Under the pieces are notes generated by a model. The model was not told the origin of the DNA. It was given only the letters and a program-made list of their open reading frames with translations, and ran no database searches. A stretch of 64,000 nt of DNA, from positions 62,001 through 126,000 of the forward strand of contig NZ_WUUS01000003.1 in NCBI RefSeq assembly GCF_009831625.1, in the 5' to 3' direction. Positions 1-64,000 of the stretch are shown here, in pieces. The DNA is from Halobaculum saliterrae (GTDB lineage: Archaea > Halobacteriota > Halobacteria > Halobacteriales > Haloferacaceae). Each line of letters begins with the position of its first letter. Position 1 is the stretch's first letter. Both the position numbers and the translations under genes were made by a program.

Positions 1-45
1 CGGCGACGCAAACTCCGTCACATCTGGCACACGTTCGTCTCTCAT
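1..45 (-). CDS. Start of a leftward gene, cut by the window edge
   Basis: An ATG on the minus strand at 45 opens a frame (MRDERVPDVTEFASP) that runs off the left edge without a stop. Fifteen residues are too few to assign a family. A TATA-like stretch lies upstream near 107-116. It has the same direction as the kinase gene that follows and could be its downstream neighbour. The call rests only on the open frame and plausible start. Confidence 0.3.
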   Translation of the reverse strand, partial: MRDERVPDVTEFASP

Positions 46-185
46 GATTCATTCCGGAAACGGGGTTGAGCGACGTTCACCAACGGAGACCTGTACTTGA
101 ACGACCAAGTATCTAAGCCTGAGTCCAGTTCTTACTCGTCTGGGCCCCAGACGAAGTCGAAGGTCCTCGAGAACGCGACCGGATT

Positions 186-2039
186 TCAAACTGAGAGTCC
201 TGTCAGCCGGTCTCGAAGGTAGATGACGTCCTCGAACCTGTCTGCCGGGTCTGTCGCCATGGCGGTGGTAACGATCTCATCAAGCGCTGAGGGGACAGCC
301 CGTTCATGGCTGGGGACGGGCGGATCGTCTCGAACCACTGACTGCGGGACGGTAGCTGTCGGACCTGTGTACGGCTGCGCTCCCGTTGTGAGCGTGTACA
401 GCAACGCGCCCAATTGATACACGTCCGTCCGTTGGTCGAGTTCTCCTATCGAGTCGTCGAGCTGTTCCGGCGCTGCGTACGGCGGGGAGAGTCCCGATCT
501 CCCGTCCCGGGGATCCAGTGTTCGTTTTGCCAGCCCCCAATCGGATAGTTTCGGAACGTCTAAGCCGTCCGTTGCGGTCCGGAACAAGACGTTCTCGGGC
601 TTCAGATCCAGATGGATGACGCCACGTCTATGCGCGTGGAGGATCGCATCAGTGAGTGACGTAGCGATGGTCACGGCCTGTTCCAGAGAGAGTCCGTCCG
701 CCCGCTCGCTGAGGCTCCCCCCGTCCATGTACTCCATCGCGATATGAGGGATCGGTGAGGAGTCGTATCCATATACGTCGACCACATGCTCGTGATCATC
801 TAGTTTATTCCACGTTTCGGCTTCGGACATGAAGCGCTCGATGGCGTCGACGTGGATCGTGCCGTCGGATTTGGGTGTCTTGACCGCAACCCGTTGATTG
901 TCGGAGGTACTGGCAACCGAGACTTCCCCGAAGCTCCCCTCGCCAAGTCGCCTGTCGATCTCGAGGTCGAAGTACTCGAGTTCACCCACTGCTGTCGCAG
1001 ACGTGTCGCCATAGGACACGGGCGGTTCCGTATCATCGGTGGCGTCCGTACCGGACTGCTGGGTGTCGATCTGGCCCCGATCACGGTCTCGTTTCCCGGG
1101 GGTACTTGCTGTGTCTGCCGTAGCGTTCGACACGTCCGCGGTGGAATCCTCCGATCGTGTCGGTTGACCATCGGGCTCAGCGGCGTCACTCCCCGAGAGT
1201 GCTTCCTCGAATCGGTCAGTGAGAAGCGGGCCATCCGATGTCTGACGCACCCACCCGCGTTCGTTGAGGGCGCGGAGCAACTCACGAGTCCGTTCGTGTG
1301 AACAACCGATGCTGTTCGACAGCCGAACGAGCCCGATCGGACCGTGCTTCGCGATCGTCGTGACCGTATCCTCGTACAGATCGAGATCCTCACCCGCACC
1401 CTCCAGTTCGGAACGCAGGAGTCGACCGACTCTGTCCGACGAGATGTCCAGTTCACTCGAGTCGCCGGACTCAGATGGTCCTTCACTCCGGATATCGGCC
1501 AGTGCCTCCTCGAATCGCTCTGTCACGACGGCTCCGTCGGAGTCCGGCTGCACCCAAGCGAGTTCCTCTGCCGTACGGAGTAGTTCGCGAACTCGTTCGT
1601 GCTCGACGTCGAGTTCGTTGCTGAGTTCGACTACTCCGACAGCAGTGGCTCGGCCGGCGAGATACGCCAGCATCTCGACGAACTCAGGCTGCTCTTCCGG
1701 CGAGAGACGCGCTTTCTCCCCGACTACTCGCTCGACGTCGCTGTGGTACCCCGACCGGAGGAGGATCGACCACGTCGTCGGGGTCGACTCGACCGTCGAC
1801 TCCTCCTCGCCGAACGACCACTCGACCAGACCCAACGTCTCCATTACGCCGGCGATCCCTTCAACGCGGTCGCTCGAAATGCCCGTCTCCGCGGAGATTC
1901 CGTCCAGTTCGATCGACCGATTCGCTGCGACACACCGTAGCACCGCACCATAGCCATCGAGGTCCCACTCGTCGAATTCGCGCTCCTCATGGGGGTCGTA
2001 GACCGACTCGATCGTTTCCCGCACACGTCCCGGGTCCAT
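186..2039 (-). CDS. Triple winged-helix / Ser-Thr protein kinase fusion
   Basis: 617-residue soluble protein. Residues about 25-80, 115-180 and 218-283 look like three winged-helix domains. The second and third are clearly duplicated, sharing the patterns ELSNELDVEHERVRELLR / RLSNSIGCSHERTRELLR and TERFEEAL / TDRFEEAL. A polar Thr/Asp/Ser linker (about 285-350) leads to a Hanks-type kinase: glycine loop GEGSFGEV near 366, VAVK lysine at 387, catalytic HLDLKPEN at 476-483, and an APEQ activation-segment end near 523. The metal-binding DFG reads DWG (500-502). All core catalytic residues are present, so it is probably active. ATG start at 2039 with a TATA-like TGTATTTTGC about 25-35 bases upstream. 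It is codirectional with the HEAT-like gene (145 bp apart). The likely role is phosphorylation of partners in the adjacent MoxR/VWA module, with the winged helices binding DNA or protein; that role is inferred. Confidence 0.85.
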   Translation of the reverse strand: MDPGRVRETIESVYDPHEEREFDEWDLDGYGAVLRCVAANRSIELDGISAETGISSDRVEGIAGVMETLGLVEWSFGEEESTVESTPTTWSILLRSGYHSDVERVVGEKARLSPEEQPEFVEMLAYLAGRATAVGVVELSNELDVEHERVRELLRTAEELAWVQPDSDGAVVTERFEEALADIRSEGPSESGDSSELDISSDRVGRLLRSELEGAGEDLDLYEDTVTTIAKHGPIGLVRLSNSIGCSHERTRELLRALNERGWVRQTSDGPLLTDRFEEALSGSDAAEPDGQPTRSEDSTADVSNATADTASTPGKRDRDRGQIDTQQSGTDATDDTEPPVSYGDTSATAVGELEYFDLEIDRRLGEGSFGEVSVASTSDNQRVAVKTPKSDGTIHVDAIERFMSEAETWNKLDDHEHVVDVYGYDSSPIPHIAMEYMDGGSLSERADGLSLEQAVTIATSLTDAILHAHRRGVIHLDLKPENVLFRTATDGLDVPKLSDWGLAKRTLDPRDGRSGLSPPYAAPEQLDDSIGELDQRTDVYQLGALLYTLTTGAQPYTGPTATVPQSVVRDDPPVPSHERAVPSALDEIVTTAMATDPADRFEDVIYLRDRLTGLSV

Positions 2040-2184
2040 CAGTCACCGCAGGCTATGGGTTCCCTCAGCAAAATACACCGGGCCGTGGGTCCGCGCGGAG
2101 GCCGTCGGTTCGCATGTGGGAGTACAAGCTATCGAGAGAGCGATGAGTCTGCTGGCTCGACGACCGCTGGGCCAACTGTATCTG

Positions 2185-5100
2185 TCATCCCGAGGGGAGA
2201 GAGTTCCAGTTTTCCCCATCCAGTCGCTCCGCTAGCGCCGAGGGGAGTCCGTCAGCCAACGTCGGCGACGGTTCCAAGAGTCGGTCGACAGCACTCACCA
2301 GCCGGTCATCGAGTTGCTCCCTGCCCGTCGGGAATACATTCGTTGCCGTCTCTAAGCACTCACGACGGAGACTAGGTTCGCTGACTCCCAGTGCCCCAAG
2401 CAGCATCGCTGCAGTTCGGGCTCGCAGGTCTCGCTGGCCGGTCAGTTCGTGACTGGCCCATTCGTGAAGCCACGTACCGTCCAACTGCCCCCGTTGAGCA
2501 TGTTCCGCCAGAGCCTCGGCGGTGCCCCGACGGGCCCAGCCACTCGGGTCCGATGCCCGCCCGAGCAGATGTGCAACGAGCTCGTCGACTGGACACTGAC
2601 CCAGCGCCGAGAGCCGTGACAGAGACTCGACGGCTGCAACCCGTACTTCCGCCGGTTCGGCGGTCAACGCTTCGATGACGAAATCGACATATCGAGGCCG
2701 GTGGCCGTCGCCGGGCTGTGCAGTGCTCTCAGCCGCTTCAGCCAGCAACGGGATCACGGTGACGCGTCTGGCAGCCAGCGCGGTCGATCGGATGGTCTCG
2801 TCTCGAAGCCAGGCTGCCTGGAACGCTTCGAGCTGCTCGGCTGTCAGGGCAGCCAGGACGCGGGGCCCGATCTCCTGCACTGCGTCGTCGGAGGCGTTTC
2901 GAAGGAATGAGGTCACGCCTTCGACGGTGAGCACATCGTCAGTGTCGAGGTAGTCAGGTGGGTCGAGGACTCCACGATACGCCCGCAACCCACCGTTGGC
3001 AGCCACCCGAACGGCGGTCCGGTAAATCCGGATCCTGTCGACGGGGCGAACTGCCAGGGGATCGATCGGGCCCACTGTCCGACCGTTCTCGTGTGCTGCC
3101 GGTGCCGCGGTCGACTCGGTCGTCAAGATCACTTCCACGTACCCGGCGATGTCATCAGCCAGGTGATCGTGGTCGTCGACCAAGCGATCGAACAGTTTCA
3201 ACAAGTAGTACGCTGCGAGGCTGTCGCCCTCGCCGTCGTCGAGGGCTTCGACACCGTTGAGGATCGATCGTGAAACAGCATCCAGAGCCGCTCCGACAAG
3301 CTCCTCGAGCGTGCGCCCGGCGGCGTGGCGCTCCGAGTGGGGTGCATCACTCAGGAGGAACTCGACGAGCACGGCTGCCGTACGTCTCGGTGCAGGCCAT
3401 TGCCCCGGGGAGGAGGCCACTAAGACTTGGGTGAAAACCCCTCTGGCAGCGTCATCCGTCGCGATTCGGTCGGCGATGAAATCCGGGTCCGGATCGGCAA
3501 CCCCTGCCCAAGTCCCCCGTAGCAACACACGAGCAGCCGTCCGCCTGACGACACGCCATCTATCGGTGAGATGATCGTAGACCGTCCCTTCGACGACGTC
3601 CCAGTCAACGGCACCGTGTTCCACGCACCACTGGATAGCTTCAAGCCCTGCGATGGTCTCGTCAGGGTCTCCGTGTGTCACCGTTTCGGCTAGCAGCTTC
3701 GAGATCGTGGTATCGGTCTGGCCTGCCCGTGTTCGATCCCAGTTCACACTCACCCTGGCGCATGACTGCGGTGAGAGTGGAACCTGCATTCGGGACGCGT
3801 TCGGCAGCGAAGCTGTGGAGGGATCCAGACCGGCAGAGGCAACCCTCGGGGAGTGGGTTCGGAATCCGGACTTGCTGTCTCCGGCTGTGGCTTCGCCCCC
3901 GACCCCAACTCGGGGAGCCGCCGATGCGATACCACGTATCTCAGTGTTTGGGTGCGTCTGGAAGGGACGGAACCTGTCCCCACTGCCGTCGCCTGCCCGC
4001 CCGGATCCGTCCGCCCCGGATTCGGTCAACCAGCGAAGGACCGAGCGTTGCTCCGCTTCAGGACAGAACCACAGGAGGCGGTCCCACTCACTTCTCGTTC
4101 GCAGCGCCGAGCGAGTGTGTCGGGTGAGCGACCCGAGCAGTGCCGCGAGTTCGTCGCGCGAGTTCGGGTCCAGTTCCACGGTTAAGCTACGAACGAGTTC
4201 GTCGACAGCCTCCTCATCGACACAGGGCGCGCTGTCGAGCCGCTGGAGGGCGTCAATGACTGCATCGGGGCTGGATTGCAGCAGTGGCTCCGAAAGCACT
4301 CGTGGAAGCGACCCGGTGGTCGTGCAGACGACACCGAGGGCGGTCCCGAGTGTCGTGTTCATCGCCCGAACCCTGAGCGATCGGAGTCGGTCGGCGGCAC
4401 GGTCCCGGGATCGTTGCTCAGGGGCGAGGACGAGCAGTGCTGTAGCCAGCCAGGTTTCGACCGTCGGATCAGTGGACACTGCCTCAAGCTCGTCGCGGAG
4501 CCGTACGACCCCATCGGGGTCGCGTGGTGGAGCAACCAACAACGCTGTGGCGAGGAGCCGTGTGACTGCTCCCGCGTGCTCGTTTTCGGCCGTTCGGGCG
4601 ATCTCGAACAGCCCGTCCCGTGCGTGCTCAGCCACTGGCGGATGCTCCAGAAAGACCTCCTCGACGGCGTCGACTGCGACGGCGCCCGTCCAGTACGGCG
4701 TCTCCTCTTCGACGATGTCGGTAGTGATGTCCGCAACGAGTGGCGCCACCTGCTCCGGATCAAGTGTGTCCACGGATTGAATGGTCTCTAAGACCTCCTC
4801 CCGAAGGTCGCCCTCCCCGTACACGCCGGGAGACCAGTAGGCTGTCTCCAACAGATCGCTGATCGACACTGAACTTTCCCTTAGCGAGCGCTCTGCTGCC
4901 GCCACGGTCGACAACAGGCGGGCGTGATCCCACTCCTCGGACTCGAGAAAGCCTCCGATCGCCGTTGCCAATCGGCTGTCTGTCCGGTCCGTCAGTCTGA
5001 GCAGCCGGGCTGAGAACTCGAGGAGATCGATGAACGATCCCTCGTCCACCGACCACTCGGTATCGGACGCGTCGCGTTCGACGTCAAACCGTCCATGAGA

Positions 5101-6537
5101 ACTAGCGACGATATCGTCCAGATCAACACGTTCGATTCGCCGAAGCGTTCCGTCCACACCGGAGTCGAGCGCGGCAGACGGGAGATCGCTCATCTCGATC
5201 GGCTCGAAGCTGTCGGATATCACCGTTCTGAGCGTTCGGTCGGCGGTGAGGTACCGACCGAACAGAGTTCTCGAAACGACGCCCACACTGGGAGCCTCTT
5301 CCGAAGAGAGCGACTCCCTGTCAAGCAGCTCCGACAGAAGCGACCCGAGTGCAGCAGTGGCGCGGTAGGTGACACTCGCTTCCGTGTCTCCGATCAGCCG
5401 GCGGAGCCGCTCGAAGGACCGATCCAGGTAGTCGCCGGGAGCTTCCGCGAGTGATCGCTGGATGAGTGACGCAGCAGCCTCCCGATCGAGCGGTGAGTCT
5501 GAAGTGATCAGTATCTCGATGACCTCGGTATGCGATCGGAGCCAGGCTGGTGACTCCCGACCGAGGGCGATCACGGCATCTTGTGCCGCCCTTGAGACAG
5601 CCGGCACTTGGTCGGTACAAGCGTCGATCAGACACGATCGGTGGGGAGCGATCCCCGACCCTCTGGGTACCCCAGGCGGGGACGGGTCGTCCCCGACTAG
5701 TTCGTCGGTTAGATCGGGTACGTCGCCGATAAATCCGCCGTCGATCCCGTCATCGTCGAACGCATGGCGTCGGAGGGCTCTCGACGGACGGCCACCGACA
5801 GCGGCTAGCGTGTACAGGGCCCTTGCTCTGACTTCCGGGGCTCCCTTCCCAGCGATCCTGGCGACTGTGGCGATGGCCTGATCGGGGACCCGGGCCGGGA
5901 CAACCCGGCCGAGTGTCGCCAAGCGAGACAGGGCCTCGATTCGGTCCTGCCGTGACCCGTCTTCGAGCGTCCAGACGAGCTTCGCAATGGTGGGGCGGAC
6001 GATCGACGGGGTCTCCTCGGCCAGTCTGGCGAGCACCCACAGACACCGGCGTTCGGATGCTGATTCGAGCCCGCTGAGTTCGACGAGTGTCGGGACCGCA
6101 CCTTGCAGGAGCCCGGGCGAGCCGTCGACCGCAGCAGCGATCACCGAAGACGCGGCGAGCTTCCGTCGGTTGGTCTCGTCCGAATCGAAGAGCCCGCTGG
6201 TGTCATCGTACCTGTCGGACCCTGAGAGCACGTCGAAAAGCGACTGCAGACAATCGGCGAGTGCGCGCGGACGTTCCTGCGCGATCGGGAGGAGGAGTTC
6301 GATCTCACGAATCGTGAGCGGGGGCCCGTCGTCAATCGCGTCCCGCAGTACGGTACTGACAGTTCCGGCCTTGTCTGGGACGTCGACTGCAGCCTCGACG
6401 GCGACTTCCAGGGCGCGGGTTCGGACTAGCCGGGGCTCTGACTGGAGGCCGGGCAACACGTTCTCCAGTACAGTCTCGGGTGGTGAGGTCCCGGCATGGA
6501 GAGCGAACGCTTGTCGCTCAATAGCCGCGCGCCGCAT
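2185..6537 (-). CDS. Large HEAT-like helical repeat protein
   Basis: 1450-residue protein made almost entirely of short amphipathic helix pairs typical of HEAT/ARM solenoids, for example the stretches around PSRALRRHAF, DREAAASLIQ, VTYRATAALG, VRRTAARVLL and VRVAAVESLS. No signal peptide, membrane segment or enzyme motif is visible. Residues about 825-890 form a Gly/Ser/Pro-rich break, so the solenoid may be in two blocks. ATG start at 6537, followed upstream by an intergenic region shared with the divergent MoxR gene. Such solenoids usually act as scaffolds or recognition surfaces. Sitting between the kinase and the MoxR/VWA pair, it could be the target-recognition or assembly subunit of that module (inference). 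The repeat call is by pattern only, with no profile search. Confidence 0.75.
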   Translation of the reverse strand: MRRAAIERQAFALHAGTSPPETVLENVLPGLQSEPRLVRTRALEVAVEAAVDVPDKAGTVSTVLRDAIDDGPPLTIREIELLLPIAQERPRALADCLQSLFDVLSGSDRYDDTSGLFDSDETNRRKLAASSVIAAAVDGSPGLLQGAVPTLVELSGLESASERRCLWVLARLAEETPSIVRPTIAKLVWTLEDGSRQDRIEALSRLATLGRVVPARVPDQAIATVARIAGKGAPEVRARALYTLAAVGGRPSRALRRHAFDDDGIDGGFIGDVPDLTDELVGDDPSPPGVPRGSGIAPHRSCLIDACTDQVPAVSRAAQDAVIALGRESPAWLRSHTEVIEILITSDSPLDREAAASLIQRSLAEAPGDYLDRSFERLRRLIGDTEASVTYRATAALGSLLSELLDRESLSSEEAPSVGVVSRTLFGRYLTADRTLRTVISDSFEPIEMSDLPSAALDSGVDGTLRRIERVDLDDIVASSHGRFDVERDASDTEWSVDEGSFIDLLEFSARLLRLTDRTDSRLATAIGGFLESEEWDHARLLSTVAAAERSLRESSVSISDLLETAYWSPGVYGEGDLREEVLETIQSVDTLDPEQVAPLVADITTDIVEEETPYWTGAVAVDAVEEVFLEHPPVAEHARDGLFEIARTAENEHAGAVTRLLATALLVAPPRDPDGVVRLRDELEAVSTDPTVETWLATALLVLAPEQRSRDRAADRLRSLRVRAMNTTLGTALGVVCTTTGSLPRVLSEPLLQSSPDAVIDALQRLDSAPCVDEEAVDELVRSLTVELDPNSRDELAALLGSLTRHTRSALRTRSEWDRLLWFCPEAEQRSVLRWLTESGADGSGRAGDGSGDRFRPFQTHPNTEIRGIASAAPRVGVGGEATAGDSKSGFRTHSPRVASAGLDPSTASLPNASRMQVPLSPQSCARVSVNWDRTRAGQTDTTISKLLAETVTHGDPDETIAGLEAIQWCVEHGAVDWDVVEGTVYDHLTDRWRVVRRTAARVLLRGTWAGVADPDPDFIADRIATDDAARGVFTQVLVASSPGQWPAPRRTAAVLVEFLLSDAPHSERHAAGRTLEELVGAALDAVSRSILNGVEALDDGEGDSLAAYYLLKLFDRLVDDHDHLADDIAGYVEVILTTESTAAPAAHENGRTVGPIDPLAVRPVDRIRIYRTAVRVAANGGLRAYRGVLDPPDYLDTDDVLTVEGVTSFLRNASDDAVQEIGPRVLAALTAEQLEAFQAAWLRDETIRSTALAARRVTVIPLLAEAAESTAQPGDGHRPRYVDFVIEALTAEPAEVRVAAVESLSRLSALGQCPVDELVAHLLGRASDPSGWARRGTAEALAEHAQRGQLDGTWLHEWASHELTGQRDLRARTAAMLLGALGVSEPSLRRECLETATNVFPTGREQLDDRLVSAVDRLLEPSPTLADGLPSALAERLDGENWNSLPSG

Positions 6538-6712
6538 GGGGCTGGTGTCGGAAACACACAGACATAGGCTTTCCCCAGGCCTGGGTCGTGAGTCCGTTCC
6601 ACGCCGGAAGAAGATATTTACTCCTTCACGTCATCGGTGTGATACGCTTCCGTTGGTGACTGTCTCGTCCAGCACTCGGTACAGTAGCACCACTTCATGC
6701 CTCTCGTACCCA
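6538..6712. promoter_or_regulatory. Divergent promoter region of the HEAT and moxR genes
   Basis: 175 bp between divergent starts. On the plus strand AAGATATTTA at 6611-6620 is a good TATA candidate for moxR, giving a leader of roughly 65-70 bases. On the minus strand GCCTATGTC near 6560-6570 is a weaker candidate for the HEAT-like gene. A shared control region would fit joint regulation of the module. Confidence 0.45.
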
Positions 6713-7660
6713 ATGTCATCTGAAGATCCACCCACCTCGATCGAGAACAGCCGAACTCCCTCTCATACTGTCGGTGAACCCACCGAGGAGACAGTCGAGG
6801 AGCTCCCGGTGATGACCGATACCGGCCATCCGATGATCCCGACGCTGGCTCAGGACACGTACCACCAGCGGACCGTTGCCGGGGACCGGACAGACGTCGA
6901 GATCGTCACGAAAGCGCTCTCGTTGGGAATGAACGTCGTTCTCAAGGGTCCCCCCGGGGTCGGCAAGAGTTATCTCGCGAAGTTCCTCTGTGCGCGAACC
7001 AACCGGCCACTGTTTCGTATCACACTCTCCGAGACCACCTATCGAGAGGACCTTCTGGGGCACCTTCACCTGCTTAGCTCGGATGCAGGCACCACTGAGA
7101 CCCAATGGATCGACGGGCCGCTGACTCGGGCGGTCCGAGAAGGTGGGATCCTCCTTCTGGACGAGATCAACGCGGCCGATGCCAACACCGTCGCAGCGCT
7201 CAACGCCGTAATGGAAGGCAAGGACACTCGAACGCTCACGATCCCCCAGACCGGCGAAACGATCACGCCGCACGAGGAGTTCCGCGTTATTGCGACAGCC
7301 AATCCCGGGTACCAAGGCACGTACGAACTCAACGAGGCGTTCGAGGACCGGTTCCGGCACGTCAAGCTGGCGTACCTCCCGCAGGACGTCGAGACGGCGT
7401 TGATCCTCTCACGGACGGATCTCGGCCCCGAACGTCGTGAGGAGATCGAATCCCTCGTCAGTCTCGCCGGACGCCTCCGAGAGGCCTACATGGACGGGGA
7501 GCTCTCGACGCCGGTAACGACCCGGGAACTGGTTCGGATCGCCCGGTTCATGGAAGACGACTTCATGAGCCTCCGAACCGCCGCTGAGAGCGAACTCGTC
7601 GCACGGGTCTCGGAATACGACGAATCGCTCGTCGAGACGTACATCCAGAAACGGCTCTGA
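6713..7660 (+). CDS. MoxR-family AAA+ ATPase
   Basis: 315 residues from ATG 6713. The frame is open much further upstream, but that part is not protein-like. Walker A GPPGVGKS is at residues 79-86 and Walker B ILLLDEINAAD near 144-154. The sensor region VIATANPGYQGTYELNEAFEDRF is typical of MoxR/RavA, as is the C-terminal lid with TPVTTRELVRIARF. MoxR ATPases are chaperone-like remodelers that work with von Willebrand A proteins, often for metal-cofactor insertion or complex assembly. The next gene (7 bp downstream) encodes exactly such a VWA protein, so the two are almost certainly cotranscribed and functionally coupled. Cytoplasmic. Family assignment is firm; the substrate is unknown. Confidence 0.92.
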   Translation: MSSEDPPTSIENSRTPSHTVGEPTEETVEELPVMTDTGHPMIPTLAQDTYHQRTVAGDRTDVEIVTKALSLGMNVVLKGPPGVGKSYLAKFLCARTNRPLFRITLSETTYREDLLGHLHLLSSDAGTTETQWIDGPLTRAVREGGILLLDEINAADANTVAALNAVMEGKDTRTLTIPQTGETITPHEEFRVIATANPGYQGTYELNEAFEDRFRHVKLAYLPQDVETALILSRTDLGPERREEIESLVSLAGRLREAYMDGELSTPVTTRELVRIARFMEDDFMSLRTAAESELVARVSEYDESLVETYIQKRL

Positions 7661-7667
7661 TTCGACC

Positions 7668-9680
7668 GTGGAGATAACACAGAACACACCGGACTTCGAG
7701 CTCTCAGCCCTGTCGATCAGCCGGCGCGCTTCGGAGGCCAGACGTGACACCCTCGAACGCTTAGCCAGTATCTGTACCCCTCGCGGTGTCTCTGTTTCGG
7801 TGCAGTTCGTCGACGACGGAGCCGCCTGTACACCCGACACCGAGCGGGCTGGCGAAGCCTACGTCATTCAGATCCCGACGAACGCATACGACCAGCCCGG
7901 CACAGATCTCCCGGAAGCCGTCTGGAACAAGCGGGTACAGGTGGGCCTGCTCTTTCATGAACTCGGTCACGTGTTGTATTCGGATTTCGAACGGTTCAAC
8001 GAGCGACTCGAGTCCGTTCGCCCGGAGTGGCGTGAGGCGTTCAAGACGGTCTACAACGCGGCGGAGGACGGCGTTGTCGAGACACAGATCGCCAACGAGT
8101 TCCGCGTGACTGCGGATCTGACCCTCCTCAACGAAACCTTCGTTCGGATGGCCGACGATCGACACCGTCGGTACAGTGAGCTCTTCGAGTTCGGACCGGA
8201 CACGACTGCCGAGACTGGACGCAGTCCGAACACTAGCGGCCACGATGAGCCCACACTTCGTGCGGAATACTCAGTTCTCGACGCGATCCGTGTCGGACTC
8301 ATCGATAACGGGTTCACGAAGGGCGATCGGTTCGCGGCGCTGGTGGATCCGACAAACGAGACCCGAACTGTCCGCAATGATCGCGGTGACGTGCTTCAGG
8401 ACATCGCGCAACCGCTCCGCCAGTACGCTGCCGCCATGCTCTCGGAACCCGATCCGACAGCCCGTGTCGAGTTGGCCTGGGACTTCTTTCAGGACGTCCG
8501 GGATCACCTGGCGCCGCTCCCGGTCTTTCAGTCTCGAGGGACTGATGTCTTCGTCGTCCGCCCTGCGGACGTCACGGCGGGCGGACTCGGTGGTGGGCGA
8601 CGAGCTGGGAAGCTCCCAAGCGCCCAAGGAGCGGATGCCTACGTGCGGTTGAGCGGTGGGGACGACGACAACGGTCCCACTCTTTCCAGTGACGAACAGG
8701 AGGAAACCACGCGACCGACATCCGGACAGACAGGTGCGCCCGGTGGCGATCGGTCACATCTTCCGCCAGGCTGGGTGGCCCAGCGTGAACTCGAGCGGTA
8801 CGCTCGCAGGGCGGCACGAGGACGGAGCGTCCGCGGACAATCACGAACCCCATTGGAAACCAATGCTCACGACCTCCGAGATCTCACGCGCGATGAATCT
8901 TCTCGCGTCGAACGGATCGGGATCGCCGAAGCGAGCGGCGACGAGTCGAGTCGCTACGTCTGGGAGACGGCTGTCGAGCGTGCCAAGCAGCTCCAAGCCG
9001 ACCTAGCGACGCAGTTACGCCGGCGCCGGCGGACCAGCTTCGACGGTGGCCACCGATCTGGACGCTTGGACGGGAGCCGGGTGATCCGAGTTGTACGCGG
9101 CGATCAGCGTGTGTTCCAGCGTCGCTCAGCGGGAGACGACCGCGACTACTCCTGTGTCATTATCCTAGACCGTTCGGGATCGATGGATGGTGATCGAATC
9201 ATGGCGGCCGAACGAGCGGTCGCGCAGTTGCTTGCTGCGTTTGCTGCTGTGGACGTTGACGTGGGACTTCTCTCGTTGTTTGAGGGGGTACCACATCTGG
9301 AGGTTCCGGTTGGAGGCTCCCCCGCCAACCATGTTTCCCGGTTCATCCGGGAGGAAGCCCACGGCGGGACGCCACTCACGGGGGCCCTCTCGGCAGGTCG
9401 CGCGTTGCTGGAAGAGGGGCAGGGAACGGTTCCGCTGCTGTTCGTTGTCACAGACGGCGAACCGAACCAGCCCGAGACCTATCAGCGGGAACTCGCCGGC
9501 TGTTCGTTCCCTGTTTTCGGTGTGTACGTCCGCGATGACGCGGAGGACGACTCCCCGGGCACCCGTGATTTCGACGGGGATAGCGATCACTTCGACCGAC
9601 TCGTCCACACCGATGGCGACTCTCTGGATACTCGGCTCCGAGCCCTGGTCAAGTCGTTGTTCAGAACACGGCCCTCCTGA
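7668..9680 (+). CDS. VWA-domain protein with HExxH motif (MoxR partner)
   Basis: 670 residues from a GTG start 7 bp after moxR. Residues 97-101 are HELGH, in a context (LLFHELGHVLYSDFE) like zinc-peptidase-type proteins. A helix with AAEDGVVE near 129-136 resembles the acidic third-ligand helix of that fold. A long polar middle (about 320-470, Arg/Gly/Asp-rich) is probably disordered. The C-terminal von Willebrand A domain has the complete MIDAS motif DRSGSM (D501, S503, S505), the distal GGTPLTGAL threonine and VTDGEPN. The architecture matches CobT-like or DUF2201-type VWA proteins that pair with MoxR ATPases. Whether it is a real protease is unproven; the HExxH segment may be structural. 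Ends 22 bp before the convergent beta-propeller gene. Confidence 0.85.
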   Translation: MEITQNTPDFELSALSISRRASEARRDTLERLASICTPRGVSVSVQFVDDGAACTPDTERAGEAYVIQIPTNAYDQPGTDLPEAVWNKRVQVGLLFHELGHVLYSDFERFNERLESVRPEWREAFKTVYNAAEDGVVETQIANEFRVTADLTLLNETFVRMADDRHRRYSELFEFGPDTTAETGRSPNTSGHDEPTLRAEYSVLDAIRVGLIDNGFTKGDRFAALVDPTNETRTVRNDRGDVLQDIAQPLRQYAAAMLSEPDPTARVELAWDFFQDVRDHLAPLPVFQSRGTDVFVVRPADVTAGGLGGGRRAGKLPSAQGADAYVRLSGGDDDNGPTLSSDEQEETTRPTSGQTGAPGGDRSHLPPGWVAQRELERYARRAARGRSVRGQSRTPLETNAHDLRDLTRDESSRVERIGIAEASGDESSRYVWETAVERAKQLQADLATQLRRRRRTSFDGGHRSGRLDGSRVIRVVRGDQRVFQRRSAGDDRDYSCVIILDRSGSMDGDRIMAAERAVAQLLAAFAAVDVDVGLLSLFEGVPHLEVPVGGSPANHVSRFIREEAHGGTPLTGALSAGRALLEEGQGTVPLLFVVTDGEPNQPETYQRELAGCSFPVFGVYVRDDAEDDSPGTRDFDGDSDHFDRLVHTDGDSLDTRLRALVKSLFRTRPS

Positions 9681-9702
9681 TCAGGACAGTCTTCCCACTC
9701 GG

Positions 9703-11382
9703 TCATTCGACGGCATGCAAAACTCCGTCAGCGGTACGGACAAAGACCGTCCCGTTTGCGTGAACTGGTTGGGTCGTGACAGTGGCGTCAAATGCGCATT
9801 GGGTGGAGGTGGATCTTTCCGTCGACCCGTGAACCGCGTACAGCGTGTCCGCAACCGCCGTGAACACGACCTGTGAGTTTCGGTTCCGAACGATCGTCGG
9901 CCGTGGTGGGACTGGGCTCGCCCCTCGATCAGCGCCTGCGCTGTCAAACGAGTACTCGAGATCGGTTTCACCAGTGGAGACATCGACCGCATAGAGTCCG
10001 TCCGTTGCGGTCACGTAGACCCGATCGCCAGCTACAGCAGGATCAGAGATCGGCCCATTAGTGATGTCCGCTCGCCAGACGGTATCGCCTGTGTCGACAT
10101 CGATGGCGACCAAGCGGTGATCGGAGGTAGCAGCGTAGACGTGCGTGGCGACTGCCGGCGTTCGGAATGAACCGTGGTGTCCGACCCGCCAGTCGACGCT
10201 CCCCGCTCCGATATCGATCCCACATAGTGCGCCTTCGTTGTTCCCCACGACGGCTATTCCATGTTCAGTGCTGTATGCTGGGGCGTGCTGGGGAGTCTCT
10301 TCATCGAATCCTTCGATTTTGACTTCGGCCCCGCGTTCGCGACCGCTCAGGCGCTCGGTACGAAGCAGTGACCCTCCCCCAGTGATCAACAGTCGGTTGT
10401 CTGCGATACTCACCCGAGCGACTGCCGTTCGTGGTGCGAATTCCTGCTCGTGGTCGCCTGACGCTACGTCCAACGCTGTCAATTGAGGAGCAAAGTATAC
10501 GGATCCATCTGTCCCGATCGGTGACTGCAGATCGAAGGGCCACCCGCCATCGGTTCGCGTGATCGCCGGGTACTTCTTGTGCCACTCTACATCGCCGGAC
10601 GAGGCATCGAAGGCTGCCATCCCCCGATTCGTCCAAACGAACACGCGGCCGTCGATGACTGCCGGGGCAGCGTTCCCAACCCGGCTGATCAGATCACTGT
10701 TCGACCAACGTTCCGTTCCAGTAATCGTCGGAACACTGTGTGTGTCGCGACTCCCACTTCGACGAAAGTTTCCACCCGACGTCGGCCATGTCTGTGGCCA
10801 TGAGTTGGGGTTCGTCGCAAGCTGCCCATTTCGGTCAGCTATCGGATCAGCAGCTGTTGATACTCGATCCTCACTCCGGGCCTCCGTTCCGATACTGTCG
10901 CTCCGGTTTTCCCATCGATAGATCTCCTCATTGGTGATCGTCACGATATCGCCATCAAGCGAGTCCGCGAGTTCACGACGCATCTCCGTGAGTCGGTCTT
11001 GGTCTATCGGGAGCGATCCAATACCGGAGAGATCTGCTGTGAGGAATGTTCCAACCGTTGAGAGTCCCAATTGGTCCAACAGGCGGGCAGTCTCCGTATC
11101 GAAAACCGTCTCCAGCGGCGGAGCCGGAGCGATCTCCGTGATGCCGTCGGCGTTCGTGATCAGATACTCTTGCTGCGTACCGAGGTGAGACCCGATCAGA
11201 TGCTGTTCGATCGTTGGGTAGCGTCCGCTCCCGAGAAGCAGGCCGATGGAATCGCTGAACGGGGAACCACGGTCCGGCGGATCGACCCAGGAAACAGCTA
11301 GATAGACGAAATCTCCAGGCTCGAGTGTAGCTGACTCGGAATCGGATAGATCCTTTGCAGCCCCTTTTTCCTCATTAGTCAT
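9703..11382 (-). CDS. PQQ-type beta-propeller protein
   Basis: About 559 residues from ATG 11382; a TTG 12 bases earlier is a less likely start. Residues about 20-190 form an unrecognised domain including LDQLGLSTVGTFLTADLSGIG, which resembles a helix-hairpin-helix. From about 200 onward there are repeated PQQ-like blades with the signature pattern hydrophobic-D-x-x-x-G-x-x-x-W: AFDASSGDVEW, ALDVASGDHEQ, GIDIGAGSVDW, AIDVDTGDTVW and AVDVSTGETDL. There is no signal peptide, so it is probably intracellular and more likely a protein-binding or sensing propeller than a PQQ dehydrogenase. Haloarchaeal kinases are often linked to such propellers. It is convergent with the VWA gene and is taken as part of the same module (inference). 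Confidence 0.8.
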   Translation of the reverse strand: MTNEEKGAAKDLSDSESATLEPGDFVYLAVSWVDPPDRGSPFSDSIGLLLGSGRYPTIEQHLIGSHLGTQQEYLITNADGITEIAPAPPLETVFDTETARLLDQLGLSTVGTFLTADLSGIGSLPIDQDRLTEMRRELADSLDGDIVTITNEEIYRWENRSDSIGTEARSEDRVSTAADPIADRNGQLATNPNSWPQTWPTSGGNFRRSGSRDTHSVPTITGTERWSNSDLISRVGNAAPAVIDGRVFVWTNRGMAAFDASSGDVEWHKKYPAITRTDGGWPFDLQSPIGTDGSVYFAPQLTALDVASGDHEQEFAPRTAVARVSIADNRLLITGGGSLLRTERLSGRERGAEVKIEGFDEETPQHAPAYSTEHGIAVVGNNEGALCGIDIGAGSVDWRVGHHGSFRTPAVATHVYAATSDHRLVAIDVDTGDTVWRADITNGPISDPAVAGDRVYVTATDGLYAVDVSTGETDLEYSFDSAGADRGASPVPPRPTIVRNRNSQVVFTAVADTLYAVHGSTERSTSTQCAFDATVTTQPVHANGTVFVRTADGVLHAVE

Positions 11383-11668
11383 TCGACACGTCAAGACACG
11401 TCCGGGGCGTGACTAAGTCTTCGGTGGGGACAGCTTCACCGAACTGATAGACTAACAGAGAAACCAGTATACGTCGGTTGCGTTCCCGGGTACCGTGCTG
11501 TCGATAGGCCGTCACGCATCCTGCTGCGTCGCCGACGTACATCGTGTCGGTGGCGACAGCCTGAGGAGAATTAACCTCCTGCCGCGGCTGGAGACGCGGG
11601 AATAACCGCTCTTTCGGGAGGTCGTGTAGAACAAGGGTCTTCGACGTGGCCCCGCTCAGAACTCGCAT
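11375..11668 (-). pseudogene. Remnant of a beta-propeller gene
   Basis: A 97-codon frame whose middle (PQAVATDTMYVGDAAGCVTAY) is a single PQQ-type blade. Its other sequence has no recognisable domain and its end overlaps the start of the intact propeller gene. A lone blade cannot fold as a propeller, so this looks like a leftover of a second or longer propeller gene. The 160 bp further upstream, to the DsbA-like gene, shows nothing recognisable. Confidence 0.5.
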
Positions 11669-11831
11669 CGGACGGTTCCTGCTGTGTGCTGGGATGAGGC
11701 GATCGACCGCCAGTTGAGAGAAGGCTACCCGGGCTGTCGTGACTAGGTACCGTGTCCTCCGATCAGCACCCGTTCACGCGCTCCACTTCGCGTCAGTGTC
11801 CTTTGAGATCTCGGCGCCGTTCGTCTCGTGT

Positions 11832-12497
11832 TCACAGTCGGTCATCGATCGCCGATGAGATCGTCGCGTAGTCCGGCCGGTCGATGAGCGTCCCGTCGAC
11901 GAACACGCTCGGCGTCCCCTGGACACCACGGTCGAGCCCGGCCTCGCGGTCGGCCTCCAGCACCGGCCGGTAGCGTCCCTCCCTCGCGGCTGTCACGACC
12001 GTGTCCGGGTCGGCGTCGACGTCGCCGGCGAGGTCCCGAAGGAGCGACTCCGAGTACGCGGGAGACCCGTCCGTCCACCCGTCCTCGAACAGCCGTTGGG
12101 TGAACGTGAAGAACGCCTCGTCCCCGACAGTGTCTTGGACCGCACGGGCGGCGCCGGGGGCCTCCCACGACCACCGGTCGTCGACCGGGATCGGAAAGTC
12201 GTGATGTTCGTACCGCACGTCACCGGGGTCGACGTACTCGTCGACGAGTCGAGGATGGACGTCGACGGCGAACGTCCGACAGTGCGGGCACGCGAAGTCC
12301 TCGAACACGGCGACCGTCACCGGCGCGTCGTCGGCCCCTTGGACGGGCGTCGGAAGCGACTGAACGGCGTCTGTGGGGGGCTCCTCGTCGGCACCACGGC
12401 CACCGAGGCAGCCCGCCATAGCGGCGGTTGCGACTGCCGAGAGTCCAGTGAGGGCGGCGCGTCGTGTTGGCAGCGAGCGTCGGGGCAACTCGGGCAT
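11832..12497 (-). CDS. DsbA/thioredoxin-fold lipoprotein
   Basis: 221 residues from ATG 12497. The open frame extends upstream, but the Tat-like lipoprotein signal starts here: RRSLPTRRAALTG, then a hydrophobic run and a lipobox ending at C30 (AMAGC). The mature part has the thioredoxin-fold active site CPHC at 70-73 within AVFEDFACPHC. It also has the helical insert with FFTFTQRLFEDGW and the cis-proline loop GTPSVFVDG, as in DsbA-like thiol oxidoreductases. It would be anchored on the outer face of the membrane and make or isomerise disulfides in secreted proteins. Single gene; neighbours are unrelated. Confidence 0.88.
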   Translation of the reverse strand: MPELPRRSLPTRRAALTGLSAVATAAMAGCLGGRGADEEPPTDAVQSLPTPVQGADDAPVTVAVFEDFACPHCRTFAVDVHPRLVDEYVDPGDVRYEHHDFPIPVDDRWSWEAPGAARAVQDTVGDEAFFTFTQRLFEDGWTDGSPAYSESLLRDLAGDVDADPDTVVTAAREGRYRPVLEADREAGLDRGVQGTPSVFVDGTLIDRPDYATISSAIDDRL

Positions 12498-12696
12498 GAC
12501 GCGAGGTCGACACGCACCCGACAACACGGTTGGGGACGGTTCCCGGAGTTCGAGAGTTGTCCCAGTCGACTGCTGCAGTGTGTCGTCACCTCGCCGAAAG
12601 CCTGCTCGCGACCATTCGGCGTCACGCGGTCGCCCGCATGGAGAGTGTACATCAACGACCGCCCTATGCAACACGATCCGTGCGAGGGCAACACAA

Positions 12697-12707
12697 CTTT
12701 ATGTATT
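12697..12707 (+). promoter_or_regulatory. TATA element of the DUF7504 gene
   Basis: CTTTATGTATT ends 23 bases before the ATG at 12730. That is the spacing expected for a leaderless haloarchaeal transcript. Confidence 0.6.
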
Positions 12708-12729
12708 AGGAATCCAACCAGTATATCGA

Positions 12730-13341
12730 ATGGAAGCGGTCGAAACCGGGTCGTCCGACGAACACGCACAGCCGTCGGATCCGCGGTCGGTGTTGCTGCT
12801 GGCGCCCGTTCGCAGCGACGAGCGCGACCGGGAGTGTCACCGTCACCTCGCCTCGGACCGAACACCTCTCAAGATCTGTAACCTCAACTTCAGACACTCG
12901 ATGGGCCGGAAGGTCACGGAGCTGACCGACTGGGGGGGCGAGCTCTCGATGCCGGTCTCGATGATCTACGCCCGCGACCGGAGCGACCACGGGTCCGACC
13001 CCCGAGATCAGGTGCCCGAGGGAGTTCCACTCACCGTCGAGGCCGTCACTGCGCCCTCCGATCTCACGAGCATCGGCGTGTCGCTGACCGACGTGGTCGA
13101 CGAGGCGTCGGCGGCCGGCGCACACTCCCGGATCTGCGTCGACTCGCTGACGACGCTGCTGCAGTACGTCGAACTCAGCGCGGCCATCAAGTTCATCAAC
13201 GTGACCAACACCCTCGTCGAGGACGCGGACTCGCACATCCACTACCATCTCGACCCGCGCGCTCACGACGAGACGGTCGTCGCGACGCTGGAGCAGGTCG
13301 TCGACGAGGTCGTCACCGTCCGCGACGACGGGGCGGTCTGA
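12730..13341 (+). CDS. DUF7504-type RecA/KaiC-like protein
   Basis: 203 residues from ATG 12730, chosen because the TATA element fits it and the upstream frame is not protein-like. The protein looks like a divergent RecA/KaiC-superfamily domain without a Walker A: RSVLLLAPV near the N-terminus, SRICVDSLTTLLQYVE in the middle (Walker-B-like strand) and a C-terminal HYHLDPRAHDETVVATLEQVVDEVV. This combination is typical of the haloarchaeal DUF7504 family. No function is established, and the missing P-loop argues against ATPase activity. It stands alone with its own promoter. Confidence 0.65.
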   Translation: MEAVETGSSDEHAQPSDPRSVLLLAPVRSDERDRECHRHLASDRTPLKICNLNFRHSMGRKVTELTDWGGELSMPVSMIYARDRSDHGSDPRDQVPEGVPLTVEAVTAPSDLTSIGVSLTDVVDEASAAGAHSRICVDSLTTLLQYVELSAAIKFINVTNTLVEDADSHIHYHLDPRAHDETVVATLEQVVDEVVTVRDDGAV

Positions 13342-13434
13342 CCGCGTCGGTCGAGTCCCTCGTCTCACCGGACGGGGAGTCAACCCGCTGACTGGACCGA
13401 CTACCTTTTGCGCCATGCCTCGCTTACGTCGGGT

Positions 13435-14550
13435 ATGTCAGGCGACTCCCGGTGGTGGGGACTGCTCCCCGCCCCCGTCCGCTATCTCCCCGCGGACCTC
13501 GCCGCCGTCGTCGTCGCGGTCGCGCTCACGATCGTGAGCGTGTTCACCCCCGTCGTCAACGAGACGCCCCTCCGGGTGGTGTTCGGTCTCCCGTTCGTGC
13601 TGTTCGTCCCCGGCTACGCTCTGATCGCGGCGCTGTTCCCTGAGGCCGGGACGCCGCCCGCGGCGGACGGCGAGCGAGGAGACGACGGCGTCGGCGCCGG
13701 GGTCAGCGGCGACCACAGCGACGCCGACGACGAGGACCCCTCGGGGATCGACGGCATCGAACGGGTCGCGCTCTCGTTCGGCACCAGCATCGCGGTCGTC
13801 CCGCTGGTCGGACTCGTCCTCAACTTCACGCCGTTCGGCATTCGCCTGGTCCCCATCGTCGTCTCCGTGAGCGGGGTGACACTGGCGTTGACGGCCGTCG
13901 CCGCCCGGCGTCGGCGTGCGCTCCCGGCCGACGAACGACTCCGCGTCCCGTACCGGCGGTGGATCGCGGACGCTCGGGCCGAGCTGTTCGAGCCGGAGAC
14001 GCGAACCGACGCCGCGCTCAACGTACTCCTCGCCGTCAGCGTCGTGATCGCGGTCTCCAGCGTGGGCTACGCGGTCGCGGTGCCCAAACAGGGCGAGTCG
14101 TTTACCGAGTTCTACATCCTCACCGAGGACGAGGACGGCGAGTTGGTCGCCGACGACTACCCGACGGAGTTCACCCGCGGGGAGTCGCGGTCGCTCGTCG
14201 TCGGCGTGACGAACCAGGAGAACCGGCCGACCGACTACACGGTGGTGGTCCAACTGCAACGCGTCAGGGTCGCGAACAACTCGACGACGGTGCTCGAGGA
14301 GTCGCGGCTGAAGCAGTGGGACGTCGAACTCGCGCACAACGAGACGTGGCACCTCAACCACACTGTGACGCCCCGGATGACCGGCGAGCGCCTGCGGCTC
14401 GCGTACCTCCTGTACGTGGGCGATCCGCCCGCGGAGCCGACCGTGGACAACGCCTACCGTGAACTCCACCTGTGGATCAACGTGAGCGACCCCTCGGCCT
14501 CGGTGAGTCCGGCCGCCATCGAGTCGAGCCGGGTCGCCGCCGTCGGGTGA
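13435..14550 (+). CDS. DUF1616 membrane protein
   Basis: 371 residues from ATG 13435. Four hydrophobic segments sit in the first 220 residues: LAAVVVAVALTIVSV, LPFVLFVPGYALIAALF, the run around VPLVGLVLNF, and LNVLLAVSVVIAVSSVGYAV. An acidic loop separates the second and third. The C-terminal half is an extracytoplasmic beta-rich domain starting at FTEFYILTEDEDG, with ENRPTDYTVVVQLQ and several N-x-S/T sites. The layout and the FTEFYIL...GELVADDYP region match DUF1616. These proteins are common in archaea and often lie near surface-glycan genes, but their role is unknown. A TATA-like stretch ends about 25 bases before the ATG. Confidence 0.75.
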   Translation: MSGDSRWWGLLPAPVRYLPADLAAVVVAVALTIVSVFTPVVNETPLRVVFGLPFVLFVPGYALIAALFPEAGTPPAADGERGDDGVGAGVSGDHSDADDEDPSGIDGIERVALSFGTSIAVVPLVGLVLNFTPFGIRLVPIVVSVSGVTLALTAVAARRRRALPADERLRVPYRRWIADARAELFEPETRTDAALNVLLAVSVVIAVSSVGYAVAVPKQGESFTEFYILTEDEDGELVADDYPTEFTRGESRSLVVGVTNQENRPTDYTVVVQLQRVRVANNSTTVLEESRLKQWDVELAHNETWHLNHTVTPRMTGERLRLAYLLYVGDPPAEPTVDNAYRELHLWINVSDPSASVSPAAIESSRVAAVG

Positions 14551-14687
14551 TCGTGGAGCTTCGACCGGTGAGCGTGCCCCGCCGGATCAGACATCCGTTC
14601 GATTGTTTCGGACTCTTGCCAGTCATCATCCCGAACAGGTCAACCATCCAAAACTATTCAACACGGCGTTGTGGACATGCGGACGCG

Positions 14688-14819
14688 GTGTCAGAGGAAC
14701 AGAAACGCGCGTACTGTCCGCGGTGTGAGGACCAGCGAGCGGTGGTCGAGACCGTGCCGTGGCAGTCGAACATGTGCAAGGAGTGCGGGGCCCCGATCGG
14801 TGGGGGGGCGAGCGGGTGA
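14688..14819 (+). CDS. Small zinc-finger protein
   Basis: 43 residues from a GTG start. It carries two CxxC knuckles, YCPRC and MCKEC, separated by 22 residues, and ends GAPIGGGASG. This matches the many short two-knuckle zinc proteins of haloarchaea. It lies just before the left end of the TnpB element. The role is unknown. The start is inferred from the SEEQKR onset and is less certain than the frame. Confidence 0.5.
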   Translation: MSEEQKRAYCPRCEDQRAVVETVPWQSNMCKECGAPIGGGASG

Positions 14820-14949
14820 ACTCAGGACTGATCCGTTTCGGGCGGTGACCGGGCCGAGCCGTCCCGTCGGTCGGCCCGGACGGATCAACTGAACTCGTGA
14901 CGAAACAGCGGACGCTTGAGTCCGACGTATTGTTAGAGAGCAAGGAGAA

Positions 14950-16390
14950 TACCCGCGCCTTTAGGCGCGGGATGAATCCGACACTCTGGCCGATAATCCA
15001 TCGACAACGTTCCAACCGGATATTCCACGCCCGGTCGTGTGTTTTAATACACACTTTTTCATAACATATTATGAACACAGTACGATGCTGGAGACGACCC
15101 GCACCTACGTCGCCCGTATCACGAACCCCCAACAGGTTCGTGACGACCTCGACCAGTGCGGGTTCTCCGCCTCGAAACTGTGGAACGTCGGACGTTACTA
15201 CATCCAACAACGATGGGACGAAACCGGTGAGATACCTGACGAAGCCGAGTTGAAGTCGGAGTTGAAAGACCACGAACGCTACAATGACCTCCATTCGCAG
15301 TCAAGTCAGCGAGTTCTCGAAGAACTTGCTGAGGCGTTCACAGGCTGGTACAACTCCGACGACAGCAACAACCCACCCGGATACCGGAAGCGTAGCGACG
15401 CTCACCCGCGCTCCACCGTGACGTGGAAGAAGCGAGCGATCAAGCACGACCCGAAGCACGGTCAACTGCGCCTCTCGAAAGGGTTCAACCTGAAAGAGTC
15501 ACGGTCTGACTTCCTCCTCGCAGAGTACAACACTCGCCCCGACGTAGAGGTCGAGAACATCCAGCAGGTGCGTGCCGTCTGGAACGGTGACGAGTGGGAA
15601 CTCCACCTCGTCTGCAAGAAAGAAATTCCGGTCGAGGACGCGCCGGGCGACAACACAGCGGGAATCGACCTCGGGATCAGCAACTATCTCGCCATCGACT
15701 ACGAAGACGGAGAAAGCGAGTTGTATCCGGGGAATGTTCTGAAAGAGGACAAGCACTACTTCACGCGCGAGGAGTACCAGACCGAAGGTGAGAACGGGCC
15801 GTCGAAGCGTGTGTTGAAGGCTCGGAAGAAACTCTCCCGACGCAAAGACCACTTCCTCCACACCCTCTCGAAGCACATCGTTGAGCGGTGTGTCGAAGAA
15901 GGCGTGGCGAAGATCGCGGTTGGCGACCTCAGCGACATCCGTAAGGATGAGAACGGCGACTCGCGGAGCTGGGGTGCATCGGGGAACAAGAAACTCCACG
16001 GATGGGAGTTCGACCGATTTCCTCGGCTACTCGAATACAAGGCCGAGGAACACGGCATTCTCGTTGACCGTGTGGACGAGGAGAACACCTCGAAGACGTG
16101 TTCGTGTTGCGGGCAGATTCGCGACTCGAATCGTGTGGAACGGGGTTTGTACGTCTGTTTGTCGTGCGAGACGACGATGAACGCGGACGTGAACGGTGCG
16201 GTGAACATTCGGAGAAAGATAACTCAGAGTCCCCCGGCGGGGGATATGAGTAACGGCTGGTTGGCACAGCCCGGAGTCTTCCTGTTCGACCGCGAGAGCG
16301 GACGGTTCACACCGAGAGAACAGGGAGACTGCAAACCCTAATCTCCCAACGCTCGGGATTCCTCCGGCTTTAGCCGGAGGAGGATGTCAA
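14950..16390 (+). mobile_element. IS1341-type (IS200/IS605 family) TnpB element
   Basis: A complete tnpB gene bounded by two subterminal hairpins with identical TTTA loops: CCCGCGCC-TTTA-GGCGCGGG at 14952-14971 and CCTCCGGC-TTTA-GCCGGAGG at 16361-16380, the second followed by GGATGTCAA. Such hairpins mark the ends of IS200/IS605 elements. There is no tnpA, so movement would need a TnpA in trans. The exact ends are not defined. The right-end hairpin with the tail of tnpB should form the guide (omega) RNA scaffold. Confidence 0.75.
15085..16341 (+). CDS. tnpB: TnpB RNA-guided nuclease-like protein
   Basis: 418 residues from ATG 15085 (MLETTRTY). RuvC-I is TAGIDLGISNYLAI. The zinc knuckle has CSCCGQ and CLSCETTMNADVNGAVNI, whose Asp after NA is RuvC-III. 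The C-terminal WLAQPGVFLFD and DCKP are typical of haloarchaeal TnpB and show the gene is full length. In RuvC-II the expected Glu position reads Gly (IAVGDLSDIR), whereas the truncated copy at 18.4 kb has Glu ([10 protein letters not shown]). If Gly is real at that site, nuclease activity is in question unless another Glu substitutes. TnpB proteins cut DNA guided by RNA from the element's right end. Confidence 0.9.
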   Translation: MLETTRTYVARITNPQQVRDDLDQCGFSASKLWNVGRYYIQQRWDETGEIPDEAELKSELKDHERYNDLHSQSSQRVLEELAEAFTGWYNSDDSNNPPGYRKRSDAHPRSTVTWKKRAIKHDPKHGQLRLSKGFNLKESRSDFLLAEYNTRPDVEVENIQQVRAVWNGDEWELHLVCKKEIPVEDAPGDNTAGIDLGISNYLAIDYEDGESELYPGNVLKEDKHYFTREEYQTEGENGPSKRVLKARKKLSRRKDHFLHTLSKHIVERCVEEGVAKIAVGDLSDIRKDENGDSRSWGASGNKKLHGWEFDRFPRLLEYKAEEHGILVDRVDEENTSKTCSCCGQIRDSNRVERGLYVCLSCETTMNADVNGAVNIRRKITQSPPAGDMSNGWLAQPGVFLFDRESGRFTPREQGDCKP

Positions 16391-16413
16391 TCCATGGCCA
16401 CGAACGACAGCAT

Positions 16414-16743
16414 GTGAGCGAGACGACGTCGTCGAACGGCGGGAACGCTCCTCGGATAGTCCGAACCGAGGACGTGCTCGGCGGTGACCCCCGGATCGAC
16501 GGAACGCGCATCAGCGTGCTGTTCGTATACGAGCGCGTTGAGGGCCGCGGGCTCGAACCGCGGGCGGTCGCCGATCGCCATGATCTCGATGTGGCCGATG
16601 TCTACCGGGCGCTCGCATACTACCACGAACACCCCAGCGAAATGGCGGCCATCCGCGAGGAGCGCGAGCGAAACCTCAAAGGGGCACGCTCCGATCCCAG
16701 TGTTGCGACCGGACCCACGGACGCCCCGGGGTCGACGGAGTAG
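16414..16743 (+). CDS. DUF433 antitoxin-like protein
   Basis: 109 residues from GTG 16414. An ATG at 16384 is in frame but lies inside the TnpB element's right end. The core APRIVRTEDVLGGDPRIDGTRISV, a gap, then DLDVADVYRALAYYHEHPSEM is the DUF433 helix-turn-helix pattern, usually an antitoxin paired with a PIN-like DUF5615 toxin encoded just downstream. Here the toxin frame begins 6 bp later but is truncated. The TnpB element sits directly upstream, so the original promoter and N-terminus may have been replaced. Confidence 0.75.
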   Translation: MSETTSSNGGNAPRIVRTEDVLGGDPRIDGTRISVLFVYERVEGRGLEPRAVADRHDLDVADVYRALAYYHEHPSEMAAIREERERNLKGARSDPSVATGPTDAPGSTE

Positions 16744-16749
16744 TCGAGA

Positions 16750-16845
16750 GTGCCGCTGACGCTGCGCTTGTTGTTCGACGAGGACACCGAGAAGCAGTTC
16801 GCTCGATTGTGTGAGCGCGACGGTCACTCCCAGATGGTCTCATAG
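16750..16845 (+). pseudogene. Truncated DUF5615 toxin remnant
   Basis: From GTG 16750, directly after the DUF433 stop, a 31-codon frame reads VPLTLRLLFDEDTEKQFARL then CERDGHSQMVS and stops at TAG. FDED followed by RDGH is the start of DUF5615 PIN-like toxins, normally more than 100 residues. The last codons overlap the 3' end of the convergent PIN gene, so the rest was lost by a recombination or deletion that joined the two toxin systems. The antitoxin is therefore left without an intact partner. Confidence 0.65.
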
Positions 16846-17231
16846 CCGGCGTCGCGGACGGTTTCGTCGGTCGTGAGGATGGCGCCGGTTCCCTGCGCAC
16901 GGTGACTGGCAACTATCAGCGCGTCGTGGATACTGAACCCGTCCACTAGCTGCGCGTACTCGACCAGCTCTGCGTGATCAACCGGCGCGACCGAGACGGG
17001 TCCGTTCCCGACCAGTGCCCGGCGAGCGTCCTCCGGCGTTCCGGTGAGTGTTACCCCTCGGACGTCCTTGTCGCGGGAGACCGAGTACAGCACCTCGGCA
17101 AGCGCCGTGCTCGGTGCTTGAATGGCTGTCTCGCCGGCTTCGGCTTCGGCGAACACGCGATCAGCCGCTTTCGGGAGCGCATCGACTAGGTACACGAGAA
17201 GGGAAACGGCGTCGGCGGTGTACGTCGCCAT
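16824..17231 (-). CDS. PIN-domain toxin (VapC-like), pair 1
   Basis: 135 residues from ATG 17231, one base after the antitoxin stop. PIN-type acidic positions are visible: D7 in TADAVSLL, Glu in ALAEVLY, Asp in SIHDALIVAS and Asp in ILTTDETV. It would be a Mg-dependent RNase held inactive by the AbrB-type partner at 17233. The last codons overlap the convergent DUF5615 remnant. The C-terminus (AGYETIWE) looks complete. Confidence 0.85.
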   Translation of the reverse strand: MATYTADAVSLLVYLVDALPKAADRVFAEAEAGETAIQAPSTALAEVLYSVSRDKDVRGVTLTGTPEDARRALVGNGPVSVAPVDHAELVEYAQLVDGFSIHDALIVASHRAQGTGAILTTDETVRDAGYETIWE

Positions 17232-17232
17232 C

Positions 17233-17493
17233 TCACACTTCCTCGTAGTTGCGGTCACGGCGCTCGCGGACCCGCTGGCTCAGTTCCTCGGCGATCTCCT
17301 TGCGCTTCTCCGTGGACGTATCGTCGGGCACCAACATCCCGCGTCCGCCGGTGTGGGTGCGCTTCTTCACGACGATACCGTCATCGGTGTCCATCCAGAT
17401 GACCTCGTCGCCGGGTTGGAGATCGTACTTCTCGCGCAGAACTTTGGGGATCGTTGCCTGCCCCTTCTCCGTGACGCGGGTGGACTCGCTCAT
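17233..17493 (-). CDS. AbrB/VapB-type antitoxin, pair 1
   Basis: 86 residues. The swapped-hairpin AbrB motif VTEKGQATIPKVLREKYDLQPGDEVIW occupies residues 7-33. A charged helical tail rich in Glu/Arg should bind the toxin. It precedes the PIN gene by one base, the classic antitoxin-first order. Upstream are two copies of GTAATACC that may be its operator. Confidence 0.88.
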   Translation of the reverse strand: MSESTRVTEKGQATIPKVLREKYDLQPGDEVIWMDTDDGIVVKKRTHTGGRGMLVPDDTSTEKRKEIAEELSQRVRERRDRNYEEV

Positions 17494-17498
17494 ACTGA

Positions 17499-17518
17499 GT
17501 AATACCTTCCGTAATACC
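17499..17518 (-). promoter_or_regulatory. Direct-repeat operator candidate of TA pair 1
   Basis: GTAATACC occurs at 17499-17506 and 17511-17518, 12 bases apart centre to centre, starting 6 bases upstream of the antitoxin ATG. On the coding strand it reads GGTATTAC-GGAA-GGTATTAC and overlaps the likely promoter. Autoregulation by the AbrB-type protein is inferred. Confidence 0.45.
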
Positions 17519-17584
17519 TCAACCTTTGGGGGCCTTGATTCCCGCGTCTACAGGCGCAGAAGGAGGCCAATGATCGGATTCGCT

Positions 17585-18253
17585 TCAGACTTGGTCGACC
17601 TGTGTACGTTTCCAGTAGCGCCGTACTCGCAACCCCACGAACACGACGATCGCAACGACGATCAGCTCTATGCTGGGGTGCGTCCCCATGTCCCGATAGA
17701 TGCGGAACAGCCGGATCCAGGGGGCGATCTCGTCGCCAGGCGAGGTCGACAACGGGAACAACGGGTTCAGCAGGAACCGCGCTCCCCACAGGTCGACGGC
17801 GAGGAGGTACCGATAGGTGTCGCCGAGGAGGTGACTCAGATAGCCGACAGCGAACGCCGCGGGCGTGACGACCCGAAGGCGTTCGGGGAGCGTTCCGTCG
17901 CTCCAGCGGCCGCGCAGGCGCCGAGCGAGCCACCAGACGGCGATAGAGCAGATCGCGAAGGTGAACAGCGAGTGCGCCAGCGACCGGCCGGAGATGAGGA
18001 TGTCGAGGTACGCGAGCGGCTTGTCGACGAGGTCGGGAAACTGGCTGCCGATCGCAAGCGGGACGAGCGCGGCGCGAGCGGGCAGCCGGTGCGTCCCCAC
18101 GGCCGCGTAGCCCGCATACCAAAGGTACGCGATCGCGAGGTGTCCCAGCGGTAACACAACGACGGGGAGGTGTGGGGTGGAAATAAGGGTGGCTGATCGA
18201 AAGAGGATGGCCACAACTACGCTGAACTCGTTGACCGGTTCAGCGTGATTCAC
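17585..18253 (-). CDS. YdjM/DUF457-type membrane metal-dependent hydrolase
   Basis: About 222 residues. The start is uncertain; the conserved part begins at [12 protein letters not shown]. Conserved His/Asp sites of the family are visible: [23 protein letters not shown] and SHLLGDTYR. There are several hydrophobic segments, the last being [15 protein letters not shown]. These are predicted membrane-bound metal-dependent hydrolases of unknown substrate. It stands between TA pair 1 and the broken TnpB and appears intact. Confidence 0.75.
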
Positions 18254-18390
18254 ATCTCGAGCGTCACTGTCGTTCCCACAGACTTTCGATGCGCTCTTCG
18301 ATCCGATCGAGAACGAGACGGCTCACGTCACGATGGTCGTCCAGCCACTGATGTTCTCCGCGTCGGTACGGTTCGCGACCGGTGGTGGAT

Positions 18391-18838
18391 GGAAGTGATC
18401 GCGTTCGAGAACTTCACTCATATTCGCGACCGGACGGGTGCGTCGTGGGGTCACAAGTGGGCGTTCCGAACGCTAGACGAGCAAGTGGAGTACAAAGCCG
18501 AGGCAGAAGGTATCTCGGTGAAGCAAGTCAGGCCGGCGTACACATCGAAGCGGTGCGCCGAGTGTGGGTTCACGACAGACGAGAATCGTCAGACTCGCAA
18601 CTGTTTCCGGTGTGTGAAGTGTGGTTCGGAAGCGAACGCGGACTACAACGCAGCGAAGAACATCGGGATGCGGTACGTCCGCCGGGGCCAACAGTCGTCT
18701 CGGCGGACGGGCGACAGTCAGCTCGCCCTAAAGTCTGGATCTGTGACGCCGAGTGACGGATCCACCGCCCACCCGGAAGGGTTCGGGGCCGAGTTCATGG
18801 ACAACCCCCACCCTCCACGAGCGAACCCGTCAGGGTGA
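18391..18838 (+). pseudogene. tnpB: Truncated TnpB (C-terminal part)
   Basis: The readable part begins at RuvC-II ([15 protein letters not shown]) and continues through the zinc knuckles CAECGF and CVKCGS and the RuvC-III segment [15 protein letters not shown] to a normal C-terminus and TGA. The N-terminal half with RuvC-I is missing; the 150 bp upstream is unrelated sequence. It is a different TnpB lineage from the copy at 15 kb. The right-end hairpin downstream is retained, so the locus could still give an omega RNA. Confidence 0.8.
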
Positions 18839-18860
18839 GCGAAGTAGGGTGGGGTAGTTG
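18802..18860 (+). repeat. Right-end hairpin of the truncated TnpB element
   Basis: CAAC-CCCCACCCT at 18802-18814 pairs with AGGGTGGGG-TA-GTTG at 18846-18860, leaving a two-base bulge and a long loop that spans the tnpB stop codon. Such hairpins mark IS200/IS605 right ends and form the omega RNA 3' scaffold. Confidence 0.5.
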
Positions 18861-18867
18861 ACTCGGT

Positions 18868-19305
18868 TCAAGCACTGTGGTCTCGGAACCGCTGCAAATC
18901 GATCTCAATCGGTAGCTCAGCAAAGTCATCGTCAGCGCCGGCGACCAGTGTCGCGTCATGGGTGTGGGCGAGCGCAACCGCGTACGCGTCGGCAAGTGAG
19001 ATGCTCCCATCGGCTTTCACTTCAGCTGCCAGTCGCCAGTCAGCCGACTCGATATTCAATCCCTGCCGTTCAAGTGCACGAATATCCCGATCAGCTTCCC
19101 GCAGGGAGACGTCTGTCGGCGTGCCATCGGCGCCTTCGAACCGTGCAACGAGGTAGAACACTTCACTGGCATTCGTCTCTGTGAGGAACCCATCGAACTC
19201 ACCGGAGAAGACCTGGTCAAGAAGAGTTGCGACGGTTTCGTGGCCGGGTTCGTTGTAGAGGAAGGCGATGAGCGCTTCAGTATCGAAGACGTATCCGCCG
19301 CTCAT
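18868..19305 (-). CDS. PIN-domain toxin (VapC-like), pair 2
   Basis: 145 residues. PIN acidic residues: D8 in YVFDTEALIAFL, Glu in NASEVFYLV, Asp in ISLADAYAVALA and Asp in LVAGADDDF. The start overlaps the antitoxin stop by 4 bases (ATGA-type), so the two are translationally coupled. A Mg-dependent RNase toxin is expected. Confidence 0.88.
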   Translation of the reverse strand: MSGGYVFDTEALIAFLYNEPGHETVATLLDQVFSGEFDGFLTETNASEVFYLVARFEGADGTPTDVSLREADRDIRALERQGLNIESADWRLAAEVKADGSISLADAYAVALAHTHDATLVAGADDDFAELPIEIDLQRFRDHSA

Positions 19306-19598
19306 GCGTCCTCGGACGGGCGGAGCCGTTCAACTCGCTCCGCTTCTCGACGCGTTTCTTCATCCTTTATGTCACGGACCCGCTCCAGTACCTCACCGCG
19401 TTCGTGCTCCCCAGAGTGGATTCCGTGTAGTTCATCCGGCGACGGTACCGGCTCGATAATGATGCGCCCCTGCTCTTCGTAGACGAACACTTCTCCCGGC
19501 GTCTCGATCCCGAACTTCTCTCGCAACCCCTTCGGGATCGTGGCCTGCCCTTTCTGAGACACGCGCACTACCGTGGGATCGTTTGTACTACTTGCCAT
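19302..19598 (-). CDS. AbrB/VapB-type antitoxin, pair 2
   Basis: 98 residues with the AbrB DNA-binding hairpin VRVSQKGQATIPKGLREKFGI near residues 11-31 and a long, very acidic/basic helical tail (VRDIKDEETRREAERVERL) that would wrap the toxin. Upstream, TAATATAGAG near 19620-19632 can serve as TATA element. First gene of the two-gene operon with the overlapping PIN toxin. Confidence 0.88.
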   Translation of the reverse strand: MASSTNDPTVVRVSQKGQATIPKGLREKFGIETPGEVFVYEEQGRIIIEPVPSPDELHGIHSGEHERGEVLERVRDIKDEETRREAERVERLRPSEDA

Positions 19599-19795
19599 CG
19601 TTAGTTGTATCTCTGAACCTCTATATTACTAAGGCTATCGCAGTCAAACTGCCGTAGAGTTCACTAGAGTCAAGATCACCGGTGTCGAGAAGGCTTGAAC
19701 AGCACAGAGAGCCGACCACAGCGAACAAGCTGCTCGGCCGTGACAACGTGTTCGCAGGGAGAAAACCTAAGCGAGTGGACTACTGACCGAGGCGC

Positions 19796-21121
19796 GTGTT
19801 CGGGACGAGCGGGATCCGGGGACGCGTTGGAGAGGAGGTAACCGCGGAGACCGCGCTGTCAGTCGGCCGTGCGCTCGCGGCCGACGGCTACGACCGGGTG
19901 GTCGTCGGGCGAGACCCACGCGACAGCGGGCGGATGCTCCGAACGGCAGTCGTCGCGGGACTCGAGGAGGGCGGCAGCGACGTCGTCGACCTCGGGCGGG
20001 CTGCGACGCCGACGGTCGCCCGAAGTGTGGCTTGGCACAACGCGGACGCCGGCGTGTCGATCACTGCTTCACACAACCCAGCCCCGGATAACGGATTGAA
20101 GTTATGGTCGCCCTCCGGACAGGCGTTCGATACGGAGCGCCGCGAACAGATCGCTGACCGCATTCGCGAGGAGGAGTACGACTTCGCAGCGTGGGACGGA
20201 ATCGGTGAAACGACGACCGACGACCAGGCCGACCGCGCACACGTCGCGGCGATCCGCGAGGCGGTGGATGGACCGCTCGACTGTTCGGTCGTCGTCGACG
20301 TCGGAACCGGGGCGGGCGGTGTGAGTGTGAGCGCGCTGACGGCGCTCGGGTGTGACGTCCAGACGCTCAACGCCCAGCCGGACGGGTCGTTCCCCGCCCG
20401 GCCGAGCGAGCCCACGGCCGCCAACTGCGAGGCGCTGTGTGCGACCGTCGCCGCGACCGACGCCGACCTGGGGATCGCCCACGACGGCGACGCCGACCGC
20501 ATGATGGCGGTCGACGAGACGGGACGGTTCGTCTCCGGCGACGTGCTGCTCGCGTTGTTAGCGCAGCGGAGCGTCGACGCGGGCGACCGCGTCGCCGCCC
20601 CCGTCGATACGAGCCTCCTCGTCGACGACGCGCTCGCCCCGCAGGACGTGACGGTGACGCGCACTCGGGTTGGAGACGTGTACGTCGCCGAGGCGGCCAC
20701 GGCCGACGACGTCGCGTTCGGCGGCGAGCCGAGCGGCGCGTGGATCTGGCCCGACGAGACGCTGTGTCCGGATGGCCCGCTCGCCGCCGCGAAGCTCGCG
20801 GCGCTCGTCGATGCGGAGGAGTCGCTCGCCGAGCTCGTCGACGGGATCGAAACGTACCCGATCCAACGTGAGAACATCGAGGTGGAAGACAACGATGCCG
20901 TAATGGCGGCAGTTGAGACGCTGGCGCGTGAACGATACGAGTCGGACCGCATCGAGACACTGGACGGTGTTCGGGTCTCCTTCCCCGAGGGCTGGATCCT
21001 CGTCCGAGCGAGCGGGACCCAACCCTTGGTGCGACTCACCGCGGAGGCACGCAGTGCGGAGACGACCGACGACCTCCTGTCAGAGGCACGAGCGCTCGTG
21101 TCGACTGCACGGGAGTTGTGA
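19796..21121 (+). CDS. glmM: Phosphoglucosamine mutase
   Basis: 441 residues from GTG 19796; the protein begins directly with FGTSGIRG, the family N-terminus. The catalytic phosphoserine loop TASHNP is at 90-95 (S92), the Mg loop HDGDADR at 229-235, the sugar-binding GEPSGAW near 310 and the phosphate-binding RASGTQP near 412, so all four sites are intact. It interconverts glucosamine-6-P and glucosamine-1-P on the way to UDP-GlcNAc. The glmS and glmU-like genes follow on the other strand 2.7 kb away, separated by toxin-antitoxin genes. Phosphomannomutase activity cannot be excluded; the context supports GlmM. Confidence 0.85.
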   Translation: MFGTSGIRGRVGEEVTAETALSVGRALAADGYDRVVVGRDPRDSGRMLRTAVVAGLEEGGSDVVDLGRAATPTVARSVAWHNADAGVSITASHNPAPDNGLKLWSPSGQAFDTERREQIADRIREEEYDFAAWDGIGETTTDDQADRAHVAAIREAVDGPLDCSVVVDVGTGAGGVSVSALTALGCDVQTLNAQPDGSFPARPSEPTAANCEALCATVAATDADLGIAHDGDADRMMAVDETGRFVSGDVLLALLAQRSVDAGDRVAAPVDTSLLVDDALAPQDVTVTRTRVGDVYVAEAATADDVAFGGEPSGAWIWPDETLCPDGPLAAAKLAALVDAEESLAELVDGIETYPIQRENIEVEDNDAVMAAVETLARERYESDRIETLDGVRVSFPEGWILVRASGTQPLVRLTAEARSAETTDDLLSEARALVSTAREL

Positions 21122-21300
21122 TCGCTCTTCTGGGGTACGGAACGGCGCTTCCCACTGGAGCGGGAGGAGTGCCTCACAATCGATGGAATACATCGGACAG
21201 CCGATCACGTATCGAGTCCTCCCCGCCGGAAGCGGCGGGATCTCCTGCTTGCTGAACGACTCGATAGCGACTCCTTTTGGACTCAGACCGAGAGATGGAG

Positions 21301-21768
21301 TCAGTTTTGAAGAAACCTATTCAGTTCGGCAAATTCGTCAGGAGAGAGGATGACTTCGGTATCGAACTCATCAAATCGTTCGAAGTCGTCATCAATCGTT
21401 ACGACAGTCTCTACCCCTTCGTCAATGGCGATCTGGGCATAGTACCCGTCCCATCCACCAACATTTACTTCACTCGCCTGAGATAATCCTCCCCGAACTC
21501 CGCCTTCAGACATCCCGTCGTACCAGTGAATTCGTTTCGCGTCCATGAAGTTCTGTAGAAGCCGAGATGCATCTGCGTTTGACCGGCCGTAGTACGTCGT
21601 CAGGACGGTGTGCGCTCCGATCAGCACAGGATACGGAACAACTGCATCAATGTCACCAGCGACGGCAGCTCGAACGTACGAGAGCGCAGCATCACGCACA
21701 GGAGCCTCTGTGTGTGCGAGCGCAATCACTCCGACATCAAACAGATACGGGCCACCAGCATCACTCAT
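21301..21768 (-). CDS. PIN-like toxin, pair 3 (variant active site)
   Basis: 155 residues from ATG 21768. The longer open frame upstream is the antitoxin region in another frame. PIN signs are LFDVGVIALAHTE (first Asp) and the C-terminal VTIDDDFERF. The middle has VGGWDGYYAQIA, with an Asp at the usual third position. The usual Glu near residue 45-55 is replaced: the helix reads YPVLIGAHTVLTTYYG. It overlaps the AbrB-type partner by 8 bases. Either a variant active site is used or it is a weak nuclease. Confidence 0.75.
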   Translation of the reverse strand: MSDAGGPYLFDVGVIALAHTEAPVRDAALSYVRAAVAGDIDAVVPYPVLIGAHTVLTTYYGRSNADASRLLQNFMDAKRIHWYDGMSEGGVRGGLSQASEVNVGGWDGYYAQIAIDEGVETVVTIDDDFERFDEFDTEVILSPDEFAELNRFLQN

Positions 21769-22042
21769 CGCTGTCTTTCTCCGCCCCTCTCCGAACAGCG
21801 TCCCTGTGCTTCTGGGCGATCGGGTCGCCCCCGTCGATCGGAGTCGTCTCCCCACGCTCCGAAGCCGTTTCCTCAACGAGTCGCTCCATGCGTTCGAGAA
21901 TTCGTTCGGGATCGTCTTCCGGTTCAACGACAGCTTTCCCGTCTTCTTCGAGGATTTCTACTTCCGTGCCGGGAGTCATCCCCAGACGCTCTCTCACCTC
22001 CTGCGGGAGAACGATTCGACCTTTTGAATCAACCGTAGCCAT
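21761..22042 (-). CDS. AbrB/VapB-type antitoxin, pair 3
   Basis: 93 residues. The AbrB hairpin is at the very N-terminus (ATVDSKGRIVLPQEVRERLG), followed by TPGTEVEILEEDGKAVVEPE and a charged helix. It overlaps the PIN-like gene by 8 bases. A perfect inverted repeat starts two bases upstream of its ATG, with a TATA-like ATTATACA beyond it. Confidence 0.88.
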   Translation of the reverse strand: MATVDSKGRIVLPQEVRERLGMTPGTEVEILEEDGKAVVEPEDDPERILERMERLVEETASERGETTPIDGGDPIAQKHRDAVRRGAEKDSDE

Positions 22043-22043
22043 A

Positions 22044-22062
22044 TTCCCACCTACTGTGGGAA
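22044..22062 (-). promoter_or_regulatory. Inverted-repeat operator candidate of TA pair 3
   Basis: TTCCCAC (22044-22050), five bases, GTGGGAA (22056-22062): a perfect 7-bp inverted repeat between the TATA-like ATTATACA and the antitoxin start. It is well placed for autorepression by the AbrB-type protein. Confidence 0.5.
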
Positions 22063-22172
22063 CGTGTATAATCGCTTTGATCAGACTATTGACTCGGTTC
22101 GCTCGTTCCTAGAGGAAGGAGACTCCGCACTACTTCTTCAGTCAATTAATCTACAGGCGGAGCAGGCCGAGT

Positions 22173-22195
22173 GCCTCGGGGCTTGACCCCGAGGC
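22173..22195. repeat. Strong hairpin, IS200/IS605-like end or terminator
   Basis: GCCTCGGGG-CTTGA-CCCCGAGGC, a perfect 9-bp stem, followed by GGTTCAC. It resembles the hairpin near the right end of haloarchaeal TnpB elements, but no tnpB is attached. It could instead terminate the leftward zinc-finger gene at 22264. Confidence 0.4.
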
Positions 22196-22263
22196 GGTTC
22201 ACCCTATCTAAATTCAAATAGTGGCGGGATCGCTTCGGCCTGTTTCAATACGTGGAACGCGAT

Positions 22264-22398
22264 TCAGGACAGATCGCCGACAACAACGCTTCCACACTCG
22301 ACGCAGACGTGCTCGTTAGCGACCGTTTCTGCAGCCGGCGCATTGCAGTCTGTACACTTCACCTGAGCTGCGCGAACGGAGCGTGGATATCGGGCCAT
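22264..22398 (-). CDS. Small two-knuckle zinc-finger protein
   Basis: 44 residues from ATG 22398: MARYPRSVRAAQVKCTDC, a spacer, then VCVECGSVVVGDLS and TGA. Two CxxC knuckles 17 residues apart form a zinc ribbon. The protein is a complete small unit rather than a TnpB fragment, since no RuvC sequence follows. It lies between TA pair 3 and TA pair 4 and resembles the 43-residue protein at 14688. The function is unknown. Confidence 0.55.
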   Translation of the reverse strand: MARYPRSVRAAQVKCTDCNAPAAETVANEHVCVECGSVVVGDLS

Positions 22399-22613
22399 GT
22401 GATACCGATAGGTTAGATCACCCAATACCTTGTGGTTGGAAGGGTTTGCAGCGACAGAGTAACCAAGAGCATCAGCAGTCTCCTACACTCAGTGCTGGAC
22501 GCACGTTCACCGAACTGGACACCGTTCAGCGATCGCACGCCGAGTCACCTACAGAGTGTGTACATACCACTTCACAGAAGGTCTCTAGTCACGATTCAAT
22601 AGAGCCCCCAGAG

Positions 22614-23000
22614 TCATTCCTCATCGGTCGGTTCGAGTGGGACTCGCTCTCCCTCGATGTCATCGTAGTCTTTCTCAGAGGAGAGTACATCCATCCCTCG
22701 CGTTTCCGCAGTCGCCGCGTGGAACGCGTCGAACGGCGTCATCCCCTCCTCGTAATAGTTGACCGCTTTCAGCACTACCTGTTTCTCTTCTTCGTCCTGC
22801 ACTGGAACGAGTTCGAGGAGATTCGCCACGAGCGGTACGTAGTCGAACTCGTAGCGTTCTCGGGCGAGAACGAGTTCGAGGTAGGAGAACGCCGATGTTT
22901 CGACCTCGTATTCGCCGAGTGCGTCCTCAGCAGAGCCCTGCAGCCAGTCGGAGTCCTTGGCGAGTGCGAGCAAAAAGTCCGTCTCGACGTACACCGTCAT
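22614..23000 (-). CDS. PIN-domain toxin (VapC-like), pair 4
   Basis: 128 residues. PIN acidic residues: Asp in VYVETDFLLALA, Glu in FSYLELVLARERY, Asp in MTPFDAFHAATA and the ending VLSSEKDYDDI. This is the common haloarchaeal VapC subfamily. It overlaps its antitoxin by 4 bases. About 200 bp upstream of the pair toward the zinc-finger gene shows nothing recognisable. Confidence 0.9.
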   Translation of the reverse strand: MTVYVETDFLLALAKDSDWLQGSAEDALGEYEVETSAFSYLELVLARERYEFDYVPLVANLLELVPVQDEEEKQVVLKAVNYYEEGMTPFDAFHAATAETRGMDVLSSEKDYDDIEGERVPLEPTDEE

Positions 23001-23242
23001 CTGTCGGCGTCCTCCTCTCGGGCGTCCACCAGTGCTGCTTCTTCGATGTCCCCTCGAATGTCCTCGACTGGTGCATCACGAAGGTCGCCCGCCGCCTCGC
23101 GAACGGCGGCGAGTGGATCGTCTGCGACCGGAATCAATTCGATTCGGTCCTCGTACATAACGAGATGATACTTCTGGCCGTACTTCTCGCGGACTTCCTT
23201 CGGGATGTACAGTCGTCCCTGCCCATCGGTCTCTGTCGACAT
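22997..23242 (-). CDS. AbrB/VapB-type antitoxin, pair 4
   Basis: 81 residues from ATG 23242. The frame is open for another 34 codons upstream, but the AbrB motif starts here (STETDGQGRLYIPKEVREKYG). The C-terminal half (LAAVREAAGDLRDAPVEDIRG) is a toxin-binding helix. It is translationally coupled to the PIN gene through the 4-base overlap. A 7-bp inverted repeat lies about 35 bases upstream. Confidence 0.88.
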   Translation of the reverse strand: MSTETDGQGRLYIPKEVREKYGQKYHLVMYEDRIELIPVADDPLAAVREAAGDLRDAPVEDIRGDIEEAALVDAREEDADR

Positions 23243-23276
23243 AGGTTCGATCACGCTACCACAACCAAAGAACCTT

Positions 23277-23299
23277 ACCATCAGATCGCATTTGATGGT
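23277..23299 (-). promoter_or_regulatory. Inverted repeat upstream of TA pair 4
   Basis: ACCATCA (23277-23283), nine bases, TGATGGT (23293-23299): a perfect 7-bp inverted repeat 35-57 bases before the antitoxin start. The position fits an operator at the promoter; binding is inferred. Confidence 0.4.
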
Positions 23300-23388
23300 C
23301 CAATATTCGACTCTATGGGTGAGCGTTCCAACTGAAGCATTCACTAGTCAGGAAAACGCCGTGCGGCGTCGGTGCATTGGTTGGCCCG

Positions 23389-23610
23389 CTACAAGGTAAG
23401 GTGGTCGCGCTTCTCGTTCGCGTTCTCGGATGTTGCCTCGATCGCGTCGCGCATGCCTTCAGCAGTCTCGTCCGAGAGAATACCTGAGACGTCCTCCGGC
23501 GATGGCCCACCGATCAACCGACGGAGGGTATCCTCCATTGTCTCATCTTCTCGCTTGTGGGCCTTGATCCGCTCGTGGAGGTTCTCCGAGATGCGTACTG
23601 ACTTGCTCAT
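23389..23610 (-). CDS. Orphan ribbon-helix-helix antitoxin-like protein
   Basis: 73 residues from ATG 23610: SKSVRISENLHERIKAHKRED, then ETMEDTLRRLIGG, the ribbon-helix-helix pattern of archaeal VapB-like antitoxins (DUF7557 type). An acidic tail follows. In intact systems a PIN gene overlaps its end, but downstream (23313-23388) there is only a short frame with no PIN features. It is therefore an orphan or the remains of a fifth pair. Confidence 0.7.
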   Translation of the reverse strand: MSKSVRISENLHERIKAHKREDETMEDTLRRLIGGPSPEDVSGILSDETAEGMRDAIEATSENANEKRDHLTL

Positions 23611-23800
23611 ATTGTATACTCGGATAAACACTCGCTTCAGCGTTTCCCCGTTACTACAGAGATTGCCATCCAACGAGGCGGCAGGCCGAGACGATGCGTC
23701 AGTTGGCTCGTGAGATCCACCGTCACGTCACAATCCAGATCCGCGACAGTGGCGTCTGCAACTGCGACAGTAACTAGACGAGTGGCGTACTACGACGGAA

Positions 23801-25603
23801 TCACTCGACGGTGACGCTCTTCGCCAGGTTCCGGGGCTTGTCGATGGGACGGCCCTTCTCGTCGGCGACGTAGTACGCGAACAGCTGGAGCGCGACGTTC
23901 CCGACCACGGGCTCCATCGCTCCACAGTCGGGGATGTCGAACGTCGTGTCGACATGTCCCGTGGTCTCCGGGTCGCTGGCGATGCCGATGACGGGTGCAC
24001 CGCGCGATTTGACCTCCTTCACGTTGTTCAGGGTCTTCTTCGGGCGCGTCTCGTCCGTCAAGAGTGCGATGACCGGCGTCTCGGAGGTGACGAGCGCGAG
24101 CGGGCCGTGTTTCAGCTCGCCCGCGGGGAAGCCCTCGGCGTGGTCGTAGGAGATCTCCTTCAGTTTGAGCGCGCTCTCCAGCGCGACCGGATAGCCGACC
24201 GCCCGCCCGATGTAGAAGAACGCGTCACTGTCCGCGTACTCCCGGGCGGTCTCTTTGATGATATCCTCCTGATCGAGGATCTGTTGCACCGCTCCCGGTA
24301 GGTCGCGGACGCTTTCCAGCAGTCGGGTCGCCGTCTTCGTGGAGATCCCGTTGCGCACCTGCGCGAGATAGACGCTGAACAGGGTCGCGGTGGCGACCTG
24401 GGAGACGAACGTCTTGGTCGCGGCGACGCCGATCTCCGGGCCGGCACGGATGAAGACCGTGTCGTCGGCCTCCCGCGTCACGGTGCTGCCGAGCGTGTTC
24501 GTGAGCGCGAGCGTGCGAGCACCCGCGCGGGTTGCCGTCCGCAGGGCGCTGAGCGTGTCGGCCGTCTCGCCGCTCTGGGTGATCGCGATCACGAGCGTCC
24601 GCCACGGGTCGCGTCCGCCGTTGAACTCGTACTCGCTGGCCACGTGCACGCTGGTGCGGACCTCGGCATGCGCTTCGAGCAACTCCGCGGCGTACAGTCC
24701 CGCGTGATAGGAGGTTCCGCAGGCGATGATCTGGATCTCCTCGACGGACTGCAGGTACTCCTCGGGAAGGTCGATATCGAGGTCGACGCTCGTGGCGAGT
24801 TCGTCGACGCGCCCGGAGATCGCCTGCCGGAGCGCCCGGGGTTGCTCGTGGATCTCCTTGAGCATGTAGTGGTCGTAGCCACCCTTGCCCGCGGCGTCGG
24901 CGTCCCACTCGAGCGTCTCGACGTCGCGCTCGACGCGCTCGCCGTGATTGTAGATCTCGACTCCCTCCCGTGTGATGTGGGCGATGTCGCCGGACTCGAG
25001 GTAGGTGACGCGGTCGGTGTGCTCGATGAACGCGGTGGCGTCGCTGCCGATGAACGTCGCGTCGTCGGCGTGCCCGAGGAGCAGCGGGCTGTCCTGGCGG
25101 GCGACGACGATGCCGTCGTAGCCGGCCGCGGTCACGGCGATCGCATAGCTGCCCTCGAGCTGGTCGGTGGTCCGCTGGACCGCCGTGAGGAGGTCGACGT
25201 CGTCCGCGAGGTGGGTCTCGATGAGGTGCGGGATGACCTCGGTATCGGTGTCGCTCTTGAACACGTGGTCGTCCCGGAGCGACGCCTTGAGCGCGTCGTA
25301 GTTCTCGATGATGCCGTTGTGGACGACCGCGACCTCGCCCGTACAGTCCGTGTGGGGGTGGGCGTTGGCCTCGGTGGGCTCGCCGTGGGTGCTCCAGCGT
25401 GTGTGCCCGATGCCGCAGGTGATGTCGTCCTGGGTCGGGACCGGAAGCTCGTCGACCTCGCCCTCGGTTTTCGTGATCGTGAGGGTGTCGCCGACGAGCG
25501 CGATGCCCGCGGAGTCGTACCCCCGATACTCGAGGTTCTTCAGTCCCTGATGGACGATTCGACCCGCCGGCTCCGTTCCGAGGTATCCTGAGATCCCACA
25601 CAT
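23801..25603 (-). CDS. glmS: Glutamine-fructose-6-phosphate aminotransferase
   Basis: 600 residues. The N-terminal glutaminase domain begins MCGISGYLG with the nucleophile Cys2, and has EYRGYDSAGIAL, TRWSTHGEPTEANAHPH and HNGIIENYD. Two SIS sugar-isomerase domains follow, with ACGTSYHAG, ITQSGETADT, YIGRAVGYPVALESALKLKEISY and the C-terminal RNLAKSVTVE. All key residues of the class are present. It makes glucosamine-6-P, committing carbon to amino sugars. It lies 5 bp downstream of the glmU-like gene in the same operon. Confidence 0.97.
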   Translation of the reverse strand: MCGISGYLGTEPAGRIVHQGLKNLEYRGYDSAGIALVGDTLTITKTEGEVDELPVPTQDDITCGIGHTRWSTHGEPTEANAHPHTDCTGEVAVVHNGIIENYDALKASLRDDHVFKSDTDTEVIPHLIETHLADDVDLLTAVQRTTDQLEGSYAIAVTAAGYDGIVVARQDSPLLLGHADDATFIGSDATAFIEHTDRVTYLESGDIAHITREGVEIYNHGERVERDVETLEWDADAAGKGGYDHYMLKEIHEQPRALRQAISGRVDELATSVDLDIDLPEEYLQSVEEIQIIACGTSYHAGLYAAELLEAHAEVRTSVHVASEYEFNGGRDPWRTLVIAITQSGETADTLSALRTATRAGARTLALTNTLGSTVTREADDTVFIRAGPEIGVAATKTFVSQVATATLFSVYLAQVRNGISTKTATRLLESVRDLPGAVQQILDQEDIIKETAREYADSDAFFYIGRAVGYPVALESALKLKEISYDHAEGFPAGELKHGPLALVTSETPVIALLTDETRPKKTLNNVKEVKSRGAPVIGIASDPETTGHVDTTFDIPDCGAMEPVVGNVALQLFAYYVADEKGRPIDKPRNLAKSVTVE

Positions 25604-25608
25604 CCGTC

Positions 25609-26772
25609 TTACCCCCTCGTGACGTGACTGCGCTCGTCGATCCGGCCCGAGATGAGCGACCCACTGCCGAGCGTCGCGTCGTTGCCGACGATGGTGCCCG
25701 GCTGGACCGTGACGTTCCCCCCGCCGTCGACGTTGTCGCCGATGAGGCCGCCGAACGTGACGTCGTGATACACGGTGTCCGCGAGGACGACGTCCGTGTC
25801 ACCCCCCTCGACCGTGGTGTTGGGACCGAGCGTCGTGTTGGCGCCGACGATGCAGTCCTTCACTACTGATCCAGCCTTAATTGTCACGTCAGATAAGATT
25901 ACCGCATTTTCGAGTATCGCACCCGGGCCGATGCTCACGTTGTCCCCGAGGGTGACGCCGCGAAGGACCGCCGCCTGGGGGTGGACCGCGACGCCGTCTC
26001 CTGTGAGTGCAGCCTCGGCGACGACGGCGGACTCATCGACGCTTGCGGGTCTGTCACCGGAGGGGCCGTGGTAGGCGATGAGGGAGTCGTTCACATCGAG
26101 GAGGTCCCACGGCTCGGAGACGTCGAGCCACATCCCGCGATACTGCACCGCACGGATCCGTCGCTCGCTCGCGAGTTCCGAGAGGGTGTCCGTCAGCGCC
26201 TGCTCACCGTGGGTGTCGGTTCGGCGGATCGCGGCGAAGATGTCCGGGCTGAAGGCGTACACGCCGGCGTTGATGTAATCCGACTTCGTGAGTTGCGGCA
26301 GCGGCTTCTCCTCGATGCTCGCGACGTCCTCGCCGTCGAGTTCGACGACGCCGTACGAACTCGGTTCGTCGATGCGCGTGACGCTCACCACCGGGTCGTT
26401 CGTGTCCCGATGGCGCTCCCAGACGTCCTCGATGAGCTCGGCGTTGATGATGCGGTCCCCGTTCAGTGCGACGAACGAGTCGCCGATCTTCGATTCCGCC
26501 TGGAGGAGGGCGTGGCCCGTCCCGAGTTGCTGCTCCTGGACGACGTACGAGATGTCGAGATCCCAGCCCTGACCGTCCTCGAAGTGGCTCTGGACGCGTT
26601 CTCGGTTCGCGCCGACGACGAGGACGATCTCGTCGACGCCGGCGGTGTCGAGGGCGTCGACGACGTGTTCGAGGATCGGGCGGTTCGCGACCGGGATCAT
26701 CGGCTTCGGACGGTTCTCGGTGAGCGGCCAGAGCCGGCGTCCCTTCCCGGCTGCTAACACGACTGCTTTCAT
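25609..26772 (-). CDS. glmU: Bifunctional sugar-1-P nucleotidyltransferase/acetyltransferase (GlmU-like)
   Basis: 387 residues. The nucleotidyltransferase domain starts KAVVLAAGKGRRLWPLTENRPKPM and has LNGDRIINAE and VEEKPLPQ-like (SIEEKPLPQL) segments. From about residue 245 a left-handed beta-helix runs (VHPQAAVLRGVTLGDNVSIG, IVGANTTLGPNTTV, VTVQPGTIVGNDATLG). This is the archaeal ST0452/MJ1101-like type that acetylates GlcN-1-P and forms UDP-GlcNAc. First gene of the glmU-glmS operon with a TATA element about 25 bases upstream, so probably leaderless. The sugar specificity is by context. Confidence 0.88.
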   Translation of the reverse strand: MKAVVLAAGKGRRLWPLTENRPKPMIPVANRPILEHVVDALDTAGVDEIVLVVGANRERVQSHFEDGQGWDLDISYVVQEQQLGTGHALLQAESKIGDSFVALNGDRIINAELIEDVWERHRDTNDPVVSVTRIDEPSSYGVVELDGEDVASIEEKPLPQLTKSDYINAGVYAFSPDIFAAIRRTDTHGEQALTDTLSELASERRIRAVQYRGMWLDVSEPWDLLDVNDSLIAYHGPSGDRPASVDESAVVAEAALTGDGVAVHPQAAVLRGVTLGDNVSIGPGAILENAVILSDVTIKAGSVVKDCIVGANTTLGPNTTVEGGDTDVVLADTVYHDVTFGGLIGDNVDGGGNVTVQPGTIVGNDATLGSGSLISGRIDERSHVTRG

Positions 26773-26795
26773 TGGTATCGGTCAGTCGGCCGTAC

Positions 26796-26804
26796 TGTAT
26801 ATCT
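26796..26804 (-). promoter_or_regulatory. TATA element of the glmU-glmS operon
   Basis: Minus-strand AGATATACAG lies 24-32 bases before the glmU-like ATG at 26772. This is the spacing for a leaderless archaeal transcript. Confidence 0.55.
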
Positions 26805-27163
26805 CTTGTCACCCGGTCACAGCCAGTCCGCAGTTACAACGGGCCTAATGAGAACAGAACAGTCCATTGATATTTTCGGTCGTCGTTAAATGTCTTTTAT
26901 TACTAATTGATATTGCTTGTATTCAGAACTCGCTCTATGGAACTACGGGTTGAACGTGTTTGGACATATTTCTTAGACACAACGTTAGTGAATCATGAAC
27001 GTCGGAACCGTGATAGCGAGAGGTACCGTTGTAAGAGTAAGCGTTTTATGTAATTAGAAATACCTCTATATCAGACAGTGATGGGCGGTACTGAGGGGGT
27101 AGTTACCAGTCGTATAATCCAGCCTTCTTTGCTGGATATCTCGACGTAGAGCCGACAGGACTC
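26805..27163. other. Intergenic region before the glycan locus
   Basis: No gene is visible. It is AT-richer than the flanks. TTTTATGTAATTAG near 27044-27057 is a TATA candidate for the GT2 gene, which would give a leader near 90 bases. CCAGCCTTCTTTGCTGG at 27119-27135 is a small hairpin (CCAGC/GCTGG) inside that leader. Confidence 0.35.
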
Positions 27164-28114
27164 ATGGCAACGCAAAACACACTACAACGGAAAAACGGAC
27201 CCGAAACGGAGGCTCACGCTCAATCCGACTCAGTCCTCATCGGTATTCCTGCCTACAATGAGGAAGTGGGGATCGGGAGTGTCGTGCTCGCTGCGCAAGA
27301 GTTTGCCGACGAGGTGATCGTCGTCGACGACGGCAGTGTCGACAAGACGGTCGAGATCGCCACGGAGGCGGGCGCAACCGTTGTCGAACACTCCCAAAAC
27401 AGTGGGAAGGGGCGTGCAGTCCAGACGCTCCTCGAGACCGCCCAAACCCGGGACTTCGATTCGCTTGTGCTGTTGGACGGTGACGGTCAACACGTCCCTG
27501 ACGACATCCCCGACGTGACAGAGCCGATTCTGGAGGGAGACTGTGATATCGCGATCGGGAGTCGGTACGTCGCCGGTGAACGGACCGAGACGCCCATCTA
27601 TCGTCGGTTCGGACAGCGCGTCCTCGACGTTCTGACGACCGGCTCCGCTCGAACGAAGGTGACTGACTCACAGAGCGGATTCCGTGCTCTGTCGCCCGCA
27701 GCGGTACAGGACCTCCGGATACGGACGGACGGAATGGGCGTGGAAAGCGAGATGATCAACGACGCGACCCAGAAGGGGCTCACGATCGAGGAGGTCCCGA
27801 TCGAGGTTCGGTATGAGGGGATCGACGGGCAGACGCATAACCCACTCCGTCATGGATTGTCGGTGCTCACGTTCATTCTACAGCTCGTCCGCGATCGCCA
27901 CCCACTGATGTTCTTCGGGATTCCCGGACTCGTGCTTACGCTGTTCGGCGCAGTCTATGGGTTGGACGGGATCTTGGTCTATCAGAGCACTGGGAACTTC
28001 TACCCGGCGAAAGTGCTTGTTGCGGGATTTGCGGTAATCCTCGGCGTGCTATGTGGGTTTTGTGGGCTCCTTCTAAATCAAATTGCAAACGTACTGCATA
28101 CAACAGATGAATAA
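27164..28114 (+). CDS. GT2 glycosyltransferase, polyprenyl-phosphate sugar transferase-like
   Basis: 316 residues. The GT-A domain has VLIGIPAYNEEVGIGSVV, VIVVDDGSVDKT, the DxD region LLDGDGQHVPDD and IGSRY. C-terminally two hydrophobic segments (LMFFGIPGLVLTLFGAVYG and VLVAGFAVILGVLCGFCGLLL) anchor it in the membrane. This is the layout of dolichyl-phosphate hexosyltransferases used in haloarchaeal surface-glycan synthesis. First gene of the glycan locus. The sugar donor and acceptor cannot be read from sequence. Confidence 0.88.
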   Translation: MATQNTLQRKNGPETEAHAQSDSVLIGIPAYNEEVGIGSVVLAAQEFADEVIVVDDGSVDKTVEIATEAGATVVEHSQNSGKGRAVQTLLETAQTRDFDSLVLLDGDGQHVPDDIPDVTEPILEGDCDIAIGSRYVAGERTETPIYRRFGQRVLDVLTTGSARTKVTDSQSGFRALSPAAVQDLRIRTDGMGVESEMINDATQKGLTIEEVPIEVRYEGIDGQTHNPLRHGLSVLTFILQLVRDRHPLMFFGIPGLVLTLFGAVYGLDGILVYQSTGNFYPAKVLVAGFAVILGVLCGFCGLLLNQIANVLHTTDE

Positions 28115-28228
28115 GATGAAAGAATTATCCAGTCCTATCGGTACAGACATTGTACGACACAAGCAGCGGGAGTTTCAGTGTGTGAATCGGTATGGGTCGA
28201 ATGTTGCAGCCGGTGGGATCTGCAGTCA

Positions 28229-29242
28229 ATGAAGACAAGTGGTACACTGACGTCTCAAGCCACGATCGTTGTGGTGAGCTACAATCACGCTGATTTCATT
28301 GAGCAGTGCTTACGGACCTCGCTAGCCGAGGAACCGGCGGAAATAATCGTCGTTGATACCGGTTCGACCGACGGGACGAGAGATATCGTTGCTCGGGAGT
28401 TTCCGGACGTAAAGTTACTAACACCGGCTGAAAACCTTGGATATGGAGTTGGTAACAACACCGGTGTAAGCGAGATAGACACGGAATATACAATCATCCT
28501 TAACCCAGATACGAAAGTTAAGCCGGGCTGTTTCAGAGCACTTTTGGAGCCACTGAGGAAAGCGGACCGTCGGATCACAACGCCGAAGATACTCACCTAC
28601 GGGGGAGAACGAATCAACACCTGCGGCAACGTGGATCACTTTACAGGGCTTGGCTTCACAAGGGGATTCAATCAATCGCCAACGAAGTTTACTGAACCGG
28701 AGTCTATTTCCGGTCTTTCTGGTGCGTGCTTCGCCCTCCGAACTGCACTGTATAGAGAACTGGACGGATTTGACGAAGCATTCTTTCTGTACATGGAAGA
28801 CGTGGAGCTCTCGTGGCGAGCGGCCCTAAACGAGATTGATATTCGCTATGTTCCGGATGCGGTTGTATTCCATGAATATCAAGACGTTGCAATGCCGTCT
28901 GAGAAGATCTATCACGTTGAACGAGGACGATACTACACACTACGGAAACATCTTGATGCGCAGATTGCAGTGGCGTTGCTCCCGTCATTGCTTTTGACAG
29001 AACTTTTGACCTGCGGATTCGCACTCCTCAGCGGTACCGACGGGATACGAAACAAGCTACGAGCGATACGCGACGGCCTCACGATGGACGTGAACAAGGT
29101 GCAAAAAAATCCGCAGAAAGTACTCACCCGCCTTGCGATCGAGATTCCAGAAGATCAACTAACGTATAATAGATTTGACCAGTTCGGAAAGAAACTTGCG
29201 AACGCAGCGTATCGGCTCAACTATCGACTCCTCAACTTATGA
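28229..29242 (+). CDS. GT2 glycosyltransferase (rhamnosyltransferase-like)
   Basis: 337 residues from ATG 28229; an in-frame start at 28178 would add unconserved residues. GT-A features: TIVVVSYNHADFIEQCL, VVDTGSTDGT, the DxD-like ILNPDTKV and the acceptor loop FLYMEDVELSWRA, which is typical of WbbL-like rhamnosyltransferases. No clear membrane anchor is seen apart from LLPSLLLTELLTCGFALL. It overlaps the Alg14-like gene by 4 bases. dTDP-rhamnose made by the rml genes at 50-53 kb could be the donor (inference). Confidence 0.87.
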   Translation: MKTSGTLTSQATIVVVSYNHADFIEQCLRTSLAEEPAEIIVVDTGSTDGTRDIVAREFPDVKLLTPAENLGYGVGNNTGVSEIDTEYTIILNPDTKVKPGCFRALLEPLRKADRRITTPKILTYGGERINTCGNVDHFTGLGFTRGFNQSPTKFTEPESISGLSGACFALRTALYRELDGFDEAFFLYMEDVELSWRAALNEIDIRYVPDAVVFHEYQDVAMPSEKIYHVERGRYYTLRKHLDAQIAVALLPSLLLTELLTCGFALLSGTDGIRNKLRAIRDGLTMDVNKVQKNPQKVLTRLAIEIPEDQLTYNRFDQFGKKLANAAYRLNYRLLNL

Positions 29243-29682
29243 AAATAGCTATGGTATCGTCGCACGGCGGCCATCTCACGGAACTTCGAATGCTGGCAGA
29301 GGCGTTTGACAGGCACGACCTCTTCTATGTGACATACGAAAGTGAGCGCACGAAGCATCTTGATATCGACGCGTATACACTAGAGAACATCGGGACCAGT
29401 CCGCTGTCCATGGCGACGGCGTTGGGTAAGATAATCCGATGGTTCTGGACGCAGCAACCGGATGTCGTGGTGAGTACCGGCTCCGAGATTGCGATTCCTG
29501 CGTTCCTCGCCGGCGAATTTCTCGGAGCGACGACGATCTTCGTCGAGAGCTGGTGTCGCGTCACCAACCGGTCGGCAACAGGCCGACTCGTCTATCCGCT
29601 CGTCGATCACCTTTTCGTCCAGTGGCCGGAGCTGCTCGACGAGTACGGTGAGAAGGCGGAGTTTCAGGGGAGCGTGTTATGA
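29239..29682 (+). CDS. Alg14/PssD-like glycosyltransferase membrane subunit
   Basis: 147 residues. MVSSHGGHLTELRML at the start and FVESWCRVTNRSATGRLVYPLVDHLFVQWPEL at the end are the Alg14/PssD signature; SPLSMATALGKIIRWFW may be the membrane-association helix. Alg14 recruits the catalytic Alg13-like subunit, which is encoded next with a 4-base overlap. Together they add a sugar, classically GlcNAc from a UDP donor, to a lipid-linked acceptor at the cytoplasmic face. The donor would come from glmM, glmS and the glmU-like gene nearby. Confidence 0.9.
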   Translation: MKIAMVSSHGGHLTELRMLAEAFDRHDLFYVTYESERTKHLDIDAYTLENIGTSPLSMATALGKIIRWFWTQQPDVVVSTGSEIAIPAFLAGEFLGATTIFVESWCRVTNRSATGRLVYPLVDHLFVQWPELLDEYGEKAEFQGSVL

Positions 29683-30152
29683 TATTCGGTACTGTTGGGA
29701 CGCACGACCAGTCATTCAATCGGTTGCTAGCGGGGTTAGATGAACTGGCTGACGATTACGACGAGATCGTTGCACAGGTCGGCCACTCAACGTACCGACC
29801 GGAACATATCCAGTGGTTCGACTTTGTTTCTGAGTCAAAAATCAACGAATATTACCAAAATGCGTCGGTCGTCGTCGGGCATGCTGGCGCAGGGACGATT
29901 CTGACGGCCCTCTCTTACAGAAAGCCGCTCGTTCTGATGCCACGGCGCAAGCAGTACGACGAACACCTCGACAACCACCAGCTTGAGCTGACAGAGGCTC
30001 TTAGAGACAGAGACGACGTCTTCGTCGTAGCGAACGTCGACGATCTTAAAGGTGCGATCGATAAGGCGCTGGCACACACACCGACAACGAGTGAATCGGC
30101 TGGAGAGCTAGCGACGTATCTATCGGCGAATATCGACCAAATGGTGGACTGA
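29679..30152 (+). CDS. Alg13/PssE-like glycosyltransferase catalytic subunit
   Basis: 157 residues matching the C-terminal GT28 half-domain: FGTVGTHDQSFNRLL, VAQVGHS, ASVVVGHAGAGTILTAL and PLVLMPRRKQYDEHLDNHQ, the UDP-sugar binding region. The His-Ala-Gly-Ala-Gly loop is intact. It overlaps the Alg14-like gene by 4 bases and must act as a complex with it. Soluble on its own, it is brought to the membrane by its partner. Confidence 0.92.
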   Translation: MIFGTVGTHDQSFNRLLAGLDELADDYDEIVAQVGHSTYRPEHIQWFDFVSESKINEYYQNASVVVGHAGAGTILTALSYRKPLVLMPRRKQYDEHLDNHQLELTEALRDRDDVFVVANVDDLKGAIDKALAHTPTTSESAGELATYLSANIDQMVD

Positions 30153-30155
30153 ACA

Positions 30156-31265
30156 ATGCACATCGCAATGGTCACATCGACATCAATACCACCCGAGGAA
30201 GGAATCGGGTACTACACCTACAATCTCTCGAAGGAACTCAAACAGCGTGATCACCAGGTGACGATCGTCACGCGAGGTGGCCTTCGAGGAGAGACAAAGA
30301 CCTACGACGGGATTAAGGTCGAACGTGTCACGTACGTTCCAGCCTATCCGTTCCACGTGGATCTGCACGGCGCCTTCGTCAACCGTCGACTAAGAGCACT
30401 CGATCCCGATATTGTCCACACACATACACCTCTGACACCCGTGGTAGATATCGACACGCCGCTGGTTTCGACGATTCATACCTCGGTCGTCGAAGACGCG
30501 AACGAGACAGACTCACTCACTCTGGGGGCACTCGCCCATCGCATCGTCACGTATGTCACTAGCAAACGAATGATCGCCGCACAGGCTGAATCCGCAACCG
30601 AACTAGCGACAGTCGCCCACTCGGTAAAAGACGAGCTCGCGGACCATTTTGGGCTCACAGACGTACACGTGGTCGGAAATGGGGTGAATATCTCGGAGTT
30701 CGACGGAGCGGAAGAGACCGACGAGCAGTTCGGGCTGTTTGTCGGACGGCTGAGTTACCGGAAGGGAATCGCGGACCTGATCGACGCGTGGGAGAGACTA
30801 CCCGAGGAACAGCGGGTTCCGCTAAAAATCGTTGGAAAGGGCCCGCTTCGAAAGCAGCTCGAAGAACGGGTCAGTGGGACAAGTCTGGCCGAAGACATCT
30901 CGTTTCTGGGTCACCTCCCGCGGGCAGATCTGGTTCGCCTGTACCAGCAGGCGACGTTGTTCGTGGTCCCATCACATTACGAGGGGCTACCAACAGTCCT
31001 ACTGGAAGCGATGGCGGCGAAGACCGCCGTCGTCTCAACGGCCGTCAGCGGAGCACTTGACGTAATCAAAGACGGAAAGAACGGCGTTCTCGTGCCTGCA
31101 CGGGCACCCGAGGAGATGAGTAAAGCAATACTCGAACTCCTCCGACACCCTGAATACCGACGGAACCTCGCGGTACGCGGTCGGGAGACAGTCGAGCGTG
31201 AGTATACCTGGAACGCCGTGACGGATCGCTATCTGGACCTATACGAAGCGAGTATGAACGTATGA
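30156..31265 (+). CDS. GT4 glycosyltransferase
   Basis: 369 residues, GT-B fold. The N-terminal domain has TSTSIPPEEGIGYYTYNLSKEL and DIVHTHTPLTPVVD. The C-terminal domain has GLFVGRLSYRKGIADLIDAW, LKIVGKGPLR and VVPSHYEGLPTVLLEAMA, with the EX7E donor-binding motif intact. It starts 3 bp after the Alg13-like stop and overlaps the next GT4 by 4 bases, so all belong to one operon. It adds a hexose to the growing lipid-linked glycan; specificity is unknown. Confidence 0.92.
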   Translation: MHIAMVTSTSIPPEEGIGYYTYNLSKELKQRDHQVTIVTRGGLRGETKTYDGIKVERVTYVPAYPFHVDLHGAFVNRRLRALDPDIVHTHTPLTPVVDIDTPLVSTIHTSVVEDANETDSLTLGALAHRIVTYVTSKRMIAAQAESATELATVAHSVKDELADHFGLTDVHVVGNGVNISEFDGAEETDEQFGLFVGRLSYRKGIADLIDAWERLPEEQRVPLKIVGKGPLRKQLEERVSGTSLAEDISFLGHLPRADLVRLYQQATLFVVPSHYEGLPTVLLEAMAAKTAVVSTAVSGALDVIKDGKNGVLVPARAPEEMSKAILELLRHPEYRRNLAVRGRETVEREYTWNAVTDRYLDLYEASMNV

Positions 31266-32428
31266 AACTGGTATTCGTCTGCTTCGATTTTGAGTCAAGC
31301 AAGCTTCGCAAACAACCCTGGCGATACGTAGCAGAACTCACGCGCGGACTCAGTAGCGACGTAGAAGCTGTAATCCTCACCGATACCGATGCCGAGGTGG
31401 ACGGGGTATCGGTGGAGGCTGTCGACTCGCTCGGGACCCTGAAGGGTCCATCAGATGTGGCCATTGAGGCAGTACGTAAGGAAGACCCCGACGTGGTAGC
31501 GACAGTGCTCGGTCCCTCAAGCCTGTTCCGACCGTGCACGCTGGCGGCGGCCATCGACGCGCCGACCATCGGTGTGATGACCAGTCCGCTGTATGGACTC
31601 CGGGACGTTGCCGGCGTCGGCGTCAACGAGCTCTACCGCCATGCACCCTACCTATTGGGCCATCTCGTTGGAGCACTCACGCCCGACATCGTCGCCAGGC
31701 GGCACCTGGATCAGTACGATCGCCTCGTGACTCTGACCGGGAGTACAGGTGACGCGCTGGCTGAGACTGGGACGACCACACCCATTGATGTCGTTAAGCC
31801 CGGCCTTGACCCGTTCGACCGAGAGCTGCCACCTGAGAGCGCCGTGGCGGACGTGCGAGCTGACTTAGTGCCGGACGGCGACCCGATAATCCTCTATTTC
31901 ACATCGCCGCTGACTCTGCGAGGGACAGATACGCTCGTGAAGGCCTTCGCGAGGATCGCAATGTCGACGGACGCAACGCTGGTCGTCCTCGCTCGCCAAG
32001 ACGGCGGCGGGCTGAGCGAGGAAGAGCGGTACCTGACGGACCTCGCATCGGACCTCGGTGTGCAGGACTCGTTTCTCCTACTGCCGAAGAACCTCACGCC
32101 GGAGGGTGTGAAGGCACATCTCCGGGCCAGTGACGTGGTGGCACTGCCTTACAAGATAGTGATCTCCGGGGTTCCGATCAGCATTCTCGAGACAATGGCT
32201 GTCGGACGCCCGATTGTGACGACGCACACAGACGGGCTCCCAGAACTCGTCGGCGACCCGTCACAGCTCGTCCAACCCAACGACGTCGCCTCGCTCGCCG
32301 CGACGCTCGAATCGCGACTGAGGGACGTAGACGAGGTCGGCCGGCGGAATCGGGAACGAATAAGTGACTATCCGACGTGGGACGAATCACGTGACCAGTT
32401 CGTTGAGATTCTGGAGGAACTCCAATGA
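31262..32428 (+). CDS. GT4-like glycosyltransferase
   Basis: 388 residues, GT-B fold, more diverged than its neighbour. Visible are IILYFTSPLTLRGTDTLVKAF (in place of the usual VGRL loop), LVVLARQDG and the donor-site stretch VVALPYKIVISGVPISILETMAVGRPIV. The N-terminal domain has VTLTGSTGDALAETGTTTPIDVVKPG. Overlaps with both neighbours (4 bases each) show tight coupling in the operon. Activity is likely but the substrate is unknown. Confidence 0.85.
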   Translation: MKLVFVCFDFESSKLRKQPWRYVAELTRGLSSDVEAVILTDTDAEVDGVSVEAVDSLGTLKGPSDVAIEAVRKEDPDVVATVLGPSSLFRPCTLAAAIDAPTIGVMTSPLYGLRDVAGVGVNELYRHAPYLLGHLVGALTPDIVARRHLDQYDRLVTLTGSTGDALAETGTTTPIDVVKPGLDPFDRELPPESAVADVRADLVPDGDPIILYFTSPLTLRGTDTLVKAFARIAMSTDATLVVLARQDGGGLSEEERYLTDLASDLGVQDSFLLLPKNLTPEGVKAHLRASDVVALPYKIVISGVPISILETMAVGRPIVTTHTDGLPELVGDPSQLVQPNDVASLAATLESRLRDVDEVGRRNRERISDYPTWDESRDQFVEILEELQ

Positions 32429-33066
32429 GTGAGAGTCGGCTAATCTGTATCGTGGGGCCGGACGGTGCCGGGAAATCGACGCAGGCCGAGATGTTGCTTA
32501 AGGAACTCAAATCGCGGGGCCACGACTGCAAGTATCAGTGGCTTGGATTCAATCACTTCCTGTCGCTCCCCCTGCTCGCTTTTGCACGGGTTATTGGACT
32601 CAGTGAGATACGGACACTCGAAAGTGGGCGAAAGGTGGGCTACCACTACTTCGAGCGGTCGAAAGTCATCAGTTGGCTGTACCCGCTCCTGTTGCTGGTG
32701 GACACATTGATCGCTTATGTCACCGAAGTCGCGTGGCCGCGAAAACAGTCCGAGACGACGATCGTCTGTGACCGATTCATTTTCGATACGATGGTCAACA
32801 TCATGCTTTCGACGAACCAGCCGTCGTTCCCCCAGACGTACACAGGTCGTCTCTTTTTGCGATTGATACCCGACGATACTGAGGCGTTCGTTCTCTTGGC
32901 TGACGAAGAAACACTTCGGGGTCGTCGCGACGATGTCGAAGCCGATGAAAGCATCCCAGAAAAGATTCGCTATTACAAAATTATTGCCGAGCGACTACAG
33001 CTACTGGTTATTGATGCTAGTCGGTCACCGGAAGCGATTCACCGTGAAATAGCAGCCACTATCTGA
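32425..33066 (+). CDS. Thymidylate-kinase-like P-loop protein
   Basis: 213 residues. The P-loop GPDGAGKST is at residues 11-19, the DRFIFDT motif corresponds to the DR(Y/H) site of dTMP kinases, and the LID-like LRGRRDDVEADESIPEKIRYYK follows. Residues 45-105 are unusually hydrophobic (FLSLPLLAFARVIGL and WLYPLLLLVDTLIAYVTEV), unlike housekeeping dTMP kinase. Given its place in a glycan operon (4-base overlap), it is more likely a specialised kinase of a glycan or lipid intermediate than the enzyme for dTTP synthesis. That reassignment is inferred. Confidence 0.75.
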   Translation: MSESRLICIVGPDGAGKSTQAEMLLKELKSRGHDCKYQWLGFNHFLSLPLLAFARVIGLSEIRTLESGRKVGYHYFERSKVISWLYPLLLLVDTLIAYVTEVAWPRKQSETTIVCDRFIFDTMVNIMLSTNQPSFPQTYTGRLFLRLIPDDTEAFVLLADEETLRGRRDDVEADESIPEKIRYYKIIAERLQLLVIDASRSPEAIHREIAATI

Positions 33067-33076
33067 GGGTGGCTGG

Positions 33077-33709
33077 TCACGCAAGGCGCCCCGAAGCGTC
33101 GTAGAGGACTGTAAGATTCTCCCGCTCGTCGTCACGTATTCTGGAGAGCTCGCTCTGATCGTCGAGGACGAAAATGTCGAGCGGGAAGCCCTTGAACAGG
33201 GCTTTACTTCGTGCCAGCGTGACAAGCGAGCATGCAGCGATTCCGTTGGTGATACCAGTTTTTCGGATAACACGTATATCGAGGTCCGACGTGCTGTGAA
33301 GCTCATCTCGTGAGAGACTGCCGAGGGCGACGACGGCTTCGATGCTGTCGTGCTGTTCACCCAGTCGACCTAAAGCGTCGCAGTATTCCTCGAACGCTTC
33401 GATGTCCGTGTGGACGAGGTCGAAATGCTTCAACACAACGAACAGATGGCCATTGAATAGGAAATTGAGTGTGTGTGCAATGAGGATACCGGCTACGAAC
33501 GACTGTAATCGGCCGGTTGTACCGTTGAGGCCCCTGTAGATGGCAGCAGTGAGCATACCATCGAGACAGAGTTTGAATCGCCGCTCTGTCTTGGACATAT
33601 TAAATATCCCCTGAAACAGCCAATGGGAAGCGATCAGTAGAACAATTGCAGTCCAGTGTCCGTCGTCCGAGAGTTTCTCGACTAACCGAGCAAATTTGGA
33701 ATTAAACAT
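33077..33709 (-). CDS. Nucleotidyltransferase-domain protein with hydrophobic N-terminus
   Basis: 210 residues. A minimal nucleotidyltransferase motif, GSLSRDELHSTSDLDIRV, lies near residues 128-145: Gly-Ser, then Asp-x-Asp 12 residues later. A later acidic FPLDIFVLDD supplies the third carboxylate. The N-terminal 100 residues contain hydrophobic stretches (WTAIVLLIASHWLFQGIF and FVAGILIAHTLNFLFNGHLFVVL) suggesting membrane association. It converges with the kinase-like gene. The partner or substrate is unknown; context suggests modification of a glycan precursor or of a neighbouring enzyme. Confidence 0.65.
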   Translation of the reverse strand: MFNSKFARLVEKLSDDGHWTAIVLLIASHWLFQGIFNMSKTERRFKLCLDGMLTAAIYRGLNGTTGRLQSFVAGILIAHTLNFLFNGHLFVVLKHFDLVHTDIEAFEEYCDALGRLGEQHDSIEAVVALGSLSRDELHSTSDLDIRVIRKTGITNGIAACSLVTLARSKALFKGFPLDIFVLDDQSELSRIRDDERENLTVLYDASGRLA

Positions 33710-33933
33710 TGGTCATTGAATCGGAAACATCAGACTCCGATATCTGTATGTTTATTCTAGAAGTTGACCATAGCATGTCTGAATCGAGTGGGATACTCCA
33801 ACGGCAGTCACTTTTCACGTGCAAAAAACAATTAGTTAGGGGTATATTTAATAATAACTACTGCCGATATTTTGTCGGCTTAAATACTCTACAACGCAAT
33901 TCTTAACAGAGCTAATAGCGAAATGACTATATC
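33710..33933. other. Divergent intergenic region, AT-rich
   Basis: 224 bp with no gene. GCTTAAATACTC near 33877-33888 is a TATA candidate for the GT4 gene to the right. From here the base composition drops visibly toward A/T for about 16 kb. Confidence 0.35.
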
Positions 33934-35067
33934 ATGAAGATCGGGGTAGTATATAACTACGATCCGAACGAACTTCGGACAGGTGGGGGCATTACTTATT
34001 GTAATAACCTCGTCCAGAACTTGACTGACAAAGGCCACGAAGTACGCTTGTTTGATGTTGAATTGACTGCTACCAGAGATAAAATAAGTAATCTGGACCA
34101 CCATCCGATCCAGCAGGATTCCGATAACTGGTGGCGGTTTATATTCAATCTATTGTGGAAAGTGAATTCCAACGATATCGAGGATTTAGACGTTATTCAC
34201 ACTCATCATCCTCTTGTGATGCTACCGTTCTTATTGAAAGACGCAGATGTGCCAACAGTATGCACATTCCACGGTGTACCCCTAGATTGGCTCGACGCAA
34301 ATTATCCAACAGTATCCCAAGTCGTCTCGACACCCTACAAAAAACTGGAAAAAAAGATAATCCGGCGGGTAGATAAAACGACAACGGCAGGGCCTGAACC
34401 GGAGAAACGGCTGGTGGAACGGCACGGAGACTGGTTCGAAGCGAAGAACCAGCCGATTCCCAGCGGCGTTGACCTGGATTTCTTCTCCTCTGAAAAGGGC
34501 GCCGACGCCAAGATCGCCGATGAGACGACAACATACCTGTTTGCTGGCCGCCTCTCTAAACAAAAGAACCTGAAATCGCTGTTCGACGCCTTCGACATCG
34601 TCAGCCAGAACGACCGAGAGACGGAGTTGATCGTGCTCGGCAGGGGTGAGATGCGAGACGAACTCCAAGAGTACGTAACGAACTCGAACGTTCGGTTCAC
34701 GGGTGAAGTTCCATTTAAGCAGGTTCCCGAGTATATGGCCGCAGCCGACGTGTTCTGTCTGCCCTCGCTCTACGAAGCATCGCCCACGGTGGTGAAAGAG
34801 ACTCTGAGCTGTGGGACTCCGATTGTGAGCACGGACGTCGGTGACGTCTCTGACATCATCACCGCTGATGAATTGGGCGAGATAGTATCAGACGACGATG
34901 CGGAGACGATAGCGACGGCTATGGAAGCGGTTGCGAGACGGGTGTGTGAGGATCCGGAGAACATCCGAAAAGCGTGTCGGGACTACGCAGTGGAGAACTT
35001 TGCTTTCGACGCAGTCGCCGAAGCGTATATTAAGACGTTCGAATCTGCGATAGTGGGTAGTAGTTGA
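33934..35067 (+). CDS. GT4 glycosyltransferase
   Basis: 377 residues, GT-B fold. The N-terminal domain has GGGITYCNNLVQNLTDKGHEV, VIHTHHPLVMLPF and CTFHGVPLDW. The C-terminal domain has YLFAGRLSKQKNLKSLFDAF, LIVLGRGEMRDEL and VFCLPSLYEASPTVVKETLSCGTPIV, with the donor-site Glu residues in place. It has its own TATA candidate and is not overlapped by neighbours. The gene is AT-richer in its first half than the operon to the left, suggesting separate acquisition. Confidence 0.9.
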   Translation: MKIGVVYNYDPNELRTGGGITYCNNLVQNLTDKGHEVRLFDVELTATRDKISNLDHHPIQQDSDNWWRFIFNLLWKVNSNDIEDLDVIHTHHPLVMLPFLLKDADVPTVCTFHGVPLDWLDANYPTVSQVVSTPYKKLEKKIIRRVDKTTTAGPEPEKRLVERHGDWFEAKNQPIPSGVDLDFFSSEKGADAKIADETTTYLFAGRLSKQKNLKSLFDAFDIVSQNDRETELIVLGRGEMRDELQEYVTNSNVRFTGEVPFKQVPEYMAAADVFCLPSLYEASPTVVKETLSCGTPIVSTDVGDVSDIITADELGEIVSDDDAETIATAMEAVARRVCEDPENIRKACRDYAVENFAFDAVAEAYIKTFESAIVGSS

Positions 35068-35814
35068 TAGCCGGAAAGGATTACAGTTAAGAGCTAGAAA
35101 TTTTGAATATTCTGTCGCTCTACTACAATTCTATTTACTAAGATCACCAACATATCGTATCTAATGTCAAATTTTTCTTGACGAGAGTGTTCATCGGGCT
35201 AAATTTGGACTCTAACGTAATATCTCTGCCGTATCGCTCTCACAGAAGAAAGAGTCTGTCTTGAGTAAAATCGTATTTTGGATGACGGCTGACTCCTCAA
35301 CTTGGCACTCATGATCCAGAGTGAACATGCCAGACTCAGACAGATTTTCCACACCCCAGTCAAGATTTTAAGAAGAGCAGTAGAATTTCCCACAAAACTG
35401 GCAATATTCGCAACAGAAGTGAAGCAGGTCAAATACGGGCGTGTTCAAATAAGCGTGAAAGTAATACTCACTTGGAAAAGGCCGTTTCACGGTGTTTAGC
35501 GGAAAATTCCGACCGGTAGAAGTGACGGCAACGAACCGCTCTGAAGCACAGTCTCAAAATTGTGATCAGCGATGTAGATTGGCTCAGTAGTGCGTCATCA
35601 ACAAAGATGGATTCAACCACTCACTCTATTACTGACAGTATTATCTGAACAACACCCAAATACGATACGTCAGAATTAGGGTCCCCGATTCCGAACAGAC
35701 GGTTCTGATTAGTTGTGATTTAGCTCACACACTATCTGTGAGAGTATTTCTTTGGTGACGGCTCATAGATCGTTCAAGCCTTATTGAGGGATTGTAGTTT
35801 GATAGTTGAACTAG
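35068..35814. other. Gene-free AT-rich stretch
   Basis: About 750 bp with only short, stop-interrupted frames (the longest about 65 codons at 35302) and nothing recognisable. It is probably decayed insertion-sequence DNA because a recognisable IS6 remnant follows directly, but I cannot read a family here. Confidence 0.35.
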
Positions 35815-36045
35815 TCAATGAGAAACATGGCCTCGGAGAGACCGTATTTCTCACGGAGCCCAGCGAGGAACGGAGCTGCTGATTCGGTGCACTATTGTAA
35901 AGATAGATGGATGTCGAAAATCAATTTATTTCGGAGTCTACTGCAGTATACAATCAAGACCACTCACCGTTGATTTGCATTGTAGATTCGTCAACGGCGA
36001 GCCTAGACGGTTGTGCCGTTGGGGAGTCGCTGACCCTATGTTAGC
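35815..36045 (-). pseudogene. Decayed IS6-family transposase remnant 1
   Basis: On the minus strand the catalytic segment reads RVSDSPTAQPSRLAVDEST, then MQINGEWS, a TGA where the family has Trp, and LYTAVDSE. After a frame change comes AAPFLAGLREKYGLSEAMF then LID. These match the first DDE Asp (AVDE) and the FLxxLREK...FLID region of the intact IS6-type copy at 45 kb. In-frame stops and frameshifts make it inactive. The 345 bp to the next gene show nothing else. Confidence 0.7.
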
Positions 36046-36390
36046 CTTCTTACGCGATACCGTGTGAGCAATCGCTCGCACGTCTATCGTCAATAATCAG
36101 CGGTAAGCTCACGAACAAATTTGTTATCAAAGACTTCGTCAGATCGCTTTAAGAAATATACACTGCTGATAAGTTGAGCGACAGAACGACAGATTCGAGA
36201 GAGAACTGTGGTTATATACCCCTTATCATCTTGCTATCATTAAATTCAATAGAACACACAAATTCAAAGTCAAGAAAGCACAAGAACAGCTGTTTTCCAG
36301 TCAAAACTGGATCGGTCATTTCACCTTTTGTGGATTCAACAGGTGGAGAAGAATCAGAACAATTTTGCGGACTGAACGTGTAGCAAATTC

Positions 36391-37326
36391 ATGGCGAATG
36401 GAGAATTAGTATCTGTAATTATTCCCACTTATTTTAGGAACGAACAGCTTATACAGTGTGTTGATTCCGTACTTGGTCAAACATATGATCCAATTGAAAT
36501 TATCATAGTTGATGATTCTGGTAATGGCCATGCGAACAGTATTATTGAAGAGCGTTCTTGGGAGAATATAAAATATATTAAGTTTAATAAGAATCGAGGT
36601 CCGCAAGAAGCAAGGAATAGAGGTATTGAAGCTGCTTCTGGCACATTCATACAGTTGTTGGACGACGACGATTATCTGGCTCCAACAAAGATTCAGAAAC
36701 AGGTCGATATCTTCGATCAATGTTCAGACACAGGTGTTGTATTCTGCGGCTTTGAATCAGATAATAAAAAAACTCTTCCGGTTCGCGGTCATCGCGGTAA
36801 TGTTCTGAAGGAAGCACTGAAATTTGACCTGGACGCCTGTGTCACTTCCACTATGTTAATGCGAGCAACCGTACTTGATCAGATGTATCCTCTCCCAAAC
36901 ACTCCCGGATCAGATGATACATATCTCAAGATTGGACTTGCTGACGTTACTGACTTTGAATACGTTGATGAATCATTAGTAACTAAAAACCAAATGTCGG
37001 ATAGCCGTGAAGAATCTTTTGGTGCGGTTAAAGGAACATATATGATAATAGAACAGTATGAGTATCTATACGAGCAATTTGATGAATCTGTGTACCTCCA
37101 AGCTAGATCTAGAGCAATTGGACGTGAAATGTCATATCTTGCTAAAAATAAAATGTGGTCTGTACGAGCAATATACCTCTCAATTAAACGTATAAAAATT
37201 GACCCACATCCAAGCAGAATTGAATATATCTTCCCTCTTGTTTTATTATTTGGAAAATTATCATTCGTCCCGAGTATATATGTTGCGAGGCAAGTTCGAT
37301 CGTGGAGCGACAAACCCAATCGCTGA
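36391..37326 (+). CDS. GT2 glycosyltransferase
   Basis: 311 residues. GT-A features: LVSVIIPTYFRNEQLIQCVDSV, IIIVDDSGNGHA, QEARNRGIEAASGTFIQLLD followed by the DDD metal site. The C-terminal half has the mixed motif PGSDDTYLKIGLAD. It is strikingly AT-rich in codon use compared with the 27-33 kb operon (many AAA, ATA, TTT codons), a sign of horizontal origin. It is flanked on both sides by IS6 remnants. Confidence 0.88.
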   Translation: MANGELVSVIIPTYFRNEQLIQCVDSVLGQTYDPIEIIIVDDSGNGHANSIIEERSWENIKYIKFNKNRGPQEARNRGIEAASGTFIQLLDDDDYLAPTKIQKQVDIFDQCSDTGVVFCGFESDNKKTLPVRGHRGNVLKEALKFDLDACVTSTMLMRATVLDQMYPLPNTPGSDDTYLKIGLADVTDFEYVDESLVTKNQMSDSREESFGAVKGTYMIIEQYEYLYEQFDESVYLQARSRAIGREMSYLAKNKMWSVRAIYLSIKRIKIDPHPSRIEYIFPLVLLFGKLSFVPSIYVARQVRSWSDKPNR

Positions 37327-37499
37327 TAATCATAGTACTGTACAGATCATATAATCTATTTGTATGATTGTCGAGTTCTTGCTTTGTATTTAAGTACGAA
37401 ATTACTTTTAATCCAGTTTTGGTCGTTGATGTCAACCTCATCGTTCAATTCTAATCGAGAGAGCAGTCCGTCTCCGAACTGATCGATAGGAGATGGGAT

Positions 37500-37860
37500 G
37501 CCAAAGATATTTTATTTCTTATAGAGTCCAGCAAGGGACTTAGCTGCCAGATCGAGCTATCTATATGGTTGAATGTACGGGTGAGGACCATTTGTCCGAT
37601 TTACTCCAAATCTAAACAAGCGGTTTGTTGTATTGTATAACTACGACTACTTATCGTTAATTTTGATATTCGTATAGTCAACAGCGACCCTTGACCGCCT
37701 CGCCATTGGCAGCCGCCAAGCTAATTAACGACTCGAGTATCCACTAAAAGGCCGCTGGATCGGACTGTTTAACGCCGAAGGACTTCCATTGCCTCTCAAA
37801 GAGAGCGATTGGCAGAATGGGTCTTGACGCCGAACGCCTTGACAGACGTAGTCGTCCGCT
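37500..37860 (-). pseudogene. Decayed IS6-family transposase remnant 2
   Basis: On the minus strand SRVAVDYTNIKINDK is followed by two stops and LYNTT, matching the AVDETxIxINDExxWLYAA catalytic block of the intact copy at 45 kb. Further along KSLAGLYKK with a stop echoes FLAGLREK. Upstream fragments (VKAFGVKTHSANRSL) resemble the N-terminal helix region. It is too mutated to be active. Confidence 0.6.
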
Positions 37861-38180
37861 TCTACTCTCAACATTCTGTCGCTGTCTCTAGTGTTTCAGA
37901 GACTATCTTCAGGGTGAACAAGAATACCTAAATTACCGGACAGATAGATCCTAAATTAGTATAATGACACCGCTCTCTCTCTTGTATAATATATATTATA
38001 ACATAATTATATACTTTCTATCTTACATTTTACTCAAATGACTATTTATTTAGTATAAATACACTATAATCATCATAGTTATTCTCTGATTTAATAATAT
38101 GTTCTACGCATTTGTCTAGAAATGTCGATTAGCGGATCAGCAGGAAAAGTTACCAATCATGGGTCGACCGCTCTAGCACA
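37861..38180. other. Gene-free, very AT-rich stretch
   Basis: No gene or repeat is recognisable. Around 37980-38100 the sequence is almost pure A/T. It precedes the promoter of the FkbM gene. Together with the remnant before it, it fills the 890 bp gap between the GT2 and FkbM genes. Confidence 0.3.
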
Positions 38181-38191
38181 GAAATTTTATC
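38181..38191 (+). promoter_or_regulatory. TATA element of the FkbM gene
   Basis: AAATTTTATCTG ends about 25 bases before the ATG at 38216, the spacing for a leaderless transcript. Confidence 0.5.
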
Positions 38192-38215
38192 TGTAAACCC
38201 CAAGATTACTCAAAT

Positions 38216-39073
38216 ATGGATTTAGGATCAGTTAGTAGTCGTCTGCTCCAACAGACATGTGACCGGCTATATACAAGCCGAGCTCAGTACATGGTGCGAC
38301 GGCTGGGACTCAATAAATATTTGTTTAATATATATGTAGAATTAATTCTATTCCTTTTAGATAGAGAGAAAACTCACACTGTGGCAGACGAGACAGTTAC
38401 ATTCAGAGTCGAAACATTTAGTGAATTCATGCGGTTTCGAAATCTAGCGGATGAACATGTCGTCCTCAAGGATCTATTAAATCGACTTGAATTTGAGGAT
38501 ATCTTCTACGATATCGGTGCTAACGTCGGAACGTACACGTGTTTCGCAGCATGCCGACTGAAGGAACGAAACGTAATCGGTTTTGAGCCGGAACCCAGAA
38601 ACGCAGCACAATTACGAGAAAATCTTGCCCAAAACGGTCTTAAGGCAGATATTTTCGAAATTGCTCTCTCAAATACAAACGGAACAATCAAACTAACACT
38701 GGCTGGTGAAGACGCTGGCGAAGGCAAACACAGTATCACAACCGGAGATTCAGAAGAAACAATAGACGTGGAAACAGCGAAGGGAGACACGTTCATTGAG
38801 AGTCACAAGATACCAGCCCCGAGTGTGGTCAAGATTGATGTCGAAGGGGCTGAACTTCTAGTCCTTCGGGGAATGAAGGAGACACTCCGAGACCACTGTC
38901 GGCTTGTATATATTGAGATTCACCCACACAAGATCGAAGAATATGGGGGAACGCCAGCTGAAGTCTATTCATTACTAGAAGAAATAGGATTCAACTTAGA
39001 AGACTTGGGGCACCGGGGAGACCAGTATTTCATCCGTGCAACCTCAAAGAACCCAAGATCTCAACAGCAGTGA
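38216..39073 (+). CDS. FkbM-family methyltransferase
   Basis: 285 residues. The SAM-binding Rossmann core is FYDIGANVGTYTCFAA (motif I), VIGFEPEPRNAAQLRENL (acidic loop) and FEIALSNTNGTIKL. The family hallmark VVKIDVEGAELLVLRGM, with the catalytic-region Asp/Glu, is followed by LVYIEIHPHKIEEYG. FkbM enzymes O-methylate sugars or small molecules. In this setting a methylated glycan residue is the likely product. The N-terminal 75 residues are less conserved. Confidence 0.92.
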   Translation: MDLGSVSSRLLQQTCDRLYTSRAQYMVRRLGLNKYLFNIYVELILFLLDREKTHTVADETVTFRVETFSEFMRFRNLADEHVVLKDLLNRLEFEDIFYDIGANVGTYTCFAACRLKERNVIGFEPEPRNAAQLRENLAQNGLKADIFEIALSNTNGTIKLTLAGEDAGEGKHSITTGDSEETIDVETAKGDTFIESHKIPAPSVVKIDVEGAELLVLRGMKETLRDHCRLVYIEIHPHKIEEYGGTPAEVYSLLEEIGFNLEDLGHRGDQYFIRATSKNPRSQQQ

Positions 39074-39513
39074 GTCTGCTTAACTAAGTGAACTTTGAAA
39101 TAACTATTTAGATCAGTAATACTCACATCCAGTATCTCTCGTGGATTTGTATCTATTTTTGGAGCAAAAATAGAACGTAAATTGACATATTCGGTGTCTC
39201 ATATCTCTCTTGGCACCCGGAGCGAGCGATCTACTCGGTAAGGGATCGCCCTCGACGAGTAAAACAGTAGGTTTCGTCTACGGGGCGACAGACAACAACC
39301 AGTCATCGTCGCTCCAGCGCCGGATTACTCAAGACGGAGGCTTGTCTTAGAACCTCGTTCTGCTGTGAAGAGCAGGAGGGGATCTGTCCACCCTCTCCGA
39401 GTGCGAGACTGTGACCCCGAGTTGCCGATACTAACGATGCACGGCGACTACGACTTGTATAAAATGGCGGGTATCAAATTTGAATCGTCGGTAGAATCGA
39501 CGGCATCATAACC
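39074..39513. other. Intergenic region with one promoter-like element
   Basis: About 440 bp without a recognisable gene. TTGTATAAAATGG near 39457-39469 is a strong TATA-like sequence that would drive transcription into the unassigned frame starting at 39514. Confidence 0.35.
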
Positions 39514-39821
39514 ATGGCATCCCAAATCGCTGATGGCGCAGTACGTGCGACAAAGGATAGTAGCGAGACGCTCACCTCAGGGAGTTTCAGTACCCCAATA
39601 ACGTTCACCACATCAAATCCAGGAGACTATGACGTGCGTGAGGAGTGGGGTGGGATGAGATTCATGACCGAGGAGTATAGACTCTACCAAGTCAATGCCA
39701 CGTTGCGTTTTCTGCGACTCAGATGGCAGTCGAACGACTCCCCTCTTGACCACACACTACTAAGGTCTAATCAGTGGATGACTGGATTCGGGTTGATATG
39801 TAGCCGAGATGCACGGAAGAT
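39514..39821 (+). other. Unassigned open frame, possibly a gene fragment
   Basis: A frame from ATG 39514 (MASQIADGAVRATKDSS) stays open to 39954 but from 39822 runs antisense to the sulfatase-like gene. The first 100 codons look protein-like (TLTSGSFSTPITFTTSNPGDY) and a good TATA lies about 45-55 bases upstream. I recognise no family. It may be a broken gene whose 3' part was replaced. Confidence 0.2.
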
Positions 39822-40745
39822 TCATTCTTTATATCCAAGCGATTCTAACCGCTGGTTCACCAGATCCTCTGATTTCGGTTGGTTCGAACGTACTGGTGGA
39901 TCTGGCCGGATCTCAGGGCGGTCGTCCCCCGAGATTTCGAACCACGGGACATAGGCCGTCTCTGGCGCAAATGCCGTCCCGGGGTGGCCGTACTCTCGAA
40001 GGGGGATGGGCCAGAGGCGTTCGCCTATGAAGTTACCGTGGTCAGCTGTGATGACGACGGTCTCACGATTAAAGTTAGGTAGAATATGATTAATCGTGTC
40101 TAACACAATTGAGAGGTTTTCTTCGTAAGCTTCTTGTACCACTGAAATATCAAGGCAGCTTGAACCGTCTCGGAGGAGATCCCAAATGGAGGGCTGATCA
40201 TGGTGCCCATGTTTCAAACTCTTATTGTAACCGCGGTGGGGGAGGCTCTGGCCCTTTTCGCCGATAAACGGATAATGGGGCTGCATGAAATGAAGAATCA
40301 GTCTCTTATTGGGGTATTTTTGTCTGGCCTCGATGCCTTTTTGAGCTACAGTTTCGGGGAGTACCGTGTCTAAATTAGAGTTCCAGTGCTCGTCAGACAA
40401 CAGAGAGAATACATCGTGGAAAATACCGCTATCAAAATATTCTATATGAGGATTGGCAGTTACATAGACTGTGTCGTGAAACTCCTTGTCTTCAAAGGTT
40501 TCCTCCATAAACTCCATACTTGAGCTCGCTGGTGAGACGCGCCGGTGATACTCCCCATCCACCTCGAGCTCATGCATATGGCCAGCGAAGGTATCAGCTC
40601 TGCATCCATCAAGTATAAGAAGAGTATCCCAATCTTCATCCATTACAGAGGGGCCGGGATTGATTAAGCGACGGTTTATAAAGGTGGATGATCTTCTGGC
40701 TAGGTTCCTTACTACTGTCTTCACGCCATCCTTAGTAAAGTCCAT
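39822..40745 (-). CDS. Sulfatase/alkaline-phosphatase superfamily protein
   Basis: 307 residues. The superfamily metal-site elements are present: DTLLILDGCRADTF near the N-terminus and VVITADHGNFIGERLWPI near residue 230, with HFMQPHYPFIG between. No Cys/Ser-x-Pro-Ser-Arg formylglycine motif is seen; the equivalent region reads SPASSSMEFMEETF. It is shorter than most sulfatases. Similar genes are common in haloarchaeal glycan loci, where they may add or remove sulfate or phosphate groups. It lies 38 bp downstream of the flippase gene on the same strand. Confidence 0.8.
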   Translation of the reverse strand: MDFTKDGVKTVVRNLARRSSTFINRRLINPGPSVMDEDWDTLLILDGCRADTFAGHMHELEVDGEYHRRVSPASSSMEFMEETFEDKEFHDTVYVTANPHIEYFDSGIFHDVFSLLSDEHWNSNLDTVLPETVAQKGIEARQKYPNKRLILHFMQPHYPFIGEKGQSLPHRGYNKSLKHGHHDQPSIWDLLRDGSSCLDISVVQEAYEENLSIVLDTINHILPNFNRETVVITADHGNFIGERLWPIPLREYGHPGTAFAPETAYVPWFEISGDDRPEIRPDPPVRSNQPKSEDLVNQRLESLGYKE

Positions 40746-40783
40746 GAATAGTACTCATTTGACCAAAGTTGAGCGCGGGTAGT

Positions 40784-42262
40784 TTAAAAATTCTCTTTGG
40801 CCTTCGTGATTAACTCCTTATCCTCTGGCTCCAAACCAAACACTGTCAGACACCCGAAATAAGTGATTGGGGCAACGACAAGTCCAAGAACTAAACTACT
40901 ACGCCCATCAAATACAGCTTGAATGCCCAATATAGCCGTCAGCATAACCCCTACGGCTACAATCGGTTTGGAGATTTTCGAGGTCAAAGGATGCATCCCC
41001 TCGAAATAATATACTTGGATTAGACGAGCGAGATTAATCAACGTAAGCGTGGTTGCGGTGGCGATCGCCGCTCCGAGTACCCCGTACCATTGAATCAACA
41101 ATAGGTTGCCAGCCACGTTTAATAGTCCGAAAATCCACTGGTTTGTCGTTATCACGTACTGATGGTCAGTCATCATCAGGAGATATCCGCTTGGTCCAAC
41201 GAACGCATTTGTTAATTGTCCCACCGTGAGAACGACAAGCACGAAAGCAGCGGTAGTGAAACCTTTTCCGAAGAGAGCGAGAATCTCATATCGGTAAGCG
41301 ATTAGCCCTACTGCCATGGGGATTGTGGCGGCGAATGTCCACCGGGTGACGGTGGAGTAAATTTGGGCCAACTCTTCTGTTTCGCCCTGATCGTTGAGGT
41401 TTGAAATAATGGGTGGAAAAATCTGATTGATTGCAGATAATGGCATCGTGAGGACTGTGGAGAGAAGAATTGTAACTTGGTACTGTCCTACTGAGGCAGA
41501 GGCAGCGAAGATCCCGAGCATCAGTATATCGACTCGAGTATAAAGTACAGAGCCAGCGTCTTTGAACGCGAGAGGGATTGAGAAGTTGAGGTAGGAGCCG
41601 AACTGGAATTCGTCACCAGGGATTTCTGGACGAACAGACGTTTTGCGGATGATAATTGCGAGACCTATTAGTACGGTGGCGGATGACGAGATTAGAACCG
41701 CAATGATAAATCCAAATATTGATGTAGACAGAAGGAACGCTCCAAGAACACAAACAAACTTTGTTGCAGCACGAGAAATTCTGGATATTAGAGAAGAATA
41801 CTCAGGAAGGTTGAAGGCCCTAAGTGCATTCGCCGTAACAACAGTAATTGGGTTTATAACTATGTAGAGTGCGAAGAGTCGCAACGAAATAATAAATGTG
41901 TTATTAGAGACTGTATATGAAGAAATAATTGGAGCAACAATATACAGAATAGCGCCAGCTATACCTCCTCCAAAGACAACCACGATATAGGAGAATCCGA
42001 GTTGTGATCCTTTGTCGGCCTCATCCTCAGCAAGAAATTTCAGCACAGCTTTATCAGAACCTAAATTTGAAACAGATCCGATGACGGAGACAATAGTGAG
42101 ACAAAGGGCGAATATCCCATAGACAGACGCTCCCAGCCCTCTTGTGAGAAGCATAGTCGTGAATAAGCCAAAGAAGTTCGCCACTAGCTTTCCGATAATA
42201 TGCCATCCAGCCCCTTGTATAATTGAGAGAAGTGGAGAATCACGGAACCCTGTCTCTGCCAT
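40784..42262 (-). CDS. Oligosaccharide flippase (Wzx/MATE-like)
   Basis: 492 residues with about 12-14 membrane segments evenly spread, for example FGLFTTMLLTRGLGASVYGIFAL, YIVVVFGGGIAGAILYIVAP and VLVVLTVGQLTNAFVGPSGYLLMMT. The N-terminal GLGASVYGIFAL and the QIFPPIISNLND region are typical of the polysaccharide-biosynthesis flippase family. It should move lipid-linked glycans to the outer face of the membrane. It is probably cotranscribed with the sulfatase-like gene at 39822. Confidence 0.93.
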   Translation of the reverse strand: MAETGFRDSPLLSIIQGAGWHIIGKLVANFFGLFTTMLLTRGLGASVYGIFALCLTIVSVIGSVSNLGSDKAVLKFLAEDEADKGSQLGFSYIVVVFGGGIAGAILYIVAPIISSYTVSNNTFIISLRLFALYIVINPITVVTANALRAFNLPEYSSLISRISRAATKFVCVLGAFLLSTSIFGFIIAVLISSSATVLIGLAIIIRKTSVRPEIPGDEFQFGSYLNFSIPLAFKDAGSVLYTRVDILMLGIFAASASVGQYQVTILLSTVLTMPLSAINQIFPPIISNLNDQGETEELAQIYSTVTRWTFAATIPMAVGLIAYRYEILALFGKGFTTAAFVLVVLTVGQLTNAFVGPSGYLLMMTDHQYVITTNQWIFGLLNVAGNLLLIQWYGVLGAAIATATTLTLINLARLIQVYYFEGMHPLTSKISKPIVAVGVMLTAILGIQAVFDGRSSLVLGLVVAPITYFGCLTVFGLEPEDKELITKAKENF

Positions 42263-42459
42263 AGATGATTTGGTCCTTACAATTGTGTTGAAGGTTTCTA
42301 ATCGACCGCTCCGCTCTAACCTCCGTTGCCCTCTCTTGGTAGAGGGTTATAAGAAAAGTTCCTTCCTTGTTGGCTATATGCCATTCACAAGATACGAAAG
42401 ACGGTCGATGGCGTCCACGACATGGAGGGGTATCATCCACCAGACTCGTTGGCAACGAC

Positions 42460-43050
42460 GCCGATAATCGGAGCTATATCGGTCTTGATGAACTCTGTAT
42501 AATTGAAGAACTGAATTGGCCGAAGTACGTGATGCTCTTAATCTCAATCGGGACAATATCTCCGATCACACAACGATCTACAAATTATTTGATCGACTAA
42601 AAAGTAGGTTTGGCACGCTGCTACGCGCAATGCACAGCAGCACCCGCAGTCTGGCCACGCCGTCTCAACAGCACGTTCTTTGACCGACGGCATGCATCCT
42701 CGTACTTCCGACAGTGGGGGGACGAACGGTACAGACGCTGAAAGTAACGATATTTACTAATATGGGGTTGCTTGCCATTCTTGACCTCCAGTTCACAGAC
42801 CGGTGGAAGCATGACACGAAGACCGCACCGCAGGTCGTCCAGCGAAACGCGGACGGCCTGCATTCCGTTGCTGCCAACAACGGTTTTCAAAACTGGCATA
42901 TCGAGTACGAAATTGCCGCACATAACGTTGAGTAGCTTGTTCACTCCCGCGACTCATCAGCGAAAGCAGCCGCAAACAACGCGCTCAACGGATCAAACGG
43001 TTACTCTCAAAGGGCACAGGTACGATGTCGTGACAGCCGACCCGAGAGTC
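42460..43050 (+). pseudogene. Decayed IS5-family transposase
   Basis: Plus-strand fragments in shifting frames: DHTTIYKLFDRLK, then LNSTFFDRRHASSYFRQ, then TVQTLKVTIFTN, AILDLQFTDRWKHDTKTAPQ, RNADGLHSVAANNGFQNWH, and after a TAG SSAKAAANNALNGSNGYSQR. In order they match the haloarchaeal IS5-type transposase with its DDE core. The last part, which should read WMAET and onward, is lost. Frameshifts and stops make it inactive. The 200 bp before 42460 contain nothing recognisable. Confidence 0.7.
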
Positions 43051-43080
43051 GGATAACTGTCGAGGAGGGCCGATAGTTCT

Positions 43081-43220
43081 GTGGGTACTGGTGTGATCAA
43101 TCAGGGAGTTTCAAATGGCCTTGGGGTCGTGGTTGAGGGTACGTCCTTTTCGGAGTTGAATATCAAAACAAGTCTGAGCAACGTGACAAACATGAGAGTG
43201 GGTGTTATCCACTGGGTTTG
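43081..43220 (+). pseudogene. C-terminal fragment homologous to the IS-split secreted protein
   Basis: Reads GTGVINQGVSNGLGVVVEGT, SFSELNIKTSLSNVTNMRVG, nearly the same as the C-terminus of the split gene ending at 46280 (GVNDRGVANSLGVVVETTSF and on). It lies directly behind the IS5 remnant and converges with the GT-C-like gene. It must be the tail of a second, otherwise lost copy. Confidence 0.65.
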
Positions 43221-43239
43221 TAGTGGGAGTTTACCACTC

Positions 43240-44808
43240 TCACGGGCTGCACGTCTTCGTGACAACGACGGGGCCAGATGAGTAGATAGCACAGTCTGAT
43301 GAATCCGGTGGTGTTGTTCGCGTCACGCTGTAGTCTGCGCTAGGTGGCGCATATCCGCCCCCTCGATCCTGAACTAATATCGAATAACCTCTCAGCTTCG
43401 GCACGATAGGGTTTCCAAAATCCATGTGTGATGCCTCTGTCCCGAGGAATTCCACAGCGGCGGCATCCGTTTCCGTAATCACTGCGCGTGGCCCCCCATT
43501 GTACTCACCCGTATAAAGATAGGGAGGGATTCGATAGACACTCAACATAGCGAAGGCAATAACCAGTATGATCGCCAGTATCGATATCGCCCTCTGTGGA
43601 TGTTTCTGCATCGTGTGTATTGTATAGGCGGCGAGTGGAAGAGCCGCAATATAAACAAACGTCTTAAATCGCGTCGCGAGCCCGAGTCCTTCCTCTGGAA
43701 AAACAACACCGACCATCGTAAGCGCAAGGAGAATGCCGAATAACCCGGCGATTCCGAGGAACGTGAGATCAAAGGAGTCTCCCCTTCCATAGTAAATACC
43801 GCCGAGACCCAGCATCCCGAGAACGATCCCGGCAATAACCTCGGCCCATAGCAGAATCTGGATACGTAGTGAGCCGGCAGATATTGTTCCAATTTCTCCG
43901 GATGGTCCCGTTCCGGTGGTGCCGGTCATCGATTCTGCGATGGCCGCGACTAGTAGGATAGGTGTCTGTTCAAGTATGGTCCAGAACCAGATCAGAATCA
44001 TAACGCCGACAAGCGCCGATATTAAATATACATTCGCTGGGGTTGATTCGGAAAGTGATTCAATACTATAGGTGAGTGAGAGGCTGATGAGGAAAAGAAG
44101 GGCTACTGCACTAGTCATATGGTGCGTAAAGATCAGGGTGGCAAGCACGACAAAACTGAGCATATTGAGCTTCTGTCGGTCGGCGTTGTCGTACCTGAGA
44201 GTATCATATAGGAACAGTAGTAGAAGAATATATGCCAGAGCCAGAGCTTCTCGGTGAATGTTTGTGTGTAGGAACACGTGCGTATATAAGACTGCGAAGG
44301 GTAGCCAGAGAAGAAACGCAGTCGAGTTACTTGTTCGGTTGCGACAGAGAATATAAATAAACAGTCCTGGGAGGAAGACGTAGAGCCAGCTGCTATACTT
44401 GGCTGTCGTCATCGATCCCCATCCGAATACTTCTGCGATGACCGTTGAGAAGACGTAGAGAATTGGATAGGAGGCTATGTAACTCGCTGACTTGTTGAAG
44501 GTCCACTTGTGGTCAGCCATCGTGTTTTCAAGAGCGAGGAGTTCGTTGTATGCGTCGTAGCCGATAAGTATCGGATCCGGGGTCAGGTAAAGAGATCGTA
44601 GTGTTGCGGCGAACAGTAGTAGAAGGGCTGCAGGAATCAAAACCCGCTTTTTAAAGACAACGTTAGCCCATGCAAGAAGGAAGAGAACTGAAAGCCCCAA
44701 GAATGCCCAATATGGTGGACTAGTGATTAATCGCGATGAGATGGCGAGAACAGAAATCGCGGCGAACGCGAGAATTACTCCGAGTTTATCTCGCTGAGAG
44801 TACGCCAT
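43240..44808 (-). CDS. Polytopic GT-C-like membrane glycosyltransferase
   Basis: 522 residues with about 11-13 hydrophobic segments. After the second segments an extracytoplasmic loop has PDPILIGYDAYNELLALE, an acidic stretch like the first-loop catalytic Asp of GT-C enzymes, and later loops have HTNIHREALALAYIL and FTHHMTSA. The C-terminal 80 residues are soluble (AAVEFLGTEAS and on), as in haloarchaeal DUF2206-like and GT39-like proteins. It would use a lipid-linked sugar on the outer face. No defined family match is claimed. Confidence 0.7.
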   Translation of the reverse strand: MAYSQRDKLGVILAFAAISVLAISSRLITSPPYWAFLGLSVLFLLAWANVVFKKRVLIPAALLLLFAATLRSLYLTPDPILIGYDAYNELLALENTMADHKWTFNKSASYIASYPILYVFSTVIAEVFGWGSMTTAKYSSWLYVFLPGLFIYILCRNRTSNSTAFLLWLPFAVLYTHVFLHTNIHREALALAYILLLLFLYDTLRYDNADRQKLNMLSFVVLATLIFTHHMTSAVALLFLISLSLTYSIESLSESTPANVYLISALVGVMILIWFWTILEQTPILLVAAIAESMTGTTGTGPSGEIGTISAGSLRIQILLWAEVIAGIVLGMLGLGGIYYGRGDSFDLTFLGIAGLFGILLALTMVGVVFPEEGLGLATRFKTFVYIAALPLAAYTIHTMQKHPQRAISILAIILVIAFAMLSVYRIPPYLYTGEYNGGPRAVITETDAAAVEFLGTEASHMDFGNPIVPKLRGYSILVQDRGGGYAPPSADYSVTRTTPPDSSDCAIYSSGPVVVTKTCSP

Positions 44809-45233
44809 TCAAATCATTCATAGCCGTAAGACTATTTTTAGGTTGTGACGTCGGTTCGCTATGCTTCGAATATTTCAAATTGCATCACCTGCAGCAATAG
44901 CGGTATTTCTCGCGCTGGGGGGCTTACTGCGAAACCCATGTGGGAGTCGGGCTACTTTCGTGAGTAAAGAGACGGTCGCCGCTGGCGGCGCGACGGCAAC
45001 CAACGCAGCCAACAGAGGGGCCGAAGCAACCAATGGTGCCCGACTCATGATTGGAAGTGCGTATATTAGTGTCCACAACTCGCTGAAAGTCAATGGCCCC
45101 ACAATTGTCGATGCTGCGAGTGCAACCATTGACGACTCAGCTGGAGGCTTCGCTGTTAATACGACCGACGGAGCGTTGGGAGATCTCGCTCGCGTGTCTG
45201 TGACTGGTAACTCAGGGGGCGCGAAGTTTGAAC

Positions 45234-45244
45234 AAGGCGTCCGT
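45234..45244 (+). repeat. Left direct repeat flanking the IS6 element
   Basis: AAGGCGTCCGT, repeated exactly at 45933-45943. Eight bases (AAGGCGTC) fit an IS6-family target duplication; the extra CGT may be chance identity with the IS end. Removing one copy with the element restores the host frame. Confidence 0.7.
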
Positions 45245-45932
45245 CGTGTTAAGTTTAGCATTGATTCCACCAGACGGCGAAGGGTTGGAGCCACGATTCT
45301 GCCGTCGGTGGCTCCACGTTGCTGAACGTATGTGGAAACGAAGAGGTTCGACATTTTACCTCACGAAAGACACGTTCGATGCTGTTCCGATTTCCGTGGC
45401 GACGTATCTGAAATCGGAGCCCGAGCCGCCCTAACGCAGCGTTGAGATCGTGCGCTCCATCAATGAGAAACGTCGCTTGCTCGACCTGCTGTTTCTCTCG
45501 GAGTTTACGTAGGAACAGCACGGTAAGTTGCGTCGTTCTCGTCTGAAACAGCCGTACATGGAGGAATTCGTTCGTGCCGGGATCGACAGCAGCGTACAGC
45601 CAGTGTCGTTCGTCATTGATCTGAATCACTGTCTCGTCTACCGCGATCTGATTCGGAGCCCCGTCGTTGGTCGGCTGTAGATCGGCCTTCTGAACCCAGT
45701 TGTGAATCGCGGTGCGACTCCGCTCGACACCCAATCTCTCAAGATACTGTTTGGTATTCGAAAGTGAGAGACCCGCAAGATGGAGCTGAATACCGACTTC
45801 AACGATCTGCTCGGGTGTCCGCTCTCGCTCCACAAACTCCAAGTCGATCCAGTCGATACCTCTGATGAGGCGGTCGAATTCGGCCATAGACATCCGATCT
45901 AACGGCCGCCTCACTCCTAACTTAACACGGCC
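45242..45932 (-). mobile_element. IS6-family insertion sequence, copy A
   Basis: About 690 bp, bounded by imperfect terminal inverted repeats CGTCGTGTTAAG (left) and CTTAACACGGCC (right; reverse complement GGCCGTGTTAAG, 10 of 12 matching), with a single transposase gene. It sits inside the secreted-protein gene at 44861-46280. The host duplication is still perfect, so the insertion is recent relative to the other IS remnants. Confidence 0.8.
45255..45893 (-). CDS. IS6-family DDE transposase, intact
   Basis: About 212 residues from ATG 45893 (MSMAEFDRL); 45887 is also possible. An N-terminal helix-turn-helix with HLAGLSLSNTKQYLERLGVE and AIHNWVQKA is followed by the DDE core. First Asp: QIAVDETVIQIND. 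Second Asp: FLIDGAHDLNAAL. Glu: NSIERVFREVKCRTSSF. It ends WWNQC. The length and all catalytic residues are normal, so it is potentially active and could mobilise the related copy B in trans. Confidence 0.88.
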   Translation of the reverse strand: MSMAEFDRLIRGIDWIDLEFVERERTPEQIVEVGIQLHLAGLSLSNTKQYLERLGVERSRTAIHNWVQKADLQPTNDGAPNQIAVDETVIQINDERHWLYAAVDPGTNEFLHVRLFQTRTTQLTVLFLRKLREKQQVEQATFLIDGAHDLNAALGRLGLRFQIRRHGNRNSIERVFREVKCRTSSFPHTFSNVEPPTAESWLQPFAVWWNQC

Positions 45933-45943
45933 AAGGCGTCCGT
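45933..45943 (+). repeat. Right direct repeat flanking the IS6 element
   Basis: AAGGCGTCCGT, the exact copy of 45234-45244 on the far side of the element. Confidence 0.7.
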
Positions 45944-46283
45944 GCAAACCTTCAAGAAGCATCGTGCTTCAACAACGAAGACGACATCATTATCCCAGAC
46001 GGAGCAATTGTCAACCCAACAATCTGTGTGACAGGAGGATCGACAGACTGGACCCCCAACCCCAATGGCATCAACGTCACTCTCAATTCACTGTCGTAGA
46101 ACGGTATCGTGTTTGGGTGATAATAATGGCGACTCGATTGTTTCTGTGGATACCGGTGTGAACGACCGAGGAGTTGCAAATAGCCTTGGAGTCGTGGTTG
46201 AAACTACGTCCTTCTCTGATGTGAACACGAAAACAAGCCTGAGCAACGTGACAAATAAAAGAGTCGCGATCATTAACTAACCT

Positions 46284-47669
46284 ATGAGTCAGCCAAATAT
46301 CGTATTGCTCGTTTTGGATAGTGCTCGCGGCGACCGTGTTCCGACGCACGGCGAGCACGTGATCACTCCGAATATTCGCGACCTCGGAAGGCGTGGCCTC
46401 CAATTCACCGATGCCCACGCCCACTCTGTGACGTCGTCGAGTTCGATGGGGTCGCTCCTGACCGGTCTCCACCCGTGGGAGCACGGTATCGCTCCAGCCG
46501 AAGGAAAGCTCGGTGACGACGAGCGGACGATTGCCTCCCGATTATCCGATGTAGGCTACGAGACAATTGGTGTTTCCGCTAACACGCACTTCGCGCCTGC
46601 GACGAATCTCGCAAACGGATTCGACGAGTTCTGCTTTCTAAGTTCGTCACCCAAACAACTCCTGAAGACCGCAGGCGCGAAAAACGTCCTTCGACATCTC
46701 GTTCGGGCTCGAACACACTCAGCAGGCCTCTCACGTGAGACAGAGAAGCACTCGGTAACCGGAATGATCAACGATATCGCTCTTCAGACGACCCGTCAGG
46801 CCGAGGCTCCATTTTTCCTTGCAGTTCAGTATATTGAGCCTCATTCGCCGTACTATCCTCCCCACGGGTTTATGAATCAGTTTGAGGATCGTCTCGCAGA
46901 GTGGGACCTCACCTCGACAGAGGGGGCAGATATAGCGTATCGAATTCACGACGAGATGCACCAACTCATGGCCGACGGACTCCCGCTGTCAAACCGCGAG
47001 TGGGCAGCCCTTCGGATCATGTACGATACCGAACTCTACTACACAGATCTCATGGTCGGTCGACTCATCGACCAACTCCGGAAACGGTACGAGGACACGA
47101 TCTTCATCGTAACGGCTGACCATGGGGATCTCTTTGGCGAGCGCAATACAGTATTTCACTCGAAAACGTTGCATCGAGGCCTGACTCACGTCCCGCTCGT
47201 AGCGGAGGGGTGGAACTTGGATACTAATACCGACGCCCCAGTGACTCACTCCGACATTACACGGACTCTGTTGGAGGACGTCGGTGCTGATACAGAGGGG
47301 ATGACTGGCGTGAACCTTCGGGAAAGCGAGCGAGACTACGTCATCACGCAGCGCGTGAACCCAATTCTGTTCGAAGAGGATGAGTACGGACCTGGGCACT
47401 CGAACGAGCTGGTTCACACGGAACCCGTTACAGCCGTTGAGAAAGACGGATATCGGCTCCTGCGGAGCGACGAAAAGGAGTCGCTATTCACTATCGAGGA
47501 CGAGGAAACGGATCTGATAGACGACCCAGCCACTGCCGATGTCCGGGACGATCTTCGTTCCCGCCTCAAAGAGTGGTTTGAGACCCATCCCGAGGACCCC
47601 GCTGAAGCCGAGCAGGCGGACTGGAGTGCGTCGGCCAAACAGCAGCTGGAGGATCTGGGTTATATATAG
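46284..47669 (+). CDS. Sulfatase-superfamily hydrolase or transferase
   Basis: 461 residues. Superfamily sites: PNIVLLVLDSARGDRVP with the N-terminal metal Asp, TPNIRDLGRRGLQF, SSSMGSLLTGLHPWEHG where the sulfatase nucleophile motif should be, and FIVTADHGDLFGERN. The motif position reads SSSSMG instead of C/S-x-P-S-R, so a Ser is present at the nucleophile position but Pro and Arg are missing. It may act as a phospho- or sulfo-hydrolase on glycans. It begins 4 bp after the broken secreted-protein gene and is bracketed by IS6 copies A and B. Confidence 0.85.
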   Translation: MSQPNIVLLVLDSARGDRVPTHGEHVITPNIRDLGRRGLQFTDAHAHSVTSSSSMGSLLTGLHPWEHGIAPAEGKLGDDERTIASRLSDVGYETIGVSANTHFAPATNLANGFDEFCFLSSSPKQLLKTAGAKNVLRHLVRARTHSAGLSRETEKHSVTGMINDIALQTTRQAEAPFFLAVQYIEPHSPYYPPHGFMNQFEDRLAEWDLTSTEGADIAYRIHDEMHQLMADGLPLSNREWAALRIMYDTELYYTDLMVGRLIDQLRKRYEDTIFIVTADHGDLFGERNTVFHSKTLHRGLTHVPLVAEGWNLDTNTDAPVTHSDITRTLLEDVGADTEGMTGVNLRESERDYVITQRVNPILFEEDEYGPGHSNELVHTEPVTAVEKDGYRLLRSDEKESLFTIEDEETDLIDDPATADVRDDLRSRLKEWFETHPEDPAEAEQADWSASAKQQLEDLGYI

Positions 47670-47692
47670 TGTGTATGTTGATAGTAATAAAC

Positions 47693-48384
47693 CGTCGTGT
47701 TAAATTTTGCATTGATTCCACCAGACGGCGAAGGCTTGGAGCCATGATTCTGCCGTCGGTGGCTCCACGTTGCTGAACGTATTTAAAAACGAAGAGGTTC
47801 GGCGTTTTACCTCGCGAAAGACACGTTCGACGCTGTTCCGATTTCCGTGGCGAGTTATCTGAAATCGGAGCCCCAGTCGCTCCAACGCAGCGTTGAGATC
47901 GTGCGCCCCATCGACGAGGAACGTCGCTTGCTCGACCTGCTGTTTCTCGCGGAGTTTACGTAGAAACATCACGGTGAGTTGTGTAGTTCTCGTCTGAAAC
48001 AGCCTGGCATGGAGAAAATCGTTTGTGTTGGGATCGACAACGGCGTACAGCTAGTGTCGTTCGTCGTTGATCCGAATCACTGTCTCGTCTACCGCGATCT
48101 GATTCGGAGCCCCGTCGTTGGTCGGCTGTAGATCGGCCTTCTGAACCCAGTTGTGAATCGCGGTGCGACTCCGCTCGACACCCAATCTCTCAAGATACTG
48201 TTCGGTATTCGAAAGTGAGAGACCCGCAAGATGGAGCTGAATACCAAGTTCAATGATCTGCTCGGGTGTCCGCGCCCGCTCCACAAACTCCAAATCGATC
48301 CACTTGCTATCTCCGCTAAGACGGTCGAATTCGATCATAGAGTACCTGAACTAACGACCGTCTCAGTCCTAACTTAACACGGCT
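47693..48384 (-). mobile_element. IS6-family insertion sequence, copy B (defective)
   Basis: About 690 bp, very similar to copy A throughout and in the same orientation, ending with CGTCGTGTTAAA (left) and CTTAACACGGC (right). I see no clear 8-bp target duplication. The transposase gene is broken by one nonsense codon, so it depends on copy A or another source to move. Confidence 0.8.
47700..48338 (-). pseudogene. IS6-family transposase with a nonsense mutation
   Basis: The frame from ATG 48338 (MIEFDRLSGDSKW) reads the usual N-terminal domain and the first catalytic Asp (QIAVDETVIRINDERH). It then meets TAG at 48051-48053, where copy A has Trp (TGG). After the stop the same frame continues LYAVVDPNTNDFLHARLF through the second Asp and the Glu to WWNQCKI. 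A single G-to-A change accounts for the defect. Confidence 0.85.
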
Positions 48385-48426
48385 AAACAGACAGAAGTAA
48401 ATACTAAATATTTTGAAGTATGACAT

Positions 48427-49389
48427 TTAGATATCGTTTATTAATTCGCGTGTTAATTCGGTGTGATCAAACATATTCTCGACGCGAGAGCGACTCATCT
48501 CCGCCAAATCCGATCTTAGCTCGTCGTTGTCAATTAGCTGCTTGATTATTTCAATAGCTTCCTGCGGTGTGCTCGCAATTAGTTCGTCAATGCCAACGAT
48601 CTCTCGCTTAACGGAATTGTCCAGTACGACTGGCGGTGTACCACATGCCATCGATTCAACCACTGGCAGTCCAAAACTGTCCCATGCAGTTAAATGACAG
48701 AACACCGAAAGGCTGGAATAGAACTTTGGTAACTCAGTCTCTGGAACAAAATCAGGTGAATAGATGTTGATATCAGTTTGTTCCAGTGCATTTAGAAGAG
48801 ATCTGCTTCCAGATAGAACACCTAACTCGTGATGTTGGTCGGTGGCTATCGTCCTAAACCGGTTAGTGTCAATCGGATTGTAGGATACCGATGATTGATA
48901 TCCTAATTTAGATTCGAGTTGGCTTTTTGCATATTCAGAGACAGAATATATACTGTCCGCAAATTGCAATTGCGGTAGTCTAGTTGAGATATACACCTGA
49001 TGAGAGATCCTTCGAGTGTCGGTGACACTTCTTGGGACGAAACCATGATTGATGTAAGCCACGTTATTATTGTGTAGAAAGAAATTCCCCAGGGCCCCTC
49101 CTTCTAAAATAACGATATCCTCTTCCGGTACAGAGATTGGTCGAGCGATCATCGGCATACCTGTTGGACCAAGAGCGTTTAGAGTCTCGATGTCAAACTG
49201 CGATTCAGCAAACGGAAAGTCCACGTCAGCAGTCCAAATTTTAGTTCGATACCCCAATTCTTCAAGCGCCTTGGCCCGAGTGATTGCGACTTTCGCTTGT
49301 CCCGAATGGTATGCTAGATAGTCAACTACCAGATGTACCGTCCTCTGAGGATCTGTTAGCGACGTGGGGGTGTCGTCAGTAGTGGTCAT
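48427..49389 (-). CDS. GT4-type glycosyltransferase
   Basis: 320 residues. VHLVVDYLAYHSGQAKVAITRAKALEE at the start fits the N-terminal GT-B domain. The C-terminal half has GVLSGSRSLLNAL, INIYSPDFVPETELPKFYSS and LSVFCHLTAWDSFGLPVVESMACGTPPVVL, the donor-binding GT4 region with its Glu residues. The gene is AT-rich like the rest of this part. The family call is sound; the sugar is unknown. It lies between IS6 copy B and the rml genes. Confidence 0.87.
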   Translation of the reverse strand: MTTTDDTPTSLTDPQRTVHLVVDYLAYHSGQAKVAITRAKALEELGYRTKIWTADVDFPFAESQFDIETLNALGPTGMPMIARPISVPEEDIVILEGGALGNFFLHNNNVAYINHGFVPRSVTDTRRISHQVYISTRLPQLQFADSIYSVSEYAKSQLESKLGYQSSVSYNPIDTNRFRTIATDQHHELGVLSGSRSLLNALEQTDINIYSPDFVPETELPKFYSSLSVFCHLTAWDSFGLPVVESMACGTPPVVLDNSVKREIVGIDELIASTPQEAIEIIKQLIDNDELRSDLAEMSRSRVENMFDHTELTRELINDI

Positions 49390-49630
49390 TCTCAGAAGTC
49401 ACAGAGCGAATTTGCATTCATCACTATTTTGCTCACTTATGAAAGTCTATCCCTTTGATTATGCAGTAGTAAAATGTATTCAAATAGTATCTAGATTATT
49501 TTATTTTGCAATTGTGTGTAGAATCCCGAAAGACAGTCTGATCTACTACAGATAGGAACGTATAAAATAAGTGGACGTTCGGCTTTCTCGAATCCCAAAA
49601 TGTAAGTTTCTCGGATAGGTCATTTAGCAT

Positions 49631-50095
49631 ATGATAGAAGACGTAGAACTGCGCGATCTCCAAGTAAACGCGGATGAGCGCGGCCATTTAGTTGAAGTCT
49701 TCCGGAGCGACTGGGAGGAGTACGAGATCGACCCGGAGATGTCCTACTACTCGATGACCTACCCGGGCGTCGTCAGGGCATGGCATCGACACCTCGAGGG
49801 CCAAATCGACCACTTCGTCTGCCCGAAAGGCCGGATAACGGTCGGCGTCTACGACGACCGCGACGACTCCCCCACACAGGGGGAACTTGATACATTCGTG
49901 ATCGGGGAACACAACCAACAAATGATCCGCATTCCCGGCGACTGCTGGCACGGATTCAAAGCCATTGGCGACGAACCCGCGTTCCTCATCAACTACCCGA
50001 CGAACCTCTACGACTACGAGGACCCCGATGAGGAACGGATTCCTTACGACGACGACCGCATCCCGTACGACTGGAACGCCGAAATTCACGGGTAA
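49631..50095 (+). CDS. rmlC: dTDP-4-dehydrorhamnose 3,5-epimerase
   Basis: 154 residues, cupin fold. It has LQVNADERGHLVEVFRSDW, GVVRAWHRHLEGQIDHFVCPKG (the His of the catalytic dyad in RAWH), VGVYDDRDDSPTQG and the family GDCWHGFKAIGDEPAFLINYPT near the C-terminus. It is slightly shorter than typical RmlC but has the expected conserved sites. It is the third enzyme of dTDP-L-rhamnose synthesis, with rmlA 60 bp downstream on the same strand. Confidence 0.88.
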   Translation: MIEDVELRDLQVNADERGHLVEVFRSDWEEYEIDPEMSYYSMTYPGVVRAWHRHLEGQIDHFVCPKGRITVGVYDDRDDSPTQGELDTFVIGEHNQQMIRIPGDCWHGFKAIGDEPAFLINYPTNLYDYEDPDEERIPYDDDRIPYDWNAEIHG

Positions 50096-50122
50096 CCACT
50101 AGGCTGTCGGCAAAGCACAACC

Positions 50123-50130
50123 CTATTTAC
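50123..50130 (+). promoter_or_regulatory. TATA element of rmlA
   Basis: CTATTTAC lies 27-34 bases before the rmlA ATG at 50157, a leaderless-type promoter. rmlA can therefore be transcribed separately from rmlC. Confidence 0.5.
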
Positions 50131-50156
50131 GCTCGTGTAAGGTACCATCCATATCG

Positions 50157-51230
50157 ATGAAAGGCGTCCTCTTGTCCGGCGGTACTGGCTCCCGTCTCCG
50201 ACCGATAACCCACACCGGCCCCAAGCAACTCGTCCCGGTCGCGAACAGGCCGGTCCTCGAATACGCGATCGAGGACCTCAAAGAAGCAGGTGTCACCGAG
50301 ATCGGCGTCATTCTCGGGAACAAAGGCAGAGACAAGATCCAAGAACTCCTCGGCGACGGGTCAAGATACGGCGTCGAGATCACCTATATTGTCCAAGGCG
50401 AACCGCTTGGGCTCGCACATGCCGCCGGTTGTGCGCGCGACTTCGTCGGCGACGATGACTTCGTGATGTACCTCGGGGACAACATCCTCAACTCCGGCAT
50501 CACCGAGCTCGTCGAGAGCTTCGAGGCGGGCGACTACGGCGCCGGCATCGCGCTCCAGGAGGTCGACAACCCCCAAGCGTTCGGGATCGCGGATGTCGAC
50601 GACGCGGGCAACGTCACACAACTCATCGAGAAGCCCGACGACCCGCCGACGAACCTTGCGCTCATCGGGATGTACGTCTTCTCGCCCGCGGTGTTCGATG
50701 CGATCGACGACCTCGAACCGTCGTGGCGCGGCGAACTGGAGATCACCGACGCGATCCAGTCCCTGCTCGACGCCGGCCACGAGATCGACTCCCACGTCGT
50801 CACCGGCTGGTGGAAGGACACCGGCAAGCCCGAGGACATCTTGGAGGCGAACCGCCTCGTTCTCGAGGATTCCGAACTCAAAATAGAGGGCACGGTCGCC
50901 GACGGCGCCGAGACCACCGGACGAATTGAACTCGCCGAGTCCGCGACCATCGAGGCCGGTGCGGTCGTTCGAGGCCCCGTCTCGATCGTCGAAAACACAA
51001 CGATCGAGGAGGGAACGTACGTCGGTCCGTACACCTCCATCGGACCGGACTGCACCCTACGGGACATCCACATCGAGAACAGCGTCGTCATCGGCGACTC
51101 CGAGATCACCGCGAACGGCCGCATCGTCGACAGCCTCCTCGGGCAGAGCGCGAACGTCGTGAGCGCGGACGACCTCCTTCCTGAGGGCCGCCGCCTCGTC
51201 GTCGGCGAGAACTCCCAGCTCAAACTCTAG
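50157..51230 (+). CDS. rmlA: Glucose-1-phosphate thymidylyltransferase
   Basis: 357 residues. The nucleotidyltransferase domain has KGVLLSGGTGSRLRPITHTGPKQLVPVANRP (the signature G-x-G-x-R and K), FVMYLGDNIL and QLIEKPDDPPTNLALIGMY. From about residue 240 a short left-handed beta-helix follows (ATIEAGAVVRGPVSIVENTTI). This is the long archaeal RmlA type. It makes dTDP-glucose from dTTP and glucose-1-P. It is followed 6 bp later by a small zinc-ribbon gene. Confidence 0.93.
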   Translation: MKGVLLSGGTGSRLRPITHTGPKQLVPVANRPVLEYAIEDLKEAGVTEIGVILGNKGRDKIQELLGDGSRYGVEITYIVQGEPLGLAHAAGCARDFVGDDDFVMYLGDNILNSGITELVESFEAGDYGAGIALQEVDNPQAFGIADVDDAGNVTQLIEKPDDPPTNLALIGMYVFSPAVFDAIDDLEPSWRGELEITDAIQSLLDAGHEIDSHVVTGWWKDTGKPEDILEANRLVLEDSELKIEGTVADGAETTGRIELAESATIEAGAVVRGPVSIVENTTIEEGTYVGPYTSIGPDCTLRDIHIENSVVIGDSEITANGRIVDSLLGQSANVVSADDLLPEGRRLVVGENSQLKL

Positions 51231-51236
51231 AAACCG

Positions 51237-51416
51237 ATGCGCATCATCACCCACTCCTGTCCGGCCTGTGGTACCGTCGTCGCGGCGAACGAACTCGAAT
51301 CCAACCGCGTGATGAAATGCCCCGGGCTCGGCTGCGAGGCAGTGCTCCGGTTCGAGGACCTCTCCGAGGACGCCCGTGAGCACTTCCTCGACAATCGGGA
51401 GCGCTACCGGATCTAA
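51237..51416 (+). CDS. Small zinc-ribbon protein in the rml operon
   Basis: 59 residues from ATG 51237, 6 bp after the rmlA stop. It has HSCPACGTVVAANELESN, KCPGLGCEAVLRFEDL, then a charged helix ending RERYRI. Two cysteine pairs (CPAC, and Cys-x4-Cys in CPGLGC) form a zinc ribbon. The tight spacing suggests cotranslation with rmlA. Its stop overlaps that of the convergent rmlD by 4 bases. The function is unknown; it might be a regulator or chaperone for the rhamnose pathway. Confidence 0.7.
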   Translation: MRIITHSCPACGTVVAANELESNRVMKCPGLGCEAVLRFEDLSEDAREHFLDNRERYRI

Positions 51417-52303
51417 CGGAACGCGTTCCCGACAGCCGCGATATCGTCTCGGAGCGTGGGCTGTGGCCGTCCCAGCGCCTCTTCTACTCGACTCATATCC
51501 AGGCAACTGTACGTCGGGCGACTCGCGTCCCGCTGCACGTCTGCCACCGATCCTTCTTCCAGTAACTCCTCGCCCGTGCCCAACGCGTCCGCGATCGCCG
51601 AGCCGAACTCGAAAGGGGTGACACATGACGGACATGCGACGTGGTACAGTCCAGTCTCGCCTGACTCGATCAGATCGAGTAGCGTGTCAGCTGCCTGGCC
51701 AGCACGAGTCGGCGTCACCCACTGATCGGTGAACAGCGGAACCGACTCGCCTGATCGGATCTGCTCACGGACCCACGCCGGGAAGCCGGTGAGTTCCTCG
51801 CGACCGCGGTGGATCCCCCACACGAACGACAGTCGGGTGATGAGGGCTGCCTCGTGTTCGCGACGAACGGATCGCTCGCCTGCGAGCTTCGACGCGCCGT
51901 ATACCTGCACGGGAGCAGGCTCCGAGTCTTCTCGATACGGGGTGCGACTCGTCCCGTCGAAGACGTAATCCGTCGAGACGTGGACGAACTGGATCCCCGC
52001 CTCCTCACAGTGGGCGGCCAACGCACCCGGTGCCTGGCCGTTGAGTATGTCGGCCTGTTCCGGTGACCCTTCACAGCCGTCTACGTCCGTCATCGCGGCG
52101 CAGTTGATCACCACATCGGGGTCGTAGTCGACGAGTACGTCGACGAACGATCCGTGGTCGCGGAGATCGAACTGTGTGAGCGGAATGTCGAACGCAGGAC
52201 TCGTAGAATGATACGTCCCGAAGACGGTCCAGTCGCGCTGTCTGGCGGCATGGACCACAGCACTCCCGAGCAAGCCGTTCGCACCGACGACGAGCGATCG
52301 CAT
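51413..52303 (-). CDS. rmlD: dTDP-4-dehydrorhamnose reductase
   Basis: 296 residues from ATG 52303. The nucleotide-binding GANGLLGSAVVHAA opens the protein, with VINCAAMTDVDGCE, STDYVFDGTSRTPYRE and the catalytic YGASKLAGER (Tyr-x3-Lys), all typical of RmlD, and FVWGIHRGREEL later. It carries out the last step to dTDP-L-rhamnose. It is divergent from rmlB with which it shares a 53-bp promoter region, and it converges on the zinc-ribbon gene with a 4-base overlap. Confidence 0.93.
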   Translation of the reverse strand: MRSLVVGANGLLGSAVVHAARQRDWTVFGTYHSTSPAFDIPLTQFDLRDHGSFVDVLVDYDPDVVINCAAMTDVDGCEGSPEQADILNGQAPGALAAHCEEAGIQFVHVSTDYVFDGTSRTPYREDSEPAPVQVYGASKLAGERSVRREHEAALITRLSFVWGIHRGREELTGFPAWVREQIRSGESVPLFTDQWVTPTRAGQAADTLLDLIESGETGLYHVACPSCVTPFEFGSAIADALGTGEELLEEGSVADVQRDASRPTYSCLDMSRVEEALGRPQPTLRDDIAAVGNAFR

Positions 52304-52323
52304 ATTCAACTGTACCGACAGGA

Positions 52324-52334
52324 CTGTAAATAGG
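52324..52334. promoter_or_regulatory. Shared TATA-like element between rmlD and rmlB
   Basis: CTGTAAATAGG is 23 bases before the rmlB ATG and, read on the other strand as CTATTTACAG, about 21 bases before the rmlD ATG. It is the only TATA-like element in the 53-bp gap, so one box may serve both directions. Confidence 0.5.
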
Positions 52335-52356
52335 TACTCCGAATGACTGGACGACA

Positions 52357-53283
52357 ATGCGAATATTCGTCACAGGGGGGGCCGGATTCATCGGATCCAA
52401 CTTCGTTCACTACGAACTCGACGCGTACGACGACGTGGAGATCGTCACGCTCGACGCGCTGACGTACGCGGGGTCGACGGACAACCTCGATGGTGTACTT
52501 GATGACCCACGCCACGAGTTCGTCGAGGGCGACATCCGAGACCGCGAACTCGTCTCGGAGCTCGTCGAGGACGCCGACGCGGTGGTCAACTTCGCCGCGG
52601 AGTCACACGTCGACCGATCGATCAACGGTGCCGAGCCGTTCGTCTCGACGAACGTCCAGGGGACACAGACGCTCCTCGATGCCGCCACCGAAGCTGACGT
52701 AGATCGCTTCCTCCAGATATCGACTGACGAAGTGTACGGCCAGATCCTCGATGGAAAGTTCACAGAAGAGGATCCGCTGAATCCCCGAAATCCCTACTCG
52801 GCCACGAAGGCCGGCGCAGATCTGCTCGCGCGGAGCTATCTGACGACGCACGACCTCCCCGTCCTTATCACACGCACGTGCAACAACTTCGGTCCTCGAC
52901 AGCACCCCGAGAAGCTCATCCCGAAGTTCATCCGAAACGCCGCCGACGGCGAGGCACTTCCCGTCTACGGTGACGGGTCGAACGTCCGCGAGTGGATCTA
53001 CGTCGAGGATAACTGCCGCGCCCTTGACGTGGTCCTCCGTGACGGCGAGGTCGGCGAGATCTATAACATCGGTAGCGACGCAGAGAAGACGAACCTCGAA
53101 GTCACCGAGGCGATCCTCGACGCCGTGGACGCCGATGAGGATCTGATCGAGTTCGTCGACGACCGCGCCGGCCACGACCAGCGCTATGCCCTCGATACGG
53201 CGAAGATCGAGGCGCTCGGCTGGGAGCCACGCTACTCCTTTGAAGAGGGCCTCAACCGTACCGTCGAGCACTACCTCGGGTGA
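52357..53283 (+). CDS. rmlB: dTDP-glucose 4,6-dehydratase
   Basis: 308 residues, short-chain dehydrogenase fold. It has MRIFVTGGAGFIGSNFVHYE (the NAD-binding G-x2-G-x2-G), VNFAAESHVDRSI, STDEVYG with the catalytic Asp-Glu pair, NPYSATKAGADLLARSY (catalytic Tyr-x3-Lys), TRTCNNFGPRQHPEKLIP and VREWIYVEDNCRAL. Everything expected for RmlB is there; the length is slightly below the usual range. It forms dTDP-4-keto-6-deoxyglucose. The NUDIX gene follows 2 bp after its stop. Confidence 0.95.
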   Translation: MRIFVTGGAGFIGSNFVHYELDAYDDVEIVTLDALTYAGSTDNLDGVLDDPRHEFVEGDIRDRELVSELVEDADAVVNFAAESHVDRSINGAEPFVSTNVQGTQTLLDAATEADVDRFLQISTDEVYGQILDGKFTEEDPLNPRNPYSATKAGADLLARSYLTTHDLPVLITRTCNNFGPRQHPEKLIPKFIRNAADGEALPVYGDGSNVREWIYVEDNCRALDVVLRDGEVGEIYNIGSDAEKTNLEVTEAILDAVDADEDLIEFVDDRAGHDQRYALDTAKIEALGWEPRYSFEEGLNRTVEHYLG

Positions 53284-53285
53284 CG

Positions 53286-53738
53286 ATGTCCGAAGAGGAG
53301 CGCCCGATCCGTCCGAACGACTGGCGGACGATCGTCGAACACGTCCCGCTCGTCTCGGTCGATCTCGTCGTCGAGCACGACGGCGGCGTACTCCTCGGAA
53401 AGCGTGAGAACGAACCCGCCAAAGGAGAGTGGTTCGTCCCCGGCGGAACCGTACTGAAGAACGAGTCTCGGCGCGAGGCCGTCGACCGCGTCGCCGCCGA
53501 GGAGCTGGGCGAGCCCGTCGTCGTCGAGGAGTCTCTCGGCACCTTCGAGCACTTCTACGACGCATCGGAGGTCGACGGCGTCGACTCGAAGCACTACGTT
53601 GCGACAGCGTATCGTTGTCGCTTCAAGCGCGACGAACCGACCGTCGTTGGCGATGACCAACACAGCGACATCACGGTGTTCCGTCCCCCGTTCGAGGGGG
53701 TCCACCCGTACGTCCGACGGTATCTGGACGCACGCTAA
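53286..53738 (+). CDS. NUDIX hydrolase, GDP-mannose mannosyl hydrolase-like
   Basis: 150 residues from ATG 53286, 2 bp after rmlB. The NUDIX box reads GGTVLKNESRREAVDRVAAEELGE; the first catalytic Glu of the REUxEE core is Val, as in the altered box of GDP-mannose mannosyl hydrolases. Other family sites are GVLLGKRENEPAKGEWFVPGG and HYVATAYRC. It probably hydrolyses a nucleotide sugar, and because it is coupled to rmlB may control dTDP- or GDP-sugar levels. The exact substrate is unproven. Confidence 0.82.
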   Translation: MSEEERPIRPNDWRTIVEHVPLVSVDLVVEHDGGVLLGKRENEPAKGEWFVPGGTVLKNESRREAVDRVAAEELGEPVVVEESLGTFEHFYDASEVDGVDSKHYVATAYRCRFKRDEPTVVGDDQHSDITVFRPPFEGVHPYVRRYLDAR

Positions 53739-53911
53739 TATTGAGCCGGTATGCTAACCAGCGGCGACGGTCGAAGCGATGATAAGGTGAAGGATCAAAA
53801 ACCGAAGCACTAGCATACTCGACAAGAGCTAAGATATACTATTGGCAGCAACGGTTACTGGACGAAATCCATGGGAGAGTAACACCCTCTTCGCCTTAGA
53901 AACCTCGCGCG

Positions 53912-54240
53912 CTACGCTTCGATCTCTTTCTCCTGCAACAACTCTTCCGCCTTGTCCCGATCTTCCAGATACCCAACGTCGATCCACAACCCATCAATCC
54001 CGATCGCGTCCCGACCCCGCAGAACGACGACGGCAGCATCGTATCTGGTAATTCTCCGGAAGTACATCGAAGCGAGACATCCCGAACGATCTCGACGCCG
54101 ACCGTCTTCCACGGCTCTGCCTCGTGATCGCGGCGCAGTTCCTGACGAGTCCAACAGCTCCGTTCGGGATCAGGGGCGAACACGATCAGACGGTGTCGCC
54201 CGCCTTCGAGTTCGAACTGGAACTCGATCTCGGGGGACAT
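53912..54240 (-). pseudogene. Frameshifted small gene
   Basis: From ATG 54240 the frame reads MSPEIEFQFELEGGRHRLIV, then WKTVGVEIVRDVSL. The sensible sequence then moves to the next frame: SMYFRRITRYDAAVVVLRGRD, IDGLWIDVGYLEDRDKAEEL, to TAG at 53912. A one-base loss near 54070 explains it. The joined product would be about 108 residues. I do not recognise the family. It lies at the downstream end of the conjugation gene block, 2 bases after the zinc-finger frame. Confidence 0.55.
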
Positions 54241-54242
54241 GA

Positions 54243-54380
54243 TCAGGGGTCACGCCGCTGGGAGCGGTTCAGAATGGCCTCGCATGCTGGACACAGTTCG
54301 ATACGGGACTCGTGATCCAGTGCGTCGCAGATCTGAACCGACTCACATGGGCGGTCGCACGTGCAAAGGCGACCGATCAC
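54243..54380 (-). CDS. Small zinc-finger-like protein
   Basis: 45 residues if the GTG at 54380 is used; the frame is open further to 54500. VIGRLCTCDRPCESVQICD is followed by LCPACEAILNRSQRRDP and TGA, giving several cysteines (CTC, C, CPAC) that can bind zinc. The stop is 2 bases before the ATG of the frameshifted gene, so the two are coupled. It is probably a mobile-element accessory protein. The start is uncertain. Confidence 0.45.
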   Translation of the reverse strand: MIGRLCTCDRPCESVQICDALDHESRIELCPACEAILNRSQRRDP

Positions 54381-54490
54381 GAGCGGGTCCCGGTTCGGAT
54401 CGCTCCGAGAACCGATACGCCTAGGTCTGTCGATGAGTGTACTCCAGCGCACTGCACCCGTCGGGGTGCCTACAAACACCCCCGCGATCG

Positions 54491-55678
54491 TCACCGCCAC
54501 GGGAGGTATCGAGCGAGCCCCGCAGACTCTCGGTCGGCGAGTTGTCGTTCGAGATCCGCTCGCTGAGCACGCTCGGCCGCCAGTTCCTCGCGTAAGCGCT
54601 CGTTCTCCCGCTCCAACTCGTTGAGTTCCTCTCGAAGCGTCGTCAAGGCGTCTCCCTCCGAATTTCCCACCGACCGGCCACCGTCATCACCCGACATCGA
54701 CGGTGTTCGGCTATTCACGCTGTCGCCGTCTCCGAGCGGGTCCCAGTCATCGTCGCCGCCCCCATCGTAGAATTCGTCGGTCCCCGCGATCGCCCGCTCG
54801 ATCGTCCGTCCGCCGTACGTCGCGCCGTCGCTGAAGTGGACCTCGTCCCACTTCTCGCGATACAACCCCGACTCGCGGAACAACCGATCCATCTGGTCTG
54901 CGTCGCCCCCGGTCCAGAATGCCAGCAGCGAACACAGCGCCATGTCCGCTTCTGAGTGACTCGGGTAGCCCACTGTGGAGCCACGCCAGAGGCGCCGGAA
55001 CTTCTCCCCATTGGCTGCGTTCCTCGCGCAATCAATGAGGTCTCCATCCGAGAGCCTGTTCTCCGGCCCTTGCTTCGCCGATCGGGAGGTCGACTGGGAG
55101 GCGGCGTTGGATCCCGACGTGCTCGCAGCGCTCGTCTCCGGTGCCACGTACTCGGAGTGGACGGCGGCGAGGGCTTCAGGACGCTGGGGAATGTGATCGG
55201 GCGTTCCATCGACATGATGGCCGGCGACGGTGAAGAACCGCGCCGAGTCGTATAGTTCCACGTCGCCGCGTCGGTTCCGCCCTGCGGGCAGGTCGCCGGC
55301 GACGATCACGTGGAGGCCGATCCCGGAGGGACTTACTTCGGTGAACGAGTCGAGCCGCTCGACGATGTCGTCGGCAGACTCGAAGCGGGCACCCGTGTCC
55401 GGATCGCGGCAATCATCGAGATCAACACCGACGAGCGGGTCGTCGTCGGTGAACACCAAGCCGAGCCCTGTGTCGCCAGCATCGACGGCGTGAGTGCGTG
55501 CCGCCGAGAACGACCGCAACGTGTCCGGATCCGTCGCCGATGCGTACCCGCCGCCCGGCTCAACTGGGACTTTCGTCGCTTTGCCGTCCCGCTGTTCGCT
55601 GCGCCAACACACCCACTGATCGCGGTCGATCATCGACTCCGGCAGGGGGTCGGCAGTCGGAACCGGCGGGTCAGTCAT
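54491..55678 (-). CDS. PrimPol-type (archaeo-eukaryotic primase-like) protein
   Basis: 395 residues. The N-terminal part has the primase-polymerase signs: an acidic VGVDLDDC at 83-90 (metal Asp residues), SPSGIGLHVIV at 116-126 with the nucleotide-binding His, and ARFFTVAGHHVDG. A second helical domain (GEKFRRLWRGSTVGYPSHSE, AFWTGGDADQMDRLFRESGL) is the one found in phage NrS-1-like polymerase proteins. The C-terminus (about 345-385) is a coiled coil. Such proteins prime or copy plasmid and phage DNA. It overlaps the VirB4 gene by 8 bases, tying replication to conjugation. Confidence 0.8.
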   Translation of the reverse strand: MTDPPVPTADPLPESMIDRDQWVCWRSEQRDGKATKVPVEPGGGYASATDPDTLRSFSAARTHAVDAGDTGLGLVFTDDDPLVGVDLDDCRDPDTGARFESADDIVERLDSFTEVSPSGIGLHVIVAGDLPAGRNRRGDVELYDSARFFTVAGHHVDGTPDHIPQRPEALAAVHSEYVAPETSAASTSGSNAASQSTSRSAKQGPENRLSDGDLIDCARNAANGEKFRRLWRGSTVGYPSHSEADMALCSLLAFWTGGDADQMDRLFRESGLYREKWDEVHFSDGATYGGRTIERAIAGTDEFYDGGGDDDWDPLGDGDSVNSRTPSMSGDDGGRSVGNSEGDALTTLREELNELERENERLREELAAERAQRADLERQLADRESAGLARYLPWR

Positions 55679-57743
55679 CGCCGGCTACCTCTCCGCGATC
55701 GCCGGCCAGCGGCTCGTCCGCCTGCTGCGGGTCGTGGGTGATCACCTCGTGTTCCCGTGGCAACGCGCGCACCTCCATGCCGCGCCACTCGCCGTCGACA
55801 CCCAGCAACGCCTGCGAGTACCCGGCCTCCTCGTTGCCGGGTGTCGCCGTCTGCACGAACCGCATCTGTGGATGGTTCAACCCGAACTCGTCGGCCCACT
55901 CGGCGTCCATCCCGTCGAGCTTGTGGAACTGCTTGATCGCACACTGGTCGAGGATCATCTCCGCCGTGTCGTGCTCGAAGAACTCGTCGACGGTCTGGGT
56001 CACCAGCCGGATCGACAGGTCGTGGTGGCGGTGGTGCCGGAAGATCGTCTCCAGATACGACAGTGTCGCCGCGTCCTTCATCAGATACCGTGCCTCGTCG
56101 ATGACAAAGACGACCTCCTGGTCCGTCTCCTTGGCTCGTTCGTACACGAGCGTGATGAGCAGCTCCATCAGCAAGCTCGTGTGTCCGCCCACCTGCCCAC
56201 CCTGCTCGGCCAGATCGAGATACACCAGCGACTCGTCGCGGATGTCGAACTCGCTGTGGCGGCCGAGCTGTTCGAACTGGCCACCCTCGGCGAACGGCCG
56301 CAGTTGGTCGAGTAGCCACACCGCGTCGTCGGCGATCTTCTCGGCCTCGTCGTCGGTTCGGATCACGTACTCGCCGGGTGACTCGGCCATCTCCGCGAGG
56401 ATATCGAGCATGTCGCGGACGGTCGGACTCTCTCGGTCGTGGGTGGAGACGTCCTCGGTAATGTCCTTTCGCTCGTACGCCGCCGTGAGCGCCGTCTCCA
56501 GCGTCGTGCGGCGGTCGCCCAACTCGACGCCCCGTGTGGCGAACACGTTGGTGAAGAACGCCAGCGCCCGTTCCTGGCGCTCTTTCAGCGGGCTGGCGTC
56601 GTCGCCCCGCGCTGCCAGCACGTGCTCGGGCGTCGGCTTGATCTCGAGGGGGTTGAGACCGAGCGTGCCGCCGACGGTGATCCGCCGGCCGCCGAGTGCC
56701 TCACAGACGCCGGCCCAGTTAGTGAGCGGTTCGAGGACGATCCCGATCCGGTCGACGGACTGCGACAGACTCCGGATGAGGTTCTGTTTCGCGCTGTAGG
56801 ACTTCCCCGATCCGGGATCACCGACCGTGAACATCGCGTAGCCGTCCTCGCGGGCGAAGGGGTCGACCACGAGCGGACTCCGCGTGTCCTTGTGCACGCC
56901 GAACTCGACGCCCCCCTCCTCGAGGATCGTCGGGGAGTGTGGCGACGCGAGGAGCGCGCCGACGGCGCCGCCGAGGGCGATGGAGCCGCGATCGAGCGGG
57001 TCGCCGCCGATGGGTGCGGCCGCCTGCAGCGCCCGGTCCTGAAGACACACCGCCGTCGCCGGCTCCAGGCGTGCCGGCGGGTCACGCACCGCGGTACGAA
57101 CCGCGGCGACGGCGTCCGTGAGTTCATCGCGAGTGTCCGCCCGGACCGTAATGAACAGCGCCTGAGAGAACACCCGCTGGCCGTTCTCGACGGCCTTGTA
57201 CGTGGCCGTCGCCGCCGCCGCACGGTCCTGCAGGTACGACTCCCGAACGCTGCGCTCCAGATCCGCGTCGGCTTGCAGGTCGTCGGCGGCCGCCTGAAGG
57301 CGGTCCCGGGCCCGCTCTTGGGGAAGCGGGTCCACGTGGACCGTCAGATCGAACTCGATGTCGGTCAGCTCGAACAGGCCGCTGAGGTAGCCGTCGGTTG
57401 GATGGTCGGGGTACGCCGCGACGGTGAGCGTGGTCGTCCACTGGTTGCCGACCCGTGCCGCACGCGGCTCCCACGCGACGGCCTCGGGCGCGAGCGCCGT
57501 TCGATGTCGGTCCGCCAGCGTGTCGAACGCGACCGCCTCCTCGCGACCCGCATCGACAGTCTCCTCGGCGAGGAGATCGCCGAACGTCGGTTCGTCGTCC
57601 CGGCCGGCCAGCCACTGTCGGAACCGAGCGAGGACGACGAGAACGGCGACGCCTCCGACGCCGTAGACGAACAGCCCCGCGGGAGAAAGTGGCCGTGGAA
57701 GGGTCCGCAGCGCCGCCACGAAGTCGGCGATCGCAGACTGCAT
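55671..57743 (-). CDS. VirB4-family conjugation ATPase
   Basis: 690 residues. N-terminal hydrophobic segment FVYGVGGVAVLVVLARF, then the VirB4 N-terminal domain. The ATPase has Walker A GDPGSGKS at 308-315 and Walker B VVFVIDEA at 544-551, with LVTQTVDEFFEHD and FHKLDGMDAEWADEFGL as in VirB4/TraC. It powers assembly or substrate transfer of the archaeal type IV secretion-like machine at the membrane. It overlaps the PrimPol start and shares its first base with the stop of the upstream gene, so the cluster is one operon. Confidence 0.92.
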   Translation of the reverse strand: MQSAIADFVAALRTLPRPLSPAGLFVYGVGGVAVLVVLARFRQWLAGRDDEPTFGDLLAEETVDAGREEAVAFDTLADRHRTALAPEAVAWEPRAARVGNQWTTTLTVAAYPDHPTDGYLSGLFELTDIEFDLTVHVDPLPQERARDRLQAAADDLQADADLERSVRESYLQDRAAAATATYKAVENGQRVFSQALFITVRADTRDELTDAVAAVRTAVRDPPARLEPATAVCLQDRALQAAAPIGGDPLDRGSIALGGAVGALLASPHSPTILEEGGVEFGVHKDTRSPLVVDPFAREDGYAMFTVGDPGSGKSYSAKQNLIRSLSQSVDRIGIVLEPLTNWAGVCEALGGRRITVGGTLGLNPLEIKPTPEHVLAARGDDASPLKERQERALAFFTNVFATRGVELGDRRTTLETALTAAYERKDITEDVSTHDRESPTVRDMLDILAEMAESPGEYVIRTDDEAEKIADDAVWLLDQLRPFAEGGQFEQLGRHSEFDIRDESLVYLDLAEQGGQVGGHTSLLMELLITLVYERAKETDQEVVFVIDEARYLMKDAATLSYLETIFRHHRHHDLSIRLVTQTVDEFFEHDTAEMILDQCAIKQFHKLDGMDAEWADEFGLNHPQMRFVQTATPGNEEAGYSQALLGVDGEWRGMEVRALPREHEVITHDPQQADEPLAGDRGEVAGDD

Positions 57744-58831
57744 CAGTCGTCCTCCCGCCGGCGGGCGCGGCCCGGCGCCGGGGCCGTCGCGAGCAACCGC
57801 TCGGCGTCGTCGTACTCGCGCCCGTTCCAGAACTCCGCCGCGAGGACGAACAATTCCAGCGTCGAGAGCCGGCGATGCTCCCAGTCGGCCATCGGCTCGA
57901 CGAGGTCCTGCTCCAGCGTGTGCAGGCGGTCACAGAGGCGGTCGTACATCGCCTGCCGACGGGAGGCCGGTTCATTCCCCGTCGGCCGCGAGAGGAAGGC
58001 GGCGACGACCACGCCCGCGATCGGAATGGCGGTGAGCCGGTCGCGGACGGAGGATTCGCCGGGGCGGCGACTCGCGACGTCGGACGGAGTGACGGTGACG
58101 CCGAGGTAGTAGCGGTGCCGGGTCGTGTCCGCCAACTCCGCCGGTCGCCGGTCGCGGTACTCCCGCAGGAGCGCGGCGAAGGCGTCATTGCTCGTCACAT
58201 CGGGATCCGCCTGCCGGTCGGCGAGGCGGTCGACGAGACGGTCCGCCGGGAACGCGCGGGTCGTCGTATGGACCGTCAGCGGGAACTCGAGGTCGTTGTT
58301 CGCGAACCGCGCGGCAGTCGTCTGGAGGCGTTCCCAGTCGCCCGACATCGCGAAGTCCATGTTGCCCGGTGTGACCGCGATGAACGCTTCGAGGGCGCCG
58401 TCCTCCCGTTCGATGACGCCCGTCCCGGGCCACGCTCGCGCGACGGTCGTGAGGTCCTGCGTCCGCTCGTCGGGGATGAACGGCGTGTACGGGACCGATT
58501 CACCGTCCGTACCGGAGTGGTCGGCCCCGGCCGGCTGCGAGAGCGTGTACCGCGGGCGGCACAGGAGATACCGACCCACGTCCCGAAGCCACGCCGAGGC
58601 GGTCAGATGACGCGGGGCGGCGTACACCGCCGCGACACCGACCACGAGGCCGACCAGCGCGAGCGGGACGACCAGCGGGTCGAACAGCACGCTTCCAGTC
58701 AACAATCCCGCGACGGGAAAGCCGACGAGAACGCCGAAATCGCCCTCACGAAGGTTCACCAGCGGGATCCGGTGTGCTTCCCCCAGTTGGGTCATGATAC
58801 GACGGTCGGCTGCGGTGGAGTCGGAACTCAT
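57743..58831 (-). CDS. VirB3/VirB4-N-terminal-like conjugation membrane protein
   Basis: 362 residues. Two hydrophobic segments lie near residues 32-70 (FGVLVGFPVAGLLTGSVLF and VVPLALVGLVVGVAAVYA), a VirB3/PrgI-like layout. A soluble domain then has ALEAFIAVTPGNMDFAMSGDWERLQTTAARF and LEFPLTVHTTTRAF, which resembles the N-terminal part of VirB4-type ATPases without the ATPase. It shares its last base with the VirB4 start. It probably bridges the membrane channel and VirB4. Homology here is by pattern and context. Confidence 0.65.
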   Translation of the reverse strand: MSSDSTAADRRIMTQLGEAHRIPLVNLREGDFGVLVGFPVAGLLTGSVLFDPLVVPLALVGLVVGVAAVYAAPRHLTASAWLRDVGRYLLCRPRYTLSQPAGADHSGTDGESVPYTPFIPDERTQDLTTVARAWPGTGVIEREDGALEAFIAVTPGNMDFAMSGDWERLQTTAARFANNDLEFPLTVHTTTRAFPADRLVDRLADRQADPDVTSNDAFAALLREYRDRRPAELADTTRHRYYLGVTVTPSDVASRRPGESSVRDRLTAIPIAGVVVAAFLSRPTGNEPASRRQAMYDRLCDRLHTLEQDLVEPMADWEHRRLSTLELFVLAAEFWNGREYDDAERLLATAPAPGRARRREDD

Positions 58832-58834
58832 CGA

Positions 58835-59959
58835 TCACTCGTGTCCCGGATCGTTTTCTCGACGACGGTAGGCCGGGATCCCACCGTCGCCGGACCGGTC
58901 GGTCGTGACGTTGTCCTGGGTTGTCGTCGATGCACCGTGCTGTGATGATCCGCCGTCCATGACGCGCTGCACGGCCGCGTACATCATGCCGGCACGCGGC
59001 CCGTAGCGGGCGGTCGTCGCCGCGGCCCCGCCCCCGACGGCCGCACCCATCCCGGCGACCGCCCCGAGCGTCGCGGCGGTCCGACTGGTCCGTGCGAGCG
59101 CACCCGTGACGAGCGGCGCGGCGTATCGGAACGTCTTCCACGTGACGTACAGCCCCACCACGGGCAACGAGATCGCGACGACATAGCCGAACAGCGGCCG
59201 GGTCGGAGAGACGACGGGCTCGCCGCCGAACAACAGTCCGTAGCCACGGAACAGGACGGCGGCCGGGATCGGCAGAACCACAAGCGGGATGAACTGTCGG
59301 CAGAAGCGGGCGGCGATCCTCGAGACGACCGGGAGGTTCCCAAACGCGAACGCGAGACCGATCGGCATCCCGTACAGGTAGACGTACAGGAGAACCTCCC
59401 GGAGGAAGAAGATCGATTTCAGAGTGGACAAGGAGATAGCGGCGACGGTGGTGAGTACGAGCGTCATCACCGGATTGAGTGCAGCATCAGGTAGAAGTTT
59501 CGCTACTGCAGTACCGACTTGGCTGATGTCTGGAATCAACCCGATTGTGAGCGCCTGTACCATGTAGAGAGCCAAAACGGCGATCCAATACCAAGAAACG
59601 ATCAAGATACCCCCTGTCCATGCGCTTCTCCGAGTTCGGCGATCCGTTTTGGGAGAGCCGAGATTGAATATTCGTGCGAAGTGGCGACCCTGAATCGAGA
59701 GGAATAGTATGACAAGAGACACGATCAGAACTTCTCCAGTAACGACGGTTTGGTAAATACTGTACCAAGGGGCTTCTCCAGTATCGGGTGAACAAAGAAC
59801 AACGTTCAGACCGGTCCCATCAGGAAGTGGAGTTGCGAACAGGTCTGTCGTTATTGTTTGATAACCGCGCAACAGTTGTTCTCGAAACCATGCGATGATT
59901 TGGCCAAGAATATCTTTGAACCACTCAACTCCATAATCAGAAAGGGGGAGATTCGCCAT
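58835..59959 (-). CDS. VirB6/TrbL-like polytopic membrane protein
   Basis: 374 residues from ATG 59959 (a TTG at 59965 is an alternative). About seven hydrophobic segments: VLIVSLVILFLSI, GGILIVSWYWIAVLALYMVQALTIGLI, LNPVMTLVLTTVAAISLSTL, VLLYVYLYGMPIGLAFAFG, LVVLPIPAAVLFRGYGLLFG, LFGYVVAISLPVVGLYVTW and a Gly/Ala-rich run (TLGAVAGMGAAVGGGAAATT). A polar tail follows. This is the VirB6/TrbL layout of the conjugation pore. Spacing to its neighbours is 2-3 bp. Confidence 0.75.
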   Translation of the reverse strand: MANLPLSDYGVEWFKDILGQIIAWFREQLLRGYQTITTDLFATPLPDGTGLNVVLCSPDTGEAPWYSIYQTVVTGEVLIVSLVILFLSIQGRHFARIFNLGSPKTDRRTRRSAWTGGILIVSWYWIAVLALYMVQALTIGLIPDISQVGTAVAKLLPDAALNPVMTLVLTTVAAISLSTLKSIFFLREVLLYVYLYGMPIGLAFAFGNLPVVSRIAARFCRQFIPLVVLPIPAAVLFRGYGLLFGGEPVVSPTRPLFGYVVAISLPVVGLYVTWKTFRYAAPLVTGALARTSRTAATLGAVAGMGAAVGGGAAATTARYGPRAGMMYAAVQRVMDGGSSQHGASTTTQDNVTTDRSGDGGIPAYRRRENDPGHE

Positions 59960-59961
59960 GC

Positions 59962-60798
59962 TCAATTCACCTCCCCCTCAACGGTGATCTCGCAGTCGTC
60001 GTCAGATGTCGGACGATACGACAGTTCGTATCTCGTTTCGAAAATGACGCTACGTGCAGTATCTTCGATTTTAACCGTTGCCACGCTATCACCGGGCATC
60101 GAAGAACAGGTTTCTTGCTCACCTGCGAACGAGAAGGGTAGAGTACTCGAGAATAGACGGGCAGTAGCGTTTGGCTCAATCAGTACCTGTTCAACTTCAC
60201 CGGCACCCGTTCCGGTATCGAAGATCCCGCTCGTTTCTGCTGATTCAAGAACCTCTTCGGTTTCATTTGGGATGTCGCCGAGGAAGGCGAGGTTCTGGAC
60301 AGCTGTAGGGCCTGATCCGATGTTCCGAACAAGTACTGTAGCCGCAAACGGTTCGAAGTTACCTAAGGAATCGGGCATCACGTCAGGATTGTTCGCGCCG
60401 ACGCCCAGTTCCTCGATGACGAGATCCGGCTCCAGCGTGATCGACGCGCCTGAACCTCCCTCGGTCGTCACCTCGTAGGTCCCGGGCACGTACCGGACAC
60501 CCAGTTCGACGGTAAGCCGTGTTTCCCCCGTGACAACCGACAGCGACCGCACGCGGGAGCCGTCCGGCGCGATCACGTTCACCTGCTCCACCTCGCTGTC
60601 CTCCCGGAGTTCGATTACGAGTTCCGTGCCGCGCATCGCGAGTTGCTCGAACGGGTCGTCAGGATCCGTCGCCTCGCCGGCCGAATTCGCTCCCGTCTCC
60701 GAGGACGAGTCAGTTTCATGTTGACTACACCCCGCGAGGGCGACGAGCGTACTCCCGGCGACGGCGAGCAGGCGTCGTCACGGCACTCGGTCAGTCAT
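59962..60798 (-). pseudogene. Conjugation-cluster lipoprotein with a nonsense codon at codon 7
   Basis: The expected start ATG 60796-60798 overlaps the upstream stop by 4 bases. It reads MTDRVP, then TGA at 60778-60780, then RRLLAVAGSTLVALAGC, a Tat-type lipoprotein signal with lipobox, and an open frame to 59962. The rest (IELREDSEVEQVNVIAPDGS, FAATVLVRNIGSGPTAVQNL) is an Ig-like secreted beta domain. CGA to TGA (Arg to stop) fits. Without readthrough only a fragment from ATG 60636 could be made, which would lack the signal. Confidence 0.7.
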
Positions 60799-62567
60799 GG
60801 ACCCACCTCCCCGAACCGGAACAGCCGTCCGAGTCGCCGCCCCGCATACACTGCGAGCGCGAACGGGAGCGCCCACTGGAGCGTCCGTCCGAAGAGCCGT
60901 AGCCACCCTGCCGGCGTCGCCAGCGGATGCCAGCGAGCGGTCGCACTCGTACCGACGTACGCCGGGTGGTGTGCCACCCACGAGCCGGGCACATACTCCA
61001 CCGTGTACACACCGGGCTCGGAGACGGTCACCGTGGCGACGCCAGAGACGTTCGTCCGCACCCGCTCGCCCGCCACGGCGACGTAGCCCTCACGGGTGGC
61101 GGTCGACGGGATCTCGAACGGTGCCTCGGACCGGCGGAGGGCGATCGGCTCGCCGGTGGGGGCGTCGGTCAACGCGATGCGCAGCGTCGCTCCGGTATCA
61201 TCCTGGTCGACGACCTCCACGGTCAAATCGCTGCGGCGGAGCTGTCGCGTCGGGCCGGTTTCGTCGATCGGCACGTCGACGCCGCGAACGATCCCGACCG
61301 CCTCGACAGCCTCGTCATGGGCCAGCACGGTGCGGACGGCCAAGCCGTACGACGCCGTGTACTCGCGTTCGACCACGTCGACGGAGACGGTATCGGGAAG
61401 CGACGCCGCCGGCGACCGGCGATCGCGCCCCCAGACAGCGGTGATCCGAGGAGTGCGGCCGGTCGGCTCGCTCCGAGGGCCGAGCCGGGACGGATACGCG
61501 TGGACCGCGACCGGCAGGGCCGGGGATTCGATCTCCCGAGTGCCGGTCCGATTCGACCGTTCGAGCGTGTCCCACCGGACGTCGCGGGCGGTGTAGAAGC
61601 GCCAGACGCCGCGTACCTGCCGGTCACCCTCGGTGCCGAACCGGAGGCCGAGCCACGGCGCTGAGTGGAACGCTGCGAGGAGGCGGTCCCCCTCGGGCCT
61701 TCGGCCGCGGACGAGAGCGACCTCAGGGGTGTACGGTTCGATCGCCCGTCGGTCGCGAACCGTTACCGTCTCCGAAACGGTGCGCGTCTCGGGCGTCGTC
61801 GCTATCGTCGGATCCTCGGCAGTCTCGTTCGAGGGGTGTCGTCCGTTCCTGTCCGTCCGCGGCTGGTCGACCCGAAACTCCGCACGGATCGTCGCGACGA
61901 GGACAAGGGAGTCGACATCGTCAATGAGCGTGTAGTTGATCGCCGGCAGCGCGGTCCCATCCGTCCGCGCGAGCGTGGTTCCGTCGCCCGTCTCCAGGCG
62001 AACCGACTCGATCCGACTGCTGGCCAGCGTGTAATCGACCGTCGTGTTATTCGCCGACTCCGCGCTGGGAACGACAATCCGATAATCCACTAGTCCCCGC
62101 ACCGTCCCGTTCGGGGCGACGTACTCGGTCGTCTCGCCCGGAGTCCGGTGGGCAGTCGTGGACGGGGTGATCGCGAACAGCGTCGCATGGGCGTCCCGAA
62201 TGTACCGGCCATCGGTGAGGGTCGCGTGGGGTGGGTACACTGATACGTTCACGTCGCCCGGCGTGGCGTCGCGATGGTCAGCCCGTGTCCAGCGAGCCGC
62301 GGTATCGGGCGGGCGGCGGAACGTAATGTCGCTGGCGTTGGCGAGTTGTTCGCCGGCAGAGCGCGAGTCGTTGGAGCGCCGCTCGAAGGCGGCGTTCGTG
62401 ACGTAGCCGGAGTCGTTGTCTCGGCTCCACAGCGACGCCGCCTCCGCCTCCGTCAGCCCGTGTGTCTCCTCCTGGGGAGACGGTGGGCGCCCGGCGGCGA
62501 CGGCGACGAGGCTCCCGACGAGCATGACGATGAGGGCCGCAACCGACAGCGAGGTTCGTCGTCGCAT
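60795..62567 (-). CDS. Large secreted surface protein of the conjugation cluster
   Basis: 590 residues. N-terminal signal (SLSVAALIVMLVGSLVAVAAG) and a C-terminal hydrophobic anchor (TLQWALPFALAVYAG) followed by a basic tail (GRRLGRLFRF) suggest an outward-facing membrane protein. In between there are many N-x-S/T sites and Ig-like segments (TREGYVAVAGERVRTNVSGV, PGVYTVEYVPGSW). No enzyme motif is seen. It lies between the lipoprotein and the two-TM protein in the operon and probably mediates cell contact or channel assembly. The family is not recognised by name. Confidence 0.7.
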   Translation of the reverse strand: MRRRTSLSVAALIVMLVGSLVAVAAGRPPSPQEETHGLTEAEAASLWSRDNDSGYVTNAAFERRSNDSRSAGEQLANASDITFRRPPDTAARWTRADHRDATPGDVNVSVYPPHATLTDGRYIRDAHATLFAITPSTTAHRTPGETTEYVAPNGTVRGLVDYRIVVPSAESANNTTVDYTLASSRIESVRLETGDGTTLARTDGTALPAINYTLIDDVDSLVLVATIRAEFRVDQPRTDRNGRHPSNETAEDPTIATTPETRTVSETVTVRDRRAIEPYTPEVALVRGRRPEGDRLLAAFHSAPWLGLRFGTEGDRQVRGVWRFYTARDVRWDTLERSNRTGTREIESPALPVAVHAYPSRLGPRSEPTGRTPRITAVWGRDRRSPAASLPDTVSVDVVEREYTASYGLAVRTVLAHDEAVEAVGIVRGVDVPIDETGPTRQLRRSDLTVEVVDQDDTGATLRIALTDAPTGEPIALRRSEAPFEIPSTATREGYVAVAGERVRTNVSGVATVTVSEPGVYTVEYVPGSWVAHHPAYVGTSATARWHPLATPAGWLRLFGRTLQWALPFALAVYAGRRLGRLFRFGEVGP

Positions 62568-62570
62568 CGG

Positions 62571-63029
62571 TCAGAAGGGGATGAGATCGACGCACTCGGC
62601 GATCGGGAGCTCCATCGCGGTGCCGGCGACGGTGAACAGCGGCCCGAGCACGACCAGCGTAAGCGCCGACCGGCCGGCGCCGCGCTTGTGCTGTTTGATC
62701 TTCGCTTTCTGCTCGCGACCGAGGGTGAACATCTCCATGAGAGCGTCCGCCTGCCAGACCACGAGCAGCCCCATGATCCCCAGCCCGGTGGTGATCTGCA
62801 CGAATCCCTCGATCATGTTGGCGAGCGTGTCCGATTCGTTCGTACACACGGGGTTCGTCGTGTCGTCCTGTGCGGCGACCGTCCCAGTGGCTGCCGCCAC
62901 GAGGAGCACGAGACAGAGGCTCACTCGACACACCGCGCCGAAGGCTGGTGTCACGATCCGTCGATCCGGGCTTCCGCCGTCGGTCACGACCCGACCATCC
63001 CCGTTGGGCCCGTTATTGGCGGCACTCAT
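62571..63029 (-). CDS. Small two-TM secreted protein, VirB2/pilin-like position
   Basis: 152 residues from ATG 63029; a start at 63065 is also possible. Signal-like VSLCLVLLVAAATGTVAAQD, then a mature part with two hydrophobic helices (MIEGFVQITTGLGIMGLLVV and SALTLVVLGPLFTVAGTAM), separated by a basic loop (LGREQKAKIKQHKRG). Small double-helix proteins with a signal are typical of VirB2-like pilin subunits. It is the first gene of the leftward operon, divergent from the regulator. The pilin role is an inference from shape and position. Confidence 0.55.
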   Translation of the reverse strand: MSAANNGPNGDGRVVTDGGSPDRRIVTPAFGAVCRVSLCLVLLVAAATGTVAAQDDTTNPVCTNESDTLANMIEGFVQITTGLGIMGLLVVWQADALMEMFTLGREQKAKIKQHKRGAGRSALTLVVLGPLFTVAGTAMELPIAECVDLIPF

Positions 63030-63183
63030 CCCGCCGAACGGACCCCATTCACGTCGACGTGGCATTGCCCGTATTCGTCCAGCGACGAGGAAGTACTCAC
63101 GGCGTCCCACACTGTGGAGATCTGTGAACGTTCTCTTCCGAAGATATTTATCCGATCCGACGGTGAAAACAATCGATCAGCCT
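63030..63183. promoter_or_regulatory. Divergent promoter region of the conjugation operon and regulator
   Basis: 154 bp between divergent starts. AAGATATTTA at 63141-63150 is a TATA candidate for the rightward regulator, 34 bases before its ATG. No equally clear box is seen for the leftward operon. The regulator may control both sides. Confidence 0.4.
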
Positions 63184-64000
63184 ATGAACGAACCCTGGGG
63201 GGTCGTTCGAGAGCTGTCCGTCTCCCAAACGGACCCGGATCGAGTCGACGTACTGTCGGTCCTCGAGTCAATGGGTGGTGGCGCAACCCCGACTGAATTG
63301 GCGGAGGGATGTGACGTGAGCCGGAAGGCGATCTACCGACGGATCAGGGAGTTCCGAGAGATCGGGTTCGCGATCGATGGCTCCGACGGCGAAGTTCGAA
63401 TGACTCGCTCCGCGGTGAAAGCGATCGGAGCATACCGGTGTGTCGCGGCACAGACGGACCCGGCGGCGATCGCGTATCTCACGAACTCAGAGTCCAGACG
63501 GGACCTCCTGCGCACCCTTGTGGCCACGTCGGCCGACAAGGCGGAATTAGCCGCCGATGAGCAGCTCCCCTCGCGCTCCACCGTGCATCGGACACTCGAT
63601 CGGCTGGACGATCTTGAGTGGGTTGACCGAACGACCGACGGCCGGTTCACCGCAACCTCCCGAGCCGTCGTGGACTTGGAGCGGATCGACTGGCTCGTGG
63701 AGGCGATCCGGCAGGCGATCGCGAAGGCGCCGGCACTCCGACGAATGAGCTACTGGGTCGATCCGCCGTTGCACGCGCTTGCCGGTGGCGATCTCGTCGT
63801 CGAAACGCCCACAGACCCCAACGCGCTGTTGAGCGCCGCGGTCGATGCGGCCGACCTCCGGACAGAGGGCCTCAGCCACGTCCGGTCGATCACCCCGGTG
63901 TTCGATCCTGTCATGCTCGACCTGTTCGGGAACTATATCGACCGAGACACCACCCAACAGATCGTCTTCGACAGGCGAACGTACCGCCAACTCACACGGC
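63184..64000 (+). CDS. Winged-helix transcriptional regulator, cut by the window end
   Basis: At least 272 residues. Two wHTH blocks are visible: TPTELAEGCDVSRKAIYRRI near residues 37-56 and LAADEQLPSRSTVHRTLDRL near 122-141, each followed by a wing. The C-terminal part (FDPVMLDLFGNYIDRDTTQQ, IVFDRRTYRQL) resembles the FilR1-type effector domain of archaeal regulators. It continues past the right edge. The position suggests control of the divergent conjugation operon. Confidence 0.8.
   Translation, partial: MNEPWGVVRELSVSQTDPDRVDVLSVLESMGGGATPTELAEGCDVSRKAIYRRIREFREIGFAIDGSDGEVRMTRSAVKAIGAYRCVAAQTDPAAIAYLTNSESRRDLLRTLVATSADKAELAADEQLPSRSTVHRTLDRLDDLEWVDRTTDGRFTATSRAVVDLERIDWLVEAIRQAIAKAPALRRMSYWVDPPLHALAGGDLVVETPTDPNALLSAAVDAADLRTEGLSHVRSITPVFDPVMLDLFGNYIDRDTTQQIVFDRRTYRQLTR

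Follow-up and report, generated by a model that had tools for sequence, protein, structure and literature searches.

Probable insertion of an ISH14-like IS6-type element into an orphan gene of Halobaculum saliterrae

Insertion sequences of the IS6 family are reported to generate 8-bp target repeats (PMC7986276; Table 5 of PMC6807381), and archaeal members are described as carrying a signature, E--F---K-R together with W---F, near the end of the catalytic domain (PMC6807381). Elements of the ISH14 and ISH29 type are tabulated in the same source with lengths of 696–697 bp and a transposase length of 211. IS6 elements are also known to form pseudo-compound transposons, units with two direct copies flanking a passenger (PMC7986276), and in the cell-wall island GI1 of Haloquadratum walsbyi, described as a variable region of cell-surface and cell-wall genes, transposases accompany the loss of synteny (PMC4535781). 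Here, we report an analysis of one window (the whole stretch of DNA studied, 64,000 nt) from Halobaculum saliterrae, part of a 3.78-Mb draft genome in 21 contigs. We find, with an estimated probability of roughly 0.88, that an ISH14-like IS6-type element inserted after codon 127 of an orphan gene, in the opposite orientation to it, giving an 8-bp target duplication (AAGGCGTC; Table 1). The event is an ordinary IS6 insertion into an orphan gene, ordinary for haloarchaeal genomes, and a further example of what is already on record for haloarchaea means little in itself. What is gained is that the true ends of the element and its 8-bp target are fixed, and that an orphan gene family is recorded in a glycan-type island eroded by mobile elements.

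Table 1 Features of the locus, in order of position in the window
Feature	Position	Strand	Basis
Decayed, truncated insertion-sequence remnant, DDE_Tnp_1 transposase type	42517..43009	+	About 80%, up to about 81%, identity to multi-copy haloarchaeal elements
Paralogue fragment, 45 codons similar to the gene's tail	43078..43212	+	69% amino-acid identity; 80% nucleotide identity over 123 bases
Probable interrupted orphan gene, first part, 127 codons, hydrophobic N terminus	44861..45241	+	Open frame, coding score
Target site duplication, copy 1, AAGGCGTC	45234..45241	+	Boundaries from terminal inverted repeats
IS6-type insertion sequence, 691 bp (copy 1)	45242..45932	transposase on -	Terminal inverted repeats and boundaries common to relatives
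Terminal inverted repeat, left in the window	45242..45255	+	Matches the other end at 12 of 14 bases
IS6 transposase gene, 212 codons, open, apparently intact	45255..45893	-	NCBIfam, Pfam, alignment with five relatives
Terminal inverted repeat, right in the window	45919..45932	-	Terminal-repeat comparison
Target site duplication, copy 2, AAGGCGTC	45933..45940	+	Boundaries from terminal inverted repeats
Probable interrupted gene, second part in the joined frame, 52 codons up to a TAG	45941..46099	+	Joined frame, coding score
Putative end of the gene, shifted by one base, 49 codons and stop	46131..46280	+	Coding score; paralogous to 43078–43212
Sulfatase-family gene, directly downstream	46284..47669	+	Pfam PF00884, 122.5 bits
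Second, decayed IS6-type copy, one in-frame stop, no target repeat (copy 2)	47693..48384	-	91% identity to 45242–45932

The predicted transposase scores 182.5 bits against the NCBIfam model NF033587 (transpos_IS6; cut-off 125) and 38.7 bits against Pfam PF13610 (DDE_Tnp_IS240; cut-off 27), and it contains both archaeal signatures, E--F---K-R as ERVFREVKCR and W---F as WLQPF. Asp86, Asp145 and Glu173 (D86, D145 and E173) are invariant in all six aligned sequences and are probably the catalytic DDE residues. These matches place the element in the archaeal branch of the IS6 family, and the first-pass annotation, which had called it IS6 from the letters, is upheld by the NCBIfam score. In common with the ISH14/ISH29 type as described, the element has a similar length (691 bp) and transposase length (212), one end starting with GG, an 8-bp duplication and the E--F---K-R and W---F signatures; it differs in its other end, which begins with CG rather than GG, although mixed ends are listed for ISH15 and others (PMC6807381). 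Judged by size, transposase length and ends, against published descriptions, the element is ISH14-like.

The boundaries of the element were set from the terminal inverted repeats, which leaves 8 bp (AAGGCGTC), identical on both sides, outside it. Exact identity between the two sides extends over at most 12 bp (CAAGGCGTCCGT, 45233–45244 and 45932–45943); of these bases, the element itself supplies the CGT at the end of the left copy (its first three bases) and the C at the start of the right copy (its last base). An insertion with target duplication had been proposed from first inspection and is confirmed at these boundaries. The 11-bp flanking repeat given with that proposal exists as a repeat, but as a target duplication it shortens to 8 bp: with the boundaries drawn from the terminal repeats and the 8-bp rule, three of its 11 bases are the start of the element, matched by chance in the target. 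The element would have arrived by the IS6 replicative route, through a cointegrate followed by recombination.

IS6 relatives of the element are spread across the haloarchaea, and 80 loci kept from haloarchaeal genome contigs, together with the two copies in the window, made up the 82 elements of an end survey. Ends were not found in 21 and were weak in 10, leaving 51 scored elements; two of these with an impossible end pairing (L017 and L074) were left out. An exact 8-bp repeat is present in 17 of the 49 usable elements, copy 1 included, and in six more, by our own reading, an 8-bp repeat is shifted by one base. A genome of the same genus (G005) has an element of 692 bp, versus 691 bp here, with the same boundaries and 90% DNA identity over its full length. 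The element is represented there by four full-length copies among the matches listed, and target repeats at those boundaries measure 8, 9 and 9 bp in the three copies that were read; in one of these same-genus copies (L121) the target likewise matches the element's start by chance. At one copy in another genome no target repeat was found at the element boundaries. The best plasmid match is an IS6 transposase on the Halorarius halobius plasmid NZ_CP101162.1 (83.5% DNA identity over 90% of the query, and 84% amino-acid identity to the transposase of copy 1), whose element differs in location and has its own flanks.

When the element and one 8-bp copy are removed, the flanks join in one frame (...KFEQGVRANLQEASC...), as claimed at first pass. 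The joined frame runs from 44861 over 179 codons to a TAG at 46097–46099, and the roughly 30 nt that follow hold further stops in this frame; the tail (46131–46280) is out of register by one base, and its own stop (46278–46280) lies 3 nt before the start of the sulfatase gene. The TAG and the one-base shift, which the same annotation had listed as extra damage, are thus both present. As the DNA now stands, the truncated frame from 44861 terminates within the element after 154 codons. Codon scores were trained on 18 genes of the window, with the three pieces of the gene absent from the training set. The 127-codon part scores 0.222 bits per codon (101 of 5000 wrong-frame segments of equal length score as high), the 52-codon part 0.250 (89 of 5000) and the 49-codon tail 0.149 (206 of 5000), which is good but not overwhelming support for coding. 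That the codons before and after the element both score as coding supports an interrupted gene, and of the six frames the joined one scores best on either side. Insertion and joined frame are both real, and so, as sequence, is the decay of the gene.

Three other accounts of the flanks have to be weighed. Conceivably, the frame that opens at 44861 and what follows the element do not belong to one gene and join by chance: no homologue spanning the junction was found among 170 genomes of the family and 391 of the class, and over the 160 bases that follow the element none of the three forward frames has more than one stop, so that openness alone is weak evidence. Against this, flanks that share an exact 8-bp duplication must have been contiguous until the element inserted, and on either side it is the joined frame that leads the coding scores; we regard a chance joining as very improbable. 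The gene could instead have ended at the TAG and been intact when it was hit, the out-of-frame tail being a separate relic like the fragment at 43078–43212. The joined frame up to the TAG does score as coding on its own, and the paralogue of the tail comprises the tail only, with unrelated sequence before it. The tail, however, scores as coding on the same strand, begins about 30 nt past the TAG and reaches almost to the next gene, and a short interval with stops and a one-base shift has the look of a single decaying gene, which makes an end at the TAG possible but unlikely. That the TAG and the shift are sequencing or assembly errors, leaving the insertion as the sole real damage, would fit a draft genome and two lesions so close to each other, but decay is expected once a gene is broken, and we hold such errors to be improbable. 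Under the preferred reading of a single interrupted gene, the insertion would have ended the gene's function, and the stop and the one-base shift may have been gained since the insertion or may already have been there before it.

A further reading concerns copy 2, which lies just downstream of the sulfatase gene in the same orientation as copy 1. The two are the only copies found in the genome, and as direct repeats they flank 1.76 kb that includes the sulfatase gene, an arrangement in which they could bound a pseudo-compound transposon by which the tail of the gene and the sulfatase gene came in as a unit. Near-identical copies that moved together are not what is seen: copy 2 differs by 9%, has a stop in its transposase and lacks a matching flank, with no target repeat found in the end survey at its terminal-repeat boundaries, whereas copy 1 has a complete target duplication of its own and so inserted as a single element. 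Moreover, the gene resumes beyond copy 1, and what lies between the copies is therefore not foreign to the left flank. The target duplication of copy 1 goes most of the way to refuting the pseudo-compound reading, which was rejected on that duplication and on the divergence and decay of copy 2; we consider it the remotest of the readings weighed here.

On the preferred reading, in which one gene was split by a single IS6-type element, the product of that gene was most likely a small exported protein. Its N terminus is hydrophobic (a stretch at about residues 4–23, with a mean of 2.05 over residues 9–23), as in exported proteins. The first-pass annotation had described the product as a secreted, strand-rich surface protein. 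Secretion has this stretch in its favour and gained no further support, and the remainder of the description proved to be a guess: a model of the first 127 residues from the single sequence has a mean pLDDT of 46, too low to be of use for comparing folds, with one helix and two short strands, and searches with the protein found no match to a family of Pfam, NCBIfam or PHROGs (to E 5) or to a PDB chain (to E 1). The search for intact homologues that the annotation had proposed found none in genomes of the genus, family and class, plasmids or phages. The first 128 codons have no convincing relative in 11 genomes of the genus, 170 of the family, plasmids or viral contigs; the tail has none outside its own genome among the 170 family genomes; and the read-through protein has none in 391 class genomes, plasmids or phages. 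Weak matches (E 0.001–0.01 per genome) were seen for the first 128 codons in 5 other genomes of 170, where chance gives about 2, and for the read-through protein in 8 other genomes of 391, where chance gives about 4. Seven such loci were inspected as candidate homologues and rejected, their surroundings being ordinary unrelated genes or the matches being of low complexity. Nor was an empty site found in the other genomes searched (170 of the family, 391 of the class). The neighbouring 522-codon membrane-protein gene (43240–44808) yields no relatives beyond its own genome, whether at E 1e-20 (170 family genomes) or at E 1e-15 (391 class genomes), so an empty site is not to be found through the neighbours. 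In place of a homologue, the one-gene reading therefore has the anatomy of the insertion and the coding scores to draw on.

The sole relative found for any part of the interrupted gene is the fragment at 43078–43212, which matches the tail alone; the similarity stops with the tail and does not reach the surroundings of the insertion. Differences between the pair by codon position number 7, 7 and 17, and this excess at third positions is as would be expected of former coding sequence. Next to the fragment, the stretch 42263–43077 is matched in 47 of 167 family genomes, mostly at 42517–43009 and often in several copies, and at this remnant the reading frame of a relative matches the DDE_Tnp_1 domain. 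With the IS6-type element at the gene and the DDE remnant at the fragment, both members of the family adjoin mobile-element debris. One could imagine that the gene belongs to a family of exported proteins, fast-evolving and almost private to its lineage, within a glycan island, and that both members were broken beside mobile elements (one by the IS6-type element, the other beside the DDE remnant, with only its tail left) because their loss was selected, for example in escape from a virus using the protein or its glycan; we consider this very doubtful. If losses of this gene recurred in sister strains, they would allow a test of whether selection at the locus acts against a surface protein.

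The locus lies in a stretch of low GC content (about 0.43–0.55 across roughly 26–52 kb of the window, versus 0.60–0.67 outside), which holds genes of glycosyltransferase, polysaccharide-export and sulfatase type around the element. Further genes of sugar-nucleotide type were recognized by eye in 26000–52000. Such a setting is consistent with a variable cell-surface region of the kind represented by the cell-wall island of Haloquadratum walsbyi (PMC4535781), a different organism, to which the likeness here is one of gene content and low GC alone. Within this glycan-type variable region, the interrupted gene may have shared a transcription unit with the sulfatase gene, given the 3 nt between them. 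Relatives of the sulfatase (36–39% identity, E 1e-80) occur in 4 other genomes of the 170 of the family, and in all four, none of the upstream frames of at least 60 codons resembles the interrupted gene by eye. Elsewhere in the window, frames at 15037–16341 and 18245–18838 resemble, by eye, IS200/IS605-type accessory proteins (TnpB-like, with CxxC motifs), the second being fragment-like. A GC-rich block at 54491–63296 contains what resemble, again by eye, genes for a VirB4-type ATPase, primase-like genes and membrane genes, and is perhaps an integrated conjugative or plasmid-like element.
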